Source: Gemmatimonas aurantiaca T-27
GTDB taxonomy: Bacteria > Gemmatimonadota > Gemmatimonadetes > Gemmatimonadales > Gemmatimonadaceae
Assembly: GCF_000010305.1 (NCBI RefSeq)
Contig: NC_012489.1
Coordinates: 4,533,646 to 4,597,645 of the forward strand
Direction: 5' to 3'
DNA length: 64,000 nt
The translations under genes were made by a program, and so were the position numbers. The notes under the pieces were generated by a model, which was not told the origin of the DNA, ran no database searches, and was given only the letters and a program-made list of their open reading frames with translations. Positions 1-64,000 of the stretch are shown here, piece after piece (within the stretch, counting starts at the first letter, position 1; each line of letters opens with the position of its first letter).

Positions 1-1
1 G

Positions 2-1894
2 TCGGGCAGTTGGTATCGCAACACGATGGGCATCATTCGTGGTGGCGTCGGCGAGTTCCGCGACCTGTATCGTCCCGGCACGTTGGCCGATGCGATGGTC
101 AATGCCGGTCTGCCTGGCAGCACCGTGGCACTGACGTGCGTGGGGAGCGCCGTACCGGTACCCGACTGGCGCGCCCTCAGCAGCGGCAGCGCGACACTGC
201 CCTCCGCCTGCGCCGATGGCTCCGGCGCGCTGGCAGAGCGTGCACCCACCGTTACGCTGGTCGACCCGTCGTTCGATGTGCCACGCAGTTGGCGCGCATC
301 GTTGGGTTGGGCCGCCACGGTGCAGCGCTTCCTGGTGCGCGTGGACGGCTTGTCGTCGTACGATCTGTCGAATCCCAGCACCGTCGACGCCAACTTCTCC
401 GGCACGAGTCGCTTCACGCTCGCCGGTGAAGGCGGTCGGCCGATGTACGTCACGGCGTCAGGCATCGATCCCACGTCGGGCGCCGTGTCGGCTCGGGAAT
501 CGCGTGTGAGCCCCAACTATGGCCGTGTGTCCATGCGCACGAGTGATCTGCGCGGCTATGGATCGCAGCTTACCACCACTATCCAACCCGAGATTTTCCG
601 TGGACGGCGCGGTCCGCCGCCGGTGATGTTCTCGGCGGCCTACACCATTCAGCAGGTGCGTCAGCAGTTCCGTGGCAGCGATGGGGCCAACTTCGGCAAT
701 CCGCTCACGCGCGAATGGGCGGCCGGCGCCAACGATGCCCGGCATGCCGTCGTGCTCCAGGCCAGCACCACCGTACCACGTGTCGGTGTGTTCACCATGT
801 TCACGCGCCTGCAGTCGGGCACACCGTTCACGCCCATCGTGCGCAGTGACATCGATGGTGACGGACGTGCCAACGATCGGGCGTTCGTGCCCAATCCCGG
901 CACCGACACCGATGCCGCTACCCGTGCGCAGATGCAGGCCCTGCTCGCGTCGGCGCCTGGCAACATCCGCGACTGTCTGTCATCGCAGCTTGGCGCCGTG
1001 GCCGCGCGGCAAAGCTGCCGCGGACCCTGGACGCAGCAGATGAATCTGCTGTACCGTCCGCCGCTGCCGTCCATCCGGGGCCGCAATGTCTCGATGAACG
1101 TGGTCTTCGAGAACCCGCTCGCGGGTCTGGACCAGCTACTGCATGGCGCCGACGGGCTGCGCGGCTGGGGCACGCAGGCGATCCCTGATCCCGTGTTGCT
1201 GGTGCCACGTGGCTTCGATGCGACCGGTCAGCGTTTCCGCTACGACGTGAACCCGCGCTTCGGTGATACGCGCGCCTTCCGCACGCTGTCCCGTGTGCCG
1301 TTCCGCATCGTGATGGACATTTCGATGGATCTATCGGTGCCGTACGACCTGCAGACCTTGCGTCGTGCCATTGAGCCCATCAAGGGTCGCGACAAGGCCA
1401 CCAACAAGACCACGTGGACACGTCGAAATGCCGACTCGGTGGCGGCACTGTACCTGAGCCGCACGTCGAACCTGCACCGTGTGCTGCTGGCCGAAAGCGA
1501 TTCGCTGTTCCTCACGAAAGATCAGATCGCCCGACTGTTGGCCGCCGACAGCCTGTATTCAGAACGCGTGCGCGGTCTCTACAAGCCACTCGCGGTGATG
1601 CTGGCCGAACAGCCGGATGGAGCCGCGGGCAAGGCGGCACTCGATACCGTGCAGGCCACCACCCGGTTGTACTGGCCCATCTTCTGGGAACAGGTGGACC
1701 TGGCGATGGAGGTGCTCAATCAGCAGCAGCGCGAGCTGATGCCACTGTTCAACAACATGAGCGCGGTGACGAAGGAAGAACGTCGCAACGCCCGTTGGAC
1801 ATTCGGGTACCCGGTGCCGTTGGTGCACAACCGGCCGCGGGTAGGTGGGCAGCCGGGAAGCCTGAATACCTCGGTGACACGAGGCGCCTTCTGA
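2..1894 (+). CDS. TonB-dependent receptor-like outer membrane protein, C-terminal part (5' end outside window)
   Basis: The reading frame is open from base 2, so the true start lies upstream; the first ATG in the window (26) is internal. About 630 residues are visible. The stretch near the window start (GxxRGGVGEFR followed by LxCVGxxVPVPDW) and the alternating beta-strand character are typical of large carboxypeptidase-regulatory/TonB receptor-like proteins in high-GC soil bacteria. The chain ends in a C-terminal Phe (TRGAF), the usual outer-membrane barrel signature. The likely role is outer membrane uptake of a large ligand, but the plug and TonB box are not in the window, so the substrate cannot be judged. 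A perfect 13-bp hairpin follows the stop. Confidence 0.72.
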   Translation, partial: SGSWYRNTMGIIRGGVGEFRDLYRPGTLADAMVNAGLPGSTVALTCVGSAVPVPDWRALSSGSATLPSACADGSGALAERAPTVTLVDPSFDVPRSWRASLGWAATVQRFLVRVDGLSSYDLSNPSTVDANFSGTSRFTLAGEGGRPMYVTASGIDPTSGAVSARESRVSPNYGRVSMRTSDLRGYGSQLTTTIQPEIFRGRRGPPPVMFSAAYTIQQVRQQFRGSDGANFGNPLTREWAAGANDARHAVVLQASTTVPRVGVFTMFTRLQSGTPFTPIVRSDIDGDGRANDRAFVPNPGTDTDAATRAQMQALLASAPGNIRDCLSSQLGAVAARQSCRGPWTQQMNLLYRPPLPSIRGRNVSMNVVFENPLAGLDQLLHGADGLRGWGTQAIPDPVLLVPRGFDATGQRFRYDVNPRFGDTRAFRTLSRVPFRIVMDISMDLSVPYDLQTLRRAIEPIKGRDKATNKTTWTRRNADSVAALYLSRTSNLHRVLLAESDSLFLTKDQIARLLAADSLYSERVRGLYKPLAVMLAEQPDGAAGKAALDTVQATTRLYWPIFWEQVDLAMEVLNQQQRELMPLFNNMSAVTKEERRNARWTFGYPVPLVHNRPRVGGQPGSLNTSVTRGAF

Positions 1895-1900
1895 CGACCA

Positions 1901-1931
1901 AGGGGGCATGAGCCAGTCGCTCATGCCCCCT
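1901..1931. terminator. Hairpin between convergent TonB receptor and ahcY
   Basis: Perfect 13-bp inverted repeat (AGGGGGCATGAGC, loop CAGTC, then its complement), 6 bases after the receptor stop. No T-run follows on either side. A second, weaker hairpin (TGTGGTC/GACCACA, 1936-1962) lies between it and the ahcY stop. Probably a bidirectional transcription stop. Confidence 0.7.
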
Positions 1932-1977
1932 CGTCTGTGGTCCACCATCACGGTAGACCACATCAGGTGCCCAAGGC

Positions 1978-3468
1978 TCAATACTTGTAGTGGCTCGCCT
2001 TGTACGGGCCGTTCACGTCCACACCGATGTACGACGCCTGGTCCGCCGTGAGTGTGGTCAGCTTCACGCCCAGCTTGTCGAGGTGCAAACGCGCCACCTT
2101 TTCGTCGAGGTGCTTGGGCAGCGTGTACACCTTCTTCTCGTACGACTCCGCGCGCGCGTGCAGTTCGAGCTGGGCCAGCACCTGATTGCTGAAGCTCGCG
2201 CTCATCACGAAGCTCGGGTGACCCGTGGCGCAGCCCAGATTCATCAGACGGCCTTCGGCCAGCACGAGAATCGAGCGGCCGCTGGGCAACTGGAATTCGT
2301 CGTACTGCGGCTTGATGTTCACACGCTTCATGCCTTCGACCTTCTTGAGACCGGCCATGTCGATCTCGTTGTCGAAGTGACCGATGTTGGACACGATCGC
2401 CTTGTCCTTCATGCGGCTCATGTGCTCAACGGTGATGACATTCTTGTTGCCGGTTGCCGACACGAAGATGTCGGCCTGATCGACGATGTCTTCGAGCGTC
2501 GTGACCTGATAGCCCTCGAGCGCCGCCTGCAGTGCGCAGATGGGATCGATTTCGGTCACCACGACGCGCGCACCCTGTCCCTTGAGCGCCTGCGCGCAGC
2601 CCTTGCCCACGTCACCGTAGCCCAGCACCACGACGATCTTGCCGGCCAGCATCACGTCGGTCGCGCGATTGAGGCCGTCCACCACCGAGTGGCGGCAGCC
2701 ATACAGGTTGTCGAACTTCGACTTCGTCACGGCATCGTTGACGTTGATGGCCGGGAACGCGAGTGTGCCGGCCTTCTCCATCTCGTACAGGCGATGCACA
2801 CCGGTCGTGGTCTCTTCGGACACCCCACGGATACCCGCCAACACCTTGCCCCAACGGCCCGGATTCTTCTGCTGCTCCACACGCAGCAAATCGAGAATCA
2901 CGCCCCACTCTTCCGGCTCGTTGTCGGCGTCGAACGCGGGCACCTTGCCATCACGTTCGAAGTCGGCGCCGCGGTGCACCAACAGCGTGGCATCACCACC
3001 ATCATCCAGCAGCAGGTTCGGGCCCGTGCCATCCGACCACATCAACGCCTGCTCCGTGCACCACCAGTACTCTTCGAGCGTCTCACCCTTCCACGCGAAC
3101 ACGGGCGTGCCCTGCGGCTTGTCCACCGTGCCGTTCGGACCCACGGCCACTGCGGCGGCGGCATGATCCTGCGTGGAGAAGATGTTGCACGACACCCAGC
3201 GCACATCAGCGCCGAGGGCGACGAGCGTTTCGATGAGCACCGCCGTCTGCACGGTCATGTGCAACGACCCCATGATCTTCGCCCCCTTGAGCGGCTGCGC
3301 AGCGCCGAATTCGGCACGCAGCGCCATCAACCCCGGCATCTCCTGCTCGGCGAGGCGGATCTCCTTGCGGCCCCACTCGGCAAGCGACAGATCACGCACG
3401 GCAAACGCGGGACGATCGAGCGACGCCAACAACGCGACGCCGTGTTCAGTCATGATGGAAGTGCTCAT
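1978..3468 (-). CDS. ahcY: Adenosylhomocysteinase (S-adenosyl-L-homocysteine hydrolase)
   Basis: Cytosolic NAD-dependent enzyme that splits S-adenosylhomocysteine into adenosine and homocysteine, relieving product inhibition of methyltransferases. The 496-residue chain carries the Rossmann motif [15 protein letters not shown], the substrate-region motif [13 protein letters not shown], and the family C-terminus ending [10 protein letters not shown]. The length matches the long bacterial form. ATG at 3468 is used; a second in-frame ATG five codons later (MTEHG) is possible. The gene lies 60 bp behind the ArsR-methyltransferase regulator on the same strand, so the two are very likely cotranscribed and under its control. 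Confidence 0.97.
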
Positions 3469-3528
3469 GTCCAGTATCGATGAAGTGAGAAGAGGAATGT
3501 GAAGTGAAACAGGTACACGCGATGCAGA

Positions 3529-4500
3529 TCAGCTCATCACCAGCGCCGGCGATGCCACAGCCGTCGCTGTACAGGCAAAAAGCGCCGGTCCACTCGCAGC
3601 AGAATCGAGCGGCAATGGCGTGATGCGCACATTGGCAAACCCCGCTTCACGCAACCACTCGGTCAGCGTGTCGGCAGGGAATCCCAACCAGACATGCCCC
3701 ATCGTATCGCGGTAACGCTCATCGGCATGGGGCTGCATGTCGACGAGCAACACCCGACCGGCCGGGCGCAGGACACGATGGACCTCGCGCAAGGCGCGCA
3801 ACGGATCGGACACATGGTGCAACACGAGCATGAGGACGGCCACGTCCAGCGCATCGTCGTCCAGTGGCAGCGCTTCGAGAGCCCCTTCGGTGACCGTGAC
3901 GTGCGCAAAGGGGGCGAGACGCGCCGCCGCCGCCGCCAACATGGCCGGCGACGCATCGATAGCATGCACCTGCGCGACATGCGGAGCGAGCGCAGCACTG
4001 AGCGCCCCAGTGCCGCAGCCCAAATCGCCCACGATGAGCGTGTCATCAAGCAGGGCCAGCAAGGCCAGCAGATCCGCCCGCGCCCCGAAGAGCTCGGCAC
4101 GCAGATCATCCCACTCCGCACTGGCGGTGGCGAAGAACGTCTGCGTCACGGTGCGACGAGCGGCGAGCACAGCGTCCACCCGCGCCGCGTCCTGCAACGC
4201 CACCGGCGTGCGCACAAAGGCTTCCCGCACCAGGCTCCACAAGGCGAGCATCGACGCGTCGAGGTGCGGATGCCGGCGATACCACCGGCTGGCACCCTCC
4301 GCCCGCGACGCTATCCACCCCTGATCCGTCAGAATCTTGAGGTGCCGACTCACGGTGCTTTGCGGCAATTGCAGCGCGGCCGCGAGCTCACCCACCGTCA
4401 GCTCCTGCCGCTCCAACGCCGCCAACAGTCGGCTGCGAGTCGGTTCGGCGAGCTCGACCATGCGGTCGTGAATGGAAAGCCGAGGTGTGGTCACCCCCAA
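3529..4500 (-). CDS. ArsR-family regulator fused to a SAM-dependent methyltransferase domain (SahR-like)
   Basis: Residues about 14-90 form an ArsR winged helix (PTRSRLLAALE, then LPQSTVSRHLKILTDQGWI). Residues about 150-300 form a class I methyltransferase fold with the SAM-binding motif VGDLGCGTGALS and the later motif LHHVSDPLRALREVHRVLRPAG. ArsR-methyltransferase proteins of this kind, encoded beside ahcY, are known as SahR in Proteobacteria and repress methionine-cycle genes in response to S-adenosylhomocysteine. Function here is inferred from that architecture and from the ahcY neighbour. Start choice is uncertain: TTG at 4500, GTG at 4494 (which would be nearly leaderless relative to the TATAAT box at 4505-4500) or ATG at 4461 immediately before the ArsR domain. 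Confidence 0.85.
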   Translation of the reverse strand: MGVTTPRLSIHDRMVELAEPTRSRLLAALERQELTVGELAAALQLPQSTVSRHLKILTDQGWIASRAEGASRWYRRHPHLDASMLALWSLVREAFVRTPVALQDAARVDAVLAARRTVTQTFFATASAEWDDLRAELFGARADLLALLALLDDTLIVGDLGCGTGALSAALAPHVAQVHAIDASPAMLAAAAARLAPFAHVTVTEGALEALPLDDDALDVAVLMLVLHHVSDPLRALREVHRVLRPAGRVLLVDMQPHADERYRDTMGHVWLGFPADTLTEWLREAGFANVRITPLPLDSAASGPALFACTATAVASPALVMS

Positions 4501-4529
4501 TTATATCCGACCATCCGGATAAAAGGATA
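4500..4529 (-). promoter_or_regulatory. Putative autoregulatory operator and -10 box of the sahR-like/ahcY operon
   Basis: On the minus strand there is an exact TATAAT at 4505-4500. Overlapping it is the inverted repeat TATCCG-N6-CGGATA (4521-4504), and another TATCC copy lies just upstream (4529-4525). ArsR proteins bind short inverted repeats near the -10 region, so this is a good candidate operator. No clear -35 is seen. Predicted transcription would begin near 4493. Confidence 0.55.
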
Positions 4530-4591
4530 GTGCTCTGGATTTGTGAGGTTTTTCCCCTCACATCGCCCGGACCATACAGTACGTTGCCGGT

Positions 4592-5917
4592 ATGTTCGAC
4601 CTTGCCCTCGCCTTCGATTTGCTGGTCGCCGCCCTGGTCGGGTTGGCGGTGGGGATCGAGCGCGAATGGTCGGGACACACCCAGGGTCCGGACGGCCGTT
4701 TTGGGGGTGCCCGCACGTTTGCGCTGCTTGGTGCCATCGGCGGATTTGCCGGCTGGTTCCTGCAGTTGGGGCATGAGACTGCCGGCGCGCTCCTGGTGGC
4801 CGGGGCGCTGGCCTTTGTCGTGGTGGCCTATTTCGCGGCCATGAACCGGCCGGGGACCAGCGCGGACAGCACCACCGAGGTGGTGGCCTTGCTGGTGGTC
4901 GGGCTCGGCGTCGCGGCGGGGCTGGGGCACCGCACCGTGGCCAGCGCGGCGGGTGCCGTGGCGGTGCTGCTGCTGGCCGAAAAGTCGAAAGTGCAGGAAG
5001 TCCTGACGCGGGTGGCACCCAACGAAATGCGGGCCGCGCTGCAGTTCGCCGTGCTCGCGCTGGTGATCCTGCCACTCATTCCCGGTGGTGCCTTCGGGCC
5101 GTACGACGCCTTTCAGCCACGCCAGCTCTGGATCGTGGTGCTGATCTTTTCGGCGCTCAATTTCGCCGGCTATATCGCACGTCGAGTGATCGGCGAAACA
5201 CGTGGCCTCGCGGTGACGGGGCTGTTGGGAGGACTGGTGTCGTCCACCGCGGTGACGCTCACCTTCAGCCGCCGCAGCCGCGACAACGCCGGCGACAACG
5301 CCAGTGATGCCCTGGCTCTGCCGCTCGCATTGGGCGTAGTCGCCGCGTGCACGGTGCTGGTGCCACGGGTCCTCGTGATCTCCACCATGCTGCAACCGGC
5401 CGTGGGGTTGGCCGCGATGTGGGTGCTCGGTCCGGCGTTCATTGTGGGAGTGGCGCTCATCGCCTTCGTGCTCTGGCGCGAGCGGGGCACCCGACCGGCC
5501 GATGGCGCGATGCCGGCCGGCAACCCTGAAGGAGTCTCGGCAGGGCTTGGCGAAAATCCGCTGGGACTGTGGTCGTCGTTGCAGATGGCCGTGGCTTTTC
5601 AGCTCGTGTTGTTCGCCATCGCCTGGGTGCAGCGCACCGCAGGAGAAACGGGTGTGCTGGCCTCTGCCACCCTGCTTGGCCTCACCGATGTGGACGCGCT
5701 CACCGTGTCCATGGCGCGCTACGGGGCCGAAGCCGGTGAGACCAACCATGTGCGCATCGCCGCGGCGGCGATGGGCATCGGCGTGCTGTCGAATACCATG
5801 CTCAAACTCGCCATCACGCTCGTGCTGGGAGCGCCGCGGTTCCGTTGGCATGCCGCTGTGGGACTCGCGCTGCTCGGCGTGGCCGTGGGCGCGGGTGTGT
5901 TGGTGCGTTGGCCATGA
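4592..5917 (+). CDS. MgtC/SapB-type and DUF4010 integral membrane protein
   Basis: 441 residues, strongly hydrophobic with roughly a dozen predicted membrane spans. The N-terminus (LLVAALVGLAVGIEREW, then GGARTFALLGAIGG) is the MgtC/SapB-like signature, and the remainder matches the DUF4010 membrane domain. The biochemical role of the family is not established. The start is ATG at 4592. The stop overlaps the mlaE-like start in an ATGA arrangement (5914-5917), implying translational coupling. Confidence 0.85.
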   Translation: MFDLALAFDLLVAALVGLAVGIEREWSGHTQGPDGRFGGARTFALLGAIGGFAGWFLQLGHETAGALLVAGALAFVVVAYFAAMNRPGTSADSTTEVVALLVVGLGVAAGLGHRTVASAAGAVAVLLLAEKSKVQEVLTRVAPNEMRAALQFAVLALVILPLIPGGAFGPYDAFQPRQLWIVVLIFSALNFAGYIARRVIGETRGLAVTGLLGGLVSSTAVTLTFSRRSRDNAGDNASDALALPLALGVVAACTVLVPRVLVISTMLQPAVGLAAMWVLGPAFIVGVALIAFVLWRERGTRPADGAMPAGNPEGVSAGLGENPLGLWSSLQMAVAFQLVLFAIAWVQRTAGETGVLASATLLGLTDVDALTVSMARYGAEAGETNHVRIAAAAMGIGVLSNTMLKLAITLVLGAPRFRWHAAVGLALLGVAVGAGVLVRWP

Positions 5918-6741
5918 CCACACCACGCGAACCAGCGGGGTTGCCCGAACGTCTGCACGATCGCATCACCGCGTTGGGTGGTGTCACGCGACGATTGATC
6001 GAACCCATTGGCACCGGCGCGCGTTTCGTCCGTGATGTGGCGCGTGCGACAAAAGACACCGCACAATGGCTGCCCGAGTTCTCCACGCATGCCCGGGTGC
6101 TGGGCGTGGATTCGCTCCCCATCGGCATCTTCATCGCCCTGTTCACCGGCATCGTGCTCGCACTGCTGGCGAGTTACAGCGTGGGCGATTTGGTGCCGCC
6201 CTACTTTGTGGGCACGCTGGTACAGAAGACGATCACACTCGAACTCGCACCAGTGCTCACGGGGCTCGCACTGGCGGGACGGGTGGGCGCCAATATCGCA
6301 GCCGAGTTGGGCACGATGCGCGTGACCGAACAGATCGACGCGCTCGAGACGCTGACCTTCGATCCGATGAGTCATCTCGTCGTGCCGCGGGTGCTGGCGT
6401 CGGCGCTGATGTTTCCGATCGTCGTAGGCATGGCCATGCTCGTTGGCCTGCTCTCGGGGTGGGTGGCCTCGATCGTACTGCTCGATATTGCCACACCCCA
6501 GTTTCTCAAGGGCGTGCGGCTGTTCTTCCAACCGTTCGATGTGCAATACGGACTCGTGAAATCGGCCAGCTTCGGTGCGGCCGTGGCGCTCATTGGCTGT
6601 CGTGCGGGGTTGAACACACTGGGCGGTGCGCAAGGCGTGGGCCGCAGTGCCACCCGGGCCGTGGTGATCTCCGCCGTGATGATTCTGGTGCTCGATGCGT
6701 TCTGGGCCATCGTCTGGCTCTCCGGCCGCTCTCTGCGATAG
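5914..6741 (+). CDS. mlaE: MlaE-family ABC transporter permease
   Basis: About 275 residues, inner-membrane permease of an Mla-type lipid transporter. Family features include HARVLGVDSLPIG, TGLALAGRVGANIAAELGTM and EQIDALETL, the conserved core of the MlaE permease. In known systems it forms a dimer with two MlaF ATPases and a hexamer of MlaD. ATG at 5914 is chosen over the longer GC-rich extension at 5845 because it forms an ATGA overlap with the upstream stop and places the conserved N-terminus correctly. No mlaF ATPase is found on either side. Confidence 0.92.
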   Translation: MTTPREPAGLPERLHDRITALGGVTRRLIEPIGTGARFVRDVARATKDTAQWLPEFSTHARVLGVDSLPIGIFIALFTGIVLALLASYSVGDLVPPYFVGTLVQKTITLELAPVLTGLALAGRVGANIAAELGTMRVTEQIDALETLTFDPMSHLVVPRVLASALMFPIVVGMAMLVGLLSGWVASIVLLDIATPQFLKGVRLFFQPFDVQYGLVKSASFGAAVALIGCRAGLNTLGGAQGVGRSATRAVVISAVMILVLDAFWAIVWLSGRSLR

Positions 6742-6798
6742 GTCCGCCATGCCTCTCTTCCGACACACCGCGTTTCTGTTCTTCTGCTTCCCGATGCC

Positions 6799-7812
6799 AT
6801 GACGACATCCAAACGCACCAGTGATTTCATCGTCGGCCTCACTGTCCTCGTGGTGACGGTATTGATCGTGGCCGCCGTGCTGTGGGTGAAGCAGGCGGAT
6901 CTCGGTGGACGACAGCAGCAGGTCGTGGTGCGCACTCGCGAAGTGGGCGGCGTCGCGCTGGGCAATCCGGTTGTCATCCGCGGCGTGCGGTCAGGACGTG
7001 TGGAATCGATCGCGTTGGGTGCGCCGGGCTGGGTCACCATCACGCTGGGTCTCGACCGCGGTGTGCAGCTTCCACCTGACCCGGTGGTGCTGCTGGCGGC
7101 GGCGAGTCTGTTCGGTGAATGGCAGGCCACCATCACCACGGCCGCTGGCGTGCCTCCCGACCGCGATCTGCGCGCGGCCATTGCCGAAGCCCGCACGGAG
7201 AGCGATACGCTGGCCGGTGCGGTGATGCCCGATATCGCGCAGCTCACCACCGTGGCCGGTCGGCTGGCGGGCGATGTGGCGAAGGTCGCCGACCGCGTGC
7301 AGGTGGCGTTCGATGATGCCGCGGCCAAGGAGTTGCGGGAGTCCATCCGCAACTTCGCCCATCTCTCGACGGTCCTGGCCAAGACCATCGATGTGCAGTC
7401 GAAAAATCTCGATCAGATCAGTGGTGATGTGCACACCGGTGTCACACGCATCAGCGCGGCGGCCGATCGACTGAACACGTTCTCCACGCGCATGGATTCG
7501 GCCACCAGCCGCGGTGAGCTGCAGCAGATCGTGTCCAGCTCCCAGCAGGCCGCGCGCGAGTTGCTCACGGCAACCACCAACCTGCGCGACATGACCACCA
7601 AACTCGATCGGACCGAGGCGCGCCTGTCCACCGTGATCGCGCGCGCGGATTCGGTGTTCATGAAAGCCAACGGCACCACGGGCACGCTGGGCCTGATGAT
7701 GAACGATCCCGCACTGTACCAGCAGAGTGATTCGCTGGTGCGGGAGCTGCGCGCGTTGGTGGCAGACGTGAAGAAAAACCCGCGACGTTACCTCAATCTT
7801 CGGGTCTTTTAG
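6799..7812 (+). CDS. mlaD: MlaD-family protein with MCE domain
   Basis: 337 residues: a short cytosolic N-terminus, one membrane anchor (residues about 10-30, VGLTVLVVTVLIVAAVLWV), then an MCE domain (VGGVALGNPVVIRGVRSGRV) and a long helical tail of about 200 residues rich in heptad-like spacing. Anchored in the inner membrane with the MCE ring in the periplasm, it would carry phospholipid for the MlaE permease encoded 57 bp upstream. The long helical tail resembles MCE proteins that span the periplasm more than the compact E. coli MlaD. Confidence 0.9.
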   Translation: MTTSKRTSDFIVGLTVLVVTVLIVAAVLWVKQADLGGRQQQVVVRTREVGGVALGNPVVIRGVRSGRVESIALGAPGWVTITLGLDRGVQLPPDPVVLLAAASLFGEWQATITTAAGVPPDRDLRAAIAEARTESDTLAGAVMPDIAQLTTVAGRLAGDVAKVADRVQVAFDDAAAKELRESIRNFAHLSTVLAKTIDVQSKNLDQISGDVHTGVTRISAAADRLNTFSTRMDSATSRGELQQIVSSSQQAARELLTATTNLRDMTTKLDRTEARLSTVIARADSVFMKANGTTGTLGLMMNDPALYQQSDSLVRELRALVADVKKNPRRYLNLRVF

Positions 7813-7828
7813 CCGAACCGCGACACCG

Positions 7829-8749
7829 TCAGACCTGCGGTACCGCCAACACGCCGCAGCGTGCGGTGCGCAGTATGCGCGTGGCCACCGAGCCCACGAT
7901 CAGCCGCTCCAGCAGCGTGTGTCGCTGCGTGCCTACCGCGACCAGGTCCACGCGCGCCTGCTGGGCAAACGCCAGCAGCGCGGGCGCCGGATCACCGCGT
8001 ACGGTCACCGTCTCGACCATCACGCCGTCGGGTGCGTCGAGGGTGCGTCGCACCTGCTCGAACAAGGGTGGCAACGTGCGACCGTATTCCGCGTCCCATG
8101 TTTGCCAATCGGACGACGGGTGTTCGAAGCGCGGCCGCACATGCACCAATGTCAGGCGTCCACCTGCCGAAAGCATCTGTGTCGCGAGCTGCGCGGCGCG
8201 CACGCTGGCCGCGCTGAAGTCGAGGCCCACCACCACATGCGCCGGCGTGGCGGGAAAATTTGCACCCACCGCGAGCACCGGCACGCGGGATTCCCGCAGC
8301 GTGGCCAATGTGGTTTCCGTGCCGAAGAGTCGATCGAGCGGATTCCGGCGGCCGATGCCCATGACCATCAACGAGGCATCGCGGGCGATCGCTTCACTGG
8401 CCAGCATGCGCGCCGGTGAACCCACGGTGACACGGATCGGCCACTGCGGATCCCCGGAGGCGGCAATGGACACCGACCGCCGGAGATCGGCCAGCATGGT
8501 CTGTCGGCGCGATTCATCCAGTTCCACTGGCACCGGCAACACGTCCATACCACCGGCCACCCCTGTGATCGGCTCACACACACCAACCACTTCGATCGGT
8601 ACACCAAGCGCCTGTCCCACCAGTCGCGCGGCGCCGAACAGCGCCTCATTCGCGTCCGGTGCGCCGTCGCTGGCCACCAGAATCGGTCCACGTCGAAGCG
8701 GCGACAGGGTCGATGGCGGGGGGGTGAGCAGATCGGCGGGGACGGACAT
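7829..8749 (-). CDS. Tandem-domain universal stress protein (UspA family)
   Basis: About 306 residues containing two Usp domains. The first starts at GPILVASDGAPDANEAL. The second starts at HVVVGLDFSAASVRAAQLA and ends with the ATP-loop pattern VGSVATRILRTARCGVLAV. Usp proteins bind nucleotides and accumulate in stress; the specific role is unknown. ATG at 8749 is preferred over the GTG nine codons upstream. The gene follows the PLD-type gene on the same strand (151-bp gap) and converges on the mlaD-like gene with only 16 bp between stops. Confidence 0.9.
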   Translation of the reverse strand: MSVPADLLTPPPSTLSPLRRGPILVASDGAPDANEALFGAARLVGQALGVPIEVVGVCEPITGVAGGMDVLPVPVELDESRRQTMLADLRRSVSIAASGDPQWPIRVTVGSPARMLASEAIARDASLMVMGIGRRNPLDRLFGTETTLATLRESRVPVLAVGANFPATPAHVVVGLDFSAASVRAAQLATQMLSAGGRLTLVHVRPRFEHPSSDWQTWDAEYGRTLPPLFEQVRRTLDAPDGVMVETVTVRGDPAPALLAFAQQARVDLVAVGTQRHTLLERLIVGSVATRILRTARCGVLAVPQV

Positions 8750-8900
8750 GGGCGAATGGTCGCATCTCGGCGCCACGCGCTCTATCGGGGACTTCAGCCC
8801 ACACCGTCAGGGAAACCCGCACATCAACATGCGCATCGTCCCAGTTCACCGAATCACATGCAGGCATGCGGAACACATCTGCCCCATGGCAACACCAGCA

Positions 8901-10286
8901 CTACAACGCCCAGCGCAACCCGCGCGCCAGGCGATCGAGCACACGATGCATCATGCCACGACGTCGCCACACATCGAGCGTGATCTCGGTGCTGCCTGAG
9001 AGATCGTCGAGAAAACTGTGATCGAGCGCATCGCCAAACGTGTCGTCAAAAATGAGCACGTTGCATTCGGCGTTCAGCCAGAAGGATCGGAAGTCGAGGT
9101 TGGACGATCCCACGAGCCCCACATGACTGTCCACCACCAGCGTCTTCGCATGCAGCATCGCACGGTCGTATTCGAAGATGCGCACACCACGGGACAGCAG
9201 CATGTGATAGGCGCCATGTGCGGCATGTCGGATGATCGGCACATCCGTCTGCTCCCCAGGCAGCAACAGGCGCACATCCACGCCCCGTTGAGCGGCCGCC
9301 GCCAGCAGCCGCAACGCCCGCGAGGGCGGCGCAAAGTACGGCGTCGTGATCCAGAGTCGCTCGCGGGCCGCACCGGTGAGCGCGGACAACACGGTGAGCA
9401 TCTCACGCTGCCCACGACCGGGACGTGGATCCATCACGATGACAGCCGGCGCATCCCCTTCCGCCAATGGCGCAGCGCGGCGCACGCGACGTCCGCGCAC
9501 TCGATCGCGGTGATGACCGCGTTGCAGTTTCCAGCGTGACTGCAGCGCACGTGGCATCATGCGTCCGCGCCAGCCAGCGGGTGGGTGCACGATGCCATCC
9601 GCCCAGCTCACGTACTCGAGTCCCGGCAAATCGGGCCCTCCGGCACGATCCCAACCTTCAGCAAACACGGCCGCCAGTTCTTCGGTGACCGTGCCGTGCA
9701 GCGCCACGAAAGTATCGCGCCATGCCTCCTTCCATCCGTCACGACCCACACGACGACGGCGTGCCACACTGGAGCCGTACTCCTCGCCGATGTTCATGCC
9801 GCCGGTGAAGGCCATGTGGCGATCGACCACCAGCAACTTGCGGTGATCCCGGCGCAGCGCTTCCAGCGGGCGATGCCACACGCGATGAAAGAGGCGCACC
9901 TGCACACCACCGGCTTCGAGCGACTGCCAGAAGTCGTCGGCGGTCGCCATCGACCCCACGGCATCGGCCAGCACACACACCCGCACGCCACGCGCCGCCG
10001 CCGCCAGCAGGGCCGCGCGCACGGAGGCGCCAAGCTGATCGTCGCGGAGAATGTACGTCTCGAGCAACACCTCTTCGCGCGCAGCGTCGATGGCTTCCCG
10101 CATGCGGGCGAAGGCCTGTTCCCCATCGGGCAGCAGCTCCACAGGCGGACACACATGCATCGGGCCACCGTCGATGCGGCGCACCAAGGCACGGAACTCC
10201 GGGGCACGCGCCCCATGTTCCAGACGTCGTGCCACACCCCACGCACGCCAGGCGCGCAACTCCCGCGGGATGAGCGCGTCAGTCAT
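8901..10286 (-). CDS. Phospholipase D-type phosphatidyltransferase (cardiolipin synthase-like)
   Basis: 461 residues with two HxKxxxxD motifs, HRKLLVVD with GGMNIG and HAKTLVVD with GSSNLD, the paired catalytic sites of the PLD superfamily. The spacing and the motif GGxxxxxLFxxxW fit bacterial cardiolipin synthase-like enzymes, which join two phosphatidylglycerols. No N-terminal membrane segments are evident, unlike classical ClsA, so it is closer to ClsB-type proteins. ATG at 10286 is chosen over a TTG four codons earlier. It lies 37 bp behind the M48 protease gene and probably shares its transcript. Confidence 0.88.
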   Translation of the reverse strand: MTDALIPRELRAWRAWGVARRLEHGARAPEFRALVRRIDGGPMHVCPPVELLPDGEQAFARMREAIDAAREEVLLETYILRDDQLGASVRAALLAAAARGVRVCVLADAVGSMATADDFWQSLEAGGVQVRLFHRVWHRPLEALRRDHRKLLVVDRHMAFTGGMNIGEEYGSSVARRRRVGRDGWKEAWRDTFVALHGTVTEELAAVFAEGWDRAGGPDLPGLEYVSWADGIVHPPAGWRGRMMPRALQSRWKLQRGHHRDRVRGRRVRRAAPLAEGDAPAVIVMDPRPGRGQREMLTVLSALTGAARERLWITTPYFAPPSRALRLLAAAAQRGVDVRLLLPGEQTDVPIIRHAAHGAYHMLLSRGVRIFEYDRAMLHAKTLVVDSHVGLVGSSNLDFRSFWLNAECNVLIFDDTFGDALDHSFLDDLSGSTEITLDVWRRRGMMHRVLDRLARGLRWAL

Positions 10287-10323
10287 GGTGGCTGCCAACG
10301 TCGCTCATCGCCGCCCGGATCAT

Positions 10324-11769
10324 TCAGCGGATGCGCTTGAGAATGGTGCCTTTGGCCAACGAGGTGCCGGCCTCGATGCCGTTGGCGATGTAGGTCTCGT
10401 CGGCCGACACCGCGCCCGGATAACGCTGCACGAACTGTGCGCCCGTCATGGCCTGATCGAGCGTCACGAGCTCCACCCGTGCCGGCTGCTTGTTGAGCGC
10501 CTTGGCATCGGTGAGGGCACGAAATGAGCGCAGCGTAGCGTCCACTTCCGCCGCTCGTGTGGCCGCCGCCTCCGGCACCATGAGGCCCAGCAACAGGTAG
10601 GTCTGCTGGTTGTGCGTCACCGTCAACGCGCGACCCTGCAAGGCACCCTGCTGGGTGTTGGCTTCGAACGTGGCCGCCGCCGCCGTGAGGCCGTTCACCG
10701 TGGTGTTCGACGACTGCCGAGTGGTGATGCCCTGCTGCCCCAGAAACGTCTGCAGCGCCTGCGACGGGGTGCCCGTGGCCGGCAGCAATTGCAACTGCGC
10801 GCCATTGTCGGCACTCACACCCACCACGGCTTCGGGCTGGTTCGCGAACTTCCAGCCACTCGGAAAGTCGAACTGGAATCGCAGGTCCGGATGCAGGAAC
10901 CGCGTGCCCTCGAAGTAGCCCTGCCGCGGGTTTTCACCGAACACCATGCCATTGAGCAGCCGCAGGTAGCCGTCCCGGTTCACCTTGAGACCAGCCAGTG
11001 TGGCCGCCGGCACCTGCGCCGCACGCTGCTGCGCCCGCTGTGCGCGATTGCCCGGATCGGGATGGGTGCTCTGCCACTCCGGGACTCGTCCGCCACCGCC
11101 CGACAGGCGCCCGAGCGTCTGGAACACCTTCGGCGCCTCACGCACGTCGTACTGCTGCGCCAGCGAGTACTGAAATCCGAGCGCGTCCGACTGGAGTTCG
11201 TCGTCGCGGCCAAACTTGAGGAACAGCAGCGACGCGCCACCGCCCAGCATGTCTCCGTACTTCGCCACGGTCGACGAAAAGATGCTCGCGCCCACCAGTC
11301 CGATCTGCGCGACCTGCTGCTGGCTCATCTGCACCACCGAGTGTTTGGCCGTCACATGGCCAATCTCGTGTCCGATCACCTCGGCCAGCTCGGCTTCGCT
11401 GTTCAGGTTCGTCAACAGCCCGCGCGTGACGAAGATGAAGCCTCCCGGATAGGCAAAGGCGTTCACCGCCGCGTCGTCGAGCACGTGGAATTCCCACGGC
11501 AGGTTCGGACGCTCGGACTTGGCCGCCATCGCCGTGCCGATGCGCCGCACCAGTGCCTGGACCTCCGCTTGCGGCACCTCACCGACACGCTTGAGATCAC
11601 CCGCCGAGGCTTCACGTCCCATCTGAATTTCCTGTGATTCGGAAATGAGGGACAACTCGCGACGTCCGGTGACGGGGTTCGTCGCGCAGCCACTCATGCC
11701 GATCACAACCGACAACAACAGCGGTAGCGCTGGAGTGACGGCCATCACGTGTCTGGTGTGTTGTGTCAT
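10324..11769 (-). CDS. M48-family metalloprotease lipoprotein (BepA/LoiP-like)
   Basis: 481 residues. A lipoprotein signal ends at the lipobox GMSGC (Cys28). The zinc site is HEIGH at residues 134-138, followed by a downstream glutamate in GRDDELQSDALGF. The family helps outer-membrane protein quality control from the periplasm. The C-terminal half (about 280-480) is not catalytic; it contains a module seen in other M48 lipoproteins with the pattern RFLHPDLRFQFDFPSGW. ATG at 11769 is preceded by GGGAG at good distance. Strongly supported as a protease; the precise substrate is unknown. Confidence 0.93.
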   Translation of the reverse strand: MTQHTRHVMAVTPALPLLLSVVIGMSGCATNPVTGRRELSLISESQEIQMGREASAGDLKRVGEVPQAEVQALVRRIGTAMAAKSERPNLPWEFHVLDDAAVNAFAYPGGFIFVTRGLLTNLNSEAELAEVIGHEIGHVTAKHSVVQMSQQQVAQIGLVGASIFSSTVAKYGDMLGGGASLLFLKFGRDDELQSDALGFQYSLAQQYDVREAPKVFQTLGRLSGGGGRVPEWQSTHPDPGNRAQRAQQRAAQVPAATLAGLKVNRDGYLRLLNGMVFGENPRQGYFEGTRFLHPDLRFQFDFPSGWKFANQPEAVVGVSADNGAQLQLLPATGTPSQALQTFLGQQGITTRQSSNTTVNGLTAAAATFEANTQQGALQGRALTVTHNQQTYLLLGLMVPEAAATRAAEVDATLRSFRALTDAKALNKQPARVELVTLDQAMTGAQFVQRYPGAVSADETYIANGIEAGTSLAKGTILKRIR

Positions 11770-11786
11770 ATGGCTCCCGTATGTAG

Positions 11787-11842
11787 GCGTGAATCACGCA
11801 TTCGTGACCCGTCCAACCTCGTGTTATAAGCGGATATCGCTT
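11787..11842. promoter_or_regulatory. Two short inverted repeats in a divergent intergenic region
   Basis: The 163-bp gap between the divergent M48 and CsgG-like genes holds GCGTG-AAT-CACGC (11787-11799), 18 bases before the M48 start, and AAGCG-GATAT-CGCTT (11828-11842), beside TATAAG. They could be operators or a promoter element. No matching regulator gene is identified. Confidence 0.3.
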
Positions 11843-11932
11843 GATTCTACTCTACGCAGGCCGCACATTCGCCACTTACGCAAGTAGCAGACCCACATCG
11901 TTGTATGCCTCGACTGTGACGCATCCCACCGG

Positions 11933-12958
11933 ATGCCGGCAGTCATGGGGCCCGCTCTGTCTCTCACCGTGTCCCCAATGTTCATGCGCCCGCTGCGCAT
12001 GCACCCCAGCGCCTGGCGCTCGGTGTGCATACCCGTTGCTTCGACGCTGTCCGTGTGGTTGCTCGCCGCGTGCGGCGGTGGCCCTACCCCCGCCCCCCGT
12101 CCCGCTGCGGCCGACAATCGTGCCCTGGCCAGCGAACAGGCCCGTGGACCTGGTGCCCAGGGCACCGTTGGTGTCCCTCCCTTTGCCGCCCGCGGCAGTG
12201 ATACCACGCTCACGCCGCTCGCGTTCGCGCTGGCCGAACTGGTGTCCACCGACCTGTCGCGCAGCGGCAAGGTGCGCGTCGTCGAGCGAGCTCGGCTGGG
12301 TGAAGTCCTGCGGGAACTCGATCTGGCGCAGACCGGCCGGGTCGATTCAGCGACCGCGCCACGCGTCGGACGCCTGGTGAGTGCCGAACGCCTCGTCTTT
12401 GGTTCAGTCGAGCCGGTCGATGCCAACACGCTTCGCCTCGGCGCCCGTATCGGTGATGTCGAGCGCTCGACCGTGTCCAACGCAGTCGATGCCCGTGCTC
12501 CGCTGGCCGAGATCCTGGCCGCCGAGAAGGCCCTGGTTTTCCGTCTGTTCGAATCGCTGGGCGTGACGCTGACACCGGCCGAACGGGCCTCCATCGAAGC
12601 CCAGCCCACCAAGAATATCGGCGCACTGCTGGCCTACGGCCGCGGCGTGCAGCGCTACTACCAGGGTGACTACCGTGGCGCGGCGTCCGAATTCAGCCGC
12701 GCCGCGCGGCTCGATCCCGGCTTCCGCGAAGCCCGCCGCATGGAGCAGGAAGTGCGCTCCTATGGCGCCATGGGTACCGCGCATCCGGTCGCCATTCCCG
12801 GCGTGCGTCCGCTCGATGGCGCCATCTCGAGCGCCGTGGATCGCCTGAACCGTCCGCTCGACCTCGTCACCAACGTGTCCCGTACTGCGAGCACTGCGCT
12901 CGACCCGACGTTCCCGGCGTCGCAGGCGACCGTCATCATCACGATCACCCGTCCATGA
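11933..12958 (+). CDS. CsgG-like lipoprotein with C-terminal TPR
   Basis: Up to 341 residues. A lipobox (WLLAAC) ends the signal peptide. Residues about 80-220 match the CsgG/FlgO-type fold: VGVPPFAARG, then ALAELVSTDLSRSGKVRVVERARLGEVLRELDL. A TPR unit (ALLAYGRGVQRYYQGDYRGAASEFSRA) follows. In curli systems CsgG forms an outer-membrane secretion pore; here that is only a family resemblance. The ATG at 11933 gives the longest form, but 11984 (MRPLRM) places a normal-length signal peptide and may be the real start. The stop overlaps the next gene by ATGA. Confidence 0.78.
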   Translation: MPAVMGPALSLTVSPMFMRPLRMHPSAWRSVCIPVASTLSVWLLAACGGGPTPAPRPAAADNRALASEQARGPGAQGTVGVPPFAARGSDTTLTPLAFALAELVSTDLSRSGKVRVVERARLGEVLRELDLAQTGRVDSATAPRVGRLVSAERLVFGSVEPVDANTLRLGARIGDVERSTVSNAVDARAPLAEILAAEKALVFRLFESLGVTLTPAERASIEAQPTKNIGALLAYGRGVQRYYQGDYRGAASEFSRAARLDPGFREARRMEQEVRSYGAMGTAHPVAIPGVRPLDGAISSAVDRLNRPLDLVTNVSRTASTALDPTFPASQATVIITITRP

Positions 12959-14229
12959 CCCCGACGCCCTCCATTGCCGCCTCCATGCGGCCTCTCCGGC
13001 GCACGGCCCTGCGAGCCACCGCTCTGATGGCCGCGGGCCTCGCGGTTCCGGCGCTCGCGTCTGCTCAGGATCGTCTCATCGGCACCGGCGTGCTCGCCGT
13101 TGGCGGCACCGCTGACGTGGTCAGCTTCAGTGGCGTCGGCTATCAGCAGCCGGGCGCCATGGGCCGCGATTCGATCCGACTCAAGCGCATCGACCAGTTC
13201 TCGGTGCCGGTCTCGCTCGCCTTGCCCATCGGCACGGCGTGGACCTTCGACGTGCAGTCGGCCTTCACCTACTCGCGGCTCACCTACTCGCCCAAGGCCC
13301 TCGCGGCCACCACGGAACAGACGGCCACGCTGTACGGCCCGACCGACGTGCGCGTGCGTGCCACCGGACGCCTGCTCGGCGATGCAGTGATCCTGACGCT
13401 TGGCGCCAATGCCCCAACCGGTCAGACGGAACTCGGCTCCAGCGACCTGATGGTGCTGCGCGCCATTGCTGCGCCGGCACTCGGCCTCGGTGCTCCGCCG
13501 GTTGGCGCGGGTCCGAGCGGGACGGCCGGCCTCGTGCTGGCCAAGCAGGTGCTCGGCTGGGCGGTCGCCATCGGCGGTTCCTATGAGATGCGCGGCACCT
13601 ACCAGCCTATCGCGGCCATCACGGCCGGTGCTCCCTCCACGGATTTCCAGCCCGGTGACGTCATTCGCGGCTCGGTGGGCCTCGACCGACTCATCGGAGG
13701 TCATCGCTTCAGTGTCACCGGCGCCGTCGACCTGTACTCCGACGACGTCCTCCGGAACGGTGGTCTGCCCGAAACCGCTCCGGCACTCTCCACGATCAAG
13801 CTGGGCCCGATCATCACCACCGATGCCCAGATCCAGTTCGCCGTACCACGGGTGCGTGAGTTTGTGCTCTGGGGAGTGAACCGCTTCCGCACACGCTACG
13901 AGAAGGATGGCGTGCAGGTGGCCGGCACCAGCGGCAACTATTTCGACGGTGGTCTGCGCACGAGCATCCCGATGTCGGCCAAGACCGACTTGCTGCTCAC
14001 CGGTGAAGGCCGGATGCACAGTGGACTCGCGATCAATCAGGGTTTGGCCACGTCCGGCGTCATCAGCGGCGGCGGCACGATCGGCCTGATCCGGCGCGCC
14101 GGTGCCCTGACGTTCCAGCCGTACCTGCGCGGCCAGGGCGGTCAGCTCCGCCCACGCCTCGCCGGCACTGCACCCCGCACGGGCTTCTTCGGCGCCTCGG
14201 CGGGTCTCGTCATCGTGACTCGCTTCTAA
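12955..14229 (+). CDS. Secreted outer-membrane beta-barrel protein of unknown function
   Basis: 424 residues with a signal peptide ending in LASAQ. The mature part is rich in alternating hydrophobic strands (VPVSLALPIGTAWTFDVQS; YGPTDVRVRATGRLLGD) and ends in a C-terminal Phe (GLVIVTRF), as for outer-membrane barrels. It overlaps the CsgG-like gene by four bases (ATGA) and is 6 bp ahead of the repeat lipoprotein, so the three are one operon. The substrate or role cannot be told from sequence. Confidence 0.75.
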   Translation: MTPTPSIAASMRPLRRTALRATALMAAGLAVPALASAQDRLIGTGVLAVGGTADVVSFSGVGYQQPGAMGRDSIRLKRIDQFSVPVSLALPIGTAWTFDVQSAFTYSRLTYSPKALAATTEQTATLYGPTDVRVRATGRLLGDAVILTLGANAPTGQTELGSSDLMVLRAIAAPALGLGAPPVGAGPSGTAGLVLAKQVLGWAVAIGGSYEMRGTYQPIAAITAGAPSTDFQPGDVIRGSVGLDRLIGGHRFSVTGAVDLYSDDVLRNGGLPETAPALSTIKLGPIITTDAQIQFAVPRVREFVLWGVNRFRTRYEKDGVQVAGTSGNYFDGGLRTSIPMSAKTDLLLTGEGRMHSGLAINQGLATSGVISGGGTIGLIRRAGALTFQPYLRGQGGQLRPRLAGTAPRTGFFGASAGLVIVTRF

Positions 14230-14235
14230 TCGCCC

Positions 14236-16926
14236 ATGTCGATCATGCCTATCAAGTTCTCACGCGTCACCACACTCGCAGCCGCGCTGTTCGCATCGTC
14301 GCTGCTCGGAGCGTGCGCTGACGACGGCAGCACCGGTCCCGGCACCGGCACCGGCCAGCAGGCGCGCCTGATGCTTTCGGCTTCACTGCAGCAGACCGCG
14401 GCAGCCAGCGAAGAGGTGCGCATTGCCACCAGTTACATCCTCCTCAGCGGCGGCACCACGTCGCTCTCCTCCCAGTCGATCAGCCTGACCGGTTCTTCGC
14501 AAACGGTCCCGGTGGGCATCGACCTCTCCAACTGTCTGCGCGACTCCCAGCGCGCCGGCCTGAACGGAGTGGCTCCCGGCGCCGATGAATGCGTCGTGCA
14601 GCTCAGCGTACAGCTCTATCTCGACGGCCTCCCGGTCGACCAGCATCAGGTGGGTCCGCTGTCGCTGCGCCCCGGCGTCACGACGACGATCCCCAACACG
14701 TTGCAGCTCAACGACATCGCTGAAGTCCGGTTGACCGCACCGACCGAGAACGTGGTGGGTGTCGGACAGCCGCTGCGCATGGAGACTGCCCGCACGATGG
14801 CCCTCACGATGACCATCCTGGACCGGCAGCAGCGTCCGGTCAGTGGTCGCGTGGCTGCCTGGAGCAGCAGCAGCCCCAACGTCGCCACCGTCAGTGCCAC
14901 CGGTGTCGTCACCGCCGTGACCGTGGGTACCACACGGATCACCGCCGATGTGGGTGGTCGCCAGGCCGTGGCCGACGTGCGCGTCGTCCCACCGCCGGCG
15001 CTGCTGCGTGTGTCGTCGGCCGGCCTGAGTGGCACCGGCACGGTCAGCTCCTCACCGGCCGGCCTGAACTGTGTCGTCAACGGAACGGTCAGCACCGGTA
15101 CCTGCGCGTTCACCTTCCCGGGTGATGTACAGGTCGTGTTGACGGCCACACCAACCGTGGGCACGGAATTGATCGGCTGGTCTGGTGACTGCAGCGGCAC
15201 CCAGGGCGCCGCCTGCACGGTCAGCATGAACCAGGAGCGCAACGTGGGTGTGGTGTTCCGCGCCCTGCGGTCGCTGAACGTCACGGCAACGGGTACCGGT
15301 GTCGGCACCGTGAACTCCGACCTGGGCGGTATCTCCTGCTTCGCGTCGATGGGCTCGGTGAGCGGCACCTGCGCCAACACCTTCTTCGAAGGCACGGTGG
15401 TGACCCTGAACGCCATCGCCGGAGGCAACAGCACGTTCGGTGGCTGGACCGGTGACTGCGCCGGCACGACATCGACCGTGTGTCAGGTCACGATGAATGC
15501 GGCGCGGACGGTGACGGCGCGCTTCGATGCGCCGGTTCCGGTCAGCATCACTGGCACCGGCAACGGCAACGGCACGGTTTCGTCGCTCCCGATCGGCCTC
15601 TCCTGCACGCTGCAGGGTGCGGCTGGCCTCGGCGCCTGCACGGGACTCTTCGCTGAAGGAGCCACGGTCACCCTCACGGCCATCGCCGCCAGCCAGAGCA
15701 GCTTCCGAGGCTGGACCGGCTGCGCCACCACGAGTGGCAACACCTGCACGTTCGTGGTGAACGGCCCGAGCAAGACCATCTCCGTGCAGTTCGACCCGCC
15801 GGCCACGCTGTCGGTGGTGCCGACCGGATCGGGCGACGGTCAGGTCTTTGGCGGGACCGCTATTGCCTGCGCACGCATCAACCTTCAGAACACCGGTCGC
15901 TGCATCAGCACCTTGGCGAACGGTTCGACCATCACGCTTACCGCACTGCCCGACAACTTCAGCACCTTTATCGGATGGACAGGTGCCTGCAGTGGCAACG
16001 GTAGCTGCCTGGTGACGATGGACCAGCCGAAGTCGGTGGGTGCCATCTTCAACCGCCGTCAGGTGTCGCTGACGCTCACGCTGAGCGGCCCGGGCTTTGG
16101 CACGGTGCGCGTGAACGACAGCTACACCTGCTCGCTCGCGGAAGGCGAGAGTGAGCGGGTGTGCCAGACGTTTGTTGACCTGAACCGCGACGTCACCCTG
16201 ACCGCGTCACCCGGCTTCGAGCAGAGCTTCAGTGCCTTTGGTGGTGCCTGCGCCTCGAGCTCGACGAGCTGCACGTTCACGGCCAACAGTGCGGCCTCGG
16301 TCAGCGCCTCGTTCGGCGAACCGACCGTCACGGTCGTCGTGACGGCGCCGAGCAATGCGACGGGAGCCGGTATGGTATCGGCCGCTGGCACGACACTCGA
16401 CTGCTCGCTCGAAGGCACGACGTCGTCCAACCCGGCCTACTGCAAGGCCACGGCGACCATCAGCGAACTCGAAGGTGCTCTGGTCCTGCAGGCCGATCCC
16501 GATGCCACATCCACGTTTGCTGGATGGGGCGGCGCCTGCGCCTCGTCGGGTACGTCGACCACCTGCGTGATCACGAACCCCACCGGCAACATCGATGTCA
16601 CGGCACTGTTCGTTGCCGTGCCGTCGGTGAACGTCTCGGTGACGCTGACGGGCCTCGGCACCGGCAGCGTCACCGCGTCAGGCAGCGGCTGGAGTCGGAC
16701 GTGCGAACGCTCCACCGGCAGCAGCAGCCCGCCGACGAGCTGCAACTGGCTGATTCCCATCGGCCAGTCATTCGATGTCTCGATGAGTGGGGCCGGCTCC
16801 TGGACGAGCAGCTCTGGCCAGCTCTGTCATCAGGCCAGCAGCTTCTGCACAGTCCCTATGGGCATCACCAGCAACAACAGCTTGAGCGTCGAGTTCTTCC
16901 CCTACTCCCCGCTTCGGAAAAACTGA
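14236..16926 (+). CDS. Surface lipoprotein with Ig-like domain and seven cysteine-containing repeats
   Basis: 896 residues. Lipobox LLGAC, then a Ser/Gly-rich region. A Big_2-type Ig-like domain follows (residues about 185-255; AAWSSSSPNVATVSATGVVTA). Seven tandem modules of roughly 85-95 residues then run from about residue 255 to the end. Each module has the pattern GxGxVxSxxxxxxC ... C ... VTLTAxxxxxxxFxGWxGxC ... CxVxM ... VxxxF, the divergent InlB-like bacterial repeat. Conserved Cys pairs suggest disulfides. Modules 5-7 are more divergent. Probably a cell-surface or outer-membrane-anchored protein acting with the two genes before it. Confidence 0.8.
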   Translation: MSIMPIKFSRVTTLAAALFASSLLGACADDGSTGPGTGTGQQARLMLSASLQQTAAASEEVRIATSYILLSGGTTSLSSQSISLTGSSQTVPVGIDLSNCLRDSQRAGLNGVAPGADECVVQLSVQLYLDGLPVDQHQVGPLSLRPGVTTTIPNTLQLNDIAEVRLTAPTENVVGVGQPLRMETARTMALTMTILDRQQRPVSGRVAAWSSSSPNVATVSATGVVTAVTVGTTRITADVGGRQAVADVRVVPPPALLRVSSAGLSGTGTVSSSPAGLNCVVNGTVSTGTCAFTFPGDVQVVLTATPTVGTELIGWSGDCSGTQGAACTVSMNQERNVGVVFRALRSLNVTATGTGVGTVNSDLGGISCFASMGSVSGTCANTFFEGTVVTLNAIAGGNSTFGGWTGDCAGTTSTVCQVTMNAARTVTARFDAPVPVSITGTGNGNGTVSSLPIGLSCTLQGAAGLGACTGLFAEGATVTLTAIAASQSSFRGWTGCATTSGNTCTFVVNGPSKTISVQFDPPATLSVVPTGSGDGQVFGGTAIACARINLQNTGRCISTLANGSTITLTALPDNFSTFIGWTGACSGNGSCLVTMDQPKSVGAIFNRRQVSLTLTLSGPGFGTVRVNDSYTCSLAEGESERVCQTFVDLNRDVTLTASPGFEQSFSAFGGACASSSTSCTFTANSAASVSASFGEPTVTVVVTAPSNATGAGMVSAAGTTLDCSLEGTTSSNPAYCKATATISELEGALVLQADPDATSTFAGWGGACASSGTSTTCVITNPTGNIDVTALFVAVPSVNVSVTLTGLGTGSVTASGSGWSRTCERSTGSSSPPTSCNWLIPIGQSFDVSMSGAGSWTSSSGQLCHQASSFCTVPMGITSNNSLSVEFFPYSPLRKN

Positions 16927-16943
16927 TCGGGGCGAGGACAAAC

Positions 16944-16982
16944 AAAACGGGGGGCGATCCACAGTGGATCGCCCCCCGTTTT
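16944..16982. terminator. Bidirectional rho-independent terminator
   Basis: Perfect 18-bp stem (AAAACGGGGGGCGATCCA and its complement) with a 3-base loop. It is flanked by A-run and T-run, so it works in both directions between the converging repeat-lipoprotein and CsgG-like genes. Confidence 0.95.
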
Positions 16983-17049
16983 GTGAATGTCCCGATGGGT
17001 CGCGAACGCGCCGATCGCCCCCGGAAATCCGCCCCTCGGCGGTGCCCGT

Positions 17050-17793
17050 TTACCGCGTGCCGCTCTCCAGCGACGCCAACAGCGTCTTGGCGCGCTGGTT
17101 GTCGGGGTTGGCCTGGATCGACTCCTTGTACAGCGCCACCGCCTGGACGTTGTTCTTCCGGTCCTGCTGCTCGAGTGCGCGGCTCAGGAGCATCATCGAC
17201 TTGAGCTGATTGGGCCCCTTGGCGCCCACCGCCTTGCCCTCCTCGAAGCCCCGCTGGACACTCGGCAACTTGAGGCCCGTGTTCAGCTTGGTGCCCAGCT
17301 CACCGAGCAGCTCGAGCATCTTGTCTGCCTTCCCGGTCACCGAGGTGGCGTACTCCAGCTCGGAGGTCTCGGTGTTGATGGCGCGCACGTCCATGCGCAT
17401 GGTGTTCTTCGGGTCGATCACAAAGCTGCCCATGAGCATGTGCAGGGCACCCAGGGTCTTGCCGATCTTGGCCGCGGTCTCCGTCGCGACTCGGCCACTG
17501 GCCCCGAGATTCTGCTCATCGAGCAGGCTCTGAAGCCGGTCGCGCTCCACGACCCGGATGTTCTCGTTGCCCGAAAGCTCGGTGATCAGCATTTCGGCCA
17601 ACCCTTTGCTCAATGGGGCGTATTCGGCGTTGTTGCTGATCGCGCCATTCGTGAAGTACATGATCGCCACCGTCGGCTTGGTGGCAGCGCCCTGGGCACC
17701 GGCAATGGCTGATCCCCCGGCCAGAGCTGCCGCGCCGGCCAATGTGACGGCCAAGGCACGGCGGGAACGTCGAACGAGCGAAGCGGCAGACAT
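17050..17793 (-). CDS. Secreted CsgG-like protein with TPR-like C-terminus
   Basis: 247 residues. A signal peptide ends near AIAGAQG with no lipobox. The mature N-terminus, VAIMYFTNGAISNNAEY ... LAEMLITELSGNENIRVVERDRLQSLLDEQNL, is the CsgG/FlgO-type nucleating fold. The C-terminus (ALYKESIQANPDNQRAKTLLASLE) is TPR-like. ATG at 17793 is chosen because GGGAG lies 9 bases upstream and the signal peptide begins there. It is a second member of the family after the gene at 11933, but is soluble in the periplasm rather than lipid-anchored. Confidence 0.78.
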   Translation of the reverse strand: MSAASLVRRSRRALAVTLAGAAALAGGSAIAGAQGAATKPTVAIMYFTNGAISNNAEYAPLSKGLAEMLITELSGNENIRVVERDRLQSLLDEQNLGASGRVATETAAKIGKTLGALHMLMGSFVIDPKNTMRMDVRAINTETSELEYATSVTGKADKMLELLGELGTKLNTGLKLPSVQRGFEEGKAVGAKGPNQLKSMMLLSRALEQQDRKNNVQAVALYKESIQANPDNQRAKTLLASLESGTR

Positions 17794-17916
17794 GCGGGTA
17801 TTCTCCCAAGTGTAAGTTTCGGGGAGAACATACCGCCAAATGGCGTATTCGTTCAGTGCCACAGGTGGCACACCCCGTCTCGGTTTGCTGCGCCCCCGGT
17901 TCCCTGCTCTGACCTG

Positions 17917-19776
<1,860 letters not shown>

Positions 19777-19787
19777 CCGCGCCAACG

Positions 19788-19831
19788 ATAGCGGGTCGCG
19801 AGTTGGGGCATACCCAATCGCGACCCGCTAT
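19788..19831. terminator. Bidirectional terminator between kinase and tssM
   Basis: About 19-bp stem (ATAGCGGGTCGCGA...) with one bulged G and a short loop, followed by TTGCTTTT on the plus strand. It sits between converging genes. Confidence 0.88.
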
Positions 19832-19836
19832 TGCTT

Positions 19837-22800
19837 TTACTTCGTGACCTGCGAAACGCAGCTCATACGACCCAGCCAGCCGCGCGTCAGCACCGACGAC
19901 GCTTCACGGCGCAGCGCTTCGAACTTCACCATCACCGGTTCCGCGTCCTTGCCCGTGGCGTTCCACGTCACGCTCTGACCTTCAAAGGCATCGGCAGCCG
20001 ACACCAGACGGAAGATGGCCCAGTCACCGTTCGCCTTTCGCACCGTGACCGGCTTGTTCTTCTTGAACTGTGCGAGCAGTTCGGCTTCACGGCCGTTGGT
20101 GGCCGGCCACACCACTTCGTTCTTGAACGAGCGCTGATCGAAGCGCGCTTCCTTGCCGTTGTTCTTGAGCGTGAGCAGCGGCGTGTTGGGTGTGATCACA
20201 CCACTCGCCAGCCAGCGCACCATGGGCGTGGTGGGATCTTCGGCAAACAAGGCGCCCGACACTTCGGCGGCGCGATTGAAGAAGTCGACGAAGCTCTTCG
20301 ACAATTCGATCTTGCCACCCGGCTTCAGCGCCCACGTGTTGCCGGACTTCTCGAGATACGGCGCGAGACGCTCCTGCTGGAACACCCACAACTCACCAGT
20401 GCCGGGCGCCAGAATCGCCTTCACGTCCGCCACGCTTGCATCAGCCGTCGCATCCGGGTTGAACGGGAAGCGCGACGTGAGCTGATCGATACGTGTACAA
20501 ATCGCGCGTCCACGTTCATTGAGCGCCGCGATTTCTGGAGCGTTGTTGGGAGCACCACCACCGCCGCCAGCCGGAGCGGCGGGTGCCGCAGGCGCCGCTG
20601 CGATGCGACGTGCCGGCGGCCGCTGTGAGGCGGCGGTCTTGAGCACCGCTTCCGCGCCCGTGATCGGTGCCAGCAAGAGCTGCTCCACCGGCGACGCGAG
20701 CGCGCCACCCACATTGCTCACATCGAAGCCCTGCGACACCCGCTTGGCGGACACACGCGCCTTCGTGACATCACCAGCGGCCATCTGCGCCGCCATCACC
20801 AGTGCCTGCGTGCTGGGCGTGTCCACGGCCGGCGGCATGTTCGACACCTGCAACAGCGCCCCCTGCAAGCCGAGCAAGCCGTCCATGTAGGGCTGATTCT
20901 TTTCGGAGACGAACTTGTCGGTGATCTCCGGCGGCGTGACCGCGTGCACGGGCTGGAACGCCTGCCGCATCGCTGAATCGATCGCCGTGTTCACCGCCAC
21001 CGTGCGCAACACCTGCAACAAGGGCGACTGCACACCGGCCAGCTTGTCGAGTTTGTCGGCGGCGTCCTTCACCGTGGCCGGACGCACCACCGTGGCGCTC
21101 TGCACCACCTGACGCCAGGTGCGCACGTAGTCGTCGGCATACCGGCCGCGCAGTGCCGTCACCACCGAATCGCGGTTCACCGACTGCGACGCGGTGGCAT
21201 CACCCACCACCCAGGTCTCACCCTGGAAGTAGCGATCGGCATTGCGGAAGGCATCGCTCATGAACGACGCCCCCTTCGTGCTGAAAGCACCCTGCACTTC
21301 CGCCGTCGCCGTCAGCAAACCCGGCGCCTGGGGAATGGCCACTGGTGGCGCCTGCTTGTTGGCGGCGCCGATCATGTTCAGATAGATCTGCTCCGCACCA
21401 GTGAAGCGCGACAGGAAATCCCGCGCATGACTCACCACAGCCGCGTCGGCGGCGCGTGGATACGGATTGGTCTTCGGCAGCACACCGGCGTAGTACTCGA
21501 ACTGCCGACGGGCGAGCGCCGTGATGTCGGCGTCAGTGGCCATGCCCCGCTGCCAGCTCGTGAGCAGCACCGGCGTGAGGAACTCCGACGTGCTGCTGTC
21601 CGGCGTGGTGGTCGTGATCAGGTAACCCTTGAGCCAACCGTACGACACGCCGTAGTCGTTCGCCGCCGTGGGAATGTCCGGCAGGGCCTTGAGCGAATCA
21701 TTGAGTGCGCCCCAGGCATCGGCGAAGAGCTGCTTGCGGAAGCCGTCGAACCACACGGGCCGCGCCGCATCCAGCAGCGCCGTACCACGCCACAGGCCAA
21801 ACCGCATGCGCAGCGGCGGACCATCCTGTTCGTACGCCTGCAGGGTGTCGAGCTGCGCGCGCAGTGCATCGAGACGGGTGAGCGCTTCGGCGCTCGGAAA
21901 CGCGATCGTGCCCGGCGCCGCCTGCACCACCGGCAAGGCCGCCACGGCACTGGCTGCGCTGGATACCCGACCCTGCAGCGAACGGTTGCCCAACCATGAC
22001 GCCGTCACGCCCAGCAGCAACAACACCGTCGCGGCAATCGCCGTGCCCAGCAACACACGTCGCGTGCGCTGCACACTCACGCCACCACGCGCCACCGATG
22101 CCGCACCGGTATCGGTGAGCACCACGTCACGCAGGAAACGATCGAGGAACACCCACTCCGGCACCCGTCGCGAAACCGGCGCCGCCGCGGCGGCCGCCGT
22201 CGGCATTTCGGGGCGACGGAAAACACCCGTTGCACCGGCGGCGGCCTGCGGTGCTGCGGCAGCCGCAGCCACCCCGACATCCGTCACCACCACCGGACGC
22301 GCGCCCGTGAAGTAGAAGCCGCGCAACTGCGGGCTCGTGCCCAACTGCGTCGGCCGGCACAACTCCACCAGGAACTGCGTTGCGGCCGTTTGCAGCTTCT
22401 GCAGTTCGCGCGGCAATTCATAGGACGCATAACGTCGATCGATCTGCGTCTCGCGTCCCAGCAGGTCCACGCGACGTGATCCCACCGACTGCGCAATCTC
22501 CGAAAACGCCACGTCCAGTCGCGGAGCGAGGCGTTCGGCATAGTTGCCGGTGTTCGACGTGGCATCGAAGGGCAGCGTCGCGCCCAGCGGCGCGCGCAAC
22601 TCGTCCTTCGTGAACACACTCACCCACGGCTCGAAGTGCGGCACACGATCCATCTTCGTGAACATCACGTACACCGGCAGGGCGAGTCCCAGTTCGCGCG
22701 CCGCTTCGGCCAAACGCTGACGCATGGACTGCGCGAGCTGCTGCAACTGCTCGCCGTTGCCGCCAGCATAAAACAGATCGGCCGGGACACACACCACAGC

Positions 22801-23364
22801 GGCACGCGGCGCCGCGTCACCCTGCCCCACGGCCGCGGCCACACGCGGCGCGCGCAGGGCACGCACCACTTTGGCAAAGCGCGGGGCGTCGGAGAGCAGC
22901 CCACTCGCCAGTTCGGCCACCACCGCGTTCTGCATCGCCCACACATTGGCGGTCTTGGTCGACGGCGGCACATCGTTCGCGCCAGCCGGTGCATCACCCG
23001 CCAGCAACTGCGGATCGCCGCCCGACCGCGCCACCAACGTGGTCTTCGCGCTGCCCTCGGGCCCCAGGAGCAGCACCAACGCACGCGAAGCAAAGCTGCC
23101 ACGGGGCAGACGGGCGCGGGCGGCACCGATCGCCAGCAGCACATCGTCGCCCTGATCGAGCACGGGTTCCTGATCCTGCGGCCGCAGGAACCAGAGAATG
23201 GCGCCAGCCGCAATCAGGCCGAGCAGCACCAGCCCCACCCGCAGCACCCACAGCGCCACGGGATCCAGGGCCATCGTGCGCTCGAGCACGAGGAGGATGA
23301 CGAGGAACAACAACAATACCGCGGCGGCGATGATCCACCGGATGATAGGCTTGCGAGACGCCAT
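19837..23364 (-). CDS. tssM: T6SS inner-membrane complex protein TssM (IcmF/VasK)
   Basis: 1175 residues, the usual TssM length. Two N-terminal membrane spans (about 8-27 and 38-60), a cytosolic NTPase-like domain with Walker A GPEGSAKTT (101-109) and TKMD (236-239), the family motif LRGFYFTG (347-354), a third span (437-457), then a large periplasmic domain. TssM forms the T6SS trans-envelope channel with TssL and normally TssJ. The Walker Lys and Thr are kept, although the consensus Gly before Lys is Ala. It is the last gene of the minus-strand tssK1-tssL-tssM operon, 33 bp after tssL. Confidence 0.95.
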   Translation of the reverse strand: MASRKPIIRWIIAAAVLLLFLVILLVLERTMALDPVALWVLRVGLVLLGLIAAGAILWFLRPQDQEPVLDQGDDVLLAIGAARARLPRGSFASRALVLLLGPEGSAKTTLVARSGGDPQLLAGDAPAGANDVPPSTKTANVWAMQNAVVAELASGLLSDAPRFAKVVRALRAPRVAAAVGQGDAAPRAAVVCVPADLFYAGGNGEQLQQLAQSMRQRLAEAARELGLALPVYVMFTKMDRVPHFEPWVSVFTKDELRAPLGATLPFDATSNTGNYAERLAPRLDVAFSEIAQSVGSRRVDLLGRETQIDRRYASYELPRELQKLQTAATQFLVELCRPTQLGTSPQLRGFYFTGARPVVVTDVGVAAAAAAPQAAAGATGVFRRPEMPTAAAAAAPVSRRVPEWVFLDRFLRDVVLTDTGAASVARGGVSVQRTRRVLLGTAIAATVLLLLGVTASWLGNRSLQGRVSSAASAVAALPVVQAAPGTIAFPSAEALTRLDALRAQLDTLQAYEQDGPPLRMRFGLWRGTALLDAARPVWFDGFRKQLFADAWGALNDSLKALPDIPTAANDYGVSYGWLKGYLITTTTPDSSTSEFLTPVLLTSWQRGMATDADITALARRQFEYYAGVLPKTNPYPRAADAAVVSHARDFLSRFTGAEQIYLNMIGAANKQAPPVAIPQAPGLLTATAEVQGAFSTKGASFMSDAFRNADRYFQGETWVVGDATASQSVNRDSVVTALRGRYADDYVRTWRQVVQSATVVRPATVKDAADKLDKLAGVQSPLLQVLRTVAVNTAIDSAMRQAFQPVHAVTPPEITDKFVSEKNQPYMDGLLGLQGALLQVSNMPPAVDTPSTQALVMAAQMAAGDVTKARVSAKRVSQGFDVSNVGGALASPVEQLLLAPITGAEAVLKTAASQRPPARRIAAAPAAPAAPAGGGGGAPNNAPEIAALNERGRAICTRIDQLTSRFPFNPDATADASVADVKAILAPGTGELWVFQQERLAPYLEKSGNTWALKPGGKIELSKSFVDFFNRAAEVSGALFAEDPTTPMVRWLASGVITPNTPLLTLKNNGKEARFDQRSFKNEVVWPATNGREAELLAQFKKNKPVTVRKANGDWAIFRLVSAADAFEGQSVTWNATGKDAEPVMVKFEALRREASSVLTRGWLGRMSCVSQVTK

Positions 23365-23397
23365 GGGACGTGCGGAGGGTGACGGTGAGAGCGAGAC

Positions 23398-24126
23398 TCA
23401 GCGGGCGACCGAAGTCGTCGCAGCCGTCGTCGATGAAGGAGCCGGAGCCAGCGCGCGCACCGCATCGGTGCCACCACGCAGCGTGAACGCATAGGTGCCC
23501 CACAACACGAACAGCACAATCACCGTCCCGATGGCCGCCATCGCCAATGGACGCAACCACGGATCGCGCGCATCCACCCGGTCGGCCGGCGGCTGCCAGT
23601 GCGGCGCCAGATCACCGCCCACACGACGCAGTCGGCTCAAACGCTCGGCCACCTTGGTCGTGATCGCATACAACTGGCCGTTGTCACCCGCGCCGAACTT
23701 TCCGCGGAAGCCGAGCAGCAGACACAACTGATAGACCTCGAGCAACTCCGCCAACTCCACACTGTCCGGGCGCGCGAGCAGTTGATCGATGTGCTGAAAG
23801 AACCACTCACCACCCATGTGGCCACCAAACAGCTCGTCCTGCAGTGGACGTCGCGCCCATTCCGCCAGCGCCGGCACGCGTGTGTTCAGCACCGATTCGT
23901 CGAGGAAGGCCACGATGGCGAAGATCGCCAGCCGGGCATCCTGCGTGCTGTAGCCCATCTGCAGCGCGTCCTGTTCGGCCCGCGCGAGCATCTGCACGAT
24001 CTGGGCGCGAAAGGCCGCCGCATCGGGCACCGGCTGCCGATCGGCGCGCAGGCGCACCACCGCCGTGAGCGCTTCCTGCAGGGCACTCGCCAGCCGCCCC
24101 GGCGCGGCAGTCGTCGTTACGGTCAC
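23398..24126 (-). CDS. tssL: T6SS membrane complex protein TssL (DotU)
   Basis: 242 residues with a cytosolic hook domain (ARLAIFAIVAFLDESVLN; WFFQHIDQLL; LLEVYQLCLLLGFRGKF, all standard DotU motifs) and one C-terminal membrane span (about 200-220). There is no peptidoglycan-binding OmpA extension, so it cannot itself anchor the complex to the wall. GTG at 24126 is used because GAGGA lies 7 bases upstream. It follows tssK1 after 76 bp. Confidence 0.95.
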   Translation of the reverse strand: MTVTTTAAPGRLASALQEALTAVVRLRADRQPVPDAAAFRAQIVQMLARAEQDALQMGYSTQDARLAIFAIVAFLDESVLNTRVPALAEWARRPLQDELFGGHMGGEWFFQHIDQLLARPDSVELAELLEVYQLCLLLGFRGKFGAGDNGQLYAITTKVAERLSRLRRVGGDLAPHWQPPADRVDARDPWLRPLAMAAIGTVIVLFVLWGTYAFTLRGGTDAVRALAPAPSSTTAATTSVAR

Positions 24127-24202
24127 AGCAGATCCTCAGGAAGGAATTCGATGGCGCCTTCGGCAGGAAACCCGCACGGCCGATGGCGCCACCGCACAAT
24201 GA

Positions 24203-25582
24203 TCAGGAAGGAGGCAACAACACGGCGAGTTCGATGTACGCACCGGGCAATGCTTCGGGGACATACACTCCCACTTCACGACTGTCCTGCAGCGACACGC
24301 CGCAGGGCCCGGCCACCGTCAGCTCGAAATACGTCAGATCCGGCTTCGGCGCCAAGCCCGATGGCGGCGACGGGATGTGTTCCGTGGCCAATCCATTGAA
24401 CGCGCGACGCACCAGTTCGAGCACAAACTTGCTCGCACACGTTTTTGTCAGCCGCTGCATGCGATCGATGAGATCGGCCTGCCCCAGATCGGCTCGTACG
24501 CCCAGGAACCAGCGTACGCCCGGCTCGAAGCAGCGAGGATCGCTGATCGCCCCCACATGCAGCAGGTCGGACGTGTGCTGCAGCGGGATCACCAGCGCAC
24601 GCGCCGAAATCACGACATCGAGATGTGCCCGCAAGAGACGCTCGAGCGCGTCGAAAGTATCCGTGGGCGAGAGATGATCATAGAGTGGCACGTCCTTCGG
24701 ATGACTGGTCATCGAAAACGTGCACAGCGCTCCGGCCAATCGGGCCAGCTCTCCGTACAACCGCTCCGGGTGCGCACGGCGCGTCAGCAGCAGATGGCGG
24801 AGCGGCGCATCAGCCGATCGGACCGCATGCAGCAACCAGCGTGTGGCGAGCTCGTTGCCCATGTAGGCGGCACTGCCGCCCGCCGCCCCGGACGGGGCCT
24901 GTGACAGCGTCGCCACGAGCGCGCCGCCCTTGGCTTCCAACAGACCAACGATATCCCGCGCGAGGGTCAGCAGACGATCGCTCGCCGCCAACTGCACACA
25001 GGGCGGGACGAAGCTCCCATCGAGCTGGAATTGCCCACGCCCATCACGCCGGATCCGTGCGATCGGCAGTGCCACCACATCGTCGGTCACCTCTTCGTCG
25101 AAGAGGATCCGCAGATTGCGCGCCGCGAACTGGATAGCCAGCGGATCGGTGCCGGTGGACTCGTCGCTGACGACTTCCTCGCGCGTACGAAAGCGCGCTG
25201 GCGCATCGAGTGCCGAGGCCTGTACGTTGGCCGCATCGGGACGCCACGGGGCGAGCGCGAGGTACACCACGTGCGCATCACGCGTCGGCGAGAATCGTTC
25301 GGCGACGGCGACCGGATCGGGCGCTTCATCGGCATCCGGCAGGTGAAACACCGTTCCATCGGGCAACACACCGCGGGCCTGCACCAGCGAGAACGTACCA
25401 TTGCGCAAGCCGTCATCGTCCACCGTGATGGCGGACAGACCGAAGGCAAACGGCATCATGTAGCCCAGCGTGCGCGCGGTCTGTTCTTCGTGATACCGGC
25501 GCTGCGCCTGGAAGTGTTGCGGCGTCAGATGCATGCCGTCTTCCCAGACGACACGGCGGGACGGCGGCGACGTCAGTTGCAC
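24203..25582 (-). CDS. tssK: T6SS baseplate protein TssK, copy 1
   Basis: About 459 residues. It starts with the TssK signature SRRVVWEDGMHLTPQHFQAQ, and the middle region carries DEEVTDDVVALPIARI. TssK trimers link the baseplate wedge to the TssL/TssM membrane complex. The frame is open further upstream to 25780, but the GTG at 25582 is preceded by GGAG with an 8-base gap and gives the family-typical N-terminus. First gene of the tssK-tssL-tssM operon; divergent from the Pro/Ala-rich membrane protein. A second TssK gene lies 2.2 kb away. Confidence 0.94.
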   Translation of the reverse strand: MQLTSPPSRRVVWEDGMHLTPQHFQAQRRYHEEQTARTLGYMMPFAFGLSAITVDDDGLRNGTFSLVQARGVLPDGTVFHLPDADEAPDPVAVAERFSPTRDAHVVYLALAPWRPDAANVQASALDAPARFRTREEVVSDESTGTDPLAIQFAARNLRILFDEEVTDDVVALPIARIRRDGRGQFQLDGSFVPPCVQLAASDRLLTLARDIVGLLEAKGGALVATLSQAPSGAAGGSAAYMGNELATRWLLHAVRSADAPLRHLLLTRRAHPERLYGELARLAGALCTFSMTSHPKDVPLYDHLSPTDTFDALERLLRAHLDVVISARALVIPLQHTSDLLHVGAISDPRCFEPGVRWFLGVRADLGQADLIDRMQRLTKTCASKFVLELVRRAFNGLATEHIPSPPSGLAPKPDLTYFELTVAGPCGVSLQDSREVGVYVPEALPGAYIELAVLLPPS

Positions 25583-25788
25583 AGGTGCGACTCCAGCGAG
25601 CAGGAGAGGCGACGGGAGAATCGCATACGAGATCGAAACCGAGTCGAGGCCGCAGCGGTGGGAGCGGCGCGATTGCGGATGAACGGCAGCGCGTGAACAA
25701 TTGAAGAATACACCGGCGTTCCGGATGTCGCGTCGTCTTGAGACGAGCTGCGGCGGCACCGTGCGCACCACATCGGGCAATTCGTGAC

Positions 25789-27672
25789 ATGAGCGACGAC
25801 TTCAACTCCCGCTACCGCCTGCTCAAATGCGTGGCGGTGGACGACGGCATCCGCACCCACAATGCGCAGGAGCTGGCCACGGGGCGCGTGGTGATGGTGC
25901 ATCTGGCCGACGCCGCGGGGCCGGAAGAGGTTGATCGCCTGCGTGGCCTGATCGCCCGACTCACCGGCGGCGACAAGAATCGCATCCTCGAGACGGCGAC
26001 CCTGCCGTCCGGGTTTGCCATCGTGTCCGAGTTCCTCACCGGACTGGGTTCGTTCCCCGTCTGGCTGGCTCAACGCGCCGGCGCCGCGCCTGGTGCCGCC
26101 GGTGGTGTATCCGGTAGTGCGACAGGCAGCGCGACCGCCAGTGTCGCAGTCGCCGATCCGGGTGCCGAATCGGCTCCGGCTTCCGCCTCGACATCCGCGC
26201 CAGCATCCGCTCCGCCACCACCACCGCCCCCGGCGCCATTGTTTGTGGAGCCGGCACAGGCACCGGCTGAACCACCGGTGACTCAGACCATGTCGACCGA
26301 CGCCTTTCTGGCGTCGATGGCGACGAATCAGACGGTTCCCGACGCGCCGGTTGCCCCGACACCGGTCCCGCCCGCCCCGCCGGCCCCCATCGCGCCGGTC
26401 GCGCCCGTCCCCAGTGCGCCGCCCGTCGCGGAACCGCCGAAGGCACCGGGTGCGTTTACGCAGATGTTTGGCGCGCCCAGCATTCCGCCGTCAGCAGCTC
26501 CGTCAGCAGCTCCGTCAGCGCCGGCCGCTCCGGCAGTGGTGCCTCCCGCTCCGCCGACACCGGTTGCTGCGGCACCGGTTGCGGCGGCACCAGCCGCACC
26601 GCCGGTCACCCCGGAGCCTGCCAAGACGCCGGGTGCCTTCACGCAGATGTTCAGCGCCCCGAGCGCACCACCGGCCGCTCCACCGGCCGCACCAGCCCCC
26701 GCCGCTGTCCCCCCGACTCCACCGGTATCAGCAGCGCCGCCGGCCATGGTGCCGCAGATTCTCACCCCACCGGAGCCGCTCGCCGCAATACCAGAGCCGC
26801 CAAAAGCTCCCGGTGCCTTCACGCAGATGTTCAGCGCACCGAGTGTGCCACCGGCACCGTCGACTCCATCAGTAGCGCCTGGTTCTGCGCCAGCACAAAA
26901 TCAGCATCAAAGCATTTTCGCGACAAATCCCCCAGCATCGCCTCCAGCACCAAATGCGGGGCCGGGCGACTTCACCCGCATGTTTTCGGCGCCAGCCACC
27001 GCTGCGCCTCTTCCTCAGATCACCCCTGCGTCGCCCGTCGCACCGGCCTCACCGCCACCGGCCTGGCCCCCAGCGGCTGCGACGCACTCGCCGTCCGCTC
27101 CCCCCGCCATGCCCTCGGCACCGCTGTTTGGAGGGGGGGCATCCCCGCTGGGATCTTCGTCGCCCGGCGGCATGGCCCCACCGGCATCGCCGTTCGTGCC
27201 GCCGGCCCCTCTCGCGCCGCCGTTCCACGCCACGCCAGCCGCTCCCCCACCGGCAGCACCATCACCGCTCGGCGGAGCGCCGCTGGGCGGCGCGCCCGGC
27301 ATCCTGCCGCCCCCCATTTTTGCGGCCGGCAGCAGTACGCCGCTGTCGCCATTGGGCGGTGCACCATCGCCCAATGCGTCCACCTCCGGGCCCAGCGACT
27401 TCACGCGCATGATCAGCAAGGCGCCGGCACCCGTGGTGGCTGCACCACCGCAGCCCGCCGCCGCACCGGCACCAACCGCGCCAGCCGCCAAGAAGAAGTC
27501 CATTCCGATGGGACTCATCATCGTGATCAACGTGATCATCCTGATCACGCTGGGCTTGATCGGTTTTGCCGTCATGCGACCATCGGCACCCGCAGCTCCA
27601 ACACTGCCGGCCGCACCAACCGCCCCTGCCGTGAAGGCGCCCACTGTACCCGCCCCGGCCCCTCAGCCCTGA
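25789..27672 (+). CDS. Pseudokinase-like N-lobe, Pro/Ala-rich protein with FTxMF repeats and a C-terminal membrane span
   Basis: 627 residues. Residues 1-100 read like the N-lobe of a Hanks kinase (YRLLKCVAVDDGIRTHNAQE, VVMVHLAD, EEVDRLRGLIARL, AIVSEFLTG), but the beta-3 Lys is absent (VVMVHL) and no C-lobe exists. A long disordered Pro/Ala region follows with five copies of a short motif, GAFTQMF (three times) and DFTRM(F/I) (twice), at about 26443, 26626, 26806, 26960 and 27388. One membrane span lies near the C-terminus (MGLIIVINVIILITLGLIGF). Encoded inside the T6SS locus between the two tssK genes, it is probably a membrane-tethered scaffold or regulator. Function is unproven. ATG at 25789 is the first sensible start. 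Confidence 0.7.
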   Translation: MSDDFNSRYRLLKCVAVDDGIRTHNAQELATGRVVMVHLADAAGPEEVDRLRGLIARLTGGDKNRILETATLPSGFAIVSEFLTGLGSFPVWLAQRAGAAPGAAGGVSGSATGSATASVAVADPGAESAPASASTSAPASAPPPPPPPAPLFVEPAQAPAEPPVTQTMSTDAFLASMATNQTVPDAPVAPTPVPPAPPAPIAPVAPVPSAPPVAEPPKAPGAFTQMFGAPSIPPSAAPSAAPSAPAAPAVVPPAPPTPVAAAPVAAAPAAPPVTPEPAKTPGAFTQMFSAPSAPPAAPPAAPAPAAVPPTPPVSAAPPAMVPQILTPPEPLAAIPEPPKAPGAFTQMFSAPSVPPAPSTPSVAPGSAPAQNQHQSIFATNPPASPPAPNAGPGDFTRMFSAPATAAPLPQITPASPVAPASPPPAWPPAAATHSPSAPPAMPSAPLFGGGASPLGSSSPGGMAPPASPFVPPAPLAPPFHATPAAPPPAAPSPLGGAPLGGAPGILPPPIFAAGSSTPLSPLGGAPSPNASTSGPSDFTRMISKAPAPVVAAPPQPAAAPAPTAPAAKKKSIPMGLIIVINVIILITLGLIGFAVMRPSAPAAPTLPAAPTAPAVKAPTVPAPAPQP

Positions 27673-27713
27673 CCACCGATCAGCGCGAGACCGCACAAGG
27701 CGGGAACCCCCAA

Positions 27714-27754
27714 AACCACGAACGCCCGACGCAATGCGTCGGGCGTTCGTGGTT
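27714..27754. terminator. Bidirectional terminator between the Pro/Ala-rich gene and tssK2
   Basis: 20-bp perfect inverted repeat (AACCACGAACGCCCGACGCA and its complement) almost without a loop, preceded by AAAA on the left. It lies between converging genes. Confidence 0.9.
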
Positions 27755-27796
27755 CAGGCATCCTCCGGTGAAGCACCGCCGTGGTCTGCGGCCGGT

Positions 27797-29143
27797 CTAT
27801 CGTAGCACGATCACCAGTTCGAACCGCGCGTCCACCAGTTCGGCGGGCACGTAGACGGCCAGGTTGCGGGCCCGCGAAATGGCGTCCCAAGCCCCACCGG
27901 CCTTCCGGATGGCGAAGTACTGGAAGTCGAGCTTCACCGGCACCGCTGGTGGCGGCGCTGACACATGCGCCAGTTCGATACCCGGCAGCGCCTGTCGAAT
28001 GAGTGTGTCCACCACATCGGCCGAACCCACCTTGCACCCCTGCATGACCTTCGTGATCAGGTCCTGCTGACGCAGGGGCGCGCTCACCGCTAGGAACCAC
28101 TGCGGCGCATCGAGCCAGGCCGCCTGTTCCACCGCCACCGCGTGCAGCGTGGGGCGCACCGCCTTGAGCGGCAACGACACGGCCGAGTCGACCACCGCCC
28201 CGTCGAGCAACTCGAACAGGCGCCGCTCCAGTTCAGCAAAACACTCACCGAGGCGGAGATGGTCGTAGGTGGGCAGCGTGCGGGCGTCGGCGGTGGTGGC
28301 AAAGGCTGAGAGCGCCCCCACCAACGCCAGCATCGATTCCCACAACGCCGATGGATGCCCGCGACGCACCTCCTGCAGGTGTCGCAGCGCCGGCAGATGA
28401 GTGTTGATCGTGTACAACAACCAGAAGCTGCCCACGTCGGCCACGGAGAAATCGGCCAGGTCGGTGTTGCGCTGACGCCGGCTGCCGGCGAGCGAGGCGC
28501 TGCGCGCCGAGAGCCGTTCGACGAGTCGCCGCATCATGGCACTGAGCGCATCGCTGGCAAGCACATCCAGCAGTGGCGGGACGAACGCATGATCGAAGGC
28601 GATGTCGCCGGCCGGCCCCTGCACCAGTCGGGCGATGGGCATGGCCGTGTATCCCTCGAGGCTTTCTCCCTCGAGCAGCAGACGTAAGGTGGGTGGTGCC
28701 ACCTGGATCGGCCGCTCGGTGAGTCCCGTCGTCTCGTCGCGGGTGAGCTGCTCGTCCGAGTGCCAGCGCGTGGGGACGGCATCGCCCAATCGGGCCACAT
28801 TGCGCGCACCGGGTCGATATTCCGGCACCGCGAGATACACCAGCAGCGACCGTTGATCGGGGGCAAACGCGGCAGAAACCACTTTGGGTGGTGGCGTGGG
28901 CCCCGTGAGCGGTGCGTCGAAGAGCAGACCGTCGGGGAACCGTCCGGTGACGGCATTCACGACCAGCGTGCCGCCGGTCAGCGCCGCTTGATCGAAGGCG
29001 ATCTGCGAGACGCCCCATGGACAGAACGTCAGGGCACTCACCTGGAACGCGAGCGCTTCTTCGTGGTGACGATCCTGCGCCTGCAGATGCTGCGGCGTGA
29101 GCAGGACACCCTTCGTCCAGAGTACTGGTGGCAAGTGGCGCAT
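27797..29143 (-). CDS. tssK: T6SS baseplate protein TssK, copy 2 (divergent)
   Basis: 448 residues with the TssK start LPPVLWTKGVLLTPQHLQAQ and matching domain order, including EGYTAMPIARLVQG and the C-terminal LDFQYFAIRKAG. It is clearly related to, but only partly like, the first TssK: LTPQHL versus LTPQHF, and no shared long identical blocks. It stands alone on the minus strand, divergent from tssB across a 306-bp gap. It may form mixed trimers with copy 1 or serve a different attachment. Start ATG at 29143. Confidence 0.9.
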   Translation of the reverse strand: MRHLPPVLWTKGVLLTPQHLQAQDRHHEEALAFQVSALTFCPWGVSQIAFDQAALTGGTLVVNAVTGRFPDGLLFDAPLTGPTPPPKVVSAAFAPDQRSLLVYLAVPEYRPGARNVARLGDAVPTRWHSDEQLTRDETTGLTERPIQVAPPTLRLLLEGESLEGYTAMPIARLVQGPAGDIAFDHAFVPPLLDVLASDALSAMMRRLVERLSARSASLAGSRRQRNTDLADFSVADVGSFWLLYTINTHLPALRHLQEVRRGHPSALWESMLALVGALSAFATTADARTLPTYDHLRLGECFAELERRLFELLDGAVVDSAVSLPLKAVRPTLHAVAVEQAAWLDAPQWFLAVSAPLRQQDLITKVMQGCKVGSADVVDTLIRQALPGIELAHVSAPPPAVPVKLDFQYFAIRKAGGAWDAISRARNLAVYVPAELVDARFELVIVLR

Positions 29144-29449
29144 GCCCTAACGTATCGTCGCGGCGAGTTGGTCGTCAGGGCATTGTACCTCGTGTTCCTG
29201 TGATAGATTGCTCGCGCGCCGACGATGGCCTGCCCCTTTTGCACGGCATTGCACGCGTGACCAAGCTCTTCCGCGTGCCCGAAGCACACCCCTGCCGTTG
29301 CCCGCCCCTGTCGTTGCTGTAACAGCAAATGCCTGTGGCGTCACTGGCACGTTGCTTCCGCTTGACATTGTGTCGAACGCGGAGAACACTTGGCAGCCCC
29401 TTATTCCTTCCTGTAGTTCCACCATTGGATCATCGCGCCGGAGTATCGC
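29144..29449. promoter_or_regulatory. Divergent intergenic region tssK2/tssB with a candidate promoter
   Basis: 306 bp without a gene. A TTGACA at 29362-29367 followed after 17 bp by AACACT (29385-29390) is a plausible housekeeping promoter for the tssB operon, about 60 bases before its ATG. No recognised repeats, riboswitch or valid sigma-54 site were found. Confidence 0.4.
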
Positions 29450-29956
29450 ATGGCCGACAGTACCCAGAAGAAACTGGAGCGCGTCCGTCCCCCCCGCATT
29501 CAGATCTCCTACGAGGTTGAAACGGGTGGCGCCATCGAAATGAAGGAGCTCCCGTTCCTCATGGGCGTCCTCGGGGATTTCAGCGGTAACCCTGCTGAAC
29601 CGCTGCCGCGGTTGAAAGATCGCAAGTTCGTCGAAATCAATCCGGACAACTTCGACGACACCCTCGCCAGCATGAAGCCGCGCCTGCAGATCGCCGTCGA
29701 GAACAAGCTCTCCGACGACGAGAACGCGCCGAAGCTCGGTGTGGAGCTGAACTTCCGCAGCATGGACGACTTCAACCCGGAAAACGTGGCGAAGCAGGTG
29801 AAGCCGCTGCGTGAACTGCTCGACCTGCGCACGGAACTCTCCAACCTCCGCGCCAACCTGCAGACGAACGAGAAGCTCGACGAAGTACTGCAGGATACCC
29901 TCGGCAACGCCGACAAGATGGCGAAGCTCAAGTCCGAACTCGGCCTGGAGAGCTGA
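29450..29956 (+). CDS. tssB: T6SS contractile sheath small subunit TssB (VipA)
   Basis: 168 residues. Family signatures RPPRIQISYEVETGGA, ELPFLMGVLGDFSG and FRSMDDFNPENVAKQV are present, along with the C-terminal helix. TssB pairs with TssC to build the contractile sheath. GGAG lies 6 bases ahead of the ATG. First gene of the large rightward T6SS operon; the stop is 2 bp from the tssC start. Confidence 0.97.
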   Translation: MADSTQKKLERVRPPRIQISYEVETGGAIEMKELPFLMGVLGDFSGNPAEPLPRLKDRKFVEINPDNFDDTLASMKPRLQIAVENKLSDDENAPKLGVELNFRSMDDFNPENVAKQVKPLRELLDLRTELSNLRANLQTNEKLDEVLQDTLGNADKMAKLKSELGLES

Positions 29957-29958
29957 CC

Positions 29959-31437
29959 ATGGCTGATCCGACACAAGCGGCGGCGCAATCCGTCACGACC
30001 GACGCCGAACTCTCGCTCCTCGATCAGATCGTCGAGCAGGGCCGCATGGGCAAAGACGCCGATGCGAAGAGCAAGGGGAAGGACCTCGTCAAGCGCTTCG
30101 TCAGTGAAGTGCTCGAGGGCTCCATCACGATCAATCGCGACACCGAGACGATGATCAATGCGCGTATCGCGCAGATCGATCATCTCCTCTCGCTGCAGCT
30201 CAACGAGATCCTGCATCACCCCGAGTTTCAGCGCCTGGAGTCGTCGTGGCGCGGGCTGCAGTATCTGATCAAGAATTCCGAGACGGGCACGATGTTGAAG
30301 GTGAAGGTGCTCAACGTCTCGAAGAAGGATCTGCTGCGTGACCTGCAGCGTGCGCCGGAATTCGATCAGAGCGCGCTGTTCAAGAAGATCTACGAAGAAG
30401 AGTACGGCGTCTTCGGCGGCACGCCCTTCGGCGCGATGGTCGGCGACTACTACTTCGACAAGAGCGGCCAGGACATCGAACTGCTCGAGAAGATCTCCAA
30501 CGTGGCCGCGGCCGCGCACGCGCCGTTCATCAGCGCGGCGTCGAACGAAATGTTCAATCTCGAAAGCTGGTCCGATCTCGACACGCCGCGCGATCTGGCC
30601 AAGATCTTCGACAGCACCGAATACGCCCGCTGGAAAGGCTTCCGCGCCAGCGAAGATTCGCGGTATGTGGCACTCACCGCGCCCCGCATCCTGGTGCGCG
30701 AGCCCTACGGCGCGTCCACGGTGCCCGTCGAAGCGTTCAACTATGAAGAGCGCGTCGACGGCACGAACCACGATCACTACTGCTGGGGCAACGCCGCGTT
30801 TGCGATGGCCGCCAACATCAACAAGGCCTTCGCGATGTACGGCTGGTGTGCGTCCATCCGTGGCGTGGAAGGTGGTGGTCTCGTCGAAGGTCTGCCGGTG
30901 CACAACTTCCGCACCGAGTCGGGCGAAATCGCGATGAAGTGTCCGACAGAAGTACAGATCACCGATCGCCGCGAGAAGGAGCTGGCCGACCTCGGCTTTG
31001 CCCCGCTCGTGCACCAGAAGGGCACGGCCAACGCCGCCTTCTTCTCCGTGCAGTCGGCGCAGAAGCCCAAGACGTACGACGACCCGAAGGCCTCGGCCGC
31101 CGCGCGCCTCTCGGCCCAGTTGCCGTACATCTTCGCCACGTCCCGGTTCGCGCATTACCTCAAGGTGATGATGCGCGACAAGATCGGCGGGTACACGTCC
31201 CGTGCAGAAATCGATGTGTTCCTGAATCGCTGGATTCAGAACTACATCGCCCTCGAAGATGCCGGTGCCTCGATCAAGGCCCGCAAGCCGCTGTCGGAAG
31301 CGCGTATCGATGTCGTGGAAGTGCCGGGCAAGCCGGGTGCCTACCGCGCGGTCGCCTTCCTCAAGCCGCACTACCAGCTGGACGAACTCGCGGTGTCCAT
31401 GCGCTTGGTGGCCGACCTGCCGCAACCGGCCAAGTAA
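29959..31437 (+). CDS. tssC: T6SS contractile sheath large subunit TssC (VipB)
   Basis: 492 residues. Conserved TssC blocks: HPEFQRLESSWRGLQYLI, EFDQSALFKKIYEEEYG, PFGAMVGDYYFD, AFAMAANINKAFAMYGW and FATSRFAHYLKVMMRDKIG. It forms the sheath with TssB, and its N- and C-terminal strands link neighbouring subunits. The start ATG at 29959 sits right after the tssB stop, using GGAG at the end of tssB. Confidence 0.97.
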   Translation: MADPTQAAAQSVTTDAELSLLDQIVEQGRMGKDADAKSKGKDLVKRFVSEVLEGSITINRDTETMINARIAQIDHLLSLQLNEILHHPEFQRLESSWRGLQYLIKNSETGTMLKVKVLNVSKKDLLRDLQRAPEFDQSALFKKIYEEEYGVFGGTPFGAMVGDYYFDKSGQDIELLEKISNVAAAAHAPFISAASNEMFNLESWSDLDTPRDLAKIFDSTEYARWKGFRASEDSRYVALTAPRILVREPYGASTVPVEAFNYEERVDGTNHDHYCWGNAAFAMAANINKAFAMYGWCASIRGVEGGGLVEGLPVHNFRTESGEIAMKCPTEVQITDRREKELADLGFAPLVHQKGTANAAFFSVQSAQKPKTYDDPKASAAARLSAQLPYIFATSRFAHYLKVMMRDKIGGYTSRAEIDVFLNRWIQNYIALEDAGASIKARKPLSEARIDVVEVPGKPGAYRAVAFLKPHYQLDELAVSMRLVADLPQPAK

Positions 31438-31503
31438 CACGTTGCCTTGTAGTTCACTGCCGTTCCTTCAATCACCGAAAGATTTTTCAGGAGAGCTGCA
31501 CAG

Positions 31504-31995
31504 ATGGCATTTGATACGTTCCTCAAGCTCGCGGGCATCGATGGCGAGTCGACCGCGAAGGGCTTCGAAAAGCAGATGGAGATCTATTCCTTCAGCTGGG
31601 GCGCTTCCAACCCGACGACCATCGGCTCGGGCTCGACCGGCATCTCGGCAGGCAAGGTGAGCGTTTCCAGCTTCAACGTCATGAAGAAGACGGAAACCGC
31701 TTCGGCCAAGGTCTTCGCGGCGTGCGCCACGGGCAAGCACATCGCCACGGCCGAAGTCGTGCTCCGCAAGGCGGGCGGCGACGCCGGCCAGAATCCGTTC
31801 CTGAAGTACAAGTTCACGGACGTGATGGTCGAGAGCATCCAGTGGTCGGGTTCGTCAGGCGGCGATGACACGCCGACCGAATCGCTCTCGTTTGCCTTCG
31901 GCAAGGTCGAGATCGAATACCTCAAGCAGGAGAAGGACGGCAAGCTCACCGTCGCCGGTCAGGCGTCGTGGGACCTCACGAAGGTCTCCACCTGA
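31504..31995 (+). CDS. hcp: T6SS tube protein Hcp (TssD)
   Basis: 163 residues. The Hcp fold is seen in FDTFLKLAGIDGESTAKGFEKQ, YSFSWGASNPTTIG, KYKFTDVMVESIQWSGS and FGKVEIEYL. Hexameric rings stack into the inner tube that is propelled outwards. A strong AGGAGAG is 8-9 bases before the ATG, consistent with high expression of a bulk structural subunit. Confidence 0.96.
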   Translation: MAFDTFLKLAGIDGESTAKGFEKQMEIYSFSWGASNPTTIGSGSTGISAGKVSVSSFNVMKKTETASAKVFAACATGKHIATAEVVLRKAGGDAGQNPFLKYKFTDVMVESIQWSGSSGGDDTPTESLSFAFGKVEIEYLKQEKDGKLTVAGQASWDLTKVST

Positions 31996-32009
31996 GCACG
32001 CGCCGCGCC

Positions 32010-32711
32010 ATGGCCTCTGCGCAAAACCTCTACGCGGCCGGCCAGCTCGGCGCGGCAATCGAAACGCTGGGCGTCGAACTCCGGAGCAATCCGGCCGACG
32101 CCCAGCGGCGAACCTTTCTGTTCGAACTCCTCACCTTTTCCGGCGACTGGAGTCGTGCGGAAAAGCAGCTCGATGTGCTGGCGAAAAACGGCCACATGGC
32201 CGAAGCCGGCACCATGCTCTACCGCGCGGCCATCACGGCCGAGCGGGTGCGCGAACACATGTTCGACAGTGGCGACTTCCCCACCGATGCGGCGCCGTCT
32301 CCGGTGTCCGGCACACTCAATGGGGAACCGTTTTCTTCCATCGAAGACGCCGATCCGCGTATCGGGGCCCGTCTCGAAGTGATGGCGGGCGGTCGCTATC
32401 TCTGGATTCCCTTTGCGCACATCGCCAGCGTCGGCATGGAACCGCCCACGCGTTTGCGCGATTTGCACTGGATGTCCGCGCAACTGCGCACGGGCCCGTC
32501 GGTGCGCGATCTCGAACTGGGTGAAGTCCTGTTGCCAGCCCTGTCACCGGGCGTCGGACGCCTCAGTGACGATGAGCTGCGACTGGGACGCGCCGCCGAC
32601 TGGGAAGAGCTGCCGTCGGGCGATTTCGCGCCCATCGGTCAGAAGATGCTCCGTGTGGACGAGCGCCTGGTTCCGATCGTCGACATTCGGGAACTCCTGA
32701 TCAACACCTGA
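32010..32711 (+). CDS. tagJ: T6SS accessory protein TagJ (ImpE/SciE family)
   Basis: 233 residues. The N-terminal half is helical (AGQLGAAIETLGVELRSNPADAQRRTFLFELLTFSGDW); the C-terminal half has the ImpE motif GRYLWIPFAHIASV and LELGEVLLPALSPG. In other bacteria TagJ binds ClpV and the TssB N-terminus and tunes sheath disassembly. ATG at 32010, 14 bases after the hcp stop, is chosen over an upstream in-frame start that overlaps hcp. Confidence 0.9.
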   Translation: MASAQNLYAAGQLGAAIETLGVELRSNPADAQRRTFLFELLTFSGDWSRAEKQLDVLAKNGHMAEAGTMLYRAAITAERVREHMFDSGDFPTDAAPSPVSGTLNGEPFSSIEDADPRIGARLEVMAGGRYLWIPFAHIASVGMEPPTRLRDLHWMSAQLRTGPSVRDLELGEVLLPALSPGVGRLSDDELRLGRAADWEELPSGDFAPIGQKMLRVDERLVPIVDIRELLINT

Positions 32712-32787
32712 TCCGCCGACGCACCGGTCTCTCCGAGGCTGGATCACCGTCTGCGGGTCGCGCGATTTCGCCTCACTTCTCCCCGGC

Positions 32788-34668
32788 ATGCCTGTCAATT
32801 CCGAACTGCTAGCGACGCTGCTCACGCCGATCGAGGGAGACAATCCCTCGGGACGCGACCTGCGCTATGACCCGGCGTACGATGCGTTCAAGGAAGAGCG
32901 TCGGGAGGAGATGGCCATTCCCGGCAGTGACGACGGCAATCGCAAGGTGGCCGACTGGAACCGCGTCGTCACCCTGGGCACCGACCTGCTGGGTAAGCAG
33001 ACCAAGGATCTGCAGGTCGGCGCATGGATGACCGAGGCCCTGCTGCGCCGCAATGGATTCCCTGGACTGCTGACCGGACTGGAAACGTTGCGCGGTCTGC
33101 TCGAGCAATACTGGGACACGCTGTATCCCGAGATCGAAGACGACGACCTCGAATTGCGTGCCGGCCCCCTCGAGTGGGTGGGCAGCAAGCTGAACTTCGC
33201 CGTGCAGCAAGTGGTGATTGCCTCGGGTGGCATCACGTACCTCGACTACACGCAGTCCCGCACCATCCCGCTCGAAAGCGCCATCTCCGATGCGCCGTAC
33301 GACGATCAGAAGTCCCTGCGGGAGACGCGCAACGAAGCAGAGTCCTTCGGCAAGACCATGCCGGAAGTCGTGGACACTGCGCTCGAGAACACCACCAAGG
33401 TGTTCTTCAAGCCGCTGTTGGCCGACATCGATGGCACGCTCGCCGCAATCGCCGCGCTCGACAAGCAGGCCGAAGAACGGTTCGGGCACAGCGCCCCCAG
33501 CTTCGTCGGACTGCGCAACATCGTCGACGAACTGCGGCGCTTTGCCGTCAGCACGTTGGCCCGCAAGCTCGAAGCCGATCCCGATCCGGTCGATGTCATG
33601 GCCGAGGAAGGCGAAGGGGCCGTGGCGGTCGATGCCGACGGGCCGCAAACGCCCGAACCGGTCAGCCGCCAGGACGCGGCGCAGCGTATTTCCGTGGTCG
33701 CCCGGTGGTTCCGCCAGCAAGACCCCACCAATCCCGCGCCCTACGCCATGGTGCGCGGCTTTCGTTGGGGAGAGCTGCGGGCCGGGGCCCCGGATATCGA
33801 TCCGCGGTTGTTGGAGGCGCCCGCCACGGCCATTCGGTCGCGGCTCAAGACCCTCCTGCTCGACAACAAGTGGCCTGAGTTGCTGGAAGCCTCGGAAGCG
33901 CTCATGGCCACACCGTCCGGTCGCGGATGGCTCGACCTGCAGCGCTATGTGCTCACGGCCTGCGCCAATCTCGGCAGTGGCCACGATGCGGTCGCCGCGA
34001 CGATCCGCAGTGAATTGCGCATGCTCCTCAAGGCCGTACCGACGCTTCCCCGGATGACGCTCATGGACGATACGCCGACTGCCAACGACGAAACGCGCGA
34101 GTGGCTCGAGGGCGACGCTCTGGCCGAAGAACCAACGGCAAGCGAAGCGGATGCTGCCGGTGAGACCGAGGAAGGTGCCGATACCGAGCTGTCCGATGGC
34201 GCCGATATCACGGCAGACGCCATTGAAGACGATCACGGCACCTCCCAGCAGGGCGGGTTCGCCCGCCAGGCGCGTCGTGCCCGCCCCGCACGGGCGCGTG
34301 ATCCCTTCGATATCGCCCGCAGTGAACTCGCAGCCGGACGCCCGAACCGGGCGATCGAATTGCTGACGGTCGAGCTGGCGCGCGATCCCTCGCCACGCGG
34401 ACGCTTCGTGCGGCAGACCCAGATTGCGTACATCATGGTCGAAGCGGGTCTCTTTGCCGTCGCCCAACCCATCCTGCGCAAGCTGGTCGAAACCATCGAT
34501 GAGCGCACGCTCGAGCAGTGGGAGTCCGGCCCTCTGGTGGCCCAGCCCATTGCGCTGCTGTATCGCGTACTGGGACACACCGGCGGCGATGACAGTGATC
34601 GCTACGAGTTGTATCTGCGCATCTGCCGTCTCGATCCGCTGCAGGCCATGTCGCTGCAGGCGCCCTGA
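32788..34668 (+). CDS. tssA: T6SS cap protein TssA, long form
   Basis: 626 residues. The N-terminal ImpA_N domain includes PIEGDNPSGRDLRYDPAYD, LLRRNGFPGLLTGLETLRGL and YWDTLYPE. An acidic, low-complexity linker (about residues 430-490, many Glu/Asp/Ala) leads to a C-terminal helical domain (SELAAGRPNRAIELLTVELARDPSPRGRF, LYLRICRLDPLQA). TssA primes and caps the growing sheath and tube. The long linker makes it larger than many TssA proteins. Confidence 0.92.
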   Translation: MPVNSELLATLLTPIEGDNPSGRDLRYDPAYDAFKEERREEMAIPGSDDGNRKVADWNRVVTLGTDLLGKQTKDLQVGAWMTEALLRRNGFPGLLTGLETLRGLLEQYWDTLYPEIEDDDLELRAGPLEWVGSKLNFAVQQVVIASGGITYLDYTQSRTIPLESAISDAPYDDQKSLRETRNEAESFGKTMPEVVDTALENTTKVFFKPLLADIDGTLAAIAALDKQAEERFGHSAPSFVGLRNIVDELRRFAVSTLARKLEADPDPVDVMAEEGEGAVAVDADGPQTPEPVSRQDAAQRISVVARWFRQQDPTNPAPYAMVRGFRWGELRAGAPDIDPRLLEAPATAIRSRLKTLLLDNKWPELLEASEALMATPSGRGWLDLQRYVLTACANLGSGHDAVAATIRSELRMLLKAVPTLPRMTLMDDTPTANDETREWLEGDALAEEPTASEADAAGETEEGADTELSDGADITADAIEDDHGTSQQGGFARQARRARPARARDPFDIARSELAAGRPNRAIELLTVELARDPSPRGRFVRQTQIAYIMVEAGLFAVAQPILRKLVETIDERTLEQWESGPLVAQPIALLYRVLGHTGGDDSDRYELYLRICRLDPLQAMSLQAP

Positions 34669-34694
34669 CGGGCGCCGCCCGCTCGCGTCACACC

Positions 34695-35186
34695 ATGGCT
34701 CGCACAGAACTCGATCGCAACGTACAGCCCTCGCTGCTCGACCGTCTCATCGACGAGTCGCCGCTCGAGGGCGCTGACGCGCCCAAAACGCACGAAGAAT
34801 CCGCGCGGCTGTTCCGCATCTCGGTGCAGCGCGACGTGGAGTTGCTGCTGAACACCCGACGGTCGATCGTGCCCGTCGACATGATGTTTGGCGAAGTCCG
34901 ACGTTCCGTGCACGAATTTGGCCTGCCCGACACCACCGGGGCATCGCCTGGCACCCCCGAAGGACGCCAACGCCTGACCGATGAAGTCCGTGACACCATC
35001 CTGCGCTTCGAACCCCGTCTCGCCAACGTCACGGTGAACCTGAGCGAGAGCGATCGCGTCAAGACGCCACAAGTCCGTTTCATGGTGTCCGGCACATTGC
35101 GCATGGACCCCACCCCCGAGCAGATCATGTTCGACACCGTGCTCGACATGTCGACCGGTGCGTTTGACGTACAGGACAAGCCGTAG
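34695..35186 (+). CDS. tssE: T6SS baseplate protein TssE (gp25-like)
   Basis: 163 residues. The gp25-like pattern is visible: SLLDRLID, SVQRDVELLLNTRRSIV, VRRSVHEFGLPDTTG and RLTDEVRDTILRFEPRL. TssE is a wedge protein that nucleates the sheath at the baseplate. It lies 26 bp after tssA, in the usual order before tssF and tssG. Confidence 0.95.
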   Translation: MARTELDRNVQPSLLDRLIDESPLEGADAPKTHEESARLFRISVQRDVELLLNTRRSIVPVDMMFGEVRRSVHEFGLPDTTGASPGTPEGRQRLTDEVRDTILRFEPRLANVTVNLSESDRVKTPQVRFMVSGTLRMDPTPEQIMFDTVLDMSTGAFDVQDKP

Positions 35187-35260
35187 GTGTCGCGCTCCAG
35201 ACGTTCCTCCCTCTGCTGTGATCGCGCCCGCCATGAGCGTCCTGTGATGGACCGACGCTG

Positions 35261-37114
35261 ATGCAAGACGATCTGCTGCTGTATTACGAGCGCGAACTCA
35301 CGTACCTCCGCAAGCTCGGCGCGGAGTTCGCACAGCAATACCCGAAAGTCGCGGCGCGCCTGCAGCTCGAGGCCAACCGCTGCGAAGATCCGCATGTCGA
35401 GCGTCTGCTCGAAGGATTCGCGTTCCTCACGGCGCGCATTCACCGACGGCTCGACGACGATTTCCCCGAGATCAGCGAATCGCTGCTCGAGGTGCTGCAC
35501 CCGCAGATCATCCGGCCACTGCCGTCGATGGCCATCGTGGAGATCGCACTGGATCCGGCGCAGGGACGTACGCCCGAAGGTTTCCACGTGCCACGCCACA
35601 GCGTGTTGCACACGAAACCCGTCAACGGCGTGCCGTGCATCTTTCGCACGAACTACGACACCACGCTGTACCCGCTGCGCATCGCGGGTGCGGAGTGGAC
35701 CACGCCCGATCGGGCTGGTGCCGGCGCGCATGGGCGTGAGGCGGTGGCGGCGGTGCGCCTCAGCCTGCAGGCCTTCAACGGCGTGACGCTCGAAGCGCTC
35801 ACGATGGATGCCCTGCGCGTGCATCTCGCCGCCGATGGCAGTGTCGCCGACACGTTGTACGAACTGCTCGCCAACAACTGCGTGCAGGTGGTGGTGCGCA
35901 ATCCGGATCGGCCGAACGCCGCTCCCGTCTTGCTCGGGTCACGGGCCGTACAACCGGTGGGATTTGGTCCCGACGAGACCATGTTGCCGCAGTCCAATCG
36001 CAGCTTTGCGGGCTATTCGCTGCTGCAGGAACTGTTTGCGTTCCCCGAGAAGTTCCACTTCCTCGACATCGTCGGTGTGGGCGCGGCGCTGAAGCAGCTC
36101 GGAGCCACCGATCGCGCCGAAATCGGGCTGCTCATCAGCAGCTTCGAGCGCACCGAACGGCGACAGGCGCTCGAACTCAGTATCTCCGCGCGCACCTTCC
36201 GCCTCGGATGCACGCCGGCGGTCAATCTGTTTTCGCAGTCGGCCGAACCGATTCTGCTCACCGAACGCAGCTACGAGCATCTGGTCATTCCCGATGCTCG
36301 CCGCCGCCTCGAGGTGGAAGTGTGGTCGGTGGACAACGTGCAGCTCATCGAACACGCCGCCCGCACGACGCGGCAGGTCTCGCCGCTGTACTCGCATTCG
36401 CACAACCTCGGCGCGGAAGGCATCGACAGCGGCGATCTGTTCTGGCAGAGCATGCGCCGCACCTCGGGGTGGCGCACCGACCGCGGCACGGACGTGCATC
36501 TCAGCTTCTCCGACCTCTCGGGACAGTTGCGTCTGCCCGATCAGGACGTGGCCTCGGTGCATGTCACCTGTTCGAACGGCGACATGCCCAGCCGGTTGCC
36601 CTTCGGCACCGACGAACGGGGCGACTTCGAGCTGGTGAGCGGTGGGCCGATTCAGCGCATTTCGGCCATCGTGAATCCGACGCGCGCCATCCAACCCAAG
36701 TTGGGCAAATCGCTGTTGTGGCGCCTCATCTCGTCACTGTCGCTCAATCATCTCTCGCTGACGGATGAAGGCGGTGATGCGCTGCGTGAGCTGCTGCGCC
36801 TGCACAACGTGACCAACAGCCTGAGTTCGGAACGCCAGATCGATGGTCTCATCGGCGTGCGCACCGAACCAGCCTTCGCGCGCGTCACCGCCGCACATGG
36901 CATGACCTTCGCCCGTGGACGACGCATCGACCTGGACTTCGATGAAGATCTGTTCCCGGGCGGTGGCATGTTTCTCATGGCCAGCGTGCTGGAACGGTTC
37001 TTCGCCCTCTATGCGTCGATGAACAGCTTCACCCGGGTCGGCGTGCGATCGAAGCAACGTCGTCGTCAGGTGGTGGACTGGGCCCCCCGCGCCGGCTGGC
37101 GGACATTGTTGTGA
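35261..37114 (+). CDS. tssF: T6SS baseplate protein TssF
   Basis: 617 residues. N-terminal signature LLLYYERELTYLRKLGAEFAQQYPKVA, followed by FLTARIHRRLDDDFPEISESLLEVLHP and FPEKFHFLDIVGV. TssF dimers form wedges with TssG around the VgrG hub. The stop overlaps the tssG GTG start by four bases (GTGA), implying coupled translation. Confidence 0.97.
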   Translation: MQDDLLLYYERELTYLRKLGAEFAQQYPKVAARLQLEANRCEDPHVERLLEGFAFLTARIHRRLDDDFPEISESLLEVLHPQIIRPLPSMAIVEIALDPAQGRTPEGFHVPRHSVLHTKPVNGVPCIFRTNYDTTLYPLRIAGAEWTTPDRAGAGAHGREAVAAVRLSLQAFNGVTLEALTMDALRVHLAADGSVADTLYELLANNCVQVVVRNPDRPNAAPVLLGSRAVQPVGFGPDETMLPQSNRSFAGYSLLQELFAFPEKFHFLDIVGVGAALKQLGATDRAEIGLLISSFERTERRQALELSISARTFRLGCTPAVNLFSQSAEPILLTERSYEHLVIPDARRRLEVEVWSVDNVQLIEHAARTTRQVSPLYSHSHNLGAEGIDSGDLFWQSMRRTSGWRTDRGTDVHLSFSDLSGQLRLPDQDVASVHVTCSNGDMPSRLPFGTDERGDFELVSGGPIQRISAIVNPTRAIQPKLGKSLLWRLISSLSLNHLSLTDEGGDALRELLRLHNVTNSLSSERQIDGLIGVRTEPAFARVTAAHGMTFARGRRIDLDFDEDLFPGGGMFLMASVLERFFALYASMNSFTRVGVRSKQRRRQVVDWAPRAGWRTLL

Positions 37115-38247
37115 CCGAGACGCCGGACGTGCCGCAGGCCGAAGGACTGGCCGATCCGTTCGCCACGGATGAATCGGAAAGATCGTCGGGCTTCACGACG
37201 ACCTTTCTCGAAACACCCGCGCGGGCGGAGGCGCGTCGTCGACTCGAAGGTGTTCTCGAACGCGAAGGGACCGGGTTCGAGTTCTTTCAGTTGATGCGGT
37301 TGTTGCAGCGCATGCACCCGGACCGCGACCCGGTGGGCGGGTGGTCCGATCCGCGCGGTGAAGTCGCCCGCATGCACGTGATCCCCACGCTCGCGTTTCC
37401 GCCGAGTGAAATCTCGGGAGTGGAGATCACGTCATCCGGTCCGCGGCGTAAACGCCGTGACAATGAACCGGCTCGGGTGGGCGTACGGTTTTTCGGTCTC
37501 GTCGGGCCACAGGGCGTCCTGCCGCAAGGATACACAGAGTATGCCGCCGGTCGGGCGCGTGCCCGCGACACCGGACTGCGGGACTTCCTCGACCTGTTCC
37601 ACCATCGGCTGCTGTCGCTGTTCTACCGTGCCTGGGAACGCCACCACACGTCGGTGGCCCTGGAACGGGGTGACGAAGACCGCATCCATGCGCATCTGCT
37701 CGATCTCGTCGGTGCCGGCAATGCGATCGGTCAGCGCAAGAGTGTGCTGCCCCCCGACACGATGGCGTACTACGCCGGGCTGCTGGCACTGCGCTCGCGA
37801 CCGGCCCTCGGGCTCGCACAATTGGTGTCGGACTACTTCGGTGTCACCGCCACGGTGGAACAGTTCGTGGGCGAATGGCGCATGTTGCCCGACGGCGGCC
37901 AGGTGTGCCTCGGCGATGACGACGCCGATGGTCGACTGGGCCAGGCCGTGATCGGCAGTGCGGTCTATGATCCACATTCACGCGTAGTGCTGCGCCTCGG
38001 GCCGCTGTCCCGCGCACAGTTCGACACGTTTCTTCCCCAGGGACGTCATCACAAGGTGCTCAAGTCCCTGGCGCAGTTTTACGCCGATGACGAGGTGGGC
38101 GTCGACGCGCAGCTAGTGCTCGCGCGCGATGAAGTCCCCTCGGCCTCCCTGGGTACCTCCACCTCCCCGCGACTGGGGTTCGGCACGTGGCTGCGCAATC
38201 GCACGCCCACGCGCGATCCGGACGACGTGCTGCTGCGCCTCTCCTGA
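37111..38247 (+). CDS. tssG: T6SS baseplate protein TssG
   Basis: 378 residues. TssG blocks FEFFQLMRLLQRMHPDRDPVGG, VRFFGLVGPQGVLPQGYTEYA and FLDLFHHRLLSLFYRAW. It pairs with TssF in the wedge. GTG start at 37111 overlaps the tssF stop. The family's GPxGxLPxxYTE element is kept with a small substitution (VLPQGYTEY). Confidence 0.96.
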   Translation: MTETPDVPQAEGLADPFATDESERSSGFTTTFLETPARAEARRRLEGVLEREGTGFEFFQLMRLLQRMHPDRDPVGGWSDPRGEVARMHVIPTLAFPPSEISGVEITSSGPRRKRRDNEPARVGVRFFGLVGPQGVLPQGYTEYAAGRARARDTGLRDFLDLFHHRLLSLFYRAWERHHTSVALERGDEDRIHAHLLDLVGAGNAIGQRKSVLPPDTMAYYAGLLALRSRPALGLAQLVSDYFGVTATVEQFVGEWRMLPDGGQVCLGDDDADGRLGQAVIGSAVYDPHSRVVLRLGPLSRAQFDTFLPQGRHHKVLKSLAQFYADDEVGVDAQLVLARDEVPSASLGTSTSPRLGFGTWLRNRTPTRDPDDVLLRLS

Positions 38248-38340
38248 GGTGCCGGTCATCACACCGCGCCGGCTGATCCTGCTGTTGGTCCTTCTCCTCC
38301 CGTTGCACACTGTCCCCGACCTTCTGCTGATGGAGTTGTC

Positions 38341-41004
38341 ATGTCGGTGAATCTTCGTGGCTTGATTGCCAAGCTCAACGCGCCCACCCGCAGCGCCGTC
38401 GAAGCGGCCGCTGGCTTGTGCCTGTCGCGCACCAATTACGACGTCGAAATCGAGCATCTGTTCGTCAAGCTGCTCGATTCCTCCGACAGTGACCTGGCCG
38501 CCATTCTCAAGCACTTCGGCGTCAATCGTTCGCGCCTGGCCGATGACATCGCGCGTGCACTCGACAAGCTCAAGACCGGCAACGCCCGCACGCCGTCCAT
38601 CAGCCCGTCGGTGGTGAACGTGCTGCGTGAAGCCTGGGTGCTCGGTTCGGTCGAGTACGGCGCGCCGCGTGTGCGTTCGGGCCATGTGATGCTCGCCCTG
38701 CTGTCGGTGCCGGAACTGCAGCGCCTCTCGGCGGAGTTCACGAAAGAATTCGAGAAGATCCCGGCCGATGTGCTCAAGAAAGACTTCGTGACCATCACGG
38801 CGTCTTCGGCCGAAGCGACGGCCGAAATCGGCAGCATCGATTCGGTGGCCGCGGGTGCAAGCGCCTCGAGCAGCGGCGGTGGTACCGCCAAGGCCGGTGG
38901 CCGCACGCCGAACCTCGATTCGTACACGGTCGACCTCACGGCCAATGCCAAGAGCGGCAAGATCGATCAGGTCCTCGGCCGCGACTTCGAAGTCCGTCAG
39001 GTGGTCGACATCCTCACGCGTCGTCGTCAGAACAACCCCATCCTCGTAGGTGAGGCTGGTGTCGGCAAGACGGCCGTCGTGGAAGGTTTTGCGCGCCGCA
39101 TCGTGGACGGAGACGTGCCGCCTCCGCTGCGCAACGTGCGTCTGCTCTCGCTCGACCTGGCCATGCTGCAGGCCGGCGCGGGTGTGAAAGGTGAGTTCGA
39201 AAACCGCCTCAAGGGTCTGATCGAGGAAGTGAAGAACTCCCCCACCCCGATCATTCTGTTCATCGACGAAGCCCACACGATGATCGGCGCGGGTGGTGCG
39301 GCCGGCCAGAACGACGCGGCCAACCTGCTCAAGCCGGCGCTCGCGCGCGGTGAGCTGCGCACCATCGCCGCCACCACGTGGAGCGAGTACAAGAAGTTCT
39401 TCGAGAAGGACCCGGCGCTTTCGCGTCGCTTCCAGCTCGTGAAGGTCGAAGAGCCCACCGAAGACGTGTGCTGCATCATGATGCGCGCCGTCGTGCCCTC
39501 GCTCGAGAAGCACCACACGGTGCACATCCTCGACAGCGGCATGGAAGCGGCCGTGCGCCTGTCGCACCGCTACCTCGCCGACCGTCAGTTGCCCGACAAG
39601 GCCGTCAGCGTGCTCGACACCGCCTGCGCGCGTCTCGCGCTGGGTCAGAGCGCCACGCCCGGCCCGGTCGAAGACTGCAAGCGCATCCTCGACGATCTCG
39701 CACTGCAGGATCGTGTGCTGAATCGTGAACAGACCGCCGGCGCCGATCACCGTGAACGTCTGGCCGGCATCGCCGAACGACGCACGCAGGTGGAAGCGCA
39801 GTTGGCCGAACTCGAAGGACGTTGGCTCAAGGAAAAGGACACGGTGTCCAAGATCCTCGAGGTGCGTGGCAAGCTCGTCGCCGAATCAGCCAATGCGGAT
39901 CAGACGGCCGCGGACGCCCTGCGCGCAGAATACACGCAGGCCATGAGCGAACTCGAGGCACTGCAGGGTGAGAACCCGCTGGTGCGTCCGTTCGTCGATG
40001 CGTCCATCGTCGGTGAAGTGATCTCCGGCTGGACCGGCATCCCGGTCGGCAAGATGATGAGCGACGAACTGGGCACGATGCTCGAGCTCGAGAAGCACCT
40101 CGGCGCGCGTGTCATCGGTCAGGATCATGCGCTGGTGGATATCTCGCGTCGCGTGCGCACGTCGAAGGCCGGCATCGAAGATCCGAACAAGCCGAAGGGC
40201 GTGTTCATGCTCGTCGGCCCGTCCGGCGTCGGCAAGACGGAAACCGCACTGGCCCTGTCCGACATGCTGTTCGGTGGTGAACGCAACATCGTCACCATCA
40301 ACATGTCGGAGTTCCAGGAAGCCCACACCGTGTCCACGCTCAAGGGTTCGCCCCCGGGGTACGTGGGCTACGGCGAAGGTGGTGTGCTCACGGAAGCCGT
40401 GCGTCGTCGTCCGTACAGTGTCGTGCTGCTCGACGAAGTGGAGAAGGCACACCCCGATGTGCTCGAACTCTTCTTCCAGGTGTTCGACAAGGGCGTGATG
40501 GAAGACGGCGAAGGCCGTCAGATCGATTTCAAGAACACGATCATCATCCTGACCACGAACGCCGGCACCGATACGATCATGAAGCTGACGGCCGATCCGG
40601 AAACGCTGCCGTTCCCGGATGCGATGGCCAAGGCCCTCAAGCCGGAACTCGACGCGGTGTTCAAGCCGGCGTTCCTGGGCCGCATGGTCATCGTGCCGTT
40701 CTACCCGGTGCGCGACGAGAACCTCAAGCAGATCGTCCGCCTCAAGATCGGCAAGATCTCGCGCCGTCTGCGCGAAACGCACAAGCTCACCCTGCAGCAC
40801 GACGAAACGCTCATCAGCCAAGTGGCGGCGCGTTGCACGGAAGTGGAGAGCGGTGCCCGTAACGTCGACAACATTCTCAGCAACACGCTGCTGCCGGAAA
40901 TCTCCCGTCTGCTGCTGGCCTCGATGGCGGAAGGCACCCGTCCGAGCGCGCTCAAGGTGGGCGTGGCCGAAGACGGCGACTTCACGTACGAAGCGGTGGT
41001 GTGA
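38341..41004 (+). CDS. clpV: T6SS sheath-recycling AAA+ ATPase ClpV (TssH)
   Basis: 887 residues. ClpB-like layout: an N-domain, AAA-1 with Walker A GEAGVGKT near residue 236, a middle coiled coil (about 475-560), and AAA-2 with Walker A GPSGVGKT near residue 625. Walker B regions ILFIDEAH and VVLLDEVEKAHP are intact. ClpV unfolds contracted TssB/TssC sheaths for reuse. The longer linker after the N-domain (Ser/Gly/Ala-rich) is typical of ClpV versus ClpB. Confidence 0.96.
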   Translation: MSVNLRGLIAKLNAPTRSAVEAAAGLCLSRTNYDVEIEHLFVKLLDSSDSDLAAILKHFGVNRSRLADDIARALDKLKTGNARTPSISPSVVNVLREAWVLGSVEYGAPRVRSGHVMLALLSVPELQRLSAEFTKEFEKIPADVLKKDFVTITASSAEATAEIGSIDSVAAGASASSSGGGTAKAGGRTPNLDSYTVDLTANAKSGKIDQVLGRDFEVRQVVDILTRRRQNNPILVGEAGVGKTAVVEGFARRIVDGDVPPPLRNVRLLSLDLAMLQAGAGVKGEFENRLKGLIEEVKNSPTPIILFIDEAHTMIGAGGAAGQNDAANLLKPALARGELRTIAATTWSEYKKFFEKDPALSRRFQLVKVEEPTEDVCCIMMRAVVPSLEKHHTVHILDSGMEAAVRLSHRYLADRQLPDKAVSVLDTACARLALGQSATPGPVEDCKRILDDLALQDRVLNREQTAGADHRERLAGIAERRTQVEAQLAELEGRWLKEKDTVSKILEVRGKLVAESANADQTAADALRAEYTQAMSELEALQGENPLVRPFVDASIVGEVISGWTGIPVGKMMSDELGTMLELEKHLGARVIGQDHALVDISRRVRTSKAGIEDPNKPKGVFMLVGPSGVGKTETALALSDMLFGGERNIVTINMSEFQEAHTVSTLKGSPPGYVGYGEGGVLTEAVRRRPYSVVLLDEVEKAHPDVLELFFQVFDKGVMEDGEGRQIDFKNTIIILTTNAGTDTIMKLTADPETLPFPDAMAKALKPELDAVFKPAFLGRMVIVPFYPVRDENLKQIVRLKIGKISRRLRETHKLTLQHDETLISQVAARCTEVESGARNVDNILSNTLLPEISRLLLASMAEGTRPSALKVGVAEDGDFTYEAVV

Positions 41005-41108
41005 ACGGCAGTATGAACGGCGGTATGACGCAGGGTTCGGTGCCACGGCGTGATTCCCACGCCGTGCTGCACTCCCTGCAGTGCGGACCTTCATCGAGGA
41101 CATGCTGA

Positions 41109-43313
41109 ATGGCATGGTCACAGGCCAATCGGCCGTTCCGACTCAAGACGCCACTGGGAGAGGATGTGTTGCTCCTGGTGTCGTGGCGGGGCGAAGAGGC
41201 GGTCTCTTCGCTCTTCCACTTCACCGTGGTGGCCGCGAGCGAACGCAACGACATCAAGCCCAAGGAGCTGCTGCTCAAGGGTGTCACGCTGGAGCTCGAA
41301 CTCGGCGGCGGCAAGAAGCGCACGATCTGCGGTGTCGTACGTCGGTTCGCACGCGGTGGAGAGTACGCGGAAGGACATTCGACCTATCTGCTGGAGATCG
41401 TGCCCCCGCACTGGGCCCTCACGCTCGACAGCGGGTTCGACATCTTCCAGAACAAGACGGCGCGTGATGTGTGTGACAAGCTGCTCACGGGTACGCCCCA
41501 TGAGTGGAAGATGGTGCGCACCCTCGATCCGCGTCCCTATTGTTTCCGCTACCGCGAGAGCCGCTGGGCCTGCACGTCACGACTGCTGGAACAGGAAGGC
41601 GTCTGGTATCGCTTCGACCACAAGTCGGGCGAAGCCAAGCTGGTGATGGGCGACAACTCCTCCTCGGCCACGGGCGCGTGGGGACTGGATACGCTCAAGT
41701 ACGACCCGAACATGGCGGGTTCGCACAACTCGTTCACCGAGCCGGCCGTCTTCGATCTCAACACCGAAGCCGTCCCCCATCTCGCCAAGTCGAAAGTGCG
41801 TTCGGCCACCGAGTTTTTGGCCACCAACAATCTTTCCGAAGAAATCACCGGCAAGGCGGACGTCTACTCGGCGCCGTCCGATCTGGCCTGGTACGATTTT
41901 GATCAGCAGATGGGATCGCAGCACAGCGGCTTCAACCACAGTGGCGGAGAAACCGCGAGCGATGTCGCGAAGTTTCAGCCCGACACGAAGGTCTATGCGC
42001 GCCTGGCGCAGGAACGCTCGGAGTCCGAAGCGGTCGTGTATCGCGGACAGTCGCGATATGTCGGCCTGGAGTCCGGATCCAAGACCACCATCAGCGGCCG
42101 CCACTTCGAAGGATTCGACGGCAGTCTCTTCATCACCCGCGTCGAACATCACGGCAACAACGGACCGTACAGCACGGATGGGGAGCCGGCCAGCTACCGG
42201 AATTCGTTCGAGGGTATCCCGGCCGCCACGCCGTACCGTCCGCAGCGCACCACGCCATGGCCGCGCGTGGCGGGATCGCACGCGGGTACGGTGGTGGGTC
42301 CTGCCGGTGAAGAGATCTTCACGGATCCCCATGGACGGGTGCAGGTGGTCTTCAAGTGGGATCTCGACAACTCCACGAAACTGGAGCGCTCCTGCTGGGT
42401 GCGCGTGGCGCAGCCCTTTGCCGGTCAGGGATTTGGCGCGGTGTTCCTGCCGCGCATCGGACACGAGGTGATTGTCGATTTTCTCGACGGCAATCCCGAC
42501 AATCCGGTGATTGTGGGCAGTCTCTACAACGGCGCGAATCTGCCGCCGTGGAAATTGCCCGAAAACAAAACGCAGAGCGGTGTGCGCACCCAGAGCACGC
42601 TCAATGGCGGCTCCGACAACTACAACGAACTGCAGTTCGAGGACAAGAAGGGCTCGGAACTGATCAACGTGCAGGCGGAGAAGGACCTGAAGACGCTCGT
42701 CAAGAACGACGAGACGCGCACGGTCAATCACGACCGCACCACCACGATCAAGAACAACGAGACCAAGACGGTCAAAGAAGGTTACGAACACACGACCATC
42801 GAGAAGGGCGAGCAGGTCATCACCGTCAAGGACAACAACCGGACCCTGCACGTCGAGAAGGACCACACCATCACGGTGAACGGCAATGAAGCGTTCACGG
42901 TGAAGGGCAACCGCGACGGGACGGTGAAGGGCAACCAGGCCCACGCGATCTCGGGTAACGACGAAATGACGGTGAAGGGTAAGCAGACCACCACGATCAC
43001 CGGCAACGAAGCGATCACCATCGAGCAGGGCAATCAGTCCCTGCAGGTCAAGATGGGCAACATCGCCACCAAGGCCGATCTCGGGAACATCGAGACCAAG
43101 GCATCGCTCGGAAAGATCACACTCGAAGCGATGCAGATGATCGAACTCAAGGTCGGGGCCAACTCCATCCAGATCAGTCAGGCCGGCGTCACCATCAAGG
43201 GCATCATGGTGAAGATCGAAGGCACGGCCATGGCGCAGGTGAAGGCCCCGATGACGCAGGTCAACGGTGATGGCATGGTGATGATCAAGGGCGGCATCAC
43301 CATGATCAATTGA
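41109..43313 (+). CDS. vgrG: T6SS spike protein VgrG (TssI)
   Basis: 734 residues. The gp27-like N-terminus begins ANRPFRLKTPLGEDVLLLVSWRG..., and the gp5 OB fold contains GRVQVVFKWDLDN, RIGHEVIVDFLDGNPDNP and VGSLYNGANLPPW. A long C-terminal beta-helix of short repeats follows (VNGNEAFTVKGN, TVKGNQAHAISGN), ending in an Ile-rich DUF2345-like tail (GVTIKGIMVKIEG). No extra enzymatic domain is present, so cargo is likely non-covalent. 104 bp separate it from clpV. Confidence 0.96.
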   Translation: MAWSQANRPFRLKTPLGEDVLLLVSWRGEEAVSSLFHFTVVAASERNDIKPKELLLKGVTLELELGGGKKRTICGVVRRFARGGEYAEGHSTYLLEIVPPHWALTLDSGFDIFQNKTARDVCDKLLTGTPHEWKMVRTLDPRPYCFRYRESRWACTSRLLEQEGVWYRFDHKSGEAKLVMGDNSSSATGAWGLDTLKYDPNMAGSHNSFTEPAVFDLNTEAVPHLAKSKVRSATEFLATNNLSEEITGKADVYSAPSDLAWYDFDQQMGSQHSGFNHSGGETASDVAKFQPDTKVYARLAQERSESEAVVYRGQSRYVGLESGSKTTISGRHFEGFDGSLFITRVEHHGNNGPYSTDGEPASYRNSFEGIPAATPYRPQRTTPWPRVAGSHAGTVVGPAGEEIFTDPHGRVQVVFKWDLDNSTKLERSCWVRVAQPFAGQGFGAVFLPRIGHEVIVDFLDGNPDNPVIVGSLYNGANLPPWKLPENKTQSGVRTQSTLNGGSDNYNELQFEDKKGSELINVQAEKDLKTLVKNDETRTVNHDRTTTIKNNETKTVKEGYEHTTIEKGEQVITVKDNNRTLHVEKDHTITVNGNEAFTVKGNRDGTVKGNQAHAISGNDEMTVKGKQTTTITGNEAITIEQGNQSLQVKMGNIATKADLGNIETKASLGKITLEAMQMIELKVGANSIQISQAGVTIKGIMVKIEGTAMAQVKAPMTQVNGDGMVMIKGGITMIN

Positions 43314-43320
43314 GCGCGCG

Positions 43321-44016
43321 ATGACGATACCTCCGGTAATCGCCCCCGATCCGTTCGCAGCCTATCCCCCGGCAAGCCGGTGGCTGCTCGAGCGCAGTGC
43401 ACCCGATGAAGACGCGCTGGCGTTGCTCGACCCACGCCAGCCGATCGAAACGTTGTACAACGCCTGGATCGCGAAAGAGCTCTTCCCCGCTGCTCTCCGC
43501 CTCATCGCCGCCGTGCTGCCGGCGCGTGAAAGTGTGTGGTGGGCCTGGGTCTCCGCACGACATGCCACACAGGTCGTTGGTGGCGCGGCGGCCAACGCCG
43601 ACGTGCACAAGACCCTGGCCAGCATCGAACAGTGGATCGTACGTCCCGATGATGACGCACGTCGTGCCGCATGGGACGCGGGCACAGCGGCCGGTATGGA
43701 CACGCCGGTAGGCATGATCGCCGCCGCCGTATTCCTGAGCGGCAACTCGGTGGCGCCGGCCAATCTGGCTCCGGTGCCTCCACCACCAGGCGCAGCGATG
43801 CCACTGGTGGCGGGCGCCATTCTCTTGTCTGCGGCGTCCAATCAGAAGGCCGAACAGATCATGCCGACCATGTCAGCGTTCGCCGCGCAGGGCATGGAAA
43901 TCGTCAAGCGACTCGGCGGGTGGGAACCGGCCGTGCAGCTTGCCTATGACACTCACCAGCGGCTGGATCACGAGTACACCCGTGCCACCACACCCGCCCC
44001 CACGCCCGCGAGGTAA
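43321..44016 (+). CDS. DUF6931-type T6SS-associated protein
   Basis: 231 residues, with no signal peptide or membrane span of note. The pattern ALRLIAAVLPARESVWWAWVSARHA, an EQWI segment, and FLSGNSVAPANLAPVPPPPGAAMPLVAGA matches the DUF6931 family as I recall it, which is often encoded between vgrG and PAAR genes. Role unknown; an adaptor that loads PAAR or cargo onto VgrG is a reasonable guess. It starts 7 bases after the vgrG stop. Confidence 0.65.
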   Translation: MTIPPVIAPDPFAAYPPASRWLLERSAPDEDALALLDPRQPIETLYNAWIAKELFPAALRLIAAVLPARESVWWAWVSARHATQVVGGAAANADVHKTLASIEQWIVRPDDDARRAAWDAGTAAGMDTPVGMIAAAVFLSGNSVAPANLAPVPPPPGAAMPLVAGAILLSAASNQKAEQIMPTMSAFAAQGMEIVKRLGGWEPAVQLAYDTHQRLDHEYTRATTPAPTPAR

Positions 44017-44019
44017 GCC

Positions 44020-44319
44020 ATGCCTCCAGCGTCACGCATCACGGACATGCATGTCTGTCCGATGATGACCCCCGGCGTTCCACCCATTCCGCATGTCGGC
44101 GGGCCGATCGTGGTGCCCGGCGCACCAACGGTGCTGATCGCCATGCTGCCCGCTGCCACACTCGGCAGTATGTGTGTGTGCGTCGGACCGCCGTCGTCCG
44201 TCATCAAAGGATCGGCCACGGTGCTCATGGGCAGCAAGCCGGCCGCACGCATGGGCGACAATACGGCACACGGGGGCGTCATTGTCCTCGGCGCACCCAC
44301 GGTGATGGTGGGCGGCTGA
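44020..44319 (+). CDS. PAAR-domain T6SS spike tip protein
   Basis: 99 residues consisting only of a PAAR domain, with its typical glycine/proline turns (HVCPMMTPGVPPIPHVGGPI, VIKGSATVLMGSKPAARMGDNTAHGG). PAAR proteins cap and sharpen the VgrG spike and carry effectors; zinc is held by conserved His/Cys, here including H11, C13 and H84. A GAGGT motif precedes the ATG. No C-terminal toxin is attached. Confidence 0.92.
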   Translation: MPPASRITDMHVCPMMTPGVPPIPHVGGPIVVPGAPTVLIAMLPAATLGSMCVCVGPPSSVIKGSATVLMGSKPAARMGDNTAHGGVIVLGAPTVMVGG

Positions 44320-44349
44320 CGGCACCGCGTACTCACTGAGGTGGTTCTT

Positions 44350-44375
44350 CGTGCCCGGTCATTTGGCCGGGCACG
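44350..44375. terminator. Hairpin between PAAR and queD
   Basis: A 9-bp perfect inverted repeat CGTGCCCGG/CCGGGCACG with an 8-base loop lies between the two converging genes. It lacks a T-run. Confidence 0.5.
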
Positions 44376-44382
44376 AGGCGTT

Positions 44383-44766
44383 TCAGGCCGTGGGTCCGAC
44401 CGGTCCGCGGTACTCACACCCCGACGTGCACGTCTCCCGGATGATCACCGCCGACAACTGCGGCAATGCCGGCACGAGCTGCTCCCAGATCCAGACTGCC
44501 AGCCGTTCACTGGTCGGATTCTCGAGACCGGGAATGTCATTGAGATAGTGATGATCCAGACGATCGTAGATGGGCTTGAACGCCGACTTGATGTCCGCAA
44601 AGTCCATCACCCAGCCAAGCGTGGGATCAAGGGGACCACGCACACGCAGTTCGATACCGAACGAATGCCCATGCAACCGCGCGCACTTGTGCCCTTCCGG
44701 GACATGCGGCAACCGATGTGCGGCTTCGATCGTGAATTGTTTGTGGATCTCCAACTGGGTCGTCAT
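44383..44766 (-). CDS. queD: 6-carboxytetrahydropterin synthase QueD
   Basis: 127 residues. Zinc-binding motif with histidines in EAAHRLPHV and [10 protein letters not shown] (the Cys is catalytic in the family), then [25 protein letters not shown] and [16 protein letters not shown]. It converts 7,8-dihydroneopterin triphosphate to 6-carboxytetrahydropterin for queuosine (preQ0) synthesis. queF lies about 13 kb away; queC and queE are not in the window. TAGAAT at 44778-44773 is a candidate -10 box, 7 bases before the ATG, so the transcript may be nearly leaderless. Confidence 0.95.
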
Positions 44767-44840
44767 TCGCCAATTCTAGCAGATTTCATGTATCATCCGG
44801 TATCCTCGACATTCTGCGAGGTCGCCCGCTCCGCCCGCTC

Positions 44841-46661
44841 GTGCCTGCTTCGACCCTCACCCTGCTCCGCGTCGTCCCGGCTGGCCTGATGCTGCTCGCC
44901 GGCCTGGCACAGTCCGTGGTCGCTCAAACGTCCGGGGTCCGCGTGGCCCCGGCAGCCCCGGAGTTCGTGCGCCAGGCATTGCTCGTGGCGCCGTTCCGCC
45001 CCGACAGCACACCAGTGGGCCTCGCCAGCGCGTCGCGTGAACTCGCCGACGCGCTGCACGATCGTCTCGATCGCCGCCTCGAAAACCGCGAAACGCAGCT
45101 CCTCGAGTCGTTCCGCCTGCGCAATGTGCTCCTCGAGTCCGGTTACGATCGCAACGCCATCCTCGGCGACATCGAACTACGTCTGATGGCGCGCAAGATC
45201 CGCGCAGACGAAGTGGTGTTTGGGCGCGTCTCTCGGCAGGGCAACACCTACGTGGTCGCCGGCCGCGTGGCCCGACTGCGCAATTGGGACATGCAACAAC
45301 CGCTGCCCGTGGTGCGTGGCGCCACCGTCGCGCAGTTGGCCGAACGATTGGCGGAAGAAGTGGTGAAAGCCCGCGCGCAGCTTCCCGGGCTACGTCGATG
45401 CGAAAACGCGCTCGCAGCCCGCGACAAAGCCACGGCCGCGCGGGAAGCCTCGCGCGCCATACAGGCCTATCCGTCGGCAGTGATCGCGCGCGACTGCCTG
45501 CTGTCGGCACTGTTCGATGGCCAGACCGGCGCCGATTCCATTCTCGCGGTGGCCAACGATGCCCTGCGGATCGACAGCACCAACACCTACGCCGCCGTGG
45601 CGCGCGCCAATGCACTCGAAACTCTGAACCGGCGCAGCGACGCTCAGGTGCAGTGGGGCCGCATCTATGCCGCCCACACCGATTCGCTCGAACTGGGCAC
45701 CATCGTGGTGGAAGCGCTGCTGCGCTTGCAACAGCCGGACAGTGCACTGCACGATGCCCGGGCGCTCATCGCACACTTCGGCAGCAACGCTGAACTGCAG
45801 CGTCTGTCATTCCGCGCCCAGACCACCATGTCCCAATGGAAGGCGGCCGCCCTGCTCGGCGATTCGCTCGAACAGCGGGACAGCACCTTCCGCGCCGACT
45901 CCAACTACGCCACCCGCTATGTGGAAGCGCTGCGCCTGTCAGGAGACTCGCTCGGCGCACTCGAGCTGGTGGTGCGCAATGTGCGCCGCTTCCCGGGGGA
46001 CTCGCGCCTCTACCTGCAGTATCTGCAGCTCCTGGGCGCAGAAAATGGTGTCGCCCTCCAGCGTGGGCTCGAACGGTTCCCCGATGTGTCCACGCTGAAC
46101 GTGCTGGCTGCCAACGCCGCCCGGCGCACCGGCAACCGTGGTGCCGCCATGCGGGCCACACGCGAAGCCATCCGCAAGGACTCGTCGCTCACCCCACAAT
46201 ACCTGCAACTGGCCGACGGGTACTTCGACGAACAACGGCCCGACAGCGCCCTGTTCACGCTGTTGCACGCTCCCCGCGCCGGTGTTCAGGCAGAGATGCT
46301 GCGCACCTACGTCATCGCGCGCGGTGTCACCCTGCTGCGTTCGGCCGGTGATACGGCACCAACCGCGCAACAAATCGCGGTGCGCATGCTGGTACTGGCC
46401 GACAGCATCGATTCACGGGAAGACTCGCGCGCCTACGTGGCCGCGGCCGCGTTGCAGGCGTCGCGCACACAACTCGTGACAGCCAGCCGTTCCCGTGAGT
46501 GCGCCGCTGTGCGATCATCCGATGAAACGCTCAAGCTCAGCGCCGACGCGATCACCCGCGGGCTCGGCGAGGGTACCAACGCCACCGAGATCGGGTCGGC
46601 GTACGAAGCCATGAAAGCCGCCATCGACAACGCCACAAAAACGTTATGCAAAGAACCGTGA
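44841..46661 (+). CDS. Exported TPR protein with CsgG-like N-terminal domain
   Basis: 606 residues, GTG start with a signal peptide ending AQSVVAQTS. Residues about 45-150 resemble the CsgG-type domain (LVAPFRPDS, LADALHDRLDRRLENRETQLLESFRLRNVLLESGYD). Several TPR-like helices follow (CLLSALFDGQTGADSILAVANDALRIDST..., LEQRDSTFRADSNYATRYVEALRLSGD). It probably acts as a periplasmic scaffold; partners unknown. The start is uncertain because no Shine-Dalgarno is visible. The next gene starts inside its last 16 bases. Confidence 0.7.
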   Translation: MPASTLTLLRVVPAGLMLLAGLAQSVVAQTSGVRVAPAAPEFVRQALLVAPFRPDSTPVGLASASRELADALHDRLDRRLENRETQLLESFRLRNVLLESGYDRNAILGDIELRLMARKIRADEVVFGRVSRQGNTYVVAGRVARLRNWDMQQPLPVVRGATVAQLAERLAEEVVKARAQLPGLRRCENALAARDKATAAREASRAIQAYPSAVIARDCLLSALFDGQTGADSILAVANDALRIDSTNTYAAVARANALETLNRRSDAQVQWGRIYAAHTDSLELGTIVVEALLRLQQPDSALHDARALIAHFGSNAELQRLSFRAQTTMSQWKAAALLGDSLEQRDSTFRADSNYATRYVEALRLSGDSLGALELVVRNVRRFPGDSRLYLQYLQLLGAENGVALQRGLERFPDVSTLNVLAANAARRTGNRGAAMRATREAIRKDSSLTPQYLQLADGYFDEQRPDSALFTLLHAPRAGVQAEMLRTYVIARGVTLLRSAGDTAPTAQQIAVRMLVLADSIDSREDSRAYVAAAALQASRTQLVTASRSRECAAVRSSDETLKLSADAITRGLGEGTNATEIGSAYEAMKAAIDNATKTLCKEP

Positions 46662-47581
46662 CCAACAGCACACCGTGGATTGTGTCCAACGCCCGCATGC
46701 GCTCCCGGCGGGCGTTGCTGTTTCCGCTGTTGGCCCTCGGATCGGCGGTGCTGGTGACAGGCTGCGCCTCGGCGCCCAAACCGGCCGAGGTGCCGTCCAC
46801 GCCGGTGCAGATGGCCCCACCGGAACCGGTGGCTCCTGCGCCAACCGATGGCATGACGCCGGCGTTCACCGAAGCCTTTGCGGCAGCCGATCTGCGGGCG
46901 CGGTCCATCGCGTTCTATCAGCAGTGTGTGCCCACGGTGGCGCGCCTGCGCGCGGCCGGACGCTTTGGTGCGGCCGCGCGCGCGCCGCGAGCGATCTTCT
47001 GCGAGCGTGACGCCGAGGGCGTGCCTATCGGCGGCGTGTTCGATGTGGACAGCGCGTTCAAAGCTCCGCGTGGTCTGACCGCGGTGCGTCTCGATGGCGA
47101 TCGTCCGAAGTACACGGGCATCCTCGACACCGCGGCGATCGTGTCGCGCGCCAAACTCGCCCGTGATGTGAACAAGGTGGTCACGCCGGTGTGGGCGAAG
47201 CTCAAGCGTCCATTCACAGTGGTGCCGGTGACGGTGGCCAGTGGCACGCATGAGGCGTGGGTGATTCCGCGCGCCACGCGGGCGGGGTTTTTCGTGATGG
47301 GTGGTGATGCGGCGTATGTATCGGCGGCCACCGGTGTGTCGCAGACCGTGGACCACACAAAGACGTGGATGCAGATCGCCTTGCCAGCACGTGGCCAGGT
47401 GCGCATCACGAGTGCAGAGCCCAGCGTGGCCGCGGTGACCGACCTGGCGTCGGCGCGGTACTACACGGAGCTCGGACGCGATGTCACCGTGACCACGGCA
47501 GCGGCCACCAGCACCCTGGTACCGGGACTCGATCCGACGACCGGTGCGCGCGTGGTGTGGAAGCATCAGCCCATACGCTGA
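46646..47581 (+). CDS. Lipoprotein of unknown function
   Basis: Up to 311 residues with a lipobox (VLVTGC). The mature part begins Pro/Ala-rich, then an all-beta region (GVFDVDSAFKAPRGLTAVRLDGD; FTVVPVTVASGTHEAWVIPR). No known domain recognised. ATG at 46646 overlaps the upstream gene by 16 bases; an in-frame ATG at 46697 starts a shorter, more regular signal peptide. Its 3' end overlaps the converging small membrane protein gene by 16 bases. Confidence 0.7.
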   Translation: MQRTVTNSTPWIVSNARMRSRRALLFPLLALGSAVLVTGCASAPKPAEVPSTPVQMAPPEPVAPAPTDGMTPAFTEAFAAADLRARSIAFYQQCVPTVARLRAAGRFGAAARAPRAIFCERDAEGVPIGGVFDVDSAFKAPRGLTAVRLDGDRPKYTGILDTAAIVSRAKLARDVNKVVTPVWAKLKRPFTVVPVTVASGTHEAWVIPRATRAGFFVMGGDAAYVSAATGVSQTVDHTKTWMQIALPARGQVRITSAEPSVAAVTDLASARYYTELGRDVTVTTAAATSTLVPGLDPTTGARVVWKHQPIR

Positions 47582-48009
47582 GTCCAGCCGCCATCAGCCG
47601 GAGACTCTGCAAGTGGTACTCCACGGTTGAGTGCTTCCGCCGTACCAACCCAGATCGTGTACATGCCAAGCAGCAACAATGCTGCGGAAGAAATGCCACC
47701 CGGGAACCGACTGGCCACGAAGTTCCCGGCTATGACGATGGTCCAGAATCCCCAAATCAGACCTCGCTCCCGAGTCGCGCGCGAGGGTGAGCGAAAGTAC
47801 TGCTCCCGGTTCGCCACACGTCGCAGTTGAAGCTGTCCCCATCGTCCGATGGCAAGTATCACGAATGCAAAGACGATCTTCGGTGTCATGTTGCCGGGGG
47901 ACACGACGGGCCCAACGCCCATCGTATTCAATGCGGAAACCACCAGGCCAATTCCGAACAGCACCGTGGCCAGCGCAGCCCTGAGGACATACTGACGATC
48001 TTCACGCAT
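47566..48009 (-). CDS. Small membrane protein of unknown function downstream of the lanthipeptide genes
   Basis: 147 residues with four hydrophobic segments (ALATVLFGIGLVVSAL, PKIVFAFVILAIG, IWGFWTIVIAGNFVASRF, AALLLLGMYTIWVGT). GGGAG lies 6 bases before the ATG. It is 51 bp behind the Yip1-like gene, on the same strand as lanA1 and probably in the same operon tail. No family recognised. Immunity or transport accessory roles are possible because no LanFEG or LanI is otherwise found. Confidence 0.65.
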   Translation of the reverse strand: MREDRQYVLRAALATVLFGIGLVVSALNTMGVGPVVSPGNMTPKIVFAFVILAIGRWGQLQLRRVANREQYFRSPSRATRERGLIWGFWTIVIAGNFVASRFPGGISSAALLLLGMYTIWVGTAEALNRGVPLAESPADGGWTQRMG

Positions 48010-48060
48010 GACGATCTCCCGGACAGATGGAATGATGTTGTCTCGATTGCTGTCTCGTTC

Positions 48061-48735
48061 TCAGCTCACAAACCATTTGATGAACGTCAGGCTGGCCACG
48101 ATTCCGACCCAGGTGACGGCTGTTGTCCGCCAGATCTGCTGACGAGTCAATCCCTGCACGACATACCCGGCGCCCCACGCCACCAGTACCAGAGCATACA
48201 ACTCAAGCACATCGAGTCGAGCGAGCACGTGATGCAGTGCGCGATGCTGTTCCGCTGAGATGAGCCATCCGAGATTGGTGAGTACCTGCCCGGCAGGATC
48301 CGTAGGAAGGTCGAAAAACGCGCGCCCCACGAGCGCTGCGATCAACGACCCCAACTCGCATACCGATGCCGCAGTGAGCAGCACGGCAAACAGCGATCTC
48401 AGTGCAAATTTTCCGCCCTGGATCCAGAGAAGCGTGAACAGCGGCAGCGCCAACGCGGCGTACTCCGCCACAACGATGACGGCCTGTACGCCAAGGTTGA
48501 GCATCACCTTGTCCAACCGTCGTCCCGGGGCATACTGCACATAGAGCCAGCACACCCGATACATCGCGATGAGCAACACTGGCACCCATAGCTGGATTCC
48601 GGTACGAATCTCGACAAATGCCGACCGTGGGCTCACCAGCACGCTTGTCACGGCGCTCAGACTGCGGGTCAGACTGGATCGTGCCGATTGCTCGCTTGCC
48701 CCTGGGTCTTCTACCGCGACGTCCTGCGTCTTCAT
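48061..48735 (-). CDS. Yip1-like integral membrane protein
   Basis: 224 residues with about five membrane spans (LWVPVLLIAMYRVCWLYV, AVIVVAEYAALALPLFTLLW, FAVLLTAASVCELGSLIAAL, LYALVLVAWGAGYVVQGL and the C-terminal VTWVGIVASLTFIKW). The layout and the region ahead of the first span (VLVSPRSAFVEIR) fit the Yip1 membrane family. ATG at 48735 is preceded by GGGAGGAGG, a strong ribosome site, so the longer in-frame extension to 48867 is rejected. It follows lanA1 and its hairpin directly. A role in lanthipeptide immunity is an inference from position. Confidence 0.68.
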   Translation of the reverse strand: MKTQDVAVEDPGASEQSARSSLTRSLSAVTSVLVSPRSAFVEIRTGIQLWVPVLLIAMYRVCWLYVQYAPGRRLDKVMLNLGVQAVIVVAEYAALALPLFTLLWIQGGKFALRSLFAVLLTAASVCELGSLIAALVGRAFFDLPTDPAGQVLTNLGWLISAEQHRALHHVLARLDVLELYALVLVAWGAGYVVQGLTRQQIWRTTAVTWVGIVASLTFIKWFVS

Positions 48736-48773
48736 GGCCTCCTCCCGTTCGTACGGCGTGGTCTCGGCTCGAA

Positions 48774-48817
48774 GCTGCAACGCGTGTCGGATGACGACAC
48801 CCAACACGCGTTGCAGC
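48774..48817 (-). terminator. Hairpin behind lanA1 (attenuator or 3' stabiliser)
   Basis: Perfect 14-bp inverted repeat GCTGCAACGCGTGT/ACACGCGTTGCAGC with a 16-base loop, beginning 7 bases after the lanA1 stop and ending 38 bases before the Yip1-like start. No U-run follows on the minus strand, so partial termination or RNA protection is likelier than full termination. Confidence 0.7.
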
Positions 48818-48824
48818 GCAATCG

Positions 48825-49106
48825 TCAGGAGGCGGGGGGACAGCAGCCGATCGTTGACGCCCAACACGAGCCGTGCCAGAGCGTGTGGTCACACCCGGCA
48901 ACGCTCAGCATCTTGGTTGCTTGATCCCAGCAAAAACCGCCGGTGATCGATGCCTCGCCTCCTCGAGCGGACAAATTGCCGAGTGCTGCATCAGCGCCTT
49001 CCATCGAACCCGCGGGATGATCCGGCAATGCTGCGCGCGCATCTTCCGACAGCCCGTCCCGAAAGTGCGGATCTTTCCAGGCCCGCACGGCAAAATCAGG
49101 TGACAT
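48825..49106 (-). CDS. lanA1: Mersacidin-type class II lanthipeptide precursor A1
   Basis: 93 residues. Leader VRAWKDPHFRDGLSEDARAALPDHPAG is the mersacidin/lichenicidin-family pattern. Gly-Gly occurs at 49-50 and again at 56-57. The core after residue 50 has Cys59, 72, 81, 88 and 89 with Ser/Thr at 53, 55, 64, 68, 75, 80, 84, 85 and 93, enough for several lanthionine rings, and ends SCWASTIGCCPPAS. Ribosome site GGAGG. Located behind lanT, apart from the other precursor. Leaders of this group bind LanM, and LanT cleaves after GG. Confidence 0.9.
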   Translation of the reverse strand: MSPDFAVRAWKDPHFRDGLSEDARAALPDHPAGSMEGADAALGNLSARGGEASITGGFCWDQATKMLSVAGCDHTLWHGSCWASTIGCCPPAS

Positions 49107-49204
49107 GATGCCTCCATTGAATGACGCCGCGACAACTCCGTCGACTCGCAGCGCGTTGAAAGACGAGGTGTCGACTTCCCTCGCACATCCGGCGCAGTCT
49201 GTCG

Positions 49205-51400
49205 CTAACCGGCCTTGCGATGTTCTTCCATCAACCGGCTCTGCTCCATGGTTTCGCGATGGCTTCCCAGAACACCGCGCGGTGTCCCCGAGGCCACGAC
49301 ACGACCGTCCTTCATGACCAGCAGCCAGTCCACATCACCTACGACGTTCAGGCGATGGGAGACGATCACGCGCGTACATCCGAGTTCCGCCACGCGGGCA
49401 TTGACCGTCTTTTCGGTGCGCTCATCGAGATGACTGGTCGCCTCATCGAGCACGAGCAGATCCGGCTCATGCAGGAGCGCCCGCGCCAGCGCGAGTCGCT
49501 GACGCTGTCCACCGGATAGCGCCACACCCCGATCTCCGATCTGCGTGTGGTATCCCATCGGCATCTGCGCGATATCATCGTCGAGACAGGCCAGCATCGC
49601 CGCGCGTTTCACCGCACTGAGTGTCGCATCGGGAATTGCCAGCGCGATGTTCTCCCTGATCGTGCCACTGAACACGTCGAACTCCTGCAACACGGCTCCA
49701 GTGCGTGAGCGAAACCGCTGGCGATGTGCCTGGAAAGGCTCACCATCGTGCAACAGCTCACCACCGGTCGGCATCCATAGCCCCATGAGCACCTTGGCCA
49801 GCGTGCTCTTGCCAGATCCCGTTGGACCGATGATGCCCAGTGATCCCCCAGGCTCGATCTCGAACCCCACATCTTCGAAGGCCGGTCGCGATCCACTACT
49901 GAACCGAAACTCCAGGGCTTGGCATGCCAGGCGCCGCCCGGAATGACCACGGATCTTTGCAGGAAGGACCGGTGCGCTGATCTGGGTGTGCGCAGGAAGA
50001 TCCGATGCCACCTCTGGACTGCTGTCCAGCACATCCATGACTCGCTCGATGTAGGCACCGGCCGTCTGCAACTGCTGTGCGGATTGCATCAGAGCGAGCA
50101 CGGGTTGGGTGAACGAAGCAACCAATGTGGTCGCGGCAAGCATCTGCCCGAGACTGAGTGACCCGCTGTTCACCGCTGCCATGCCCATGACCAACGCCGT
50201 CAGGGGCGTCGCCAGACGCAAGCCTCCCAGCAGCGCTTCGATGCCGGTTGCCAGCAGCGTGGTTTCAAAGGTGGTCTGCTGGTGATGTTGGAACGCCTGA
50301 CGCCAGCGCGCGAGCATTCCCGACTCAGCGGCAACGGCTTTCACAAAAGCAATGCCGGTGAGCGTCTCGATGGTGCGTCCTTGTTCATCCGCTCTCGCGG
50401 CCAGTACTCTCACCGCCAGTTCGCGTTGCCTTCGCATGGCGAATACGAGAACAGCGATTTGTGCTGCCGCTGATGCGAGCGCGAGTACGGCCAACGGGGG
50501 CGACATCACGAACAGGATGGCCAGGAACCCCAACGCCATGGGCGCATCGAGACTGGCACCGATGAGCTGCGTAGTGAACAGCTCTCGTATCGCGGTGTTG
50601 CCGTGGACTCGTTGGAGTAGATCGCCGGTGGTTCGCTGAAGAAAGAACTGGTGGGGTAGACGCAACAGGTGATCGAAGAACTGCAGCGAGACGTGACCGT
50701 CGATCGTGCGCTGCAGTCGCGCGATGACATGCCCCCGAATCACAGATACGCCGATACGGGAGATCACCATGCAGACAATGGCCGCGACGACCGGGACCAA
50801 GCCGCGGCGACTCCAGGCGATCGTTGAGTCGACCAGTATGGCAGTGGCGGCTGGCACCAACAGACCGAAGAGTTGCAGTACCAGGGACGCCACAATCGCC
50901 ACCAACAGGTACTTCCTGGTGACCGTTGGTTCAAACAACCATCGGAGATAGCGCAGCAGTGGATTCGTATCGACAACATGCCGTGTTTCGAAATGCTGTC
51001 CGATCTCAAATTCGACGGCTGTTCCGGACAGATCCTGTTCCATGGCGTTCAGCGGCACACGTCGATAGCCAGCGGCGGGGTCGACAATGACCGCGTGGGT
51101 TTGTGTCAGGGACTCCAGGAGCACAAAGTGCCGCTCTCGCCAGTGCAGCAATGCCGGCAACTTGAGCGTGGCAAGGTCGTCGACCGTCACGTGTCGGCCA
51201 TAGGCCAAGAGCCCCTCCGCGTGCGCGACCTTGACCAACTCGGCCACCGAGAGGCCGTCACGTCCGGCATTGAGTTGATCACGGAGATGCTGCAAGGACG
51301 TACGGCGCCCGAAATACGTGAGCAACATGGCCAGACATGCTGGGCCACATTCCGTCTCGGACAGTTGCCGGATCGGCACCACACGCTGAGGGCGTGTCAT
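49205..51400 (-). CDS. lanT: Lanthipeptide leader peptidase and exporter LanT (C39 peptidase-ABC transporter)
   Basis: 731 residues. The C39 peptidase has Cys18 (ETECGPAC), His91 (ERHFVLL) and Asp107 (IVDPAAGY). Then a six-helix membrane domain (about 160-420), and an ATPase with Walker A GPTGSGKST near 524, LSGGQRQRLALARALL near 627 and Walker B LLVLDEAT. It would remove the leaders after Gly-Gly and export the peptides. ATG at 51400 overlaps the lanM stop (ATGA), so the two are translationally coupled; the longer upstream frame lies inside lanM. Confidence 0.95.
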   Translation of the reverse strand: MTRPQRVVPIRQLSETECGPACLAMLLTYFGRRTSLQHLRDQLNAGRDGLSVAELVKVAHAEGLLAYGRHVTVDDLATLKLPALLHWRERHFVLLESLTQTHAVIVDPAAGYRRVPLNAMEQDLSGTAVEFEIGQHFETRHVVDTNPLLRYLRWLFEPTVTRKYLLVAIVASLVLQLFGLLVPAATAILVDSTIAWSRRGLVPVVAAIVCMVISRIGVSVIRGHVIARLQRTIDGHVSLQFFDHLLRLPHQFFLQRTTGDLLQRVHGNTAIRELFTTQLIGASLDAPMALGFLAILFVMSPPLAVLALASAAAQIAVLVFAMRRQRELAVRVLAARADEQGRTIETLTGIAFVKAVAAESGMLARWRQAFQHHQQTTFETTLLATGIEALLGGLRLATPLTALVMGMAAVNSGSLSLGQMLAATTLVASFTQPVLALMQSAQQLQTAGAYIERVMDVLDSSPEVASDLPAHTQISAPVLPAKIRGHSGRRLACQALEFRFSSGSRPAFEDVGFEIEPGGSLGIIGPTGSGKSTLAKVLMGLWMPTGGELLHDGEPFQAHRQRFRSRTGAVLQEFDVFSGTIRENIALAIPDATLSAVKRAAMLACLDDDIAQMPMGYHTQIGDRGVALSGGQRQRLALARALLHEPDLLVLDEATSHLDERTEKTVNARVAELGCTRVIVSHRLNVVGDVDWLLVMKDGRVVASGTPRGVLGSHRETMEQSRLMEEHRKAG

Positions 51401-54400
51401 GCGGTGCCTCGCTCCGGCAGCGTGAGCGTCAACACATCGATGACCTGCTCGCCGCTCATTTTCAGGAGACCGAGTCCGACACCAGCGAGCCCGGTCATGA
51501 GCCCTGGCGTTTCTGTGCCCCGGGGGATGCCACACTGCACGCCCGCACGATCGATGGATTCCAGCACGCGTGTCGCGATGAAGTCGCTTTCGTCGCGAGT
51601 GATGCCACCGTCAGTGGTCCGAGCTGCGTCATGGAGGAGGGCGTAGTTTCCCAGCATGCCATGGCACAGTGAGTGGTTGCCGGTGAAGCCCCATCGCACC
51701 GTATCGCGAACGGTGCGTTCGAGATCGGTATGCAGTGCCTGCATCGCATGGACATCCGGCTGGTCTGCGAGCAGCGCCATGCGGGAGAGCCCAATCCCAG
51801 GCGCGCCGTGGCACCAGGCATGCATGGAGGGCCAGCCCCCCTCTGGGGGCTGGATCGCGATGCGTCGGTAGTCGGGCCACCGTCCGTTGGCGGCCTCATA
51901 CGCGTGACGTTCATATCGAACGGCCTGATAGGCCGCGTCAATCAAATCTGCGCGTCCGAGCCGTCGACCGGCTCGATGCAGTGCCAGAGCGATGCCGGAC
52001 GCGCCGTGCGAAAACCCCGTTAGCGGATGCGATGCATCAATAGGCGTCGTCCAGGCCCATCCGTCCTCGCGTCGCTCGGCGTTCCGCAAGAGCTGTTGAC
52101 CTGCCTGCTGCATGTGTTCGGCGATGCGTTCCCGAACTGCCGGAGAGATGCCAACGCTCTCGTCGAGCAATGTGCTGGACACCAGGAGATATCCGGCTAC
52201 GCCGGCGATGACATCCAACTGGTCGTCGCGCGCGATGTCTTGCCCTGCATACTCGATGAGTGATTCGGCCAGCGCGGCGTAGCGTGGTTCATGCCATACA
52301 CGTGCCGCGTGCGCCAGGACGAACGCTTCTCCGGCGTGCCCATGAAATGCGCTGCCGCCAAATGATCGTGGCTGCTCCGACAAAGCAGGTCTTTGATCGA
52401 CGCGCCACTGCATGCGACGGGCGCATGACTCGAGGGTCTTGGAAGCCAGTGCGCGGGCTTCGGGATGTCCGAGCAGACGATCGCATTCGAGAAGGAACAG
52501 TGCGACACCGAGCCTTCCGTTGTAGAGATCATCTCCCAGTGGCTGGAGCGACCAGTGTTTTTCATTGACCAGGGACACGCCGAGCCAGTTGGCATCGTCG
52601 TCGCGTTGCACGGCGAGATGGATGAGCCGATCGGCGATCCACCGGACGTAGTATCGAGCGTACTCCTGGATGTTGAGGGTCGTGGAAGGCTTCTCCTTTC
52701 CTCCGCCATCAGCGACGGGTGATGGTGTGCCGTGCGGGTCGGTCGCGAGTGCGGCGAGGGCTGCCTGGATGAACCAGCATTGACGATCGCAGTCGGCCCG
52801 ACTCAATGATTGCAGTCGTTCTTGCGCTCGTCCGAAGGCATCTCGCGCGAAGAAGCCCGGGATTTCCGTACCATCGGAAGCCCAAACCGACGTGCTGGCT
52901 GGGCGTGTGGTGAAATGTGGAATGTCGCCAAGCTGAAGGTCGGTGAGTTCATGGGGAATCAGCCGATCGAGCCAGGGGCGGGTCTCCACCGTTCGCCAGA
53001 GTGCGTCGAAGTGGATATCGCGATCGATGGCATCACGCAGCAGATCCGGATGATGGGAATCGCGCAGCAACGTGCCGTAGACCTTGGTATGACGAAACAC
53101 GGTGCGTACGTCGACCTGCCGGAACGCCTCGAGCAATCCTTCATTGCCCAGCAATTCATCGCCGTGTTCGACCAGGTGCAGATAGGCAGCGCGGAATCCA
53201 TGCACGATGGCGTCGGCATACGCGGCGGGATCGATGCGTTGTCCGGCGAGGTAGGGCTGGTTCTTGGCCTGGGGCAATCGGGCGCGCTGGCGTACGATGC
53301 ACATGGTGTCCTGCCCGATCGCCGAGAAGGTGGGTTGCTCCTCGGGAAGGAGTTGATCGGCCACGCCACCGATACCGCTGAGTTCGATCGCTTCGCCGTC
53401 GGTGTTGTGGTAGCTCCAACTGGGCAACAGTCCCACGCGCATGACGGAGTCGTGGTAAGCGCTCCATCCTCCATCGGGCTGCATGGTGGCTGTGTCACCG
53501 TCGTACACGACATCGTCGAACCGAGGATGGAACAGGGCCTCGAGATCCACGAGCACGGGGGTGTCCCCTTGAGCCATGACGTTCTCGAGGTGCATGTCTG
53601 TGGCGTCGAGCGCAAACAACAGCGCGAGCTGGGCGCCCAGGCGCCGATAGAAGGTGTGGATACCTTCTGTGTCGGCGCAGGGTTGGTGAGCAACGAACTC
53701 ACTCCATCCATAGGCGCCGCATGGCAGATGTGTCGGCTGGCGCCATGCGTGGTCACCCATGCCCGTCGCGGCCCAGCCGACGAGTTGTTGGAACGCGAGA
53801 TCGACGGCGAGTGAACGCGGTTTGTAGACGATGTGGCGACCGCTGTCGAACCCCAGGATGGTGACGCAGCGTCCCTGGTGGTGTTTGTCGCCGGCTCCGT
53901 AGGTGATTTCAGTGAGCACGCCGAGTGTGGCGCCATTGAGCAGGCGGGCCTCGATGGCGTGGCGGTCGGAAGACAGCCGCTGCAGCACCTCGAGGGAGTG
54001 TCGATACCAATGGTCCACCCGCTGTTCGATGGTGCGGAGCAGGACTGGGTATTCGTTGAAGATCGCCGACCGTGCCGCGTCGCTGTCGAGTGTGCGAATG
54101 AAGTGTTGAAAGCGCTCGTCGCTGGTCTCACCAACCAGCTCTCCACGAAGACGCATGACATTCACTTCCAGGATGAGCACCTTGGACACGCACTCCGCGA
54201 TATCGGACGCCAGTGCGGAACACGCGAGTTCCGCCAGGTGTTCGGGCGAGCGGCACAGCGGGCGTAGCCCTGGCAGGACGCGCAGCGCGTGCAGAAGCCG
54301 CGCTTGTGCGCCTCGCAACTGCGGTGCGGCGAGAAGAAGGAACCCGAGGAAGGCCTGGCGAGATCCGGAGGTGTTGGGCGCGGATGTGTTGTCGGGCGCG

Positions 54401-54822
54401 GGAACCGCCGCAGGAGCCGCCGCAGGAGCCGCCGCAGGAGCCGCCGCAGGAGCCGCCGCAGGAATCGGTTCAGCCGCATCGGACCACCATGCCGATGTGC
54501 CTGCGGGCGTGAAACGATCGGCTGGCAGGGCTTCTGAATCGAGGAGGAGCGGCAGGTCGTGGATCGAGAGCTGTTCCGTGCCAAGTCGCTGCGCAAACCG
54601 TTTGGCATTGCCTGCGCTGCATTGATCCTGCCAGCGCGCAGTGCGTCGCTGCGTTGGAGTGAGGGCTGCGGTTGGGGCAATGGTGGCAGCAGGCGTTGAC
54701 GTGTGCGCTGGAACGTCGCGCTGCAAGCCGGGCTGATGGAGCATCGGACGCGCGTGCCAACGGATGGCAGCGGCCCGTTCGCGGAGCGTCAATGCGCGCC
54801 GGAAGGCGTCGTCAGTGAGCAT
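51397..54822 (-). CDS. lanM: Class II lanthipeptide synthetase LanM
   Basis: 1141 residues. The N-terminal two-thirds is a DUF4135-type dehydratase. Key motifs include VTILGFDSGRHIVYKPRS, DMHLENVMAQGDTP and LVDLEAL near residue 407-423. The C-terminal LanC-like cyclase has zinc ligands in HAWCHGAPGI (Cys1004) and SLCHGMLGN (Cys1053-His1054). It phosphorylates and eliminates Ser/Thr in the core, then adds Cys thiols to form (methyl)lanthionine rings. An unusual Ala-Pro repeat linker lies at about residues 119-140. ATG at 54822 is used; no Shine-Dalgarno is seen and a GTG lies 22 codons earlier. Confidence 0.95.
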   Translation of the reverse strand: MLTDDAFRRALTLRERAAAIRWHARPMLHQPGLQRDVPAHTSTPAATIAPTAALTPTQRRTARWQDQCSAGNAKRFAQRLGTEQLSIHDLPLLLDSEALPADRFTPAGTSAWWSDAAEPIPAAAPAAAPAAAPAAAPAAVPAPDNTSAPNTSGSRQAFLGFLLLAAPQLRGAQARLLHALRVLPGLRPLCRSPEHLAELACSALASDIAECVSKVLILEVNVMRLRGELVGETSDERFQHFIRTLDSDAARSAIFNEYPVLLRTIEQRVDHWYRHSLEVLQRLSSDRHAIEARLLNGATLGVLTEITYGAGDKHHQGRCVTILGFDSGRHIVYKPRSLAVDLAFQQLVGWAATGMGDHAWRQPTHLPCGAYGWSEFVAHQPCADTEGIHTFYRRLGAQLALLFALDATDMHLENVMAQGDTPVLVDLEALFHPRFDDVVYDGDTATMQPDGGWSAYHDSVMRVGLLPSWSYHNTDGEAIELSGIGGVADQLLPEEQPTFSAIGQDTMCIVRQRARLPQAKNQPYLAGQRIDPAAYADAIVHGFRAAYLHLVEHGDELLGNEGLLEAFRQVDVRTVFRHTKVYGTLLRDSHHPDLLRDAIDRDIHFDALWRTVETRPWLDRLIPHELTDLQLGDIPHFTTRPASTSVWASDGTEIPGFFARDAFGRAQERLQSLSRADCDRQCWFIQAALAALATDPHGTPSPVADGGGKEKPSTTLNIQEYARYYVRWIADRLIHLAVQRDDDANWLGVSLVNEKHWSLQPLGDDLYNGRLGVALFLLECDRLLGHPEARALASKTLESCARRMQWRVDQRPALSEQPRSFGGSAFHGHAGEAFVLAHAARVWHEPRYAALAESLIEYAGQDIARDDQLDVIAGVAGYLLVSSTLLDESVGISPAVRERIAEHMQQAGQQLLRNAERREDGWAWTTPIDASHPLTGFSHGASGIALALHRAGRRLGRADLIDAAYQAVRYERHAYEAANGRWPDYRRIAIQPPEGGWPSMHAWCHGAPGIGLSRMALLADQPDVHAMQALHTDLERTVRDTVRWGFTGNHSLCHGMLGNYALLHDAARTTDGGITRDESDFIATRVLESIDRAGVQCGIPRGTETPGLMTGLAGVGLGLLKMSGEQVIDVLTLTLPERGTA
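54407..54466 (-). repeat. Tandem 12-bp repeat inside lanM
   Basis: Four perfect copies of GCCGCAGGAGCC plus one degenerate copy, in frame, encoding an Ala/Pro linker (AAAP units) in LanM. Copy number can change by slippage without frameshift because the unit is a multiple of three. Confidence 0.9.
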
Positions 54823-54852
54823 GGTGGGGTTCGTCGAGGGAGAGACGGAAAT

Positions 54853-54896
54853 CCGGAGGCGTGTCTCAGCACCGTGGTGGCAAGCCACGCCTCCGG
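54853..54896 (-). terminator. Hairpin between lanA2 and lanM (attenuator)
   Basis: 11-bp perfect stem CCGGAGGCGTG/CACGCCTCCGG with a 22-base loop that contains a second small palindrome (CACC-GT-GGTG). It starts 14 bases after the lanA2 stop, and only ATTTCCGTCT follows, so readthrough is expected. This is the usual way to make more precursor than synthetase. Confidence 0.7.
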
Positions 54897-54910
54897 TGTG
54901 AAACCCGCGA

Positions 54911-55195
54911 CTACTTCATGGCGCAGATCGCGTCGGTGGTCAGCCAGATGGTCATGCAGTCGGAGGTGCACACCGAGCCTCCCGTGAACGCCCCGCAGAA
55001 CTGGGTGAATCCCTGGCAACAGCCCAGTGTGAGCAGGAACTCGGTGCGGGACTCTCCACCCACGGCCGCACCGACCTCGGGATCGATGTTGGCGAGTTCT
55101 CCGGCCGGGTTGGCCGGGAGTGCCGCGCGGGTGGCGTGCGGCAGGCTGTCGCGGAAGTGCTGGTCCTTCCAGGCGCGAATGAGCGTATCGGTCAT
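54911..55195 (-). CDS. lanA2: Mersacidin-type class II lanthipeptide precursor A2
   Basis: 94 residues. Leader IRAWKDQHFRDSLPHATRAALPANPAGELA matches precursor A1 closely. Cleavage is expected after GG at 46-47. The 47-residue core has Cys59, 60, 67, 76, 80 and 91 and eleven Ser/Thr, with a central FTGGSVC segment, and ends TTDAICAMK. GGGAG is 5 bases from the ATG. First gene of the lan operon. The core differs entirely from A1, suggesting a two-component system. Confidence 0.9.
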   Translation of the reverse strand: MTDTLIRAWKDQHFRDSLPHATRAALPANPAGELANIDPEVGAAVGGESRTEFLLTLGCCQGFTQFCGAFTGGSVCTSDCMTIWLTTDAICAMK

Positions 55196-55406
55196 GGGGG
55201 CTCCCATTGGGTCGTGATGGGGGCACAGGCGATCGCCGCCAGGTGCAGCAGCGCGACGGCCTGTGGGTTGAGGTGCGCCGCCAAGGTGTGGCCGGTGTGT
55301 CATTGGCCTGTCATTCTCATGCGATCAATTGCGCTGCGAGGCGTTCATGGCGCAGCGCTCGCTGCGTCCCTTCGACGCACCCACATCCAATGCAAAACGA
55401 CAAAAC

Positions 55407-55430
55407 GGCGCCCGGGAGAACCCGAGCGCC
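55407..55430 (-). terminator. Rho-independent terminator of tRNA-Phe
   Basis: On the minus strand, GGCGCTCGGG-TTCT-CCCGGGCGCC (one internal mismatch) is followed by GTTTTGTCGTTTT (55406-55394). It lies 30 bases downstream of the tRNA and stops transcription before lanA2. Confidence 0.9.
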
Positions 55431-55460
55431 GCCTGTGCACAATGTCTGAACTGTCTACAG

Positions 55461-55533
<73 letters not shown>

Positions 55534-55612
55534 AAACCGGTACATGGTCGCCCATGTACCGGAGCCTTCGAATATATCAGGACGCGCCTCAAAGGGAACC
55601 GTCCGACCGCGC

Positions 55613-56347
55613 TCAGCGTGCCTTGGGACGCCCCACACTCACCACGTGCGCATTCACGCCATGATTGATCCGCAGACCAAAAATGCCGTCCGGATTCACC
55701 CGGGCACGCGGTAACGACGTCACGGCGGTGCCGTTCACCAGAAAACGCACGGTTTCGCCCTGGGCCTCCACACGGAGGTCGTTTTTCATGGCGTCGCCAC
55801 CCGTCTGCAGCTTGATGGCCGGCGTGGCCGTCCAGTCGGTGAGCGTGGTCAGCTTCTCGCCCTGACGCTGCTTCACCAGGTAGCGGCCATCGTTGCGCAG
55901 CAGGAAGTACGTGTAGCGCTGGGCGGCGCCACCCAGATCGCTGCCCCCCAACACCAGACCGTACCCTTCATGGTCTCGGCCTTTGGTGGGAAACAGAAAA
56001 ATCGAGCTCTCCACCACAAAATTGCCGCGCACCGTACTGTCGGCGTGCCACAACAACGCCGCCTGCCCCCCGGTGGTCACGTGGAACCCCGGGGTCATCT
56101 GCGCAAACGCCACCGTGTCTCCGCCCGCGCCATGGCCTGCATGCGCGGCACCTCCGTCATACCGCACCTGCCAGCCGATGGGGCGCTTCCCTTCGTTGCC
56201 ACCGGTCTGATGCTGCGGGGAAGCCGGCGCTGCTTTGGCCTGCTGCGCCCCAAGCGGCGCCGCACAAAGCACGGAACAGGTGGCGGCCAGCGCGATACGA
56301 CGCGTCCTGCGTCCATGCCATAGTCGGAGGGGCGGGATCTCGATCAC
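55613..56347 (-). CDS. Secreted jelly-roll-like protein (DUF1080-like)
   Basis: 244 residues. GTG at 56347 is preceded by GAGGA with a 4-5-base gap. A signal peptide ends CAAPLGAQQ. The mature part has the beta-sandwich pattern WQVRYDGGAA ... NFVVESSIFLFP ... EGYGLVLGGSDLGGA ... LRVEAQGETVRFLVNGTAV ... GIFGLRINHGVNAHV, as in concanavalin-like or 3-keto-disaccharide-hydrolase-type (DUF1080) domains. No catalytic residue can be assigned. Possibly a carbohydrate-binding or LamG-like secreted protein. Confidence 0.65.
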   Translation of the reverse strand: MIEIPPLRLWHGRRTRRIALAATCSVLCAAPLGAQQAKAAPASPQHQTGGNEGKRPIGWQVRYDGGAAHAGHGAGGDTVAFAQMTPGFHVTTGGQAALLWHADSTVRGNFVVESSIFLFPTKGRDHEGYGLVLGGSDLGGAAQRYTYFLLRNDGRYLVKQRQGEKLTTLTDWTATPAIKLQTGGDAMKNDLRVEAQGETVRFLVNGTAVTSLPRARVNPDGIFGLRINHGVNAHVVSVGRPKAR

Positions 56348-56436
56348 ATCGTCCTCGAAGGGAAAGAGTGGGCGTGCGCATGGAACAGACGACACCCGGA
56401 TCGCGCTGTCCAGCCCCTTGGACGCCCCGCCAGCCG

Positions 56437-57042
56437 TCAAGGTTTCCGCTTGAGGGTCATCTCGAACGTCCGCGTCCAGGTCTTGCCGTCGTCCGTGGAC
56501 GTGTGCCCGATCTCATGCCACTCCCCGGCCGGTGTTCTGGTGATCGTGTAGCGCGTGCGGTGCCCATCGGCCCCCGCAAAACCCCAGATGAATCCATCCG
56601 CACCAGTCAGTTCGGCGGTGAACTGCTGCGCCTGTCCCGATCCGGACGCCGAAAAGAACGTGTAGCGACTGGTGATCCCGTCATAGGCGAACATGCCGGC
56701 CGCATTGAACACCAGTCGCTCAGGCTGGTCGGGCGCCATCTTCATCGATCCCCGCCCCTGAATCATCAGCGCGGTGTTCATCGCCACCCGCTGCACCGTT
56801 TCCCGCTGGGTGAGCGTGAAGCTGCGCCCCCCATTGATGGCGGTGGCCGGTCCTTCCCACTCGCCCTCCAGCCACGCAAACCGCGCCATCGCGTCCTGCG
56901 CGGTGCGCAGCGTGGCGGCCCGCTGCTCGGGCGTTTGGGCCCCAACGGGTGCGGCCTTCAATCCGAGCCCCGCCAGCAACAGTCCACCGGCCAGCATCAG
57001 CGTTCGGCCGGAGCCCGAGAAAGACGACAGAGAGAGGCGCAC
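56437..57042 (-). CDS. Secreted lipocalin-like protein of unknown function
   Basis: 201 residues. GTG start, signal peptide ending in GAQ. The mature protein shows a DUF1579/lipocalin-like strand pattern: ARFAWLEGEWEGPATA, TLTQRETVQRVAMN, YDGITSRYTFFSASGSG and a C-terminal TWTRTFEMTLKRKP. Probably binds a small lipid or ligand in the periplasm; no residue gives a sure role. 130 bp separate it from the AraC gene, and 89 bp from the next secreted protein. Confidence 0.6.
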   Translation of the reverse strand: MRLSLSSFSGSGRTLMLAGGLLLAGLGLKAAPVGAQTPEQRAATLRTAQDAMARFAWLEGEWEGPATAINGGRSFTLTQRETVQRVAMNTALMIQGRGSMKMAPDQPERLVFNAAGMFAYDGITSRYTFFSASGSGQAQQFTAELTGADGFIWGFAGADGHRTRYTITRTPAGEWHEIGHTSTDDGKTWTRTFEMTLKRKP

Positions 57043-57172
57043 GGAAGAGTCCCGGAAAGAGAAGGAAACGGCCGGCGGTCATCCCACAGCTCTGGGTCCG
57101 CCGGCGAACGCTGCATCTTCACTCGGCGCGCACATTCCGTCTTGCAGAAATCCGACAGCGCGCCGCCCTCGG

Positions 57173-58012
57173 TCAGTCGACCAACCCGCCGTGTTCGATC
57201 GTATCCAATCGGTCCTTGAGCCGCTTGGGCGAGAACTTCGTGAGCCGCGTCATCTCCCGCGTGAGATGCGCCTGGTCGCTGTACCCCGACTCCGCTGCCA
57301 CCCCCGACCACCCCATGCGCTCGGTGAGTTGCTCCTCCACCACGCGCCGCAGCATGCCACGCCCTCGGCGCACCTGCGCAAACTGTTTGGGGGTGATGCC
57401 CACCATGGCCACGAAGTGCCGCTGCAATGTGCGCGGATGTACGCCCACGGCCGCCGCCACCTCCGACATGCGCTGCTGGCCATTGCTGGTCACCAGCAGA
57501 TCCACCGCCTGACGCACCGCCTGCGCCATCGGTGTGCGCAACACATCGTGCGGGCGGGTGGCGCGCTCGGCGAGACGCGCCGCAATCCACTCGTCATAAC
57601 ATCGATGTACCGCGTCTTCATCGGCGCACGCGGCCACCTGTGCGCCCAGTGTCCAGGCGTCCTCACCCAACACGTCGCGTGCATCGAGATTGCGATCACA
57701 CAACTGCGACGGCGGCACATCGAGAAACGCCGCCCCACACTCCGGACGGAACCGCACGCCACGCGAGCGCACCCCTTCACGCAGCGGCACCTCGTACGGC
57801 TGCAGCATGCCCGCATGCACACGCGCCGTGATCAGCGTGGCCTCATGGCAGACAAACACCAGCGTCACACAGCCATGCGGCCATACGCGGTGCACAAACG
57901 GATTGGTGGGCAGCTCGAACACATCGAACCCCCAGTACGCGGCCGCCACGGGCTGTGCGCCGACACCCGGTGGTGTCTCGACATAGCGCAGCCCGCGTGC
58001 GGCGTCAGTCAT
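57173..58012 (-). CDS. AraC-family transcriptional regulator
   Basis: 279 residues. The C-terminal two-helix AraC domain is at about residues 180-275: MSEVAAAVGVHPRTLQRHFVAMVGITPKQF and AAESGYSDQAHLTREMTRLTKFSP. The N-terminal domain (FPxHRVWPHGCVTLVF type, DUF6597-like) is a cupin-like ligand domain. The start ATG at 58012 is 8 bases from the queF stop, so it is probably in the ddl-rhomboid-queF operon. Its target is unknown. Confidence 0.88.
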   Translation of the reverse strand: MTDAARGLRYVETPPGVGAQPVAAAYWGFDVFELPTNPFVHRVWPHGCVTLVFVCHEATLITARVHAGMLQPYEVPLREGVRSRGVRFRPECGAAFLDVPPSQLCDRNLDARDVLGEDAWTLGAQVAACADEDAVHRCYDEWIAARLAERATRPHDVLRTPMAQAVRQAVDLLVTSNGQQRMSEVAAAVGVHPRTLQRHFVAMVGITPKQFAQVRRGRGMLRRVVEEQLTERMGWSGVAAESGYSDQAHLTREMTRLTKFSPKRLKDRLDTIEHGGLVD

Positions 58013-58020
58013 GGTGCGTC

Positions 58021-58416
58021 TTACTGACCCTTCACGTACTTCGCCGTGATGATGCTCTTGAGACCACCACGCACCTTGAAGTCACCCACCACGGTGAGCG
58101 CACGCGGTGACACGGCTTCGACCAGATCATCGAGGATGCGATTCACGACACGCTCGTAAAAGATGCCGTCGTTGCGGAAGCTCCAGAAATAGAGCTTGAG
58201 GCTCTTGAGCTCCACGCAATGCACATCGGGCGTGTAGGTGATGCGAATGGTGGCAAAATCGGGCGCGCCGCCTTCGAGCAGCTTGAGTTCGATCGCGTCC
58301 GTTTCGACACCGCCGAGTGGGCAGAGCGACGTGAACTCGTCGGTCTCCATGTAGATCTCGTAATCCCGGTCGGCGTAGGGATTCGGGAATTTCTCCAGCA
58401 ATTCGGGCTTGGGCAT
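58021..58416 (-). CDS. queF: preQ0 reductase QueF (NADPH-dependent 7-cyano-7-deazaguanine reductase)
   Basis: 131 residues. The T-fold protein carries the nitrile-reductase Cys in EFTSLCPLGG and the family C-terminus VELKSLKLYFWSFRNDGIFYERVVNRILDDLVEA with GDFKVRGGLKS. It converts preQ0 to preQ1 in queuosine synthesis. Oddly, about 13 extra residues (ETDAIELKLLEGG) separate the Cys segment from APDFATI, which normally follow within a few residues. The frame is clean, so this is a genuine insertion rather than an error. Start ATG 58416. Confidence 0.9.
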   Translation of the reverse strand: MPKPELLEKFPNPYADRDYEIYMETDEFTSLCPLGGVETDAIELKLLEGGAPDFATIRITYTPDVHCVELKSLKLYFWSFRNDGIFYERVVNRILDDLVEAVSPRALTVVGDFKVRGGLKSIITAKYVKGQ

Positions 58417-58435
58417 CCCGAAATCTAAACGCTCC

Positions 58436-59356
58436 CTACTGTTCGTCGCGCAGCTTCCGCGACCATTCGTCGAGCAGCGAGCGCTCGTCCGAGGTCAGGC
58501 TGTCGATGCCTTCGGCCGCGATCTTGTCGAGCACGGCGTCGAAGGCCGTCTGCGATGACGGAGCGGCGGTGGCGGCCGGTGCCGGGCGGGCCGGCGCCGT
58601 GGGACGCACACGAGCCACGGCGGCCTTGCTCTGCGCGACGATATCGTCGATCTCGCGTTCACGCGGCCGGTTGCTGGACTTGGGCACGGCGCGCGGTGGC
58701 TCGTCGCCGTAGTCGGGGGCCGGCGCGATGCCGCGGCGGAACCGATCGAGGCTGCCGGCACGTGGCGCGCGCAAATAGATCCACCCCGCCACCATGCCGC
58801 CGATGTGCGCGGCATAGGCAGTGCCACCCAGGCTGCCGGCATCCACCACGGCCATCGTGATGTTGATCAGTGCCATGAACACCACCAACCAGCGCACCTT
58901 CATCGGCACCACGCCGAAGAACATCACTTCGTCGTCCGGCCAGCGTGAGGCGTATGCCACCGCCACACCGAGAATGGCAGCCGATGCACCAACCAACGTG
59001 CCGCCGCTGCCCTGGAACAGGTAGTGGAACGCCCAGCCACCAAGCCCGCACCACAGGTAGTACCAGGTGAACGTGCTCGAGCCCCACGCCCGCTCCACCC
59101 GTGGTCCGAACAACCACAACGTCCACATGTTCAGCAGAAGGTGCATGAGGCCACCGTGCACGAACATGTAGGTGCCCACCGTCCACAACGAACGTGACGC
59201 GAGGTCGCCGGCCGAATAACCGAACCAGCGCGCCATGTTGGCGTCGCCGACCAGCGTGGCCTGTACGAAGTACACGCCCACACACAATCCAATCAGCCAG
59301 TAGATGGCATTGGGACTGCGTGTGGACTCGAATTCGTCGTAGGTCGCGTACGCCAT
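58436..59356 (-). CDS. Rhomboid-family intramembrane serine protease
   Basis: 306 residues with about six membrane spans. The catalytic Ser is in LVGASAAILG and the catalytic His in YAAHIGGMVAG; the membrane-loop motif WTVGTYMFVHGGLMHLLLNMW is present. A cytosolic C-terminal tail of about 95 residues (Arg/Pro/Ala-rich) follows. Rhomboids cleave membrane proteins within the bilayer; the substrate is unknown. It lies 37 bp after ddl and 19 bp before queF on the same strand. Confidence 0.92.
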   Translation of the reverse strand: MAYATYDEFESTRSPNAIYWLIGLCVGVYFVQATLVGDANMARWFGYSAGDLASRSLWTVGTYMFVHGGLMHLLLNMWTLWLFGPRVERAWGSSTFTWYYLWCGLGGWAFHYLFQGSGGTLVGASAAILGVAVAYASRWPDDEVMFFGVVPMKVRWLVVFMALINITMAVVDAGSLGGTAYAAHIGGMVAGWIYLRAPRAGSLDRFRRGIAPAPDYGDEPPRAVPKSSNRPREREIDDIVAQSKAAVARVRPTAPARPAPAATAAPSSQTAFDAVLDKIAAEGIDSLTSDERSLLDEWSRKLRDEQ

Positions 59357-59393
59357 TGGAAGGGGACCGGGTCTCTTACGTCACTGCCACGTC

Positions 59394-60428
59394 TCAGCGC
59401 TTTGCGAGCGCCAGTTGCACGATGCGTTCACACAGATCGGGAAACAAGACGCCCGCTGCGGCCGCCGCCTGCGGAATGAGACTCGTCGGTGTCATTCCCG
59501 GCAACGTGTTGGCTTCCAGACACCACGGCTGCCCCTGGGGATCCAGCCGGAAATCGATGCGCGCATACCCCCGCAGCTTGAGGGCCTGAAACGCCCTTTT
59601 TGCTTGGTCGGCCAGCTTCGACGCCTCTTCCGGAGACAGTTCGGCCACGAACTCCTTGGCCATACCGGGCGTGTACTTGCACTCGTAGTCGTACAGCTCC
59701 TTCACCGGCTGGATCTCGATGGTCGGCAGCACGGCATCACCCAGAATGCCCACCGTCAGCTCCCGCCCAGGCACGAACCGCTCGATCATGACCTCGTCGT
59801 CGTAGCGGAACGCCTCCCGCACGGCGGCGGCCAGCTCCTCCGGCGCGCGCACGATGGACAGCCCCACCGTGCTGCCCTGCTTCGACGGCTTCACCACCAC
59901 CGGCCAATCGAGATGCCGCCCCACATCGTCCGCGTCCAGCGTTTCGGCAGAGTCGGGTGCCGGCGCCATGATCCAGTTGGCGGTGGCCACGCCGGCCGAA
60001 CGCAGCACCACCTTGCTGAGGTGTTTGTCCATGGCCAGCGCGCTCGCCAGGTGGCCGCTGCCGGTATACGGCACCCCCACCATGTCGAGCAGCGCCTGAA
60101 TGGTGCCGTCTTCCCCCTGTCCGCCGTGCAGCGCCAGGAACAGACAGTCGGCTTCGGTGAGCTCGGGCAAGGTGCCCAGCACCGGCGAGAGCGCACGGGA
60201 CTCGAGTCCGGCCAGCGCTTCCAGCGACGGGGGTGCACTGCCTACGCCGCTGGCCAGCAGGCTGCGCTCGGTCTCGCGGGTCAGAACCCCTTCGGCCGGG
60301 TCGAGGCAGATGACTTCATGCCCCTTTTCCCGCAGCGCCATCGCGATGCGGAGTCCGGACGAGAGGGAAACGTCACGTTCGGCGGAGACCCCGCCGAGCA
60401 ATACGGTGATGCGGAGCGACTTGGACAT
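59394..60428 (-). CDS. ddl: D-alanine--D-alanine ligase
   Basis: 344 residues. ATP-grasp motifs: GGVSAERDVSLSSG, LHGGQGEDGTIQALLD, VPYTGSGHLASALAMDKHLSK, FVPGRELTVGILGD and FRLDPQGQPWCLEANTLPGM. It joins two D-Ala for peptidoglycan precursor synthesis in the cytosol. The family's Glu-Ser-Tyr triad is expected at the usual positions, and the overall length is normal. First gene of the four-gene minus-strand run ddl-rhomboid-queF-araC. Confidence 0.96.
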   Translation of the reverse strand: MSKSLRITVLLGGVSAERDVSLSSGLRIAMALREKGHEVICLDPAEGVLTRETERSLLASGVGSAPPSLEALAGLESRALSPVLGTLPELTEADCLFLALHGGQGEDGTIQALLDMVGVPYTGSGHLASALAMDKHLSKVVLRSAGVATANWIMAPAPDSAETLDADDVGRHLDWPVVVKPSKQGSTVGLSIVRAPEELAAAVREAFRYDDEVMIERFVPGRELTVGILGDAVLPTIEIQPVKELYDYECKYTPGMAKEFVAELSPEEASKLADQAKRAFQALKLRGYARIDFRLDPQGQPWCLEANTLPGMTPTSLIPQAAAAAGVLFPDLCERIVQLALAKR

Positions 60429-60476
60429 GACACAAAGCTACCGCGAACCGCCAAATCCACTATGCGCCGCCGGACC

Positions 60477-60806
60477 TCAGTGGCGATCGAACTCCAGCGC
60501 GTCTTCCAGGGCGAAACGCACGATGCGCTCGAGGGTGGCGGTATCCGGCACCCGTTCCCACTCCCGCAGCACCACCACCCGGTCGAAGGGGTCGATGGTG
60601 ACATGCCGGCTGGCGATGGGTGCCTCGGGGTCCACCGCAATCCACGCCTGCCACAGGGTCAGTCCGCGGGCGTTCACCACCACTCCGTGCGCATCTTCCC
60701 AGGTGGACGCACGGGGATCGGCGAAGAGTGCCGCGAGGCGCCCGCGGCTGTATTCGCGAAGCGGCTCCCCAAGGGCGTCAGTGAACTGATAGAGGGCGTG
60801 GATCAT
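60477..60806 (-). CDS. Small cytosolic protein of unknown function
   Basis: 109 residues (MIHALYQFTDALGEPLREYS...), with no signal peptide or membrane span. The chain alternates charged and aromatic residues (ASTWEDAHGVVVNARGLTLWQAW) and ends LEFDRH. ATG at 60806 keeps it clear of the divergent lipoprotein gene; a longer upstream frame exists to 61115 but would overlap it. No family recognised. Confidence 0.5.
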   Translation of the reverse strand: MIHALYQFTDALGEPLREYSRGRLAALFADPRASTWEDAHGVVVNARGLTLWQAWIAVDPEAPIASRHVTIDPFDRVVVLREWERVPDTATLERIVRFALEDALEFDRH

Positions 60807-60999
60807 TGCGTGGAAGGACGGGTCGGCAGCGCGGTGTCGGACGGCATCGTCGGACACCCGCCATGCTCTGGAGACGGGGGACGGCAGCCGAGGTAACAGT
60901 TGAGCTTCGGCCCACCGTGGGAATTCGTCACGGTGACGGGGGCATTGGCCCCCGGGTATGGCGGGCTGACGGATCGAAAAACCCTCAGCCCGGAATTGC

Positions 61000-61431
61000 A
61001 TGAAAACCCGGTACCTCCTGTCTCTCGCCCTGGTCGGGGCCACGCTGTCGGCGTGCGCCACCTCCACGGGAGTGGACAGTCTCGCTGACGGGGCCAAGAA
61101 CTCGCCGAACGACAACGGTCAGATCGTTGCCGGTACGGTGGAGGTCAAGGCGACCCGTCCGAACCTGACACTGCGCAACACCACGGAAGCGGTGATCGGC
61201 TACATGGTGGTCGACAGTGAGATGGCCACGGTGGCCCTCTACCCGCCATGTGACGAGCGTTGTCCGCAGATTGTGCAGGGCGCTTCGGCCACCGTGCCGT
61301 ACCCGTCGATCGCGGGGTACACCAACACGTCGAAGGCGGCGATCGTCATGTGGTGGACGTATCGTCGTGGCGCCGATGGGGTCCTGCGTCCCGACACGGG
61401 CGGGGTGCAGACAGCCCGCGTCACGCTTTGA
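61000..61431 (+). CDS. Small lipoprotein of unknown function
   Basis: 143 residues with lipobox LSAC (Cys19). The mature region is an Ig-like beta domain (LTLRNTTEAVIGYMVVDSE; ATVPYPSIAGY) with two Cys in YPPCDERCP, probably a disulfide. Start ATG 61000. It is the only gene in its short plus-strand run before the sigma factor. Confidence 0.75.
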   Translation: MKTRYLLSLALVGATLSACATSTGVDSLADGAKNSPNDNGQIVAGTVEVKATRPNLTLRNTTEAVIGYMVVDSEMATVALYPPCDERCPQIVQGASATVPYPSIAGYTNTSKAAIVMWWTYRRGADGVLRPDTGGVQTARVTL

Positions 61432-61493
61432 TTGATCGACACATTTTCGCAGTTCATTTCGTTTGACCGCATCTGATTCGGGTACTACGGGAC

Positions 61494-62054
61494 GTGCATT
61501 CGCTCGACGCAGGAACACTTCACCTTGTGCTGCAACAGGCACGGCATGGCGATCGCGCAAGCTTCGCTCGGCTGGTGGAGCACTATTACCCGCGAGCGCT
61601 GCGCTTCGCCCTGCAGATGCTGCATCACCGTGAAGACGCCGAGGAGGCCGTGCAGGATGCCTTCTTGCGTGTTCATGACAACTTGGCGCGGTTCCGCGAG
61701 GATGCACCGTTCGATCCGTGGTTCTTCCGCATTCTCGGGAACCGTTGCCGCACCCTCATGGCGAAGCGCAAGCGACACCATGAGACCTTTGAATACGGCG
61801 ACGTGCCGGTCGATGCGGCCAGCGACGCCGAAACAGACATCCCCGACGAAGGGTTTGTGCGCGATGTGCACCAGGCGCTCGCGCAGTTGCCTCCAGAACA
61901 ACGCGAAGCCTTCCTGCTCCGTCATGTGAACGACATGGACTACGAAGAGATGACGATCGTGACGGGCGCGAAGGGCTCCACACTCCGCATGCGCGTGAAG
62001 CGCGCCATCGACACCTTGCGTGTCGTGCTGCGGGAGGGTGCGATCCATGAATGA
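61494..62054 (+). CDS. ECF-type RNA polymerase sigma factor
   Basis: 186 residues. Region 2: DRASFARLVEHYYPRALRFALQMLHHREDAEEAVQDAFLRV. Region 4: ALAQLPPEQREAFLLRHVNDMDYEEM, then TGAKGSTLRMRVKRA. It directs RNA polymerase to specific promoters. GTG start at 61494, with little room for a ribosome site, so the mRNA may be leaderless. The stop overlaps the next gene by 8 bases, the classical sigma/anti-sigma arrangement. Confidence 0.93.
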   Translation: MHSLDAGTLHLVLQQARHGDRASFARLVEHYYPRALRFALQMLHHREDAEEAVQDAFLRVHDNLARFREDAPFDPWFFRILGNRCRTLMAKRKRHHETFEYGDVPVDAASDAETDIPDEGFVRDVHQALAQLPPEQREAFLLRHVNDMDYEEMTIVTGAKGSTLRMRVKRAIDTLRVVLREGAIHE

Positions 62055-62781
62055 CCGGTTCCGGTCCCCACGCGAGGGTGGTGCGCCATCCTCCGCCGAT
62101 TTCCGCGAAGGCGAAGACGATCTCCTGCTCCGGCAGGTGCGTGCCGCCCTCACCCCGATGCCCGCCGTCGATCGACGGGCCATCGCCCAGATTCTCACCG
62201 CGGTCGCCGATCGCAAGCGCACACCCTGGCAGCGATTCCTGGGCCGGTTCGAAGGAGTGCGTGAGTGGTGGCAGTTCTCCACGCCACCCCTGGCTCGTGT
62301 GGGCGGCATGGCTGCCCTGGCGCTCACCGTCGGCTTCGTGGCCCGCGGGTACCTGATGCGCCCCGATGCGCGGGTGGATGGGCGCGCCGGCGCCGGCATG
62401 GTGGCCACGGGCGTGGCCACCGGCGTTTCCCCGCAGGAGATCCCCCTGGGGCCGCAGCAAGGCACGACGTTGCGCGCGGTGGAAGGCACCGCGGACGCGT
62501 CCACCCTGCCGATCCCGGTGCAGTTCATGCTCGACGCCCGCGAAGTGGCGGGTGGCACCACCGTCAGTCTGGTTGGTGATTTCAACGACTGGGATGTCAA
62601 CGCCATCCCGCTCACGCTCGACAACGGCGTCTGGAGCGCCACGCTGCCACTGCCGCCGGGCCGCCATGTGTACGCCTTCGTGGTCAACGGCAAGCGATGG
62701 ATCGCCGATCCCCGTGCCCCGCAGGCACCCGATGCCGACTTCGGTCGTCCGGGTTCGGTCATCCTCGTACGCACCCCGTGA
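62047..62781 (+). CDS. Membrane protein with anti-sigma-like N-terminus and CBM48 domain
   Basis: 244 residues. N-terminal cytosolic helix region (EDDLLLRQVRAALTPMPAVDRRAIAQIL), one membrane span (about residues 81-100, RVGGMAALALTVGFVARGYL), then an extracytoplasmic CBM48/AMPK-type glycogen-binding fold (VQFMLDAREVAGGTTVSLVGDFNDWDVNAIPL, PPGRHVYAFVVNGKRW). Directly coupled to the ECF sigma gene. The arrangement suggests it holds or releases the sigma factor in response to a glycan or cell-envelope signal. No classic zinc anti-sigma motif is seen. Confidence 0.75.
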   Translation: MNDRFRSPREGGAPSSADFREGEDDLLLRQVRAALTPMPAVDRRAIAQILTAVADRKRTPWQRFLGRFEGVREWWQFSTPPLARVGGMAALALTVGFVARGYLMRPDARVDGRAGAGMVATGVATGVSPQEIPLGPQQGTTLRAVEGTADASTLPIPVQFMLDAREVAGGTTVSLVGDFNDWDVNAIPLTLDNGVWSATLPLPPGRHVYAFVVNGKRWIADPRAPQAPDADFGRPGSVILVRTP

Positions 62782-62792
62782 GGCATGACACG

Positions 62793-63515
62793 ATGACCCG
62801 CCTCATCCGATCGCGTGGTCTCCGGCGCACACCGTTCACCGGTGTCATGGGCGCCGTCGGTGTTCTGGCACTGAGTGCGCTCTGCCCGTCTGCACTCGTT
62901 GCGCAGGACTCGGCTACGCCGTACGAAGCCATCGATGACGCCGGCGCCCGCACCGCCATCCGCACCCTGATTGCCGATGCGGCCGCCAAAGGGCTGCCCA
63001 CGTCGCCACTCGTCACCAAGGTCCGCGAAGGCATTGCCAAGCGGGCAACGCCCGATCGCATCCGCAACGCCACGTCGCTGCTCGTCGATCGCCTCGAAAA
63101 GGCGTCCAGTGCGCTGGCACCGACACGATCGTCGGAAGAACTCGCCGCCGGCGCCGATGCCCTGCAGGCGGGCGTACCGGCCAGCACGCTGCGCGACATG
63201 CGCAAGCTCTGGCCCGGCAAGCCACTGACGGTGCCCCTTGGCGTGCTTTCGGAGATGGTCGCCAGCGGTGTCTCACAGTCCGTGGCCACACGCCGCGTGC
63301 GCGAGCTGCTGATCAAGGGTGCATCGTCGGCACAATTTGCTTCGATGGGCACGGAAGTGCGCAACGATATCGCGTCGGGACTCGCGCCAAATGCCGCTAT
63401 GGAGCTACGCTCCAAGGGTGTCATTTCCTTGCTCAATTATCAGGCGCAGGTACTCAACGGCATGCAGCCGGCCAGCCCAGCGCCCATCCGACCCGGCACT
63501 CCGCCGAAGAAATAA
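62793..63515 (+). CDS. Exported protein of unknown function
   Basis: 240 residues. A signal peptide ends CPSALVAQ. The mature chain is mainly helical (TAIRTLIADAAAKGLPTSPLVTKVREGIAKRATPDRIRNATSLLVDRLEKA), with two internal repeats of similar helices, ending PIRPGTPPKK. ATG at 62793 is 12 bases after the CBM48 gene, so it belongs to the sigma operon. No family recognised; a possible sensor or target of the same pathway. Confidence 0.65.
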   Translation: MTRLIRSRGLRRTPFTGVMGAVGVLALSALCPSALVAQDSATPYEAIDDAGARTAIRTLIADAAAKGLPTSPLVTKVREGIAKRATPDRIRNATSLLVDRLEKASSALAPTRSSEELAAGADALQAGVPASTLRDMRKLWPGKPLTVPLGVLSEMVASGVSQSVATRRVRELLIKGASSAQFASMGTEVRNDIASGLAPNAAMELRSKGVISLLNYQAQVLNGMQPASPAPIRPGTPPKK

Positions 63516-63540
63516 TTTTCCGCGCGCCGCGCTCGCGACG

Positions 63541-64000
63541 ATGCATGCCGTACGCACCTGCATCGTCGCCACGGTCGCGACGGTGACAGTCGCCAGCCTC
63601 AGCGCCCGCCGAATGGACGCCCAGTCCACTCGTGGCGGTCCGCTGCTGTGGGTGGATCTCGGCGGTGCCCGCGTGCAACAACCGCTCAGCGCCGAACGTT
63701 CGGCGGCATCGATGGGCGGTGGCATCTGGCAACGCTTCGGTGCGCTGGGTATCGGCGGTGATGCGGCCATGACCTTCGCCGATGACAGCGCCGCGGCGGC
63801 CCAATGGGTGTTGCGCACGTCCTTGGCGCCCTCGTGGTTGCGCTGGTCGCGCACCGACGTGGACGTGAGCGCGACGACCATCGGTCTCGTGATGCCGGGA
63901 CACAACGGCAATCGCAGCTTTCACGCGCGTCAGCTCGTGCAACTGGGGCCGATTGGTCTGCATGGCGGTGGTGGCGGTGGCCGCACCTCACGCATGGCGC
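63541..64000 (+). CDS. Exported outer-membrane-like protein, 3' end outside window
   Basis: The frame is open from ATG 63541 to the window end without a stop, so the gene is truncated here. The N-terminus (MHAVRTCIVATVATVTVASLSA) is a signal peptide with cleavage near MDAQS. The visible mature part (LLWVDLGGARVQQPL, GIWQRFGALGIGGDAAMTF) has the alternating pattern of a beta-barrel. It is 25 bases behind the previous gene and likely cotranscribed with it. Confidence 0.65.
   Translation, partial: MHAVRTCIVATVATVTVASLSARRMDAQSTRGGPLLWVDLGGARVQQPLSAERSAASMGGGIWQRFGALGIGGDAAMTFADDSAAAAQWVLRTSLAPSWLRWSRTDVDVSATTIGLVMPGHNGNRSFHARQLVQLGPIGLHGGGGGGRTSRMA

Follow-up and report, generated by a model that had tools for sequence, protein, structure and literature searches.

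Organization of the lan locus

The window analysed here is a 64,000-nt stretch of the Gemmatimonas aurantiaca T-27 genome (bases 4533646-4597645 of a single contig of 4,636,964 bp). At positions 47566-55195 it carries a set of class II lanthipeptide genes on the minus strand, in the transcription order lanA1, lanM, lanT, lanA2, followed by genes for a 224-aa membrane protein and a 147-aa hydrophobic protein (Table 1). The latter two, at the left end of this range, encode membrane proteins and had been omitted from the original prediction.

Table 1. Features of the lan locus, its edge and the related precursors of a second genus (window positions unless a contig is named)
Feature	Position	Strand	Basis or remark
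lanA1, alpha-type precursor, 94 aa	54911..55195	-	TIGR03898 66.5 bits; alpha motif; alpha-core HMM; G418 and Micromonospora homologues
RNA hairpin, lanA1-lanM gap	54853..54896	-	21-nt arms, 81% complementary; z -3.3 (96-nt stretch)
lanM, class II lanthipeptide synthetase, CHG type	51397..54822	-	TIGR03897 983 bits; Pfam DUF4135 and LANC_like; catalytic and zinc residues
lanT, C39 peptidase-ABC exporter	49205..51400	-	Pfam Peptidase_C39, ABC_membrane, ABC_tran
lanA2, beta-type precursor, 93 aa	48825..49106	-	TIGR03898 53.2 bits; beta motif; beta-core HMM; G418 homologue
Strong RNA hairpin directly after lanA2	48774..48817	-	20-nt arms, 90% complementary, 4-nt loop; z -6.0 (101-nt stretch)
224-aa membrane protein, distant YknW (Yip1-type) relative	48061..48735	-	NF052650 YknW_fam 29.5 bits, E 4.9e-7 (below the curated NCBIfam cut-off of 110 bits; distant relative only)
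147-aa hydrophobic protein, last gene of insert	47566..48009	-	Hydropathy
tRNA-Phe	55460..55533	-	Edge of variable slot, conserved in genus; outside lan locus
G418 alpha precursor	L145 14101-13802		On one strand with rest of its locus
G418 beta precursor	L145 8141-7845		On one strand with rest of its locus

To the left, the locus is bordered by a gene for a 311-aa protein (46646-47581) that is present in 25 of the 30 Gemmatimonas genomes. In L138, L140 and L142, the three relatives in which both edges could be covered, this gene lies near tRNA-Phe, followed by genes that in the window also stand to the right of the lan locus. The slot between the two edges carries different genes in these relatives and the lan locus in the window. 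Because other genes occupy the slot in relatives, and because the 29 other Gemmatimonas genomes all lack the gene for the 224-aa protein, the lan locus is an accessory insert in a slot of variable content next to tRNA-Phe. It was absent from the other Gemmatimonas genomes searched, which confines it to one species of the genus among those covered, and the gene for the 147-aa protein gave no tblastn match in seven other Gemmatimonas regions. Neighbouring genes with family matches (PTPS, an AraC-type regulator, QueF, a rhomboid protein and a D-Ala-D-Ala ligase) lie outside the lan cluster, and relatives too have them close to this slot. A phage origin of the locus was rejected, as PHROGs gave no match.

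The RNA hairpin after lanA1 is weaker than that after lanA2 and is probably an attenuator or processing stem. A simple scan, limited to one promoter type, found no sigma-70-like promoter. Outside the locus, a terminator-like strong stem of 14 pairs lies on the minus strand at 55403-55434, after tRNA-Phe and before lanA1. Just left of the locus, the plus strand carries a type VI secretion cluster (29959-44319), with genes for TssC (VipB), ImpE, TssA (VasJ/ImpA), TssF, TssG, a ClpB-type AAA ATPase (ClpV-like), a VgrG-like baseplate protein, DUF6931 and PAAR proteins.

Precursors, synthetase and exporter

Both precursors were recognized by TIGR03898, the model of the mersacidin/lichenicidin-family leader (cut-off 23.5 bits), and they are its sole matches in the whole genome. 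LanA1 consists of a 47-aa leader with a terminal GG and a 47-aa core, ESRTEFLLTLGCCQGFTQFCGAFTGGSVCTSDCMTIWLTTDAICAMK, with 6 Cys and 11 Ser/Thr; in LanA2 the leader extends up to SARGG (or ITGG) and the core is EASITGGFCWDQATKMLSVAGCDHTLWHGSCWASTIGCCPPAS, with 5 Cys and 9 Ser/Thr. The leaders are alike and the cores unrelated (Smith-Waterman z about 1). The calculated monoisotopic mass without modification is 5046.22 Da for the alpha core and 4483.93 Da for the beta core (3868.64 Da for cleavage after ITGG); every dehydration, up to 11 and 9 respectively, would lower it by 18.011 Da. Nitrile hydratase alpha models also matched LanA2 weakly (E 0.014), next to its strong TIGR03898 match. Membership of the cores themselves in the mersacidin/lichenicidin family was rejected: the leaders match, but the lipid II motif CTxTx[DE]C is missing, LanA1 having only CTSDC. 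Plasmid records that matched LanA1 were likewise set aside, since the match is confined to the leader.

LanM is the only synthetase of its kind in the genome, which holds a single DUF4135 match. Its zinc ligands C1004, C1053 and H1054 are present in WCHG...LCHG, as are K334, D409/H411/N414 and D426/E428, and all of these residues except H1054 are invariant across four aligned LanMs. The NHSLCHG sequence assigns the enzyme to the CHG type. Translation probably starts at the ATG at 54822 rather than at the GTG at 54888. An Ala-Pro repeat, AAAPAAAPAAAP, in the N-terminal region (54390-54480) is an apparent flexible linker. Elsewhere in the genome there is a stand-alone 511-aa LanC-like protein (L002 1441-2976, minus strand; genome about 3733967-3735103), which was rejected as a second synthetase because it lacks a dehydratase domain.

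Translation of lanT likely starts at ATG 51400, which gives a 4-base overlap (ATGA) with the stop codon of lanM. LanT is expected to cleave after GG and to export both peptides. Its closest homologues are exporters of Acidobacteria and Chloroflexi (Chloroflexota), and for this reason it was rejected as a roseocin marker. The locus as a whole has the makings of a class II system: a LanM with a dehydratase and a zinc-ligand cyclase, and precursors with a class II leader and a core containing both Cys and Ser/Thr. The original prediction of two precursors with similar leaders and dissimilar cores, of a LanM with its zinc and dehydratase motifs and of a C39-type LanT was therefore borne out at each gene. 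Its term "mersacidin-type" holds for the leaders; the cores are roseocin-like instead.

Roseocin-type signatures in the cores

The roseocin family is defined by two core motifs, an alpha motif S/TxxxxTxGCC near the N-terminus of the core and a beta motif GS/TxxxxS/TxGCC at the C-terminus, together with a nitrile-hydratase-like (NHLP) leader, a CHG-type LanM from the actinobacterial RosM clade and synergy of the two modified peptides against bacteria (PMC10027976). The motifs were set by that independent study, were noticed by us after reading it and were tested once. The LanA1 core starts with ESR-TEFLLTLGCC, so that its alpha motif [ST]x4TxGCC begins at core position 4; the LanA2 core ends with GSCWASTIGCC-PPAS, in which four residues follow the beta motif G[ST]x4[ST]xGCC. 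Per 200,000 shuffled cores, the alpha motif came up 495 times and the beta motif 44 times.

For comparison, 68 loci with related LanMs were collected from about 85,000 species genomes, and all leader-bearing precursors in them were found with a leader profile. The pair of alpha and beta motifs was present in loci of Streptomyces, Glycomyces, Micromonospora and Catellatospora and in the window only; a Pseudopropionibacterium locus had the beta motif alone. The pair was missing from every cyanobacterial, chloroflexotal, acidobacterial, bacteroidotal and bacillotal locus collected, and neither motif was found in any other non-actinobacterial leader-bearing peptide of the set. Three other Gemmatimonadota loci, G361 (Longimicrobium), G223 and G230, were rejected as relatives because they have leaders without the alpha or beta motif.

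Several loci of the set have multiple precursors. For example, Streptomyces sp. CB02056 has five leader-bearing precursors in tandem behind one LanM (L088 15146-16435), one of them alpha-like and four with terminal beta-like GCC blocks. In Thermosporothrix hazakensis, of the Chloroflexota, four precursors with near-identical leaders lie upstream of one LanM (L116 8197-9471), and their cores are unusual, being extremely Gly/Trp-rich or Cys/His/Tyr-rich. A Bdellovibrionales MAG has two precursors beside a LanM (L098 111-896), with cores made of tandem repeats (STSWQGC and TQYMGCD).

The likeness was also recovered by a check independent of the motifs as such, with profile HMMs built from the actinobacterial alpha and beta cores alone and run on all peptides of the set and on 2000 shuffled cores. 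LanA1 (15.4 bits with the alpha HMM) and LanA2 (16.7 bits with the beta HMM) ranked directly after the actinobacterial build members and above every shuffle, the best of which reached 11.8 and 10.9 bits, respectively. In alignments restricted to the cores, LanA1 matched the alpha cores of Micromonospora (z 7.4) and of G418, a second Gemmatimonadaceae genome described below (z 14), and LanA2 matched the beta cores of G418 (z 10), Micromonospora (z 7.0) and Streptomyces (z 5.0). All matches were alpha to alpha or beta to beta, with none across. The alpha likeness to Micromonosporaceae reaches past the motif, as RTExLxTLGCCxGFT (z 7).

A second Gemmatimonadaceae genus and the LanM phylogeny

Among 179 Gemmatimonadaceae genomes, TIGR03898 matches above the cut-off were found in two, that of the window itself and G418, a draft genome (77% complete) of another genus. 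The G418 locus (L145 7204-14173) has the same order as the window, alpha-LanM-LanT-beta-membrane protein, all on one strand. Its alpha core reads TTEYAETLGCCQGITQ...VCTTLCVTVWWTTRSVC, against RTEFLLTLGCCQGFTQ...VCTSDCMTIWLTTDAIC in the window, and its beta core ends with CVATLWSGTCAVSSVGCCP, against CDHTLWHGSCWASTIGCCP. Both motifs and an alpha C-terminus of the form CxTxWxTTxxxC are common to the two. The NHLP model gave a weak match to the G418 beta peptide (E 0.02), and tRNA-Phe was not found on the G418 contig.

The two LanMs are only 36% identical. In a tree to which the G418 and G223 enzymes had been added, the G418 LanM was sister to that of the window at 98/96. One LanM tree grouped the window enzyme with the actinobacterial roseocin-type LanMs, to which it is 31-37% identical, at 96/99; the tree with G418 and G223 did not recover this grouping. 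AU tests did not reject the alternatives, including a tie of the window LanM to Longimicrobium (p 0.13). Because the two trees disagree and the AU tests do not decide between them, the LanM phylogeny was not used as proof of shared ancestry. Core homology therefore outruns the enzymes as evidence, and recombination of the cores into a different synthetase background is possible.

In both genomes the gene directly after beta encodes a membrane protein whose best match is YknW_fam (33.0 bits in G418, under the curated cut-off of 110). YknW, a Yip1-family protein, belongs to the YknWXYZ system by which Bacillus is protected from the SDP peptide toxin that it makes itself (PMC4887032). Because YknWXYZ shields Bacillus from SDP and a YknW-like protein follows beta in both genomes, the 224-aa protein is the likeliest candidate for self-protection. 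Neither a LanFEG-type immunity transporter nor a membrane-fusion or outer-membrane partner for export was found within the lan locus, and the 147-aa protein had no family match.

A probable two-component lantibiotic and its alternatives

Judged from sequence, the product of the locus is probably a roseocin-type two-component lantibiotic. LanM would recognize the leader common to both precursors, dehydrate Ser/Thr and form the thioether rings of both dissimilar cores; LanT would then remove both leaders at the double Gly and export the peptides. The N-terminal TxxxxTxGCC block of LanA1 is the counterpart of the conserved overlapping-ring block in roseocin alpha. The alpha peptide would dock on a cell-envelope target of competitor bacteria, which is lipid II in known two-component systems, and the beta peptide, with its C-terminal GSxxxxTxGCC ring block, would join alpha and permeabilize the membrane. 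The YknW-like protein encoded after beta would give self-protection. We infer all of these steps, from the modification of both cores and their ring pattern to export, synergy, target and immunity.

Another reading of the gene content is that one promiscuous LanM modifies two independent, single-component lanthipeptides, as with the prochlorosins, with no synergy and perhaps with a role other than antibiosis. There is precedent in the set for one LanM with several unlike cores, for example the four precursors of T. hazakensis. However, two genera have kept exactly one alpha-like and one beta-like core together and at matching positions, core conservation extends across phyla, and the LanM is of the CHG type, whereas highly promiscuous synthetases are of the CCG type; we consider this reading unlikely. 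A different objection would be that the GCC motifs arose independently, overlapping -T-x-G-C-C rings being favoured by LanM chemistry, so that neither common descent nor shared action is implied. The motifs are short, and the position of the window enzyme relative to RosM shifts between trees without the AU tests rejecting any alternative. Such convergence would nevertheless have to account for a likeness that goes past the motif and is specific to alpha-alpha and beta-beta pairs, and for the lack of either motif in the other non-actinobacterial leader-bearing peptides of the set, and we regard it as very unlikely.

It is equally improbable, in our view, that the cluster is silent or decaying and yields no product. 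Its occurrence in a single species among those searched and the outcome of the promoter scan would fit such a state, but the reading frames and catalytic motifs are all intact, and an RNA hairpin behind each lanA gene is in keeping with an ordered operon.

The presence of an alpha/beta pair in two Gemmatimonadaceae genera would mean that both peptides are transferred or retained together across phyla. The Gemmatimonadaceae cores would then tell which ring blocks are essential and supply natural variants, and the type strain T-27 would be a culturable candidate producer. The pair also raises the question of how a diderm producer achieves self-protection and peptide export when its cluster has neither LanFEG nor a tripartite exporter. 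A more far-reaching idea, which we offer tentatively and hold to be possible rather than probable, is that the Gemmatimonadaceae have an old two-component lantibiotic branch of their own in diderms, with alpha and beta cores common to the actinobacterial roseocins, the two precursors placed apart in the operon and a YknW-like protein as a new means of self-protection replacing LanFEG.

Comparison with known systems

Conserved cores of the roseocin family have been reported only inside the Actinomycetota, with no significant core conservation in other phyla (PMC10027976). A broad mersacidin/haloduracin-like subfamily has been listed as extending to Gemmatimonadetes, besides other phyla (PMC11251773), and one antiSMASH lanthipeptide cluster has been counted, without description, for G. 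aurantiaca T-27 (PMC11271474, Table 1). In the main texts of the open-access papers searched, we found none that describes the locus or joins G. aurantiaca with a lantibiotic. The original prediction had called the locus undescribed, which stands for the locus itself and has to be qualified for the cluster count. Its assignment to a two-peptide class II system with one LanM in a member of the Gemmatimonadota is supported by protein families, genome-wide counts and comparative genomics; its suggestion of a two-component antibiotic gains backing from the homology of the cores to roseocin alpha and beta and from the same arrangement in a second genus.

With lacticin 3147, haloduracin and lichenicidin, the locus shares the two-component principle, class II chemistry and the mersacidin/lichenicidin-type leader family. 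These systems have two dedicated LanMs and an alpha peptide with CTxTx[D/E]C, whereas the window has neither. Cytolysin, carnolysin and bicereucin of the Firmicutes resemble it in having one LanM for two peptides (PMC10027976) and belong to a different phylum.

One of the nearest known systems is roseocin of Streptomyces roseosporus (type 2; PMC10027976), which has been reported active against clinically relevant Gram-positive pathogens. Both systems have two precursors with similar leaders and dissimilar cores, one CHG-type LanM and one peptidase-containing LanT, and in both the alpha peptide has S/TxxxxTxGCC and 6 Cys, the beta peptide has GS/TxxxxS/TxGCC and CTxTx[D/E]C is lacking. They differ in host (Gemmatimonadota as against Actinomycetota) and in gene order, which is alpha-M-T-beta in the window, whereas both roseocin precursors lie upstream of lanM. 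In place of the RosF group of roseocin, the window has a YknW-like protein. The cores differ in length, Ser/Thr number and middle region, the alpha core of the window being longer, with 11 Ser/Thr as against 5. About 34% identity was found between the window LanM and the LanM of Streptomyces ADI96-02, whose cores are reported to be identical to those of roseocin (PMC9576775).

Types 1 and 2 of the roseocin family have one LanM (PMC10027976), as does the window. Among actinobacterial cores, those of type 3 (Micromonospora and Catellatospora) come closest, with alpha RTEGLWTLGCCGGFT as against RTEFLLTLGCCQGFT in the window and beta NGTCAAFTVGCCG as against HGSCWASTIGCCP. The alpha peptide of type 3 is enlarged, with 9 Cys as against 6 in the window, and type 3 loci have two LanMs where the window has a single one. 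From these sequence comparisons, the locus is most likely a Gemmatimonadaceae branch of the roseocin-type lantibiotics with a distinct layout.
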